Below the pieces are notes generated by a model. That model worked only from the letters and a program-made list of their open reading frames with translations, searched no databases and had not been told where the DNA came from. Shown here piece after piece: positions 1 through 33,842 of a stretch of 33,842 nt of DNA. The stretch is from assembly GCA_903861185.1 (NCBI GenBank), contig CAIOTK010000075.1:1-33842 (forward strand), written 5' to 3'. Made by a program: the position numbers and the translations under genes. Position 1 is the stretch's first letter, and each line of letters starts with the position of its first letter. This DNA comes from an uncultured Opitutia bacterium. Its GTDB lineage: Bacteria; Verrucomicrobiota; Verrucomicrobiia; Opitutales; Opitutaceae.

Positions 1-3
1 AGT

Positions 4-771
4 TTAACCGACGGGCGAGACCGCGCGGAGTTGCCGCGAGACTTGGGCGACCAACTGCAGGTAGTCGGGCTGCAAGCGCGTCTCCGCGGTGCGCGGGCGG
101 GGGAGCGGGACGTGGACTTCCGCGTGCAGGCGTCCCGGGTGGGCGGAAAGGATAAGGATGCGGTGCGAAAGAAAGACCGCCTCGGCGACCGAGTGGGTGA
201 CAAAGAATCCCGTCCATCCGCCTGCCTCCTGCAGCCCGAGGAGTTCCTCGTTGAGGCGTTCCCGCGTCATCTCATCGAGCGCGCCAAACGGCTCGTCGAG
301 CAGCAGGAGGCGAGGGGAGAGCGAAAGGGCACGAGCGAGGGAAACGCGCATCCGTTGTCCGCCCGAGAGTTGCCGGGGGTAGGCCGCACCGCGTCCCCCT
401 AGGCCAACTAGTTCCAGCAGCCGGGAGGAGGTCGCCGCGCGGTCCGCCGCGGAGGCGCCGCCGAGGCGAAGGGGCACCTCGACGTTAGCGCGCACACTGA
501 GCCAAGGAAGCAGGGTTGCCTCTTGGAAGACGAAGGCGAGCGAGGCCGCGGGGTCACCTGCGGGCCGACCCTCCACGCGGATGGTCCCGGCCGAAGCAGG
601 CGTGAGCCCGGCGATTAACCGTAGTAAGGTCGATTTGCCACAGCCGCTCGGGCCTAGCAGCGAGACCATCTCCCCGGGCCGGGCTTGCAGGGAGATGCCC
701 TCCAAGACGGCCGGACCATCGCCAAAGCGCTTGGCGACCGCCTCCAGTTCGACCGCGGGGGACAGGGACAT
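4..771 (-). CDS. ABC transporter ATP-binding protein, nitrate/sulfonate/taurine (SsuB/TauB) type
   Basis: This 255-residue protein is a complete ABC ATPase that would energise an importer at the inner face of the cytoplasmic membrane. Visible motifs in order are Walker A GPSGCGKST (residues 40-48), the Q-loop glutamine at about 83, the signature LSGGQ (135-139), Walker B ending in LLLDEP (about 156-161) and the H-loop histidine in FVTHS (about 193). The 'FVFQEATLLPWLSVRANV' stretch after the Q-loop is typical of the SsuB/TauB/NrtD family. The ATG at 771 is chosen because the frame upstream of it is low-quality sequence overlapping the neighbouring permease. No matching permease or binding protein is present, so they probably lie left of position 1. 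The substrate cannot be told from the ATPase. Confidence 0.88.
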   Translation of the reverse strand: MSLSPAVELEAVAKRFGDGPAVLEGISLQARPGEMVSLLGPSGCGKSTLLRLIAGLTPASAGTIRVEGRPAGDPAASLAFVFQEATLLPWLSVRANVEVPLRLGGASAADRAATSSRLLELVGLGGRGAAYPRQLSGGQRMRVSLARALSLSPRLLLLDEPFGALDEMTRERLNEELLGLQEAGGWTGFFVTHSVAEAVFLSHRILILSAHPGRLHAEVHVPLPRPRTAETRLQPDYLQLVAQVSRQLRAVSPVG

Positions 772-823
772 CGGGCCGAGGAGGCAAAGGCCCGCGAGTG
801 GTGTCGAGCGGGAAACGCCCGCG

Positions 824-2032
824 TTACTCGTAGCGGAGGGCGTCGATCGGGTCGAGCTGGGCGGCTTTGTAGGCCGGGTAAAACCCCGAGATAATGCCCA
901 CGAGAGCGCTGCCCGCGACGGAAATGAAGATCCACGTGGTCGGAACGAGGACCGGCCAGCCATTGTACGAGGAGAGCGCCTGCGAACCGCCGACGCCTAC
1001 GGCGACTCCAACCATCCCGCCCAGCGAGCTTAGGAGGATCGCCTCGATCAGGAATTGCGTCAGTACGTCCTTGCCGTGCGCGCCGATGGCGAGGCGGATG
1101 CCGATCTCTCGGGTCCGTTCGGTCACCGAGACGAGCATAATATTCATAATCCCGATGCCGCCAACGATCAGGGAAACGCCGGCGATGCCGGCGAGCAGGC
1201 CGGTCATCGTCTTGGCGGTGGCCGTCGCGGCAGAGGCCAGTTCCTCTTGGGTGCGGACCGTAAAGTCGGGTTCCCGCCCGCGGCGGCGCTGGGTGAGCAG
1301 GTCCTCCACGGACTGCTTCACCTGCGCTACCTTGTCGGCATCCGCGGCCTGGATGCGGATCATGCTGATGGAGGTGCGCCGGGACACCCGGCGCATGTGG
1401 GAGGTATAGGGGATGAGGACGACGTCGTCCTCATCCGAGCCGAAGATGCTGAAGCCCTTGGGCGTTAGCACTCCGAGAATGCGGAAGGGGAGGTTGCGGA
1501 TCCGCAGCGTCTGACCGACCGGATCTTCGTTCGGGAACATCTGGTCGGCGACGGTCTTGCCGATGACGCACACCTTGCCTAGGGACTTCACATCTTGCTC
1601 GGTGAACATCGCGCCGGATTCCATCGGCCAGTTGCGCACGTAGGGGTAGTCGGGACCGACTCCGTTGACGTTAGTGTTCCAATTAAGTCCGTTGGCGAGG
1701 ACCTGGTTACGGTCGCGTACCTCAGCGCTGAGACCGTCGATATTAGCGACCTCGGCGGCGATGGCGTCGGCGTCCTCTGGCGTGAGCGAGACGGAGCTGC
1801 CGAAGCCACCGCGCATTCCGCCGGAGCTATAGCTGCCGGGCATCACGGTGATGAGGTTCTGGCCGAGCGAGGCGACTTGGGCCTCGACCTGCGCCTTGGC
1901 GCCGCTACCGATGCTGACCATCGTGATTACGGCGGCGACGCCGATGATCATCCCGAGGGCCGTCAGGAGGGAACGGAGGGTATTGCGCCGGAGGGCGCGC
2001 AGCGCGACGCGGAGGGTGTTGGTGAAGTGCAT
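824..2032 (-). CDS. MacB/FtsX-type ABC transporter permease
   Basis: This 402-residue permease is the membrane part of a MacAB-like transporter. It has the family layout: one N-terminal transmembrane helix (about residues 18-42) after a basic RNTLRSLLTALGM segment, a large periplasmic core domain (about 45-270), and three C-terminal helices. The segment VSVTERTREIGIRLAIGA, typical of FtsX/MacB permeases, follows the second helix. Families of this type do not pump across the lipid bilayer; they use ATP to drive periplasmic substrates or lipoproteins outward. The ATP-binding domain is a separate gene 7 bp upstream (2040-2822), unlike E. coli MacB where both are fused. The ATG at 2032 is preferred over an upstream extension that overlaps the ATPase gene. 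Confidence 0.92.
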   Translation of the reverse strand: MHFTNTLRVALRALRRNTLRSLLTALGMIIGVAAVITMVSIGSGAKAQVEAQVASLGQNLITVMPGSYSSGGMRGGFGSSVSLTPEDADAIAAEVANIDGLSAEVRDRNQVLANGLNWNTNVNGVGPDYPYVRNWPMESGAMFTEQDVKSLGKVCVIGKTVADQMFPNEDPVGQTLRIRNLPFRILGVLTPKGFSIFGSDEDDVVLIPYTSHMRRVSRRTSISMIRIQAADADKVAQVKQSVEDLLTQRRRGREPDFTVRTQEELASAATATAKTMTGLLAGIAGVSLIVGGIGIMNIMLVSVTERTREIGIRLAIGAHGKDVLTQFLIEAILLSSLGGMVGVAVGVGGSQALSSYNGWPVLVPTTWIFISVAGSALVGIISGFYPAYKAAQLDPIDALRYE

Positions 2033-2039
2033 GGCGGCG

Positions 2040-2822
2040 TCAGGCTCCGGACTTGGCCTGGTGGGTGAGCTTGGCGGCGGCCTCGGCGGCCTTGATGCGC
2101 TGCATTTCCTCCTCGGCGATGGTGCGGTCGGCGACCATTTCGTCACGTACGACCACGCCGTCGCGAAGGATCAGGTTGCGCCGGCAGTACTTCGCGATGT
2201 CGAGCTCGTGGGTGACCATCACGATCGTGATGCCCTGCTCGTTGAGCTTTTGGAACACCCCCATGACCTCCACGGAGGTCTTGGAGTCCAAGTTGCCGGT
2301 GGGTTCGTCGGCGAGCAGAACTTGGGGTTCGTTGACGAGGCCGCGGGCGATGGCGACGCGCTGCTGCTGGCCGCCGGAGAGTTGGTTGGGGAAGTGGTCG
2401 AACCGATTGGCGAGCCCGACGATCTCGAGGCAGTGCATAGCCCGCTCGCGGATCTTCTCCATCGAGACCTTGCGGTGGCGGCCGTAAAGCATCGGGAGCT
2501 CTACGTTCTCGAGCGCGGTGGTTCGGGCGAGGAGGTTGAAGCCCTGGAACACGAACCCGAGCTTCTGGTTGCGGAGGTCCGCGAGCTCGTTGCGGTCGAG
2601 TTCATCGATGTCGATTCCGTCGAGCTCGTAGGTGCCGCGGGTGGGACGGTCGAGGCACCCGAGCATGTTCATCAGGGTGGATTTCCCGGAACCGCTGGCC
2701 CCCATCAGGGCGATGAATTCCCCGCGCTGGATCTCGAGGCTCACGCCGCGCACGGCGTGTACCGGCACCTCGCCGGACTCGTAGATCTTGTGCAGGTCCT
2801 GAATTTTGACGACGGGCGACAT
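2040..2822 (-). CDS. MacB/LolD-type ABC transporter ATP-binding protein
   Basis: A 260-residue ATPase of the LolD/MacB family, the energy-coupling partner of the adjacent permease. Walker A is GASGSGKST (41-49), the Q-loop lies in FVFQGFNLL, the signature is LSGGQQQRVAIAR (148-160), Walker B is VLLADEPTGNLD (168-179), and the H-loop histidine is in VTHE (about 205). The DEPTGNLD form is characteristic of this family. About 30 residues after the last core motif are alanine- and lysine-rich and are an extension of no known role. The gene sits 20 bp after the adaptor gene and 7 bp before the permease gene, which indicates one operon read leftward. Confidence 0.93.
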   Translation of the reverse strand: MSPVVKIQDLHKIYESGEVPVHAVRGVSLEIQRGEFIALMGASGSGKSTLMNMLGCLDRPTRGTYELDGIDIDELDRNELADLRNQKLGFVFQGFNLLARTTALENVELPMLYGRHRKVSMEKIRERAMHCLEIVGLANRFDHFPNQLSGGQQQRVAIARGLVNEPQVLLADEPTGNLDSKTSVEVMGVFQKLNEQGITIVMVTHELDIAKYCRRNLILRDGVVVRDEMVADRTIAEEEMQRIKAAEAAAKLTHQAKSGA

Positions 2823-2842
2823 AGGGCCGGCGCGCGGGTTGC

Positions 2843-4408
2843 TCAGCGCGGAGGGCCGCCGCGGCTGCTACCGCCGAAGCTGCTGCGACCGCTGAAGGGA
2901 TTGGAGGAGGCGCCCGGCGGGCCTTGAGGGACCGGGGCGGCGCCAGGCAGGATGACACCTGTAATAACGGTATCTCCGTCCTTCAGACCTTCTAGGACCT
3001 CGGTAAAGAAGCCGTCGGAAACACCCAGTCGGACGGTGACGGGACGCAGTCGCTTATCGAGGGCCTCCGGATCGGCGAAAACGTAAAGGGTGCGGGTGAC
3101 CACGGTGTTATTGAAGCCCCGCTCGCCGGCGCCGCCGCCGCTCGAGGGGCCGCGCGAGAAGCCGCTACCGCGGCTGCCGCCCCCTGGCCCACCTGGGCCG
3201 CCAGGTCCACCCGATCCGCCGCCCTTGCGGCTGGCCCCCATCGCCATCCGGGCGGCGACGAGGTCGGGGTCGAGTCCCTTTTCCTTCGCGAGGGTCTTCG
3301 CCTTCTCGATTTGTTCCGGCGAGGGCGGGCTGCCCCGTTCCCAGCCGACGGCGCGAATGATGCCGAAGATGGCCGTCATCTGCTCCTCATCCGTCATCGT
3401 CTGGGGCGCGCCGCCAGACTTCGTCTCGCCAGCCTTGCCGCCGGCCTTGGGCTCGCCGGGCGCGGCGGCGACGAGGAGTTCTTGCGGCACGCGGACGCGC
3501 AGGCCGCCATTGGCAACGCGGAGGACGTTGGAGCGCTGCTGCACGATGATGGAGACATTCGCGGTCATTCCGGGCTTCAGCCGGAGGTCCTCGTTGCCGA
3601 CGTCGATGATGGTCGCGTAGGAGACCACGCTCTGCTGGACGCTGGCGGCGTTGCGGACCATCCGGACCTTGCCTGGAAAGGTGCGGTTGGGGAAAGCGTC
3701 GACGGTGAACTTTACCTCCTGGCCCTCAGCGATTGTGCCGATGTCCGCCTCGGCCACCGCGGCATTGATCTGCATCTTGGTGAGATCGTTGACCAGCGTG
3801 AAGAGCACAGGCGCGTTCATGTTCGCGTTGACCGTACGTCCCTTGTCGGTGCGGCGGTCGAGAATCATGCCATCGATCGGCGCGGTGATGACGCAGCGGG
3901 AGAGGTCGACCTTGGCGTTCTCCACCGAGGCCCCGCGCGTGAGGAGCTGAGCGTTAGACTGGGCTAGCTGGGCGAGGACGTTGTCGAGCTCGGCTTGGGA
4001 GACGAGGTTCTGCCGGTGCAGGCCGGTGGTGCGATCGACGTTAAGTTTGAGCAGTTGGTTGTTCGCTTTGGTCGATTCGAGGTCGGCCTCGGCTTGGCGG
4101 AGTCGCTGTATAAAGGTCGACTCGTCGATCCGGGCCAGCACGTCGCCGGCCTTCACCTTGGAATTGTAGTCGACCATTACCTCCTTGATTTGCCCGGACA
4201 CCTGGGCGCCCACGTCGACCGTGACCACGGGCTGCAGGTCGCCGGTAGCGGTAACGGATTGGACGATGTCCCCCCGGGCCACTTTCACCGTCTGGAACTC
4301 GGTCTTCTTCTCGGTCTTATTCCCGAGGAAATACCACGCGCCCCCGCCGCCCGCAGCAAGCAGGAGCAGGACGAGCACGAGACCGGTGTAACTTTTGGAT
4401 TTGGCCAT
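2843..4408 (-). CDS. MacA/HlyD-family periplasmic adaptor subunit
   Basis: A 521-residue membrane-fusion (adaptor) protein that would link the MacB-like transporter to an outer-membrane channel; no TolC-like gene is in the window. It has an N-terminal anchor (residues 9-26, leucine-rich), a first lipoyl/barrel strand (VTVDVGAQVSGQIKEVMV, about 62-79), a hairpin of helices rich in Q, A and L (about 95-170), and the second lipoyl half (CVITAPIDGMILDR, 172-185). The membrane-proximal domain resumes near residue 432. Between about residues 317 and 431 there is an unusual insert: a short predicted helical part followed by a Gly/Pro/Ser tract with GGPGGPGGPGG. The C-terminal tail is again Gly/Ser/Phe-rich. 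The family is usually around 370-400 residues, so the insert and tail account for the extra length. The ATG at 4408 gives the expected signal anchor. Confidence 0.9.
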   Translation of the reverse strand: MAKSKSYTGLVLVLLLLAAGGGGAWYFLGNKTEKKTEFQTVKVARGDIVQSVTATGDLQPVVTVDVGAQVSGQIKEVMVDYNSKVKAGDVLARIDESTFIQRLRQAEADLESTKANNQLLKLNVDRTTGLHRQNLVSQAELDNVLAQLAQSNAQLLTRGASVENAKVDLSRCVITAPIDGMILDRRTDKGRTVNANMNAPVLFTLVNDLTKMQINAAVAEADIGTIAEGQEVKFTVDAFPNRTFPGKVRMVRNAASVQQSVVSYATIIDVGNEDLRLKPGMTANVSIIVQQRSNVLRVANGGLRVRVPQELLVAAAPGEPKAGGKAGETKSGGAPQTMTDEEQMTAIFGIIRAVGWERGSPPSPEQIEKAKTLAKEKGLDPDLVAARMAMGASRKGGGSGGPGGPGGPGGGSRGSGFSRGPSSGGGAGERGFNNTVVTRTLYVFADPEALDKRLRPVTVRLGVSDGFFTEVLEGLKDGDTVITGVILPGAAPVPQGPPGASSNPFSGRSSFGGSSRGGPPR

Positions 4409-4508
4409 GGGGAAGGGGGCGGGCTTTGCGATTAAGGACGCCGACCGGAGCGCGGGCTGCAACACCAGAGTATCGGCGACAGGCCCTGACGCGCGGACCG
4501 GGGAAAGG

Positions 4509-5504
4509 TCACACGGTTTCCGCCGAATAGCGCCGGGCAAGCGCGCCGGCGGTCGCGGCGAGCCGGCGCCGGAGTTCGGGTGGGCGGAGCACCTCCGCGT
4601 CGGCCCCCCAGGAGAGGATCCAGCCGGCCACCTCGGCCAGCGCCCCGAGGCGGAGCGTGAGTTCGATGCCGCCGTCCGGGAGCGGACGCAGTTCCTGAGA
4701 CTCGTGCCACTCGCGCTCACGCACCCGGTCGGCGACCGCGGCGGAGAAACGCACGACTACCCGGAAGTTGCCGGCCCCGCCGAGCACCCCTAGTGCGGAG
4801 GCGAAAAAGCGCTCCGGGGAAAAGTCGGTCGGCCGCGTGAACTGGGCGTTGAGCACCGTCACGCCTCCGATGCGGGGTAGCGCAAAGGTGCGGAGGGCGT
4901 CGCGCTCGGGATCGTGGGCGACCAGATACCAGAGATTCTCGCGGTGCGCGAGGTGGTAGGGTTCGACGCGGCGGCGGGCGGCGCGGGATTCCCCCGGTTT
5001 GCGGTAGTCGAATTCCACCGCCCGCTGGCGGAGGACGGCGCGGCTGAGGGCGTTAAACACGGCGAGGTCAGCCCGGCCAAGCCCCGTGTTGCGGAAGGAG
5101 ACCGACTGGAGTTCGTCGGCCGGCGAAAATGAGATCCGGTCCTTGAGTCCGCCCGTAAGCTTGTCGAACGAGGCCTCCAGCTGCCGGTGGAACGGGGTGC
5201 CACGGTACTGTTCGAGGGCCTTGCGGGCGACAAGGAGAGCGAGTAGTTCGCCCTCGGTGACGTTGACGGTGGGAAACGCGGTGACGGGATTCGTGTAGCG
5301 GTAGGCGTTGATCAGTGGGTCAAACTCGACCGGGAGATCGAGCCGGTCGCGCATGAAGGCGATATCGCGCACGATCGTCTTCCGAGAGACCTCGAGGGTG
5401 GCGGCCAACTTGGTGCAGTTGGTGAGCGCGCCACGGCGCAGTTCCTCGTGGATCCGTAGCATCCGCTCCATCGGGGGCCGGGACGTGTGATAGGGAGCGG
5501 GCAT
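4509..5504 (-). CDS. WYL-domain transcriptional regulator (YafY-like, HTH_11/DeoR-type N terminus)
   Basis: A 331-residue DNA-binding regulator. The N terminus (about residues 12-70) is a winged helix-turn-helix, with recognition helix around LEVSRKTIVRDIAFMRDRL. The middle holds the WYL domain: YHLAHRENLWYLVAHD (about 183-198) and FALPRI nearby. The C terminus is a WCX-like domain with alternating strands and an arginine-rich last helix. WYL domains sense small ligands or nucleic acids in many regulators; the ligand here is unknown. The gene is divergent from the amino-sugar operon starting at 5574, and a perfect odd palindrome at 5533-5551 lies between the two starts, the usual place for an operator controlling both. 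The ATG at 5504 is used; a second ATG at 5471 begins just at the HTH and is possible. Confidence 0.88.
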   Translation of the reverse strand: MPAPYHTSRPPMERMLRIHEELRRGALTNCTKLAATLEVSRKTIVRDIAFMRDRLDLPVEFDPLINAYRYTNPVTAFPTVNVTEGELLALLVARKALEQYRGTPFHRQLEASFDKLTGGLKDRISFSPADELQSVSFRNTGLGRADLAVFNALSRAVLRQRAVEFDYRKPGESRAARRRVEPYHLAHRENLWYLVAHDPERDALRTFALPRIGGVTVLNAQFTRPTDFSPERFFASALGVLGGAGNFRVVVRFSAAVADRVREREWHESQELRPLPDGGIELTLRLGALAEVAGWILSWGADAEVLRPPELRRRLAATAGALARRYSAETV

Positions 5505-5532
5505 CGGACGCAGCCGGACAGATTTCTTTGGC

Positions 5533-5551
5533 TGGGACAAGCTATGTCCCA
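5533..5551. promoter_or_regulatory. 19-bp palindrome in divergent intergenic region, candidate operator
   Basis: The sequence is TGGGACA-AGCTA-TGTCCCA: 7-bp arms that are exact reverse complements around a 5-nt centre. It lies 29 bp upstream of the WYL regulator start and 22 bp upstream of the ATG at 5574. Arm length, spacing and position fit a dimeric regulator binding site; binding by the neighbouring WYL protein is an inference. I found no second full copy elsewhere in the window by eye. Confidence 0.6.
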
Positions 5552-5573
5552 CCCGGCTGGTAATCTCCGGGCT

Positions 5574-6206
5574 ATGAACACGACCCGCCGCGCTTCCGGC
5601 CCCGTCACCGCCCCCGGTTCCCTGCACTGGATCCACGATGGCTACCGCCACCGAGTCACCGCGTGGCCCGAGGCGGCCTTCCATCGGGAGGTGATCCCCG
5701 GCCGGTGGGAAGCGGAGGACCCGTCCCCCGGCGCACTGGCCTCGGCGGCGCTCGGTGTAGGTGGGGCGGCTTGGCGGCGTTTCCTCGAGTTCGTCCCGCC
5801 CGAGGTGCGCGGGTTGCTCCAGCGCCACACTCACGGGCGGATGGCCGCCCTGCTGGTCGCGGTGCGTTGTCCGGACCTGATCCCAGAGCTGCAGCAGACG
5901 CCGGTATTCGCGGCCTTCCTTGCCGCGCACCCCGAACTGCGGGGCGGCGGCGCCGCGGCGTGGGCTGAAATCTCGGCGGTGCACGGGCGAGAGGGGGCCT
6001 TTGGGCTCCTCCAATGGCTGGGCCTGCCGGCGAGCCGCCAGGCGCTCGCCATTCTGCGTAAGGTGGCTGAGCCGGACCTCCCGCCGCGGCTCCTCGCGCC
6101 TCTCCGCGCGTCTCTGTGGGAGCCCGCTGTCCGCTCGCAGCTCGCGCGGGTGCCCGCCCTGGACGACGAGGAATTGTTCCTCGCCTGCCACGCGCTCGCG
6201 GCCTGA
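5574..6206 (+). CDS. Hypothetical protein, first gene of amino-sugar operon
   Basis: I do not recognise this 210-residue protein. It has no signal peptide, no obvious membrane segment and no familiar catalytic motif. It begins with a small polar region containing HWIHDGYRHRVTAWP, then becomes alpha-helical with many Ala, Leu and Arg residues, ending in DDEELFLACHALAA. The frame continues upstream to an ATG at 5544, but that start would overlap the palindrome at 5533-5551, so the ATG at 5574 is preferred. The stop is 40 bp before the kinase-NagB gene, which suggests co-transcription. The absence of stops, the helical pattern and the divergent regulator support a real gene. Confidence 0.7.
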   Translation: MNTTRRASGPVTAPGSLHWIHDGYRHRVTAWPEAAFHREVIPGRWEAEDPSPGALASAALGVGGAAWRRFLEFVPPEVRGLLQRHTHGRMAALLVAVRCPDLIPELQQTPVFAAFLAAHPELRGGGAAAWAEISAVHGREGAFGLLQWLGLPASRQALAILRKVAEPDLPPRLLAPLRASLWEPAVRSQLARVPALDDEELFLACHALAA

Positions 6207-6246
6207 ACCGAAAACGCGTGTTGCGCCGGCCGCGGCGAGGCCTTGG

Positions 6247-9200
6247 ATGGAACGGATGCCCTCCGCGACCATCGACGCCGCCGCCCTCCGCTCGGTCGCT
6301 GCCGCCTTTCGTCTGGGCGGGACCTACTGCGGCGGGGCGCCGTACGGTAACGGCCATATCAATGACACGTTCGCCGTAACCTTTGAGCAGGGCGGCGTTT
6401 CTACCCGCTACATCCTCCAGCGCATCAACGAGCACGTCTTCCGCGACGTGGACGCCGTGATGGCCAACGTGGCGCGGGTTACGGCCCACGCTGGGCGGCG
6501 CGCCCTGGCCGCCGGGGTGACTGACCCGCAGCGGCGCGTCCTTACGCTGATCCCGACCCGCGGGGGAGAAAACCTGTTGCGAGATGCGTCCGGCGCCTGG
6601 CGCTGCTATGTTTTCATTGCGGATGCGACCTCACACGACGTAATCCGCGGGCCCGAGATGGCGCGGGAGGCAGCCCGCGCGTTCGGGGAGTTCCAGCGGA
6701 TGCTCGGCGACCTGCCCGGGGAACGCCTGCGCGAGACGATCCCGGATTTTCATCACACGCGGCGCAGGTTCGACGCCCTGATGCGCGCCGCCGCTGAGGA
6801 CCGCCGGGGCCGGGCGGCGGGCGTCGCGACCGAACTCGCCTTTGTCCGGGAGCGCGAGCCGATGGTCGACCTTCTGCTGGACTTGCACGCCCGGGGCGAG
6901 CTGCCGGAACGCGTCACCCACAACGACACCAAGCTGAACAATGTCCTAATCGACGACCGGACTGGCGCCGGGCTTTGTGTCATCGACCTCGACACGGTGA
7001 TGCCGGGGCTGGCGCTCTACGATTTCGGAGACTTGGTGCGTTCGGCGACGAACGCCGCGCCCGAGGACGAACGCGATCTGGCCCGAGTGCGCGCGCGGCC
7101 GGAGATCTTTGAAGCGCTAGTCGAAGGCTACCTTGCGGGCACCGGTGGGTTACTCAACGAGGCCGAGATCGGGCAACTCGCGTTCGCGGGCCGCCTGATC
7201 ACCCTCGAGATTGGGATGCGCTTCCTCACCGACCACCTCGAGGGCGACGCCTATTTCCGCATCCATCGCGAGGGCCACAATCTCGACCGGGCCCGCAGCC
7301 AGTTCGCCCTCGTGCGAAGTCTGGAGGAGCAGCGTGAAGCGATGGAGGCTGTCGTCCGCCGTCTCGTCGCGCGTTCCCGTCGCGATTCCCCCGCCACCGC
7401 TTCCGCCCCCATGATCCCCACCTCCAGCGAATCCCAGCAACGCGAGCGCATCGCGACCGAGATATTCCCGGGTGCCGACGCCGCCTGCAGCCGGCTGGCG
7501 AGCGAGATCGCCGACCTCATCCGCAGCAACGATCGCGCCGGGAAGCCGACTGTGCTTGGCCTTGCTACTGGCTCCACTCCGGTTCGCCTGTACCGCGAAC
7601 TGATCCGCCTGCACCGCGAGGATGGGCTGAGCTTCCGCAACGTCATCACGTTCAATCTCGACGAATACTACGGGCTACCGCGCGAGCATCCGGAGAGCTA
7701 CTGGCGCTTCATGCACGAGCAGCTCTTTAACCACCTCGATATCCCGGCCGCCAACGTGAACGTCCCGAACGGCACGGTTCCTCGTGGAGAGGTGTTTGCT
7801 TGGTGCCGGAGTTACGAGGATCGGATCCGGGCTGCCGGCGGGCTCGATCTTCAAGTGCTCGGCATCGGCCGCACCGGCCACATCGGTTTCAACGAGCCCG
7901 GCTCCAGTCGGGAGTCGCGCACCCGCCTCGTCACCCTTGACGGGCTCACGCGGCGCGACGCCGCCCGTGACTTCCTCGGCGAGGCCAATGTGCCCCGCCA
8001 CGCGATTACGATGGGCGTCGGCACCATTCTCGACGCGCGGCGGATCGTGCTGCTCGCCTGGGGTGAGTCGAAGGCCGCCGTCGTCGCCGCCGCGGTTGAA
8101 GCGCCGCCGTCTGATGCTCTGCCGGCTAGTTTCCTGCAAGGGCATCCGCAGGTACGATTCCTGCTCGACGAGGCAGCTGCCTCCGCGCTCACCCGGGTCC
8201 GCCATCCTTGGCTCGTCACCCCGGTCGAATGGCGGCCGGCCCTCGCTCGCCGTGCGGTGATGTGGCTCTCTCAAACCGTCGGGAAGCCGGTGCTGAAGCT
8301 TCTCGACGAGGATTACAGCGAGCACGGGATGGCGGATCTCCTCACCGAGCAGGGACCGAGCTACGGGCTGAACATCAGGATCTTTAACGAGATTCAGCGC
8401 ACGATCACCGGCTGGCCCGGCGGTAAGCCCAACGCGGATGACAGCTCTCGCCCGGAGCGGGCGCTGCCCTTCCCCAAGCGGGTGGTGGTCTTCAGTCCGG
8501 AGCCCTCCCACGACGTGCTCGGGATGGGGGGCACGCTGCGCCGCCTCAAGGATCAGGGCCACGACGTTACGGTGGTGTACCTGACGTCCGGCAATCTCGC
8601 GGTGCCCGACGAAGAGGCGGTGATGGCGGCGGATCTCGTGGGCGACATTGCGGAGACGCTCGCGCGTTCGGAAGGACCAGTGGCGGAGTTTGCGCGCACC
8701 ACCCGGAAGGAACTTCTCGAGAAGGCCGCGTTTGCTGCGGACTCGGCCTCGATCCGCCGGCTGAAGGGCCTCCTGCGCCGTGGTGAGGCGCGCGCCTCGC
8801 TGCGGGACTGCGGTTATGCCGCGGGCCAGGCGCGTTTCCTCGACTTGGCGTTCTACGAGCGCGGACGTTACCGGCAGTTCGCCCCCGGGACGGAAGATGT
8901 GGCGGCGGTCGCCGCCCTGCTGCGGGAGCTGACCCCGAACCAGATCTTCCTGACGGGCGAGCGGGATGACCCCACGTCGATCACCGCAGTCGGCTACCAA
9001 CTGCTCCGGCAAGCGTGGCGGCAGGTGGCGGCCGAGGCGTGGACTAAAGATTGCCGGGTCTGGGCTTACCGCGGGGTGGAGCAGCCGTGGGAGGCGGCGG
9101 AAATCGAAATGGCGGTGCCACTGAGTCCGCGCGAATTGGCGCAGAAGATCCAGGTCGTCTTCCACCACAAGTCGCAGCGGAGCCAGACCCCCGTGGCCGC

Positions 9201-9324
9201 CGGACTCCGCGAACCCTGGCAGCAGGCGGAGCAGCAAAACCGCGCGCTGGCGGCAAATTACGACAAGCTCGGGCTGGCCGACTACGAGGCCCTCGAAGGA
9301 TTCTCCCGCGCTCGGCTCGACTGA
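6247..9324 (+). CDS. Fusion protein: NahK-like sugar kinase + glucosamine-6-phosphate deaminase (NagB) + PIG-L-like domain
   Basis: One uninterrupted 1025-codon frame joins three modules. Residues 1-375 resemble N-acetylhexosamine 1-kinase of the aminoglycoside-phosphotransferase superfamily: YGNGHINDTF (33-42), YILQRIN (55-61), catalytic loop THNDTKLNN (224-232, Asp227) and metal-binding VIDLDT (245-250). Residues from about 389 form NagB: ATGSTP substrate loop, FNLDEYYGL with the proton-relay Asp, and GIGRTGHIGFNEP (about 539-551). NagB converts glucosamine-6-phosphate to fructose-6-phosphate plus ammonia. From about residue 743 comes a PIG-L-like domain as in long NagB proteins, but the metal motifs are changed: SPEPSHD where SPHPDDD is expected, and DDPTSITAVG where DPHGTH is expected, so this domain is probably not a deacetylase. 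An in-frame ATG at 7411 could start a separate 637-residue NagB; no Shine-Dalgarno precedes it, although most genes here also lack one. The kinase and NagB families are well recognised; the physical fusion is what the sequence shows. Confidence 0.88.
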   Translation: MERMPSATIDAAALRSVAAAFRLGGTYCGGAPYGNGHINDTFAVTFEQGGVSTRYILQRINEHVFRDVDAVMANVARVTAHAGRRALAAGVTDPQRRVLTLIPTRGGENLLRDASGAWRCYVFIADATSHDVIRGPEMAREAARAFGEFQRMLGDLPGERLRETIPDFHHTRRRFDALMRAAAEDRRGRAAGVATELAFVREREPMVDLLLDLHARGELPERVTHNDTKLNNVLIDDRTGAGLCVIDLDTVMPGLALYDFGDLVRSATNAAPEDERDLARVRARPEIFEALVEGYLAGTGGLLNEAEIGQLAFAGRLITLEIGMRFLTDHLEGDAYFRIHREGHNLDRARSQFALVRSLEEQREAMEAVVRRLVARSRRDSPATASAPMIPTSSESQQRERIATEIFPGADAACSRLASEIADLIRSNDRAGKPTVLGLATGSTPVRLYRELIRLHREDGLSFRNVITFNLDEYYGLPREHPESYWRFMHEQLFNHLDIPAANVNVPNGTVPRGEVFAWCRSYEDRIRAAGGLDLQVLGIGRTGHIGFNEPGSSRESRTRLVTLDGLTRRDAARDFLGEANVPRHAITMGVGTILDARRIVLLAWGESKAAVVAAAVEAPPSDALPASFLQGHPQVRFLLDEAAASALTRVRHPWLVTPVEWRPALARRAVMWLSQTVGKPVLKLLDEDYSEHGMADLLTEQGPSYGLNIRIFNEIQRTITGWPGGKPNADDSSRPERALPFPKRVVVFSPEPSHDVLGMGGTLRRLKDQGHDVTVVYLTSGNLAVPDEEAVMAADLVGDIAETLARSEGPVAEFARTTRKELLEKAAFAADSASIRRLKGLLRRGEARASLRDCGYAAGQARFLDLAFYERGRYRQFAPGTEDVAAVAALLRELTPNQIFLTGERDDPTSITAVGYQLLRQAWRQVAAEAWTKDCRVWAYRGVEQPWEAAEIEMAVPLSPRELAQKIQVVFHHKSQRSQTPVAAGLREPWQQAEQQNRALAANYDKLGLADYEALEGFSRARLD

Positions 9325-9335
9325 TTTCGCTTCCC

Positions 9336-10732
9336 ATGCTTCCGCTGGCCCCTTCGCTCCGGCCCTCCCTCGAACGAGACTTTGTCCCTGCCGCCCTCTG
9401 GAACCGTGCCTACCGCGCTCTTGTCGATGCGGATCCCGGATCCCGCCCCTTCGCGCTCGCGCTCCGCGCCCCGGGCGGTGCGGTTTCGCGCTATGACAGC
9501 CGCGTGCTCGGGTCTAACCATCCGCGGGCGACGCTGACCCTACTCTACGCCGAGCGCCTGCTGAAGTTCCTGTTGTGGCAGCGGGGCGGTTGCCACGTCT
9601 CCGTGGGCGGGGCGGATGAGGTGGCCCGCCATCTTGCGGCGGTTTATGCGCCGAGCGGCGCGCGGGCCTTCGACCACGCGTTTATGGGTGAACGCACTTA
9701 CCGGGACCCCTTCAGGGTCGAGGCTTGTCCGCTCGCCGAGCTCCCCGCCGAAATGGTCGCCGCCTTGCCGGTCGGCCGTCACCTCGACGGCTGCCGGATC
9801 GGGTTCGACCTCGGTGGAAGTGACCGCAAGGCCGCGGCGGTTATCGATGTCGGGTGGTATATTCGGAGGAGATCGCGTGGGACCCCTATTTCCAGCAGGA
9901 TCCGGCGTATCATCTCGAGGGCATCCACGATTCACTCACCCGGGCGGCGCGCCATTTACCGCGGGTGGACGCGATCGGCGGCAGCGCCGCCGGCATCTAC
10001 GTGAACAACGAAGTTAGGGTCGCCTCCTTGTTCCGAGGTGTGCCCCCCGCGGCCTTCGATGCTCAGGTGCGACGGATGTTCTTCACCCTCCGCGAGCGCT
10101 GGGGCGGCGTGCCCTTCGAGGTCGCCAACGACGGGGAGGTCACGGCGCTCGCCGGTTCGATGAGCCTCGGCGATGGCGCCGTACTGGGCATCGCGATGGG
10201 CACGAGTCTGGCGGCCGGCTACGTGACCCCCTCGGGCGGTATCACTCCGTGGTTGAACGAGCTCGCGTTCGCGCCGATCGACTACCATCCCGACGCGCCG
10301 CGCGACGAATGGTCAGGGGACGCGGGTTGCGGCGTGCAGTATTTCTCTCAGCAGGCGGTCGGCCGCCTGGCGCCCGCGGCTGGGCTCGAGTTCCCCGCCG
10401 GCCTACCCCTGCCCGAACAATTGGTGCGGGTGCAGGAGGCGATGGCGGCCGGGGATGAACGCGCTGCCCGGATCTACGATTCAATCGGCATCTCCTTCGG
10501 CTACGCGATCGCGCACTACGCGGATTTCTATACCCTGCGACACTTGCTGGTACTGGGCCGAGTGACGTCGGGCGCTGGCGGCGATTTGCTGCTGCAACGC
10601 GCCCGCGAGGTCCTTCGCGCTGACTTTCCCGAACTCGCCGCGCGAGTCCGACTGCACACTCCGGACGAGAAGGACAAGCGCCACGGGCAGGCCATCGCTG
10701 CCGCCAGCCTACCCGCCCTCCGTAACTCCTGA
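9336..10732 (+). pseudogene. ROK-family (ASKHA fold) protein, frameshifted
   Basis: Two overlapping frames together encode one ROK-family protein. The first frame starts at ATG 9336 and runs well into the phosphate-binding strand GFDLGGSDRKAAAVID, then turns into unrelated sequence and stops at 10004. The homologous continuation (VVYSEEIAWDPYFQ) begins in another frame at about 9854 and runs to 10732, with IGGSAAG, NDGEVTALAG and the second phosphate loop GIAMGTSLAAGY. The span is 1397 nt; one added base near 9849 gives 465 codons plus stop and a sensible junction (D-G-R-V-V-Y). A single-base deletion, real or from sequencing, explains this. The CXCGXXGC zinc motif of classical ROK sugar kinases is absent and there is an N-terminal extension of about 140 residues, so the activity is uncertain. 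It lies 11 bp after the NagB fusion and 8 bp before the PIG-L gene. Confidence 0.82.
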
Positions 10733-10740
10733 TCCTTTCG

Positions 10741-11592
10741 ATGAAGCTCTTCCAGCCCCAGGCCGACATCCTGTTCCCCGCCGAGCACTCGAACGCCGAA
10801 ACGGCGCTCTCTCGGGTGACGCACCTCTGCCTCGGTGCCCATCAGGATGATATCGAGATTATGGCCCACGCGGGCATCAGCGACTGCCTCGAGCAGCCGG
10901 GGCTCGCCTTCGGCGGCGTCGTGGTCACCAACGGCGCGGGTTCCCCGCGCACCGGTCCCTATGCCCATCTCGATGACGCGCAGATGCAGGGCGTGCGTCG
11001 CGAGGAGCAGCGTGCCGCCGCGCGATTGGGACGTTACGCGATTCAGCTCCAGCTCGCCCATCCCAGCAGCGTCGTGAAGTCGCCCGGGCACCCCGGCGTT
11101 GCTGCCGACCTCGACCTGATCTTCGGGGGCTGCCAGGCGCAGGTCGTCTATCTGCACAACCCCGCCGACAAACACGACACCCACGTCGCGGTCTTTCTGC
11201 GGTGCTTGGAGGCACTCCGCCGCCTGCCTCCTGCTCGCCGACCCCAGCGGGTGCTGGGCTGCGAGGTTTGGCGGGACCTCGACTGGTTGGTCGACGCCGA
11301 CAAGGTCGCGCTCGATGCGGGTCGCCATCCTGCCCTAGCCCTCGACCTGCTCAAGGTCTTCGACTCCCAAGTCGCGGGCGGCAAGCGCTACGACCTCGCC
11401 ACGGTTGGTCGCCGGCAGGCGCACGCGACGTTCCACACCTCGCACGCGACTGACCGGATGGCCGGCATTACTTGGGCGATGGATCTGACCCCTCTGGTCC
11501 AAGACTCTGCTTTGTCCCCAGAGGCGTATGCGCTGGGCTACCTGGAGCGACTCCAGACGGACGTGCGCGACCGGATCCGGCGTTTCGCCTGA
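10741..11592 (+). CDS. PIG-L family deacetylase
   Basis: A 283-residue member of the PIG-L/LmbE zinc-dependent N-deacetylase family, which removes acyl groups from N-acetylglucosamine-containing substrates. The first metal motif is AHQDDIE (His34, Asp36, Asp37) and the third ligand region is NPADKHDTHV (His145, His148). There is no signal peptide, so it should act in the cytoplasm. It follows the ROK gene by 8 bp in the amino-sugar operon. No nagA-type deacetylase is in the window, so this enzyme may supply deacetylated amino sugar to NagB; that is an inference. Its last 125 bp overlap the convergent membrane-protein gene. Family assignment is firm, substrate unknown. Confidence 0.9.
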   Translation: MKLFQPQADILFPAEHSNAETALSRVTHLCLGAHQDDIEIMAHAGISDCLEQPGLAFGGVVVTNGAGSPRTGPYAHLDDAQMQGVRREEQRAAARLGRYAIQLQLAHPSSVVKSPGHPGVAADLDLIFGGCQAQVVYLHNPADKHDTHVAVFLRCLEALRRLPPARRPQRVLGCEVWRDLDWLVDADKVALDAGRHPALALDLLKVFDSQVAGGKRYDLATVGRRQAHATFHTSHATDRMAGITWAMDLTPLVQDSALSPEAYALGYLERLQTDVRDRIRRFA

Positions 11593-11932
11593 GCTGGGAC
11601 CAGAACGCGGCGAGGAGCGCCAGCATCGAAGGCAGCGCCAGTTGGTGGATGAAGGTGAGGCGAGGCGAAAGCAGGTCTCCCTGGATCCCGAGGAACAGCG
11701 CGTAACCGGCAAGGCCCACCGTCGCCCCCGGTACAGCGTGGAACCAGAGTAAGAGATGGCCGAAAACAATCGCGGCCAACGCTAAGAATAGGGACCATTC
11801 ACGCGCGCCCAATTGGTCTGCTCGCGGGAGGCCCTCACCGGCTGCGATAAGGAAAATCAGCCCGGCAAGGAGAGCACCGAGGAGTCGGGCGCTCCACCGC
11901 AGGAGACGAAGGAGGAGGGGATCGACGGGCAC
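11468..11932 (-). CDS. Hypothetical small membrane protein
   Basis: A 154-residue protein with about four hydrophobic helices: near residues 15-32, 46-63, 66-86 and 92-112. After the last helix the tail (about 40 residues) is polar, rich in Pro, Gly and Ser. I do not recognise a family. The tail is encoded in the 125-bp convergent overlap with the PIG-L gene (11468-11592), so the true conserved part is probably the membrane region. It is divergent from the PHP-domain gene at 12048, with a 115-bp gap in which I see no clear promoter. Confidence 0.65.
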   Translation of the reverse strand: MPVDPLLLRLLRWSARLLGALLAGLIFLIAAGEGLPRADQLGAREWSLFLALAAIVFGHLLLWFHAVPGATVGLAGYALFLGIQGDLLSPRLTFIHQLALPSMLALLAAFWSQLRRNAGSGRARPSGVAPGSPAHTPLGTKQSLGPEGSDPSPK

Positions 11933-12047
11933 GCGTTCTTGCTGGCTGCGCGGGGCCTACGAGGCCAAGGCAAAAACGGGGTGACGGACACCCTTTGGCG
12001 TGGACGCCGCCCCCGGGCGAGCCACGCTCGCACAAACCCCGCGACCG

Positions 12048-13382
12048 ATGCGTTTCCCGCTATTCCTGCTTCCGCTGCTGCTCCTACCCGTAATCGCCTC
12101 CGCCCCGGTTGGCGAAGCGCCCCGCTGGTACAAGGGCAACACCCACACCCACTCGCTGTGGAGCGACGGGGATGACTACCCGGAGATGATCGCCGACTGG
12201 TATAAGCGCGCCGGTTATCACTTTCTGGCGCTCTCGGACCACAACATCCTCTCCGAGGGCACCCGCTGGTTCGAGTTAAAGGCCCCGGTCTCCCTAAAGG
12301 GTGAGGTGGTGCAGCGCGGCGGCGGCGAGGTACTCCAGAAGTACCTGCGGCGCTTCGGGCCGGACTGGGTGGAACTGCGCGAGAACGCGGGGCGCCGCGA
12401 GGTGCGGCTGAAGCCGCTGTCGGAGTTCGCGCCGCTGCTGAACGAACCCGGCAAGTTCCTGCTGATCCCCGCGGAGGAGATCACCGGCGCTTGGACGCGG
12501 CCGAAGTCCGACACGGCTCCCGCGCTCACCGGTCCGGTCCACATCAACGTGACCAATCCCCGCGACCTCGTTCCCGCGGTCAACGCCGCGGACGCGGTGA
12601 CCGTGATGCAGCGCACCCTTGAGGCGGTCGATGCCCAGCGCACGCGCACCGGCCAGCCAATGTTCGCCCATCTCAACCACCCGAACTTCCGCTGGGGCGT
12701 GACCGCCGAGGAGATGATGCGGGTCGAGCGACTGCGTTTCTTCGAGGTCTACAACGGCCATCCCGGCGTCGAGAACGCGGGAGACGCGACGCGCCTCAGC
12801 ATGGACGCGATGTGGGACGCCATCCTCGCGTTCCGGCTCTCCGAGCTGAACTTCGGCGTTGTCTACGGCGTAGCCACGGATGATTCGCACCACTACCACA
12901 AGGTTGGTCCCGGTCGGAGCAGTTCCGGGCGCGGCTGGGTAATGGTGCGGGCCCGGCACCTCACCGCGGAGTCGCTAATCCGCGCGCTGGAGGCGGGTGA
13001 TTTCTACGGCACCTCAGGGGTGACCCTGCGGGAGGTGGTGCGCGAACCGGGACGAATCGCCGTCGAGGTCGAGCCGGAGGCGGGCGTGTCCTATCGCATC
13101 CAGTTTATCGGCACCCGGCGTGGCTTTGACCGCCGTAGCGAAGAGATTGCCCCTCCCGCCGAGGAGAAACCGGCCCGCCGCACCCTCAACCACCGGCGTT
13201 ACAGCCCCGAGGTCGGAGCCGTGCTCGCCGAGACCAGCGGGGCAAGCGCGGAGTATCGCCTGAAGGGAGACGAGCTCTACGTCCGCGCGAAGGTAATCTC
13301 CTCGAAGCCCAAGGCGGATGGGAGCGTGCCCGGCGAGTGGGAGACGGCTTGGGTGCAGCCTGTCGTCGGCGCCCGACCCTAA
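12048..13382 (+). CDS. Exported PHP-domain protein (putative metal-dependent phosphoesterase)
   Basis: A 444-residue protein starting with a signal peptide (hydrophobic core about residues 4-18, probable cleavage after ASA or GEA). The mature part opens with PHP-domain metal motifs: NTHTHSLWSDGD (His33, His35, Asp40) and LSDHN (Asp64, His65). Further likely ligands are in LIPAEEIT, HLNHPNF and TDDSHHYH. PHP domains hydrolyse phosphoester bonds using two or three metal ions, but most known members are cytoplasmic; this one is predicted to be exported. About 100 residues at the C terminus look beta-rich and not part of the PHP core. The ATG at 12048 is chosen because it gives the signal peptide. 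The stop is 7 bp from the convergent sulfatase stop. The substrate is unknown. Confidence 0.82.
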   Translation: MRFPLFLLPLLLLPVIASAPVGEAPRWYKGNTHTHSLWSDGDDYPEMIADWYKRAGYHFLALSDHNILSEGTRWFELKAPVSLKGEVVQRGGGEVLQKYLRRFGPDWVELRENAGRREVRLKPLSEFAPLLNEPGKFLLIPAEEITGAWTRPKSDTAPALTGPVHINVTNPRDLVPAVNAADAVTVMQRTLEAVDAQRTRTGQPMFAHLNHPNFRWGVTAEEMMRVERLRFFEVYNGHPGVENAGDATRLSMDAMWDAILAFRLSELNFGVVYGVATDDSHHYHKVGPGRSSSGRGWVMVRARHLTAESLIRALEAGDFYGTSGVTLREVVREPGRIAVEVEPEAGVSYRIQFIGTRRGFDRRSEEIAPPAEEKPARRTLNHRRYSPEVGAVLAETSGASAEYRLKGDELYVRAKVISSKPKADGSVPGEWETAWVQPVVGARP

Positions 13383-13389
13383 CGAGCGG

Positions 13390-14823
13390 TCACTTCCGCG
13401 GCTGCTTCGTCTGCTTGGCGTCCGGATCGATCGCTCGCGGACGGTTGGCGGGGCCGGGTTTGGGGGCCGGGAGTTTGGCGAGTTGCGTACGGGCCTCCGC
13501 CAAGGTGGCCGCCAAGGCAGGATCGGCGACCCGGTTGTGGTACTCGTGAGGGTCGTCGGGACGCCAATAGAGTTCACGGCCTCGGGCGCCTCCGTCCCAC
13601 TCGGTGTAACGCCAACGCGGGCCGATTACGGTGCGGCCGGCTACGTCCGCCCGGCGCTCGACGTCGTAATGGTAGACGAGGCTGTAGGCGTGACTCCCGG
13701 TGTCCGCGGCCCCGAGCAGGGGGCGCAGGGAACGCCCCTCAAGGCCGGGCGGGCGGGGGAGACCGGCGAGGTCGACTAGCGTGGGGTAGACGTCGAGCAG
13801 TTCCACGGGGGTGGTCACCACCGTCCCAGCCGGAATGCCGGGCCCCGCCGCGAGCAATGGCACGCGCGTTGCGACGTCGAAGGCGGAGAGTTTTGCCCAG
13901 AGTCCGCCGTGGTCGCCTAGGTGGAAGCCGTGGTCGCTGAAGAGAACCACGAGGGTATTTTCGGTCAGACGAAGCCGGTCCAATTCCGCGAGGACTAAGC
14001 CCAACTGTTCGTCGATGAACGAGACGCAGGCGAGGTAGCCTTGAATGGCAGCGATTCTGGAGTCGGGCTGCGGGAACCCTGTCAATTCCGTCTGCAACGC
14101 GATTGGCGGCACGTTACGCAGGGGCGGTTCGGCGGGCAGCGGGATGCGGTCGGGTGGATAAAGATCGAAGAACCGCTGCGGGGCGGTCCACGGCAGGTGC
14201 GGTTTGTGGAAGCCGAGGGCGAGGAAGAACGGGCCGCCCGCGGCCGCTCGTTCCCCGAGTAACTGACGGATCCGACGCGAATTTAGGCCGTCCCGGGTGC
14301 GGGCGCCGTCAGAGCTGAGCACGTGGGCGCGGGGCCGGCCGTCGCCGCCGCCGTACCGCGCGTTCAGCGCGGCCTTTTCCTCGTCGTCCTCACCCGGGCC
14401 GTCTTCGTACAGGTCCCATGCGGCGGGATCACTGTTACGCACATTATGGAAGACCTTGCCCACGCCGCCCGTATAGTAGCCCTGGCGGCGGAAGTGTTCG
14501 GGTAGCAGCACGGCGTCCGGCAACGCGGTCCGCGCCGGGGTCGCGAGGATGTAGACGCCACTCGTCTCCGGCCGTCGCCCACTCAAGAACGAAACCCGGC
14601 TCGGGTTGCAGAGCGGGTACTGGGCGTACGCGCGTTCAAACCGGGCGCCACGGGCGGCCAAACGGTCGATAGTCGGGGACTGGACGTAGCCATGGCCGTA
14701 GGCGCCGAGCAGGGTGTTGAGGTCGTCAACCACGACCAGCAGCACATTCGGCCGCGAGGGTGCCGCCGCCCAGCCGGAAGCGAGGAGCAGGCCGAGCGGC
14801 AGCAGGCGCAGGAGGCGTTGCAT
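13390..14823 (-). CDS. Exported sulfatase (iduronate-2-sulfatase-like), third of three
   Basis: A 477-residue arylsulfatase-superfamily enzyme with a signal peptide (residues 1-21). The sulfatase signature is CNPSRVSFLSG: Cys72 is the residue converted to formylglycine and Arg76 is the conserved partner. Asp33-Asp34 in VVDDLN are metal ligands, GFHKPHLPW contains the substrate-side Lys/His, and FSDHGFHLGDHG holds the second metal Asp/His pair. This pattern resembles iduronate-2-sulfatases, which desulfate sulfated polysaccharides. The C-terminal tail is basic and low complexity (several Lys, Arg, Pro). The gene starts 11 bp after the second sulfatase gene stops and is the last of a leftward operon. 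No sulfatase-maturing enzyme is in the window. Confidence 0.93.
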   Translation of the reverse strand: MQRLLRLLPLGLLLASGWAAAPSRPNVLLVVVDDLNTLLGAYGHGYVQSPTIDRLAARGARFERAYAQYPLCNPSRVSFLSGRRPETSGVYILATPARTALPDAVLLPEHFRRQGYYTGGVGKVFHNVRNSDPAAWDLYEDGPGEDDEEKAALNARYGGGDGRPRAHVLSSDGARTRDGLNSRRIRQLLGERAAAGGPFFLALGFHKPHLPWTAPQRFFDLYPPDRIPLPAEPPLRNVPPIALQTELTGFPQPDSRIAAIQGYLACVSFIDEQLGLVLAELDRLRLTENTLVVLFSDHGFHLGDHGGLWAKLSAFDVATRVPLLAAGPGIPAGTVVTTPVELLDVYPTLVDLAGLPRPPGLEGRSLRPLLGAADTGSHAYSLVYHYDVERRADVAGRTVIGPRWRYTEWDGGARGRELYWRPDDPHEYHNRVADPALAATLAEARTQLAKLPAPKPGPANRPRAIDPDAKQTKQPRK

Positions 14824-14834
14824 CGGAGGGATTT

Positions 14835-16307
14835 CTAGCGGGGGAGAGCGCCGCGCCAGCCCGCCCGCCATTGGCCCATCAGACGGTCCACGAGGGCCTT
14901 CTGCCCCGGCTCGCCCGCAAGATTCTGGTTCTCCTGCGGGTCGGCCTGATGATCATAGAGTTCGATGGCCTCTACTTTGACTTGGTCGCCACGATCAACC
15001 CAGACGGTGAAACGGTGGCGGTCGGTCCGCATCGAATAGCCCATCAGGTTACGTCCGCCGTTCGGGCGCGGATATTGGCTGAAGGCGGCGGTTTTCCACG
15101 CGCGATCCGGCTGTTCCAGCACGGGCTTGAAACTGAGGCCCTCGAGGTGACTAGGCAGCGGCAAGCCGGCCAGATCGGCCAGCGTGGGGTAGATATCGAC
15201 GAATTCCACTAGCGCCCGCGATTTGGCCCCGGCCGTGCCGAGCCAAGGTGCGGAGAGTAGGAGCGGGGCGTTGGTGTCGTTCTCGGAGTTGGAGTGTTTG
15301 CACCAAGCGTCGTGCTCCCCGAGTTTCCAGCCGTGGTCGCCCCAGAGTACGATGATGGTATTTTGCCGGAGGCCCTGCCGCTCGAGTTCGTCGAGCACGC
15401 GGCCAAGCTGGGCGTCCATATAGCTGATCGCGGCATAGTAGCCGTGCTTGAGCTGCCGGGCGAGGTCATCGGGGATCGGGCCCTCGGGAATTCCGTGGTA
15501 GGACCGCAACTCCCCGCCGGGGAGAATCGCATACTCCGGAGCCCCGCGGGGCCGAAACCGGTTGGGCGCGAGGCTGATCTTCGCCGGATCGTAGAGATCC
15601 CAGTACTTCTTAGGCGCCACGAAAGGGAGGTGCGGCTTGGAGAAACCCACGGCGAGGAAGAAGGGGGCGCCCTTTTTGCCCAGCTCGCGCAGGGTCTCCA
15701 CCGCGAGCTCTGCCGTCCTGCCGTCGGTATAGTAGTTGTCCGTGACGTCCGCTGATTCAAAGGCCGGACCGCGGGGGCCCTTCGCCGCCTTGCGGGCGGC
15801 CTTGCGGTCACCGGGCGGGACGACCGCCGGCGCCCGTTGCGTCAGCGCGACGTTTTCGGGGCGCGCGTAAGCGCCATTGGCCCGCGGGGTCTGCCAGGGT
15901 ACGGACCAGGTGGGTACATCGTCGAAGCCACCGTGGAAGATTTTGCCCATTCCCTGCACGAAGTATCCGTTTTGCTTAAAGTGCTGGCCGACGGTCACGA
16001 CGTCGGGCAGCGCCTTGCGAAAGTGCGTCTCGAGATCCCAGACCTTGCTGGTGTCGGGGCGGGTGCCCGTCATTACGACGGTGCGGGAGGGGGAACAGAC
16101 CGCCTGCTGGCAATAGGCGCGCGTGAACGTCACGCCCGAGCGGGCGAGGCGATCGAGGTTGGGGCTGTGCACGTGGCCCGCGCCGTAAGCGCCGAACTCG
16201 GGTCGGAGGTCATCGACGGCGAAAAATAGCACGTTGGGCTTGGCCGGACGTTCGGCCGCGACGAGCGGTCCGCTCAGGGCAACGAGGATGGGAAGGAGGA
16301 GACGCAT
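14835..16307 (-). CDS. Exported sulfatase (iduronate-2-sulfatase-like), second of three
   Basis: A 490-residue sulfatase with a signal peptide ending near ...PLVAA (about residue 18). The active-site signature is CSPSRTVVMTG with Cys71 as the formylglycine precursor. Metal ligands are visible in FAVDDLRPEFGAYG (Asp32-Asp33) and LWGDHGWKLGEHD. GFSKPHLPFVAPKKYWDLY matches the iduronate-2-sulfatase-type substrate region. The ATG at 16307 is used; an upstream ATG at 16332-16334 would overlap the preceding sulfatase stop but is possible. It lies 13 bp after the first sulfatase and 11 bp before the third, so the three are probably co-transcribed. Unlike its two neighbours it has no long basic tail. 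Confidence 0.93.
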   Translation of the reverse strand: MRLLLPILVALSGPLVAAERPAKPNVLFFAVDDLRPEFGAYGAGHVHSPNLDRLARSGVTFTRAYCQQAVCSPSRTVVMTGTRPDTSKVWDLETHFRKALPDVVTVGQHFKQNGYFVQGMGKIFHGGFDDVPTWSVPWQTPRANGAYARPENVALTQRAPAVVPPGDRKAARKAAKGPRGPAFESADVTDNYYTDGRTAELAVETLRELGKKGAPFFLAVGFSKPHLPFVAPKKYWDLYDPAKISLAPNRFRPRGAPEYAILPGGELRSYHGIPEGPIPDDLARQLKHGYYAAISYMDAQLGRVLDELERQGLRQNTIIVLWGDHGWKLGEHDAWCKHSNSENDTNAPLLLSAPWLGTAGAKSRALVEFVDIYPTLADLAGLPLPSHLEGLSFKPVLEQPDRAWKTAAFSQYPRPNGGRNLMGYSMRTDRHRFTVWVDRGDQVKVEAIELYDHQADPQENQNLAGEPGQKALVDRLMGQWRAGWRGALPR

Positions 16308-16320
16308 GGGGCGGATGGGT

Positions 16321-18240
16321 TTAGTCGTTGGCATTCTTCCGTCGGCCCTTGGCCTTACGCGCGCCCTCGCCCTCCGCCGAGGGGGCTGGCGCGCCGGTCA
16401 GGTTCGCGATCTGCCGCGGAATATAGGAATCGTAGCGCTCGTCTGGGGCGGGCCCCACCGGGTTCATCGTGCGAATGACCTCGTGCAGCGGAGCGCCCTT
16501 GGGCCCGAGGGCTTCGACGGCGGCGAGGGCGGAGGTGGAGACGAAAAAGCCATTCTGCGCAGGCGGGAGGAGTTCGCGGAGCGCTGCCAGCGCCCCGGCC
16601 AGTTCCGCCGGGGGACCATCCTGCGCCAGCGCCTGCGCGGCCACGATCCGCACGAGGCGGGAGCCGTCCCGGAGCGCCTCCCGCAGGGGCCCGACTGCGA
16701 CGGTGACCGCGGCTGGGCCTCGCATCAGCAAGCCGAGCGCGGCCCAGTGGCGCACCGCGGAGTCCACGTCGCCGAGCAACTCCACCAGCCGAGGCGTCGC
16801 GGCCGGATCGAGGCCCGAGGCGAGGTCGGCCGCGGCGTAGATCCGGGCAAAAGGGAAGCGCGCCTCGTCGCGTGCGAGGTCGTAGGGCGTTGTACCCGTG
16901 GCGCGGCTATGGATCTCTCCCTCCGGCAGGAAGCCGATGTCGCGCACGCGTTCGGCGTGGCCGCGCATTTCCGCGCGCAGTCGTTCGAGGATAACGCGGT
17001 GGTCGGCCGAGCCGGCGAGGTTGCGCACCTCATCCCGGTCGCTCTGGAGGTCATAAAGCTCTTCTGGCGCCTTCGGCGTCCGCCAGAATAGCGACTGCGC
17101 CTCCGTGGCTTGGCCGGCGTCGAAGCGCGCGCGCCAGAGGCGCGTCGTCGGTGTCTGGAACTGGTAGTCGACCCGCTGCCCCTGCGAGACGTGGGGGTAA
17201 AAGTTGCGCAGGTAGACGTAGCGTCCGTCCGTGACACTCCGCACGGCGTCCATCCGCTCGTCCATCCGGCCGCGGGCGCCGTGCAGAAATGCTGGGCCGG
17301 TGACCTGATGCGGTCCGGCGAAGGCGTGCCCCTGCATCCACGCGGGCGGCTTAACGCCTGCGATGCTCAGCACAGTCGGCGCTAGGTCGACGAAGCTGAC
17401 CAGCCGGTCCGAGCTTCCGCCAGCCGCGTACTCTTTGGGCGCGAGTTGGCGCCACTTGGGCGGGAAATAGACGACCATCGGCACGTGCAGACCAGAGTTC
17501 GAGGGCCAGCGCTTGCTCCGCGGCATCCCGCTGCCGTGGTCCCCGTAATAAAATACGATGGTGTCGTCAGCGAGTCCTGCTGCTTCGAGTTCCCGGAGAC
17601 GCGCGCCCGCGTCGGCGTCGGCCTCACTCACTTTGTCATAGTACTGCGCCCAGTCTTGGCGCACCTCGGGGGTGTCCGGGTGGTAGGCGGGAATCCGCAC
17701 GCGCGCTGGGTCGGTGAGCGCCTGGTGGGGGCGGGTTCGGATCTGGCTTTCGTGGCTCTTGGTCGAGTTGAAGATGGCGAAGAAAGGCTTTCCGGCGGGA
17801 CGTTTGCGCCAGTGCGCTTGGCCCGAGGACTCATCCCACACGCCGTCCGGTTTGCGGAGGTTGTAATCTTCTTTGCTGTTGTTGGTCGCGTAGTAGCCCG
17901 CTTCGCGCAGAAACTGGGGGTACATTCGCTGCCCGGCGCCCATCGTCGCCATCGAGCGCATGTGCAGCCCTCCGCTGCTCTGGGCATAAAGGCCCGAAAT
18001 GATCACGGTGCGCGCCGGGGCACACACCGGATGCACTGACCAAGCGCGGCGGAAGATCATCCCCTTGGCGGCGAGGGCATCCACGTTGGGGGTTCGCGCC
18101 AGTGTGTCGCCATAACACCCCATCTCGATCCCGTGGTCCTCGCTCGTCAGCCAGAGGATGTTGGGATGCTCCGCGGCGACGGCAGAGAGCGCGAGGAAGA
18201 CAAACAGCAGGGCGCGGCGGGCGGGAGCGGGGAAGGGCAT
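16321..18240 (-). CDS. Exported sulfatase with C-terminal HEAT-like repeats (heparan N-sulfatase-like), first of three
   Basis: A 639-residue sulfatase with a signal peptide (hydrophobic core 10-22, ends AVAA). The signature is CAPARTVIISG (Cys73 formylglycine precursor). Metal-site motifs are LTSEDHG (Glu34-Asp35 region) and YYGDHGSGMPRSKRW, the latter typical of the heparan N-sulfatase (sulfamidase)-like group. The catalytic part ends near residue 460. It is followed by helical repeats (about 475-580) with HEAT character, for example LVELLGDVDSAVRHWAALGL, probably a protein- or glycan-contact platform. The last 20 residues are Lys/Arg-rich. A cluster of small inverted repeats sits directly upstream of the ATG. 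The agmatine deiminase gene ends 83 bp upstream on the same strand. Confidence 0.92.
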   Translation of the reverse strand: MPFPAPARRALLFVFLALSAVAAEHPNILWLTSEDHGIEMGCYGDTLARTPNVDALAAKGMIFRRAWSVHPVCAPARTVIISGLYAQSSGGLHMRSMATMGAGQRMYPQFLREAGYYATNNSKEDYNLRKPDGVWDESSGQAHWRKRPAGKPFFAIFNSTKSHESQIRTRPHQALTDPARVRIPAYHPDTPEVRQDWAQYYDKVSEADADAGARLRELEAAGLADDTIVFYYGDHGSGMPRSKRWPSNSGLHVPMVVYFPPKWRQLAPKEYAAGGSSDRLVSFVDLAPTVLSIAGVKPPAWMQGHAFAGPHQVTGPAFLHGARGRMDERMDAVRSVTDGRYVYLRNFYPHVSQGQRVDYQFQTPTTRLWRARFDAGQATEAQSLFWRTPKAPEELYDLQSDRDEVRNLAGSADHRVILERLRAEMRGHAERVRDIGFLPEGEIHSRATGTTPYDLARDEARFPFARIYAAADLASGLDPAATPRLVELLGDVDSAVRHWAALGLLMRGPAAVTVAVGPLREALRDGSRLVRIVAAQALAQDGPPAELAGALAALRELLPPAQNGFFVSTSALAAVEALGPKGAPLHEVIRTMNPVGPAPDERYDSYIPRQIANLTGAPAPSAEGEGARKAKGRRKNAND

Positions 18241-18246
18241 AAGGGG

Positions 18247-18269
18247 CTAGCGTCGCTAGACGACAGTCG
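18247..18269. repeat. Cluster of overlapping short inverted repeats upstream of sulfatase operon
   Basis: Three overlapping palindromes occur within 23 bp, starting 6 bp before the first sulfatase ATG: CTAGCG-T-CGCTAG (18247-18259), GTCG-CTAGA-CGAC (18252-18264) and CGAC-A-GTCG (18261-18269). In the transcribed (minus) direction the first could form a hairpin over the ribosome-binding region, or be a repressor site. Function is not shown by the sequence. Confidence 0.4.
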
Positions 18270-18323
18270 GGACGATGAAGTTGCGCGCGGAGGCGACGCA
18301 AGCCCGGTCCCATCAACCCCGGC

Positions 18324-19406
18324 TCAGGCCGGTTGCTGCTGCGTCAGGCAGTGCAGCGTACCGAAGCCGAGCACAAGGTCGACTGCGTGGATGCCGACCA
18401 CCTGCCGGTCTGGGAACAGTTCCGCGAGCGTACCCAGCGCGATCCGGTCGTTCGGGTCGTTGAAGGTGGGGACGAGGACAAACGCGTTTCCGATGTAGAA
18501 GTTAGCGTAGCTCGCCGGCAGCCGCATGCCGTCGAAGATTTGCGGCCCGGGCATCGGTAGCGCGACCACATCGGGCTTAGAGCCGTCCTCCAGCCGCAGA
18601 TCCTGGATGCGCTCCCAGTTCTCGGCCAGCGGTCGGTAGTTCACGTCCCGGCGGTTGTCCTCGCGGATGAGCACCACCGTGCGGGGATTGACGAACCGGC
18701 AGAGGTCGTCGACGTGGCCGTGCGTGTCGTCGCCGACGAGCCCGTCGCCGAGCCAGAAGACGTTGGTCACCCCGAGGTTCGCCTTCACGACCCGCTCGAA
18801 CTCGGCACGCCCGACGCCGGGGTTACGCACCTGTACCTTGGGGTGAAGGTAGCACTCCTCGGTGGTGAGCAAGGTGCCGCGCCCATTCACGTCGATGCCG
18901 CCGCCCTCAAGGACGAACGGGGGGCCGTCTTCGCGCCTGGCCTCAAAGAGGGATTTACCCAAGCGGTGCGCCGCGATCTCCGGCACCCGACGGTCGTGCT
19001 GCCAGTCCCGGTACTTGGCCCAAGCGTTAAAATGAAAATGTACGATCGCCGTCTCGCGCCCCCGGCCGCGGGGGCGCTGCACGAAGATGGGGCCGCTGTC
19101 CCGGGTCCATCCGCGGTTGGTGCGGTGGAGGACGAACTCGACCCGCTTGAGGTCGACTTGCGCGCGGCTCAGCACCCGGCGGGCCTGGCGTTCCTCGCGG
19201 CGGTCATTAACCATAATGCGGACGATTTCCCCCGCCGTGAGCTTGCGCACCATCTCGCCGTAGACCCAGTGGATGGTGGAAAGCTTGTCCGGCCAGTCGG
19301 TCGGGTGATGAGGCCAGCCGAGCCAGGTGGCCTCGTGCCGCTCCCATTCGGCGGGCATTGCGAAACCAAGTTCGGCGGGGGAGGGGGCGGCAGAGGTGGT
19401 GGGCAT
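18324..19406 (-). CDS. aguA: Agmatine deiminase (peptidyl-arginine deiminase family)
   Basis: A 360-residue cytoplasmic enzyme that converts agmatine to N-carbamoylputrescine and ammonia, a step from arginine to putrescine. Family motifs are present: PAEWERHEATWLGWP at the start, WTRDSGPIFV (catalytic-site Asp), EGGGIDVNG, DDTHGHVDDLCRF with the catalytic His and Asp, and the C-terminal GTLHCLTQQQP with nucleophile Cys353. Length matches the family (about 350-370). It is divergent from the deoxyhypusine-synthase-like gene with a 162-bp gap. The next enzyme, N-carbamoylputrescine amidase (AguB), is not in the window. Bacterial porphyromonas-type peptidylarginine deiminases share the fold, but the lack of a signal peptide and the polyamine neighbours favour agmatine. 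Confidence 0.9.
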   Translation of the reverse strand: MPTTSAAPSPAELGFAMPAEWERHEATWLGWPHHPTDWPDKLSTIHWVYGEMVRKLTAGEIVRIMVNDRREERQARRVLSRAQVDLKRVEFVLHRTNRGWTRDSGPIFVQRPRGRGRETAIVHFHFNAWAKYRDWQHDRRVPEIAAHRLGKSLFEARREDGPPFVLEGGGIDVNGRGTLLTTEECYLHPKVQVRNPGVGRAEFERVVKANLGVTNVFWLGDGLVGDDTHGHVDDLCRFVNPRTVVLIREDNRRDVNYRPLAENWERIQDLRLEDGSKPDVVALPMPGPQIFDGMRLPASYANFYIGNAFVLVPTFNDPNDRIALGTLAELFPDRQVVGIHAVDLVLGFGTLHCLTQQQPA

Positions 19407-19568
19407 AGCGGCCGCGGATATGGAATCGCCACGCCTCAGGGCTCAAGCCCGGAACACGCGAGGGCGGCCGCCTCGCACGGTGGCCGGTAGGGTGCCCGGA
19501 TCGCTCCGCGCGCAAAAAGGTTTGCATGGGGGGCCGCGCCGGCCGATTTCATCGCCGCACAATCACTT
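19407..19568. promoter_or_regulatory. Divergent intergenic region between aguA and DHS-like gene
   Basis: This 162-bp gap must hold promoters for both divergent polyamine genes. I see GC-rich self-complementary stretches (GGCGGCCGCC at 19463-19472; GGGCT-CA-AGCCC at 19439-19450) but no convincing -35/-10 pair or operator. Confidence 0.35.
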
Positions 19569-20780
19569 ATGGCGCGCACCGAACGTCGGAACCTGAGGCA
19601 GCGGGAACAGCTTTTCGAGACCCCCGACTGGCTCAAGCAGAAGCAATGCCCCCACAAGGCTAAGTACATGGCCGGACCGCGGATCCAGCCGCGTAATATC
19701 ACCGGCAAGGAGCGGCTGCCGGACCTCATTGACGCTACCTTCCTCGCCTACAACGGCGCTCGGCTCCGCGAGGGCGTCCAGCTGTTCACGAACCGGATGC
19801 TTGAGCCCGACGTCACGGTCGGCCTCAGCGTTTCCGGTGCCCTCACGCCCGCCGGCCTCGGGTGCTCTAGCATCATTCCCCTCATCAAAGCGGGATTCGT
19901 GGACTGGATCGTCTCTACGGGCGCGAATCTCTACCACGATTTGCACTTCGCCCTGAACTTACCGGTCCACGCGGGCAGCCCGAAGTTCGACGACACCGAC
20001 CTGCGCGACAACGACCTCGTGCGGATCTACGACGTGGTTATCCCGTACAGCGACGGGCTGATGGCGACGGACGAGATTCTCCGGGAGATTATGCTCCAGC
20101 CGGAATTTCAGAAGGAGATGGGCACGGCGGAGCTCCATTACCTCATCGGCCGCTACGCCGCCGAGTGGGAGCGCAAGAACGGCCTGAAGGACGTATCCGT
20201 GATGGCCGCGGCCTATCGCGCGGGGGTTCCCTGCTACACCTCCTCGCCGGGCGACTCCACCATCGGTATGAATGTGGCGGGCGTGGAACTGCGCGGCAGC
20301 AAGCTGCGCATCAATCCCTCGATCGACGTGAACGAGACGACCAGCTTCGTCCTCGCCGCCAAGCGCGGCGGCGGCCGCAGCGCGGTCGTCCTCCTCGGCG
20401 GTGGCAGCCCGAAAAACTTCATGCTGCAGACCGAGCCGCAGATCCAAGAGGTGCTCCGGATCAAGGAATTCGGCCAGGACTTCTTCCTCCAGATCACTGA
20501 CGCCCGGCCGGACACTGGTGGCTTGAGCGGCGCGACTCCCTCGGAGGCGGTCTCTTGGGGCAAGGTCGACCCGGCCCGCCTGCCGGACGCGGTCGTTTGC
20601 TACACGGACAGCACGATCGCCCTGCCGCTAATGACCCACTACGCGCTCGCCCGCCGCAAGCGCCGCAAGCTCCGGCGGCTGTACGACCAGCGCGCGGCCT
20701 GCATGAAGGCGCTCACCCGGGAGTACTTCGCCCACAACAAGGTGAAGATGATCGACGGCTCCGAGCCGGATCTGAGCTGA
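19569..20780 (+). CDS. Deoxyhypusine synthase-like protein (putative homospermidine/triamine synthase)
   Basis: A 403-residue homologue of deoxyhypusine synthase (DHS), an NAD-dependent enzyme that transfers an aminobutyl group from spermidine to a lysine. The lysine that carries the aminobutyl intermediate is kept in [11 protein letters not shown] (Lys332, equivalent to human Lys329). Rossmann-type glycine-rich segments are [15 protein letters not shown] (about 84-98) and [13 protein letters not shown] (272-284). Bacteria lack the eIF5A substrate; plant homospermidine synthase evolved from DHS, and bacterial homologues are thought to act on free polyamines. Here residues that in human DHS bind spermidine appear replaced: the KHHI His aligns with Phe284 and the GSDSG Asp with Leu319. 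The neighbours, agmatine deiminase and an ODC-type decarboxylase, support polyamine synthesis, possibly from putrescine. Exact product unknown. Confidence 0.87.
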
Positions 20781-20834
20781 GCCCGCGCCGCTTTTGCCCT
20801 CCCGCGGGCCACCTCCGCGCGCCCGGCCTTCCTC

Positions 20835-21986
20835 GTGAATCCACGCCAGCTCCAGACCCTCGCCCGCCGGCACGGCACTCCCTTGGTCGTCATCGACCAC
20901 GCCGTGATCCGCCGCAACTATGCCGCCTTCCGGAAACACTTCCCGAAGGTCCAGGCTTATTACGCCGTGAAGGCCAATGCGGAGCCGGAAATCATCCGCA
21001 CCCTGTACCGGGCGGGCGCCAGCTTCGACGTCGCCTCGCTGCCGGAGTTCATGCTGGTATATGAGAACATCCGGAAGCTGCCGGCCCGTGAGCGCCAGCA
21101 GTTCATCTGGGATAAGATCATCTACGCGAACCCGACCAAGCCCCGGCAGACCCTTGAAACCCTCAACCGCTACAAGCCGCTCGTCACCTTCGACAACCTG
21201 ACGGAGCTGCAGAAGATTCGTCGCTACGCGCCGAATGCTGGAGTGGTGCTGCGGCTGCGGGTGCCCAACACGGGCTCGGTTGTGGAGCTCTCATCCAAGT
21301 TCGGCTGTGAGGCCTCTGAGGCGGTCGATCTCCTCGTCGCGGCTGCCGATCTCGGGCTTGTCGCTGAGGGCGTCAGTTTCCACGTCGGCAGCCAGTGCTG
21401 CAACTTCGAGAACTATGTCCAGTCACTGAACCTAGCCGCGGCCGTGATGGCGGAGGCGCGGAGCCGCGGCCACCCGATGAAGATCCTCGACATCGGCGGG
21501 GGTTTCCCGGCGCCCTACCATCGCGACGTTCCGCCCATCGAACTGCTGGCCCGGAAAATCAACGCCGAGATCGACCGGCTCTTCCCCCGGGACGTGGAGA
21601 TCATCGCCGAGCCGGGTCGGTACATGGTGGCGAATGCCGCGATGTCAGTTGCCAGCGTGATCGGCAAGGCGCGCAGAGACGGCAAGCCCTGCTACTACAT
21701 CGACGACAGCGTTTATCACACGTTCTCCGGCATCATCTTCGATCACTGCAAGTATCCGTTGAAGGCTTTCCGAAAGGGGCCGAAGGAGATTTGCGCGGTG
21801 TTCGGGCAGACCTGCGATGGCCTCGATGTGCTCTCGCTCTCCGAGGAGTTGCCCCAGCTGGAGTTGGACGATCTCGTTTACGCCGAGAACATTGGCGCCT
21901 ACAGCAACGCGTCGGCGACTTGGTTCAACGGGTTTCCGCCCGCGAAGGTCCTGCACGTCAACGTGACGTCGGCGGCTCGCCGCTGA
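20835..21986 (+). CDS. Type III (alanine-racemase fold) PLP-dependent ornithine/lysine-type decarboxylase
   Basis: A 383-residue decarboxylase of the eukaryotic-ODC-like group. The PLP lysine is Lys46 in YYAVKANAEPEI, the phosphate-binding glycines are in ILDIGGGFP, the EPGRYMV arginine contacts the cofactor phosphate, and FGQTCDGLDVL carries the cysteine that completes the neighbouring active site in the dimer. It would make putrescine from ornithine (or cadaverine from lysine). The start is a GTG at 20835, 54 bp after the DHS-like gene; no closer ATG fits and it gives the normal N terminus for the family. The pairing with the DHS-like enzyme suggests a putrescine-to-triamine route. Substrate choice between ornithine, lysine and carboxy(nor)spermidine cannot be settled by eye, but the CDGLD and length favour ornithine. 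Confidence 0.88.
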   Translation: MNPRQLQTLARRHGTPLVVIDHAVIRRNYAAFRKHFPKVQAYYAVKANAEPEIIRTLYRAGASFDVASLPEFMLVYENIRKLPARERQQFIWDKIIYANPTKPRQTLETLNRYKPLVTFDNLTELQKIRRYAPNAGVVLRLRVPNTGSVVELSSKFGCEASEAVDLLVAAADLGLVAEGVSFHVGSQCCNFENYVQSLNLAAAVMAEARSRGHPMKILDIGGGFPAPYHRDVPPIELLARKINAEIDRLFPRDVEIIAEPGRYMVANAAMSVASVIGKARRDGKPCYYIDDSVYHTFSGIIFDHCKYPLKAFRKGPKEICAVFGQTCDGLDVLSLSEELPQLELDDLVYAENIGAYSNASATWFNGFPPAKVLHVNVTSAARR

Positions 21987-22212
21987 CTTCCGCGCCGGAC
22001 GACGCCCCGCGTTCGCGAAATTTCTGGTTCCAGACGACCAGCAGCACCGCACCGGCGATCACGTCCACTAACCCGGTGAGCACGCGCGCGGGTAAGGGCA
22101 CCGGGCGAGCGAGAAAAAGCAACGCGAGCCCGGCGAGGACCAAGCCAAGTCCCAGCCAGAAGAGCCGGCGCCCTAACCGGCGACGGGAAACGGGGGTAGT
22201 CGCGTGGTTCAC
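21958..22212 (-). CDS. Hypothetical small membrane protein (2 TM)
   Basis: An 84-residue protein with a basic N-terminal segment (RRRLGRRLF), a first hydrophobic helix (about 18-35) and a second (about 44-60), and a polar tail. No family is recognised. Its GTG start overlaps the stop of the histidine-kinase gene (GTGA arrangement at 22209-22212), which indicates translational coupling. The 3' end overlaps the convergent decarboxylase by 29 bp. Possibly an accessory to the kinase, which itself has no membrane segment; that is speculation. Confidence 0.65.
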   Translation of the reverse strand: MNHATTPVSRRRLGRRLFWLGLGLVLAGLALLFLARPVPLPARVLTGLVDVIAGAVLLVVWNQKFRERGASSGAEVSGEPPTSR

Positions 22213-23948
22213 GGGGCGAGGGGAAGGCGGATCCGCATCGTCGTGCCGCCAGGTCCCGTGCGCAGCAGGTGGATGTCCCCGTGGTGGGACCGTAGAATGC
22301 GTTTCGCGATGGCGAGGCCTAGGCCGGTTCCGTCCGGGCGCCCGGATAGGAAGGAGTCGAACACCCGCTCGCGCAGGGCCTCCGGGACGCCCCCGCCAGT
22401 ATCCTCGACATCGAGGGTCACGGCGGTGCCGCCGGAAGCGGGATCTGCGTCCGCGCGCACCGTGATGCGTCCGCCCGCGGGCATCGCTTGGGCCGAGTTC
22501 AGCAGCAGGTTGAGCAGCACCTGTTGCAGTTGTCCCTTGTGCACCTCGACGAAGAGCGGACGCGAGGGAGGCGGGAAATCGACCGTGACCTTCTGCTGCG
22601 CGAACTTTAGGCGCACGAGCGTCAGCGTGTCGGTGACGACCTCGGCCAAGGGCCAGCGGGAGTGGAGATTTGTCGGCGCCTGGGCGAAGCCGAGGACGCG
22701 CGTGACGATGGCCTCCAGCTGCGTGAGTTTCTCGTCGATCACCCGTTGATCGGTGCTCCTCGGGTCGGCTTCCGGGTAGTCGATCCGGAGGCTACCCTGA
22801 TACAGCAGCTTGATCACCGTGAGCGGATTGCGGATCTCGTGGGCGATCTCGGCCGCGAGCATGCCCAAGGTCGTCAGCCGCTCGTTGCGGCGGAGCGCGT
22901 CCTCGGTCTGGAACACCCGCGAATAAAGGCGGGCGTTCTGAACGGCAACGGCACCCAGGGTGGCGAAGGCCGCACAAAGGCGCTTTTCGTCGTTGTCGAA
23001 GCGATGGGGCCGGCCGCTAAACACCGCCATCACTCCCACAACTTCCCCCTCGAAGGTTAGCGGGGTCGCCAGCAGGGAGCCACGGGCGGGTTCTTGGGGC
23101 AGGTCGCGCAGTTCGGAGTGATCGAGGTCCGCCACCTCCGGAAACCAGACGGCGCGGCGGGTCTGGATCACGGTCGCGCAGAGGCAGTCCTTGAGCGGCA
23201 CCTCCGCGGGCGTCTCCGGATCCCACGCGCCTCCGTCGAGCGACGCACGCCGGAGGACGCCGAGCGTGGGATCGTGCAGATACAGCGCGCAGGCGGAATC
23301 GGGAAACATCCGCCGCGCTTCCCGGGTGAACGCGTGGAACAAGTCCCCCGGCTCCAGTCGGGCGACGAGGGACTGACCGGCCGCGATCAAGGACTCGAGC
23401 TGACGTGCTTTCGCTTCAAGGTGTCCCTGTCGCCAGCGAAGCGCTAGGACTCGCGCGGCCTCGGCCGCCAGTTCTTCGAGGCGCGTGAGATCCGCGGGTT
23501 GAAAACCGCCGGGCCGGTCGCTTTCCAGATCGATCACGCCGATCAGCGAATCGCCGTCCAGCAACGGAGCGGCCAGCTCGCAGCGGGTCCCAGGGCGCGC
23601 TGCAATATAGCGCGGTTCCGTGCGTACCTCCGGCACCAGCAGCGCTCGCCGGTTCTGCGCGCACCAGCCGGTCACGCCGTGCCCGGCGGGCAGGGCGAAG
23701 GGGCCACCCGCCTCGCCGAAATCTCCTCTTTGCGCCGCGGTCTCGAGGGTGACGGTTTCCGGATTGAAGAGCGCAATCGCCCCGGCGTCGGCCGCGAAAC
23801 TCCCGATGCAGGCATCGAGGATGGATTGCAGCAACTCTTCCGGCGACAACGCCCGGCTCGCCAACGTCGCGACGGCGTGCAAGGCCTCCAGCCGGCGCAC
23901 GTCGGGCGGGCCGGAAGCGGGCGTCGGTCCTGTGGCAGGCTTAGGCAC
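22209..23948 (-). CDS. Cytoplasmic GAF-GAF sensor histidine kinase
   Basis: A 579-residue sensor kinase without transmembrane segments. The first GAF domain spans about 18-170 and the second about 185-345. The dimerisation/phosphoacceptor region is EIAHEIRNPLTVIK with His370. The ATP-binding domain has the N box (LLNLLLNSAQAM), G1 (VEDTGGGVP) and G2 (GTGLGLAI). The H-box and layout resemble NtrB-like kinases. GAF domains bind small ligands such as cyclic nucleotides or 2-oxoglutarate, but no specific ligand can be assigned. The GTG start at 23948 lies inside the last codons of glnD (8-bp overlap), so it is probably translated with glnD and may report nitrogen status. No response regulator is in the window. 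Confidence 0.9.
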   Translation of the reverse strand: MPKPATGPTPASGPPDVRRLEALHAVATLASRALSPEELLQSILDACIGSFAADAGAIALFNPETVTLETAAQRGDFGEAGGPFALPAGHGVTGWCAQNRRALLVPEVRTEPRYIAARPGTRCELAAPLLDGDSLIGVIDLESDRPGGFQPADLTRLEELAAEAARVLALRWRQGHLEAKARQLESLIAAGQSLVARLEPGDLFHAFTREARRMFPDSACALYLHDPTLGVLRRASLDGGAWDPETPAEVPLKDCLCATVIQTRRAVWFPEVADLDHSELRDLPQEPARGSLLATPLTFEGEVVGVMAVFSGRPHRFDNDEKRLCAAFATLGAVAVQNARLYSRVFQTEDALRRNERLTTLGMLAAEIAHEIRNPLTVIKLLYQGSLRIDYPEADPRSTDQRVIDEKLTQLEAIVTRVLGFAQAPTNLHSRWPLAEVVTDTLTLVRLKFAQQKVTVDFPPPSRPLFVEVHKGQLQQVLLNLLLNSAQAMPAGGRITVRADADPASGGTAVTLDVEDTGGGVPEALRERVFDSFLSGRPDGTGLGLAIAKRILRSHHGDIHLLRTGPGGTTMRIRLPLAP

Positions 23949-26739
23949 TGGCCGTCACCGGGGCGGCGATCACCTCGTTGAGCGAGCTCCGGAGCGCCTC
24001 CAGGCGTTCCGGACTGATCACGGGCTCGTGGTTTGCGCCTTCGATATAGAAGGTGTCGATGGCCACGCCGCGCTCAGTCCCGATGCGCGCGAAGGTAATG
24101 TCGAACCCGTGGTCAGAAATCGCTTTGGCGAGGCGGTAGAGCAGGCCGATCTGGTCCCGGGCCTGAACCTCGACGATGGTCCGTTGCATCGACAGCTCGT
24201 GATAGACGTCGACCGTGGGGGGAAAGGAGCTCTGGAGGGCCTCGCCCGACGAGACCTGCAGGTAGCGGGTGGCCGCGATCTTGCGCGCCTGAGCCAGAAT
24301 GTCGGGCAGCAGATCGCGGTTGGTCATCAGCGCCTCCTCGATAATCCGGGCAAACTTCTCCTGCGCCGGGGCGCTCTGCACGGGTCCGAGGCCGGGTTCC
24401 ACGACGTAAAAGGTGTCGATCGCGATATGATCGGTGCGCGAGATCACCTTCGCACCGAGGATGTTAAGCCCGGCGACGCTAAACGCGCCGGCGAGTTTAT
24501 AGAACAGTCCCGCCCGATCCCAGGTTACGACATTTACCACCGTCAGCGAGCGGTTCAGGTCGTCCTTCCACTCGATTACCGGACGCAGCGAGCCGACGGA
24601 ATCCGCGGTGGTGATCGAGCGTAGCAGCCGATTTACCATCTGCAGGTGCAGGGCAATTTCTGCGGCATCGGTATGGACGAAGTAGCGATCGGGCAGCAGG
24701 CCGAAGTGGGCCGTGATCTCGTCGGCGCTGATGCCCGGGATGGTCTGCGTGATGAGCTGCTGTTGCGTCATGATTTTTTTCCGGAGCAGGGCTGCGTCCG
24801 CCTCTTGGCCCAGCTTGAGCCGGTCCAGGGTGGCGCGAAAGAGGGCGGTGTGCAGGGTGTCCTTGTAGCTGTTCCACAGGTCCGCTGCCGTGCCACGGGC
24901 GTCGCAGAACGTGTGCACGTAGAGGTGCCGGAGACGTTCGGCGTCTCCCACGAGTTCTGCGAATGCGGCGGCGGTTCCAGGGTCATCGACATCTCGCTTC
25001 TGCCAGAAGCGTGCCATCACGAGATGATTTTTAATAATGAACGCAACTAGTTCACGATCATTCGGTTCCACTCCAAATCGATCTAAAATAGGCAGGGCGA
25101 GGCGGACGCCGCTCTCGGCGTGGCCCCGGATGCCTTCCGCCTTGCCGATATCGTGAAGCAGGAGTGTGAGGTAGAGCAGGGCGGGGTCCTTAGTCTCGTG
25201 TAGGGCCTCGCGGTACTTGAGGGTGATTGGTTCCGCCGCGGTGAAGATGCGGTCCAGTTCCCGAATTGCGCTGAGAGTGTGTACGTCCGCGGTGTACCGG
25301 TGGTAGTACTCGTGCTGGACGAGGCAGGTGAGGCCGTCGAACTCGGGCACGAGGCGCCCAAGCACACCGAGTTCGTGCATTCGGGTGAGCACGGGCTCGA
25401 CCGCGCCAACCTCACCCAGGATCGCGCGGAAGCTGACGGTGGCGTCGGCGGAGGCTGCGACCTCGCGGGTGAGCAGCGGCAGCGATTCACGGATGAGTTC
25501 GCGCAGATGGAGGTCGGGGGGCGCGTTGAGGGTTTGGCTGTGGCGAAAAACCCGGATGAGACGGACGGGATCCTCTTGAAAGACGGTCGGCTGGCCGGCG
25601 GCGAGTTCCCGTCCCCGAACAATGAAGCCATCGAGCCGCCGGGCGCGCTGGAAGCGGGCGGCGAGGAGGGTGTCCTTAAAAGACCGCCGTTCGCCGCCCC
25701 CGCGGCCGATGCTGAGGGCGAGCCGGTCCTCCACCAGCTTGGAGACCCGGAATACGGTCTGCGCAGCCCGGTAGTATTCCTGCATGAAGGCCTCAACCTG
25801 CGCCAGCGGGTCAGCGCCGGTGAAGCCGAGCGCCTCCGCGATGCGGGGCTGCTGATCGAGGCTCATTACGTCAGTCGCGCGCGGGCTGATGAAGTGCAGC
25901 TCGTTGCGCACCCGCAGGAGGAAGTCGTGGGCGCGCTGGAACTCCGCGACCTCCGCGGCCCGCACGTAGTTCAGGTCAGCCAGCTCCTCGATCCGCGTAA
26001 GGTCGAGCCGCACGCGGGCCATCCAGACGGTGCTCTGGTAGTCGCGCAGCCCGCCGACGCCGTTCTTGAGGTCCGGCTCCTGATTAAAGACCGTGTCGGC
26101 GAACTTGGCGCGCCGGCCCGCTTGGTCATCGAGGCGGGCGGCGATGTACTCCTTGGGGCTCTCCCCAGTGTAGTAGGCGCGGTACGCCTGGGTAAAGGTA
26201 TCGAAGAGCTGCTGCGAGCCCGCCACGCGCCGCGCCTCGAGCAGCGCCGTCTTGGTCTGCATGTTGCGCCGGGCTTCGGCGACCGCCTCGTCGATCGTGC
26301 GGGTGGAGTGGCCGACCTTCAGGCCGCAGTCCCAAAGGGGATAGAGAATTTGCTGGGAGAGGTGCTCTCGCAGCGGCTGGGCAGCGTTCCGCGCGATCTT
26401 CTGGCTACAGAGAAACATCACGTCGATGTCACTCCACGGCGAAAGCTCCTCCCGGCCGTAGCCGCCGAGAGCCACGAGGGTCACGGGCAGGGACGAACCC
26501 GCCCCGGGCCCGGTGTAGGAGCGCAGCGCGTAGTCGAACAGGTGGCCCAGGAGGGCATCCAGCAGCCAAGAGCGTTCCCGGCAGATCTGCCGGCCACCGC
26601 CACCCGCGGCGTGGCGCGCCCGCAGCCCTTCCTGCTCTTGGCGCAGGAACTCCCGGCAGGCCGCGACGCGCTCCGGGAGAGGCACCTCCCCGGGGAAGGC
26701 GAGCTGCGCGGCGGCGCGTTCGGGGATCTTTTCGGGCAT
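23941..26739 (-). CDS. glnD: Bifunctional [protein-PII] uridylyltransferase/uridylyl-removing enzyme
   Basis: A 932-residue GlnD, the glutamine sensor that adds UMP to PII proteins when nitrogen is low and removes it when nitrogen is high. The nucleotidyltransferase motif is GGYGREELSPWSDIDVMF (92-109), including the two metal-binding aspartates. The linking region is next, then the HD domain, with the HD pair in LLLHDIGKAEG (about 525-535) and a later NHL motif. Two ACT domains close the protein (about 730-805 and 848-925), which sense glutamine. Length matches the family (about 850-950). The ATG at 26739 is used; a TTG at 26784 would add 15 residues. A 70-bp AT-rich patch lies inside the HD-domain coding region. 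It heads a leftward operon with the histidine kinase and is divergent from valS. Confidence 0.94.
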   Translation of the reverse strand: MPEKIPERAAAQLAFPGEVPLPERVAACREFLRQEQEGLRARHAAGGGGRQICRERSWLLDALLGHLFDYALRSYTGPGAGSSLPVTLVALGGYGREELSPWSDIDVMFLCSQKIARNAAQPLREHLSQQILYPLWDCGLKVGHSTRTIDEAVAEARRNMQTKTALLEARRVAGSQQLFDTFTQAYRAYYTGESPKEYIAARLDDQAGRRAKFADTVFNQEPDLKNGVGGLRDYQSTVWMARVRLDLTRIEELADLNYVRAAEVAEFQRAHDFLLRVRNELHFISPRATDVMSLDQQPRIAEALGFTGADPLAQVEAFMQEYYRAAQTVFRVSKLVEDRLALSIGRGGGERRSFKDTLLAARFQRARRLDGFIVRGRELAAGQPTVFQEDPVRLIRVFRHSQTLNAPPDLHLRELIRESLPLLTREVAASADATVSFRAILGEVGAVEPVLTRMHELGVLGRLVPEFDGLTCLVQHEYYHRYTADVHTLSAIRELDRIFTAAEPITLKYREALHETKDPALLYLTLLLHDIGKAEGIRGHAESGVRLALPILDRFGVEPNDRELVAFIIKNHLVMARFWQKRDVDDPGTAAAFAELVGDAERLRHLYVHTFCDARGTAADLWNSYKDTLHTALFRATLDRLKLGQEADAALLRKKIMTQQQLITQTIPGISADEITAHFGLLPDRYFVHTDAAEIALHLQMVNRLLRSITTADSVGSLRPVIEWKDDLNRSLTVVNVVTWDRAGLFYKLAGAFSVAGLNILGAKVISRTDHIAIDTFYVVEPGLGPVQSAPAQEKFARIIEEALMTNRDLLPDILAQARKIAATRYLQVSSGEALQSSFPPTVDVYHELSMQRTIVEVQARDQIGLLYRLAKAISDHGFDITFARIGTERGVAIDTFYIEGANHEPVISPERLEALRSSLNEVIAAPVTASA

Positions 26740-26869
26740 AAACCCAGCTATCGGACAGGCTTCGCCCGCGCTTTCAACGTCCAAAGCCGGATTACTCTGC
26801 CGGGCTTAAACCACTTGCCACCCCTCTGCGCCGCCGGTTGGCTCCCCAGCCCACCGTCCCCCCGAGCCG
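26740..26869. promoter_or_regulatory. Divergent intergenic region between glnD and valS
   Basis: This 130-bp gap must carry promoters for both genes. An imperfect inverted repeat (AAAGCCGG ... CCGGGCTT, 26784-26807, one bulged base) is visible. I found no good sigma-70 pair and no T-box or other riboswitch element. Confidence 0.35.
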
Positions 26870-29608
26870 ATGCCTGAAATCTCCAAGAGCTACGAACCGC
26901 GCGACGTCGAGCGGAAGTGGTACGCCAGCTGGCTGGCGGCCCGCAAGTTTGCCGCCGACGCCGAGCCCGGCCGCGCGCCCTATACCATCGTCATCCCGCC
27001 CCCCAACGTCACGGGCGTGCTAACGATGGGCCACGTGCTCAATAACACGCTGCAGGACATTCTCATCCGCCGCGCTCGGCTCGAGGGCCACTCGGCGCTC
27101 TGGCTCCCCGGCACCGACCACGCCGGGATCGCCACCCAAACGGTTGTGGAGCGCGAGCTCCGCAAGCAGCGCAAGACGCGCCACGACTTCGGCCGCGACA
27201 AGTTCCTCGAGCAGGTCTGGGCCTGGCGCCACGACAAGGGCAACATTATCCTCGAGCAGCTGCGACGCCTGGGGGCCTCCTGTGATTGGGACCGCACCCA
27301 GTTCACGATGGACCCGCACTATTCCCGCGCGGTGCTGACCGTGTTCGTGGAGCTCTTCCGCCGCGGCCATATCTACCGCGGCAAGCGGATGGTGAACTGG
27401 TGCCCCGCCTCGCAGACGGCCCTAAGCGACGAGGAAGTAATTATGAAGCCCGTTAACGGCTTCCTCTACCGGGTGCGCTATGAACGGGTGGACGTGCCTG
27501 GCCTCTTCCTTGAGGTCAAGACCACCCGACCGGAGACAATTCCCGGGGACACTGCCATTGCCGTGCACCCGGAGGACCCGCGTTACGCCGGGTGGATCGG
27601 CCGCAAAGTGCGGCGCCCGCTCGGGCCGCCCGCTGAGATTCCAATCATCGCCGACGCGGCCGTGGATCGCGAGTTCGGCACCGGCGCCCTCAAGATCACC
27701 CCTGCCCACGACAAGGCTGACTTTGAGATCGGCAACCGCCACCACCTGCCGGCCATCGAGGTCATCACCGCGACCGGGATGATGAACGAACTCGCGGGAC
27801 CTGAACTCGCGGGCCAGGACCGATTCGCCGCCCGCAAGTTGGCCGCCGAGCTATTGCGCGCTTCCGGCGCACTTGTCGCGGAGGAGCCTTACGCCAACAA
27901 CGTCGGCTATTCCGAACGCGCGGACGTTCCAGTGGAACCGCGCCTCACCTGGCAATGGTGGCTGCGGTACCCGCGCGTAGAGGAGGCCAAGGCCGCCGTC
28001 CGCGACGGGCACATCCGCTTTCATCCGGAGCGCTGGAGCAAGGTCTACCTCCATTGGCTGGAGAACATCCAGGACTGGTGCATCAGCCGTCAGCTCTGGT
28101 GGGGGCACCGGATCCCCGTTTGGTACCGTCGCGGCCTCGATCGGGAGAAGCTGACGGAGGCCGACCTGCGCGATCCCGCTAAGGTCCACATCTCGCTGGA
28201 GGGCCCGGCGGATCCTGCGGACTGGGTGCAGGAAGAGGACGTGCTCGATACTTGGGCGTCGTCTTGGCTCTGGCCGTTTGCGACCCTCGGTTGGCCCGAT
28301 CCCGCGGCCCAGCGCGCCGCCGGCATCGAGCATTTTTACCCGACGACGACCCTCGTCACGGGTCCCGACATCATTTTCTTCTGGGTGGCGCGGATGATTA
28401 TGGCGGGGCTGGAGTTTATGCGCCCAGGGGAGCCGATCGAACGGCGGATCCCGTTCCGGCACGTCTACTTCACCGGCATCATCCGCGACGCCCAGGGCCG
28501 GAAGATGTCGAAGTCTCTCGGCAATTCGCCCGACCCGCTCGATCTGATTGAGCGCTACGGGGCGGACGGACTGCGCTTCGGCATCGTGTCGATCGCGCCG
28601 CAGGGCCAAGACATCCGGTTCCAAGAGGACCGGATCGAGAGCGGCAAGAACTTCTGCAACAAGCTTTGGAACGCCTGCCGCTTCCGCCAACTCAGCGGGG
28701 AGACAGGCGATAACAGCTCGCTCCGCGCGATCTTTGCCCGGATCGAGGTGGCCCGGTTCGACGCCGACGACCACGCGATTTTGGACCGGCTTCTTTCGAC
28801 CACTCGCGAGGTAAACCGGCAGTTCCAAGAGTTCGAGTTCAGCGCCGCGGCGCAGCAATTGTACGGGTTCTTCTGGAACGACTTCTGTGATTGGTATGTC
28901 GAGGGTTCTAAGTCCCGGCTGCAGGCCCCCGAGACCCGCGCCAACTGCCTCGCCATCCAAGACTTGGTGCTGCGGCAGACGCTTCTGCTCCTGCATCCCT
29001 TCATCCCGTTCATCACAGAGGAGCTCTGGGCCCAGTTGGGTTATGGACCGGAGGGCACGTTTATCGAAGATGCCCGGTTGGAGAACGCTTCGCAGATCGT
29101 CTCGGCTTCCGGGGGCTACGGGCTCCGGCTGGATCCTGCCGCGATCGCCGCCGTCGAGCGCCTCAAGGGCTGGGTTGCCTCGGTGCGCGCGCTCAAGGCC
29201 GAGCACCAGCTCGCCAGCCGGCGCGACGTACGGTTCCTCGTGACCGCAAGGGACGCCGAGTGGGCCATCCTAGAGGCGAATCTCGCCAAGGTGGCGCGGA
29301 TGGTCGGGGCGGCAGAGGTGCTCCGCCGCGAGCGAGTGGATGGCGCGCCTGCTGCGGTGACGCCGCTGGGCACGGTTTACCTCGACCTCGCGAGCTCCGT
29401 CGACGCCGGGGCCGAGCGCGCGCGGCTGGAACGCGAACTGGAGCAGATCGGGCGGCACATCGCCGCCACGGAGGCCCGGTTGGCGAACACCGCTTTCGTC
29501 AGCAAGGCCCCGCCGGCCGTGCTCGAGGGCGCGCGCCGCCAGTTGGCCGAACAGCAGGCGAAGCGCGCCGAACTGGAACGGCTCCGGCAGGCACTCGGCG
29601 CGGGCTGA
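26870..29608 (+). CDS. valS: Valine--tRNA ligase
   Basis: A 912-residue class I aminoacyl-tRNA synthetase that charges tRNA-Val. Signature regions are PPPNVTGVLTMGHVLNNT (43-60), DHAGIATQTVVE, the ValRS editing domain with TTRPETIPGDTA, the region WCISRQLWWGHRIPVWY that separates ValRS from IleRS, and KMSKS (545-549). The C terminus ends in the ValRS coiled-coil arm (about 835-905) rich in Glu, Arg, Leu and Ala. The ATP-site HIGH motif reads TMGH (52-55) instead of the usual HMGH. The ATG at 26870 gives the standard N terminus (YEPRDVERKWY). A strong stem-loop follows the stop. Confidence 0.97.
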   Translation: MPEISKSYEPRDVERKWYASWLAARKFAADAEPGRAPYTIVIPPPNVTGVLTMGHVLNNTLQDILIRRARLEGHSALWLPGTDHAGIATQTVVERELRKQRKTRHDFGRDKFLEQVWAWRHDKGNIILEQLRRLGASCDWDRTQFTMDPHYSRAVLTVFVELFRRGHIYRGKRMVNWCPASQTALSDEEVIMKPVNGFLYRVRYERVDVPGLFLEVKTTRPETIPGDTAIAVHPEDPRYAGWIGRKVRRPLGPPAEIPIIADAAVDREFGTGALKITPAHDKADFEIGNRHHLPAIEVITATGMMNELAGPELAGQDRFAARKLAAELLRASGALVAEEPYANNVGYSERADVPVEPRLTWQWWLRYPRVEEAKAAVRDGHIRFHPERWSKVYLHWLENIQDWCISRQLWWGHRIPVWYRRGLDREKLTEADLRDPAKVHISLEGPADPADWVQEEDVLDTWASSWLWPFATLGWPDPAAQRAAGIEHFYPTTTLVTGPDIIFFWVARMIMAGLEFMRPGEPIERRIPFRHVYFTGIIRDAQGRKMSKSLGNSPDPLDLIERYGADGLRFGIVSIAPQGQDIRFQEDRIESGKNFCNKLWNACRFRQLSGETGDNSSLRAIFARIEVARFDADDHAILDRLLSTTREVNRQFQEFEFSAAAQQLYGFFWNDFCDWYVEGSKSRLQAPETRANCLAIQDLVLRQTLLLLHPFIPFITEELWAQLGYGPEGTFIEDARLENASQIVSASGGYGLRLDPAAIAAVERLKGWVASVRALKAEHQLASRRDVRFLVTARDAEWAILEANLAKVARMVGAAEVLRRERVDGAPAAVTPLGTVYLDLASSVDAGAERARLERELEQIGRHIAATEARLANTAFVSKAPPAVLEGARRQLAEQQAKRAELERLRQALGAG

Positions 29609-29628
29609 GCGACCGCGTTCTCCTTTCT

Positions 29629-29653
29629 CAGGCGCTCCCTCCGGGAGCGCCTG
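29629..29653 (+). terminator. Probable terminator downstream of valS
   Basis: A perfect 11-bp stem (arms 29629-29639 and 29643-29653, very GC-rich) closes a TCC triloop, starting 20 bp after the valS stop and ending 28 bp before the next start. The following bases are pyrimidine-rich but not a clean U-tract, so it may be a non-canonical intrinsic terminator or a 3'-end stabilising hairpin. Confidence 0.7.
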
Positions 29654-29681
29654 CCCCATCCTTACCCCTGTCCTCTTTCGT

Positions 29682-31928
29682 ATGCTCCCCTTCGCGCTCA
29701 CGATCTTCACCGGCGCCTTCCTGCTTTTCCAGGTCCAGCCTCTGATCGGGAAGTATATTCTCCCTTGGTTTGGCGGCGGGCCCGGGGTTTGGACCACCTG
29801 CCTGCTCTTCTTCCAGGTGCTGCTGCTGGGCGGCTACGCCTACGCGCACTTCTCCACGTCGCGCCTGAGCCCGCGCCGGCAGGTGATCTTACACCTCACC
29901 CTGCTGGCCGTTGCGCTCGCGCTTCTCCCCATCACTCCCTCGGAGTCCTGGCGGGTGCGGACGGACGGAGACCCCAACGTCCAGATCCTTCTGCTGCTGA
30001 CCGCCTCCATCGGGGTTCCTTACTTCGTCCTCTCTTCGACCGGTCCGTTGATGCAGCGTTGGTTCAGCCAGACACAACCCGGGGTTTCCCCGTACCGCCT
30101 GTACGCCCTGTCCAACGTCGGCTCGCTCCTCGCGTTGTTGAGTTATCCCGCGTTTTTCGAGGTCCGTTTCACGCGCCAGGCTCAAGCGGCGATGTGGTCC
30201 TGGGGCCTTGTGGGCTTTGTGCTCTGCTGTGCGATTTGCGCGTGGCTGGTTTGGCGCCTTGCGCCGGCGGCGGAGAATCAGAGCGCTAACTTGCCGCGAG
30301 GGGAGGAGCCGGCGGCTGCGGTTTCCGCGGTGGATCGGCTCCTTTGGGTCGCGCTCCCGCTCGTTGCTTCGGTGCTGCTGCTGGCGACGACCAACAAGCT
30401 CTGCCAAGAGGTGGCCGTCATTCCTTTTCTCTGGGTGCTACCGCTGAGCCTGTACCTGCTCTCCTTCATCATCTGCTTCGACCACGATCGCTGGTATCAC
30501 CGCGGGACCTTCCTCGCCTTGCTGGTTCCGGGTGCGGCGGCCATCGCGCTGCTAATCCCAGCGGGCACCGACGCGCCGATGCGCCTGCAGATCATTCTCT
30601 ACAATGTCGTGCTGTTCCTCGCCTGCATGGTCTGCCACGGGGAGGTCTATCGCCTGAAGCCAGCTCCGCGCGGGCTCACTTCCTACTTTCTGCATATCTC
30701 GCTCGGCGGCGCACTCGGGGGCTTCCTCGTCGCTATCGTCGGGCCGGCCGTGTTCGACGACTACCGTGAATTGCAGGTGGGGCTCTGGCTGCTCAGCTAC
30801 CTGGTCGGAGTGCTGTGTTTCCGGCACCGCAGCCGCGAGATCGCCTTGGCCGCCGCCGTTGGGGCCATCGCCTTGCCCTTCGCGATTGCCGGCCTGCGCT
30901 CAGCCTTTGACGGCGGGGCGGGCTATGGCTCCGAGTTACTCGCCCTCGCACGGGACCGCTGGCTCTACCTCGCCGGCGGTCTGCTGCTGCTGCCGCTGAT
31001 GCTGCTGGATTTTCGCCGGTGGCGTCTCCTCGACCCGTGGGCACCGCGGATGGGTGGTTTCCTGATGGCGCTCTGCCTGGGACTTGGCGCGGTGTTCGCG
31101 GCCGGTTGGAATGACCGCAGCACCAACACGCTCAGCGCCTCTCGCAACTTCTACGGGACCCTGAAGGTGCTCGACTACAATCCGGGCGATACCGAGGACA
31201 ATTATCATCTGCTCCTGCACGGGGCGACCACGCACGGGCTACAGTTCACCAAGCCGGAGAAATCCGTGCTGCCGACAACGTACTATAGCGAGTCCAGCGG
31301 CGTCAGCATCGCCCTCGGTCTTCTCCCGCCCGGTCCGCGCCGCCTCGGCCTCGTCGGGCTCGGGACCGGCACGCTGGCGGCCTACGCCCGCAAGGGGGAC
31401 TCGCTCCGGATCTACGAGATCAACCCCGCGGTGGAGCAGTTGGCGCGCGCCCACTTCAAGTATCTAGATTACTGCCTCGGTACGGTGGAGGTCGCGATGG
31501 GCGATGCGCGCCTCGTGATGGAGCGTGAGATCGCCGGCGCCCAGCCGCCCGTGTTCGACCTGCTCGCCCTCGACGCCTTCTCCAGCGACGCTATTCCAGT
31601 GCATCTGCTCACGCGGGAGGCTTTCGCGGTCTACGCGCATCTGCTCCGTCCCGGCGGGGTGCTTGCGATCCACATCTCCAATCGCTACCTCGACCTCCGG
31701 CCAGTAGTGGAGCGTCTCGCTTCGGAGTTCGGCTACCACGTCGCCGCAATCTCCGATGACCGCGAACCGGAGTGGTGGGTCTACGCGACCACCTGGATGA
31801 TCCTGAGCCGCGACAAAGCTTTTCTCGAGCAAGAGGCCCTGCGCACCGCCGCCGATTCGCCCGCCGAACGTCGCGACGCCCCGCTCTGGACCGACGATTT
31901 CGCGAGCCTCTACTCCATCATGAAGTGA
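29682..31928 (+). CDS. Membrane protein with C-terminal spermidine-synthase-like domain
   Basis: A 748-residue two-part protein. The N-terminal half carries many hydrophobic helices, beginning with ALTIFTGAFLLFQVQPLIGKYILPWFGGGPGVW-type sequence that is characteristic of the fused MFS/spermidine-synthase family. The C-terminal part (about 530-730) is a Rossmann-type aminopropyltransferase/methyltransferase fold with the nucleotide loop LVGLGTGTLAAYA (about 554-566), the acidic YEINPAVEQLA after strand 2, and LALDAFSSDAIPVHLL at the catalytic position. Spermidine synthases transfer aminopropyl from decarboxylated SAM to putrescine; whether fused membrane forms do so is not established, and no SAM decarboxylase gene is in the window. 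The ATG at 29682 gives the usual family start. Confidence 0.87.
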   Translation: MLPFALTIFTGAFLLFQVQPLIGKYILPWFGGGPGVWTTCLLFFQVLLLGGYAYAHFSTSRLSPRRQVILHLTLLAVALALLPITPSESWRVRTDGDPNVQILLLLTASIGVPYFVLSSTGPLMQRWFSQTQPGVSPYRLYALSNVGSLLALLSYPAFFEVRFTRQAQAAMWSWGLVGFVLCCAICAWLVWRLAPAAENQSANLPRGEEPAAAVSAVDRLLWVALPLVASVLLLATTNKLCQEVAVIPFLWVLPLSLYLLSFIICFDHDRWYHRGTFLALLVPGAAAIALLIPAGTDAPMRLQIILYNVVLFLACMVCHGEVYRLKPAPRGLTSYFLHISLGGALGGFLVAIVGPAVFDDYRELQVGLWLLSYLVGVLCFRHRSREIALAAAVGAIALPFAIAGLRSAFDGGAGYGSELLALARDRWLYLAGGLLLLPLMLLDFRRWRLLDPWAPRMGGFLMALCLGLGAVFAAGWNDRSTNTLSASRNFYGTLKVLDYNPGDTEDNYHLLLHGATTHGLQFTKPEKSVLPTTYYSESSGVSIALGLLPPGPRRLGLVGLGTGTLAAYARKGDSLRIYEINPAVEQLARAHFKYLDYCLGTVEVAMGDARLVMEREIAGAQPPVFDLLALDAFSSDAIPVHLLTREAFAVYAHLLRPGGVLAIHISNRYLDLRPVVERLASEFGYHVAAISDDREPEWWVYATTWMILSRDKAFLEQEALRTAADSPAERRDAPLWTDDFASLYSIMK

Positions 31929-31940
31929 CGGCCGGGGCGC

Positions 31941-32867
31941 TCAGGGCGCCTTCTTCGCGGCCTTGGCCTTCGCCGGCGGCTTCGGGTCCAGGTTGGCCGC
32001 GAGATCCTCGGGGGTTACCCGCGACGCCACGCCACCCGCCGGCACCTCCACTTTCGCGAGCCAGAGGATCGCGTTCAGCACGAGGCGGCGGAAGTCGTCG
32101 TGGCCCCAGTTGGCGTGGTAGTGCGCGCCGGTGAAGCCGAAACCGCGCCCGCCATCGGGACGCTCGTGCGCCCAGGCGACCACCGTCGCCTCGCCGCGCG
32201 CCACGAGGGCCCGGACCGCAGGGTTGCCGGAATGGCGGCCGTCAGGCCGCGAAACGGTTGAGGCGTCGGGGATCGCGACCAGCAATGGCGTGACGCCGGT
32301 CATTCCCGGCTTGAAGCGCATATTGAAATACCACTCATCCCGGATCGTGAACGGCTGGACGCCGCGGGTCACCGGATGCACCGGCAGCGACTTAAAGTGA
32401 GCGTCCCAATGGGGATTCACGGACCAGTCCGTCTCGAACGCTCCGCCGATCCAGTCGAGGAACTCCGCCTGGCCCTGCTCCTTGGTCGGCTCGACCGCGT
32501 AGTGGATGCACCCGATTCCGACGCCCCGGCGGGCGAGGGCGCTCAGCACCCCCAGGCGGTTGTCGGCCAGGGCAAGGTGCTTCACGCCCCCGTCACAGTA
32601 GAGGATCACCGCATCGACCGCAGCGAGGGCCGCTGGATCCTTGGGCCAACCATTCAGGGAGACTTCGGCGCGGAGGCCGGGCACGCCCGCGAGGCACTTC
32701 TGCAGTAGCAGAACGCCCGCGTTGTGCTCGTGGGCACCGGGGCCGTGGCTCACCGTGCCCGCGATCAGCAGGACCCGCTTCTCCGCGGCGGGTGCGGCCG
32801 CCGTGGCCGGAGACGCGATCAGTGCGAGGAACAGGAGGGACCGGAGGGGGCGGGGCAGGAAGCGCAT
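31941..32867 (-). CDS. Exported ThuA-domain protein
   Basis: A 308-residue protein with a signal peptide (about 1-24, ending PATAAAP). The mature part is a ThuA-like glutamine-amidotransferase-fold domain: KRVLLIAGTVSHGPGAHEHNAG near the start, then VDAVILYCDGG, GIGCIHYAVEP and the late GRGFGFTGAHYHANW block. Such proteins are common in Verrucomicrobiota and Planctomycetota near sugar-oxidoreductase and heme genes; ThuA was first named for trehalose use in rhizobia, and the activity of exported forms is not defined. The tail is Lys/Ala/Pro-rich and basic. It is convergent with the membrane-fused gene (12-bp gap) and lies downstream of metH on the same strand. Confidence 0.88.
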   Translation of the reverse strand: MRFLPRPLRSLLFLALIASPATAAAPAAEKRVLLIAGTVSHGPGAHEHNAGVLLLQKCLAGVPGLRAEVSLNGWPKDPAALAAVDAVILYCDGGVKHLALADNRLGVLSALARRGVGIGCIHYAVEPTKEQGQAEFLDWIGGAFETDWSVNPHWDAHFKSLPVHPVTRGVQPFTIRDEWYFNMRFKPGMTGVTPLLVAIPDASTVSRPDGRHSGNPAVRALVARGEATVVAWAHERPDGGRGFGFTGAHYHANWGHDDFRRLVLNAILWLAKVEVPAGGVASRVTPEDLAANLDPKPPAKAKAAKKAP

Positions 32868-32919
32868 TCCGGGCAGGTTTCCCGCACCGCGGGCCTAGGT
32901 CAACTCCCGCCACCGCCGC

Positions 32920-33842
32920 TCAGCCCGCGGGGGTGTAATCAAGGTAGGGACCGAGCCACTTTTCAGCCTCGGCCGTGGAGATACCCTTGCGCGCCGCGTA
33001 GTCCTCGATCTGGTCCCGGGCCACCTTGCCCACGGCGAAGTACTTCGACTCCGGGTGGTTCAGGTAAAGGCCGCTCACGCTACTCGCGGGATGCATCGCG
33101 CAGTTCTCCGTCAGCGAGATGCCGGTGGCGGTGGAAGCGTCCAGTAGTTGGAACAAGGTGCGTTTTTCCGTGTGATCCGGGCACGCCGGATAACCGGGCG
33201 CCGGCCGGATGCCGCGGTAGCGTTCCCGAATTAGGTCTTCGTTCGATAGATTCTCCGTGCGGCCGAAGCCACAGGCCTGGCGTGCGCGCTGGTGCATCAA
33301 CTCCGCTAATGCCTCCGCCAGCCGATCGCCCAGCGCCTGCGCGAGGATCGCGCCATAATCGTCGTGCGCCGCCCGGAATTCCGCCGCCAGCGTCTCGACG
33401 CCGTGGCCAGCCGTCACCGCGAAACCGCCCACGTAATCGACTCGGCCGCTGTCCCGCGGAGCCACATAGTCAGCGAGGCAATGATTGGCCTGCGTCGCAG
33501 GCTTTTCGAGCTGCTGCCGCAGGAAATGGAAGCGGCCGACGGTCGCGGTGCGCGCCTCGTCCGCGTAGACCTCGATGCTGTCCCCGACCGCGTTCGCCGG
33601 CCAGAAGCCGATTACCGCCCGCGCGGTGAAGCGGCCCTCGGCCACGATCCGTTCGAGGAGGCGCAGGGCGTCGGCGTGGAGTCGCGTTGCCTCGGTGCCG
33701 ACCACGGGATCCTGCAGAATATCCGGGTAGCGCCCGTGCAGTTCCCACGCGCTGAAGAAGGGACCCCAGTCGATCAGGGGCGTGATTTCCGTCAGGGGCA
33801 CCGGGTCGAAAATCTTCGTGCCAAGGAACTCTGGCCGCGGGA
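32920..33842 (-). CDS. metH: Cobalamin-dependent methionine synthase, C-terminal (activation) domain, partial
   Basis: This is the 3' part of a gene that continues past the right edge; about 307 codons are visible. It encodes the MetH AdoMet-binding reactivation domain: FLGTKIFD and [17 protein letters not shown] at the left of the domain, then [15 protein letters not shown], the SAM-binding signature, and [19 protein letters not shown] further on. In full MetH this domain re-methylates oxidised cobalamin during methionine synthesis. The frame is open through position 33842, so no start belongs to this window. It could also be part of a split MetH; only the upstream sequence can tell. Confidence 0.95.

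Follow-up and report, generated by a model that had tools for sequence, protein, structure and literature searches.

An in-frame fusion of a NahK-type kinase to a NagB–PIG-L protein in one genus of Opitutaceae

The DNA that we analysed is a stretch of 33,842 nucleotides from an uncultured Opitutia bacterium (GCA_903861185.1, contig CAIOTK010000075.1), hereafter the window. A preliminary description of it had proposed that a NahK-like sugar kinase is fused in frame to NagB and had pointed out that a two-step channel between them is not obvious. The locus raises the question of whether the fusion is a genuine gene and, if so, what could be gained by joining a kinase to a deaminase that may not use its product. 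The reading frame at positions 6247 to 9324 (+ strand, as are all window features given below) is free of stop codons and encodes 1025 residues. The open frame extends upstream to position 5920 and the true start is uncertain: Met4 (position 6256) is present in all 10 aligned fused rows, whereas Met1 (6247) is found only in some of them. Pfam matches were obtained for APH (residues 32–275), Glucosamine_iso (410–632) and PIG-L (748–908), and residues 389–1022 constitute a full-length member of the PRK02122 family (NCBIfam NF002557, 819 bits against a cut-off of 384). An AlphaFold2 model built from a 64-row alignment (mean pLDDT 88) contained well-folded domains separated by a disordered stretch at residues 381–400; its pTM was only 0.61, so the model does not fix how the domains are placed relative to one another. 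A search of the genome to which the window belongs (G000, 4.02 Mb, 93.9% complete) returned a single match to the fused protein at an E-value of 0.001 or better, and hence no NahK-like or NagB-like gene other than the fused one was found in it.

The preliminary description had suggested looking for an N-terminal kinase on the NagB/PIG-L proteins of related genomes, and had held that a stop or frame change at position 7411 in all of them would speak against a fusion. A full-length, stop-free frame was present in 9 of the 27 genomes of the genus, G000 included, with the eight other copies showing 70–95% identity to the window copy; this distribution confirmed the continuous frame and ruled out an assembly error at the junction. 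The kinase and NagB–PIG-L were separate genes in two further members (G104 and G006), and 15 contained kinase and/or NagB-like matches and no long NagB–PIG-L match. In the remaining genome, G202, the match was confined to the last quarter of the protein (residues 774–1025), so its fusion status cannot be judged. No continuous fusion was found outside the genus in a family sample of 200 genomes, in which all four fused genomes were genus members. Samples of the order (372 genomes) and the phylum (387 genomes), for which we chose the E-value cut-offs ourselves, contained a continuous fusion only in G000 and G081 and only in G000, respectively. Among the matches listed for 80 GTDB contig loci, only L031 and L032, which are the loci of G194 and G212, were continuous. 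Nine loci outside the genus that at first looked full-length proved to hold separate genes, and two genomes (G629 and G693) had stops between the genes. Eight plasmid records had kinase matches, all below 60% identity. No literature on such a fusion was found in open-licence PMC articles, and none was found on NahK in Verrucomicrobia.

The fused copies appear to share one origin. The 10 fused rows (nine species; two rows are identical) grouped as one clade with support of 99/92 in a 45-row kinase tree, and no separate-gene row fell inside it. A quick tree of the NagB–PIG-L portion likewise set the fused copies apart by a branch, whose support was only 30. When the window copy was compared with L002, L003, L111 and L112, dN/dS was 0.04–0.06 for the kinase, 0.04–0.06 for NagB and 0.03–0.05 for PIG-L. 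Comparisons of the window with L031 and L115, in which synonymous sites are near saturation, gave 0.18–0.21, 0.12–0.13 and 0.10–0.18, respectively. We conclude that the gene fusion is genuine, has been maintained and encodes a single three-part protein in one Opitutaceae genus. The architecture is new, while its component families are known.

The junction retains traces of the gene boundary. The kinase fold ends at about residue 378 and NagB begins at about residue 402, so that the connection is nearer 20–24 residues than the approximately 14 originally proposed. We assigned the flexible linker to residues 380–401 (7384–7449) on the basis of pLDDT values below 50 at residues 381–400 and of length differences among the fused relatives, which are whole codons only. 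The linker is little conserved, with a dN/dS of 0.12–0.49 that exceeds that of the domains. Within it, internal Met389 (7411–7413) matches the start of unfused NagB–PIG-L and is the ancestral NagB start codon. This ATG is present in seven of the nine fused species and is gone from G194 and G205, a sister pair in the kinase tree (support 98/89); G205 has a GTG four codons beyond the lost position. A purine-rich ribosome-binding site was sought in front of 7411 and none was found, the stretch being C-rich. The ATGA that begins at 7411 had been viewed as a former stop/start overlap of the kinase and NagB. The ATGA is indeed there, but the unfused relative L041 suggests another possible origin: in that locus ATGA overlaps join the kinase to an epimerase (9101–9104) and the epimerase to NagB (10024–10027), and the ATGA at 7411 may thus descend from the overlap of epimerase and NagB.

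Gene order in unfused relatives is consistent with this history and bears out the earlier expectation that the two would be separate genes elsewhere, since the kinase and NagB–PIG-L are kept there as operon neighbours. Among the 34 loci listed, seven unfused loci of the family had the order nucleotidyltransferase, kinase, epimerase and NagB–PIG-L (one of these, L134, is on the same contig as L041), and an eighth, L126, had the same order without the epimerase. Some unfused operons also carry a ROK-fold kinase and a PIG-L gene. In G104, from the same genus as the window, the kinase adjoins NagB–PIG-L but is separated from it by a stop and a frame change, and neither the epimerase nor the nucleotidyltransferase is at the locus, which is the expected intermediate toward fusion. 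In the fused clade the epimerase has been lost, the best relatives of the operon epimerase in these genomes being only 38–43% identical, and the nucleotidyltransferase has moved out of the locus. A relative of the latter (64–69%) is encoded elsewhere in eight of the nine fused genomes and is missing from G201, which is 70% complete. In G000, an Amidohydro_1 protein is encoded upstream of the relocated nucleotidyltransferase. Four-gene operon, adjacent genes and fused gene make up an ordered series that illustrates the formation of an enzyme fusion, and the fused protein lends itself to direct comparison with its unfused relatives in assays.

The kinase domain (residues 1–379, 6247–7383, or from 6256 with the alternative start) belongs to the NahK family over its whole length by both sequence and predicted fold. 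As had been proposed, it matches Bifidobacterium NahK (phmmer to 4ocu/4wh1, 2.1e-81), and the model superimposes on B. longum NahK (4wh3) with a Z score of 48.2 and an rmsd of 1.5 over 356 residues at 41% identity; the next fold family, homoserine kinase, reached a Z score of 27.2. Residues D227, K229, N232, D247, D249, R325 and Y336 are the same in all 40 kinase rows and align in the phmmer alignment with NahK D208, K210, N213, D228, D230, R306 and Y317, which we take to be the catalytic Asp, the Mg-binding Asp and sugar-contact residues. The operon partners of the unfused kinases fit the same assignment. The nucleotidyltransferase is similar to 3pnn (8.2e-94) and less strongly to UTP-glucose-1-phosphate uridylyltransferases, and the nearest relatives of the epimerase are 6wjb and also the polysaccharide epimerases WbpP and WbgU, which act on UDP-GlcNAc/UDP-GalNAc. 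Conservation of the kinase residues together with these partners points to a C1 kinase that supplies UDP-sugar formation, and the most likely reaction of the domain is phosphorylation of GlcNAc/GalNAc at C1. The suggestion that the kinase might have another specificity thus found no support. The doubt about a direct channel stands, since the product of a C1 kinase is not the NagB substrate.

The NagB (glucosamine-6-phosphate deaminase) domain (residues 402–654, 7450–8208) scored above the TIGR00502 cut-off and its model resembles 1dea (Z 34.3). E. coli residues D72, D141, H143, E148 and K208 are presumably functional; four of them correspond to D472, H545, E550 and K609, which are kept in 29 of 29 PRK02122 rows. 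The position of D141 is occupied by T543, with T in all 29 rows including those of Bacteroidota and Balneolota, whereas eight of nine listed stand-alone NagBs have D or N there (L062 has T). The substitution therefore marks the PRK02122 subfamily rather than the fusion. Membership of that subfamily stands, and deaminase activity is inferred and not certain.

The C-terminal PIG-L/LmbE-like domain (residues 740–1025, 8464–9321; Pfam PIG-L, 33 bits) is still BshB-like in its predicted fold (6p2t, Z 21). The HPDD motif, which we take to be the zinc/base motif of PIG-L proteins, reads EPSH in the window (SPEPSHD, residues 750–756, 8494–8514, aligned with SPHPDDD of Bacteroidota and Balneolota rows), so that the motif of an active PIG-L/LmbE deacetylase was not found in this domain. 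In 26 of 29 rows the motif begins with E and has S at its third position, L038, L039 and L042 retain HPDD, and a later histidine, H974, is kept in all 29. As judged from the alignment, the catalytic motif has been lost in Opitutaceae, yet purifying selection continues, and the domain probably serves in structure or in ligand sensing. Its retention warns against calling PRK02122 proteins deacetylases. A search for nagA in G000 gave two hits to TIGR00221 (197 and 157 bits), both below the cut-off of 225.65, which was exceeded in 2 of 14 genomes; we therefore do not claim that NagA is absent.

Two genes behind the fusion could supply the missing chemistry. A ROK-fold sugar kinase-like gene (9336–10732) is interrupted in this assembly by a frameshift near 9848, leaving pieces at 9336–10004 and 9854–10732 in two frames, and is continuous in L002, L003 and L031. 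The L031 copy (464 residues) had no Pfam or NCBIfam match, and its model (pLDDT 85.8) adopts a ROK fold whose nearest structures are ManNAc/GlcNAc 6-kinases (Z 24), Foldseek also pointing to ROK proteins. The product is a candidate for the entry of the 6-phosphate that NagB needs. The next gene (10741–11592; Pfam PIG-L, 1.2e-10) encodes a stand-alone PIG-L protein with an intact HxDD motif (GAHQDDIEIM) and had no PDB match by sequence; such a gene sits behind the fusion or behind NagB–PIG-L in several relatives. Five fused loci, L031 among them, carry the ROK-like gene followed by the stand-alone PIG-L gene, and neither was present beside the fusion in L130/L032 (one species) within the stretch examined.

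We favour, with a little better than even confidence, a fusion of single origin between two amino-sugar operon neighbours that yields a tethered bifunctional enzyme of about 1020 residues, which would act where salvage and catabolism diverge and would have no direct channel. According to this model, HexNAc would follow two routes. Along one, the N-terminal domain would convert HexNAc to HexNAc-1-P, and the nucleotidyltransferase now encoded elsewhere would carry this on to a UDP-sugar. Along the other, phosphorylation at C6 by the ROK-fold kinase, deacetylation by the stand-alone PIG-L protein of the same cluster and deamination of GlcN-6-P by the NagB domain would lead to fructose-6-P. The fusion would then tie the first enzyme of the C1 route to the last enzyme of the C6 route, holding the kinase and NagB on a flexible tether in a 1:1 ratio at the fork between UDP-HexNAc salvage and catabolism, where they perform non-consecutive steps. 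There is probably no direct passage of substrate between the parts, and the fusion most likely pays off through equal dosage or cross-regulation at the branch point. What the data establish is the frame, the clade, the predicted folds, the conserved residues and the history of the operon, whereas every activity and any gain from tethering is inferred. Loss of the epimerase and relocation of the nucleotidyltransferase in the fused clade could instead reflect a changed role of the kinase. The T at the D141 position of NagB, the low support in the NagB–PIG-L tree, the frameshift of the ROK-like gene in this assembly, and the loci that lack both neighbours beside the fusion also run against our reading.

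A serious rival, although we think it rather unlikely, holds that the fusion was neutral: the kinase stop codon would have been lost after loss of the epimerase, and the halves would act independently on a tether that only equalises their expression. The single origin in the kinase tree fits this scenario, as do the disordered and poorly conserved linker and the absence of a fixed domain arrangement in the model. A fused frame that is retained across species down to about 70% identity, in two of them without the junction ATG, and a fused clade free of separate-gene rows are harder to reconcile with it. Even less probable is the production of two proteins, the fusion and a separate NagB–PIG-L from the ATG at 7411, a possibility raised in the preliminary description. 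That codon has the right position and is kept in most fused species; however, the lack of a purine-rich site and its absence from G194 and G205 make this the least credible of the alternatives.

The kinase might also act on C6 of GlcNAc or GlcN, in which case the protein would take an amino sugar to fructose-6-P in successive steps. Glucosamine 6-kinases with an APH fold exist, and the fusion itself would suit such an activity, as would the loss from the fused locus of both the epimerase and the nucleotidyltransferase. We nevertheless consider it quite unlikely given the similarity to NahK in sequence and fold, the unchanged catalytic and sugar-contact residues, the retention of the nucleotidyltransferase in eight of nine fused genomes and the ROK-fold kinase encoded next door. 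Similarly improbable is a hidden route by which the fusion would feed GlcNAc-1-P toward GlcN-6-P and NagB, for example through a partner mutase bound to the decayed PIG-L domain, and so provide a C1-phosphate route into catabolism. According to an excerpt of PMC9599254, no prokaryotic enzyme converting GlcNAc-1-P to GlcNAc-6-P has been described; as far as that excerpt goes, the fusion joins two branches for which a connecting enzyme is yet to be described, and a hidden link between GlcNAc-1-P and catabolism would, if true, be new.

The tethered enzyme that we favour can be set beside several known systems. The protein differs from other PRK02122/NF002557 members in having a kinase at its N-terminus, and its PIG-L motif has decayed as in other Opitutaceae. 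The product of the downstream gene shares its fold with the GlcNAc/ManNAc ROK kinases (7p9l, 2yhy) and differs from them by an N-terminal extension of about 150 residues. In AmgK–MurU, an APH-fold kinase that acts on the anomeric position of amino sugars is paired with a uridylyltransferase. The present kinase likewise combines an APH fold with a nucleotidyltransferase partner, but by sequence its closest solved structure is NahK. With Bifidobacterium NahK/LnpB it has the whole kinase fold and the catalytic motifs in common, except that here the kinase is joined to NagB–PIG-L. An excerpt of a review (PMC8106489) names NahK, GalE and GalT together as members of the lacto-N-biose pathway. The relatives' kinase similarly lies beside a nucleotidyltransferase and a UDP-sugar-type 4-epimerase as in the lnp cluster, although their nucleotidyltransferase has the NTP_transferase fold and is not GalT-like. 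In Bifidobacterium, as described in the excerpt of PMC9599254, NagR co-controls the NahK gene lnpB with the ROK gene nagK, nagA and nagB, and to that extent co-regulation of the two halves of the fusion has a precedent that involves no shared metabolite.

A gene encoding a WYL/WCX regulator-like protein of 587 residues (window 4509–6272) lies directly upstream of the kinase–NagB–PIG-L fusion and is divergent from it, making this protein a candidate regulator. In this assembly, the ROK-fold kinase-like gene on the 3′ side of the fusion (window 9336–10732) is disrupted by a frameshift at about 9848. Unlike the window copy, this gene is unbroken in the related loci L002, L003 and L031. The copy in L031, a fused locus of the same genus, has an N-terminal extension of ~150 residues and had no match in Pfam or NCBIfam.

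Further downstream, a gene at window ~12000–13382 has no Pfam match, but its translation contains a PHP-like NTHTHSLWSDGD stretch. On the minus strand, window 13390–18240 holds three genes for sulfatases whose C-termini are of the SGSH_C type, which suggests breakdown of sulfated glycan near the fusion. Genes of the PAD_porph peptidyl-arginine deiminase, deoxyhypusine synthase-like and ornithine/arginine decarboxylase types are grouped at window 18324–21986, possibly constituting a polyamine cluster.

In the Kiritimatiellae loci L043 and L044, a tandem pair of NahK-type kinase genes is followed by nagB, all as separate genes.

Among proteins of the NagB–PIG-L family PRK02122, the PIG-L motif (window 8494–8514) is decayed in the Opitutaceae sequences and intact in the Bacteroidota and Balneolota relatives. 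Despite this decay, the PIG-L domain is still under purifying selection. In all PRK02122 NagB domains that we examined (window 7450–8208), the position of D141 in E. coli NagB is occupied by T (residue 543 of the fusion).
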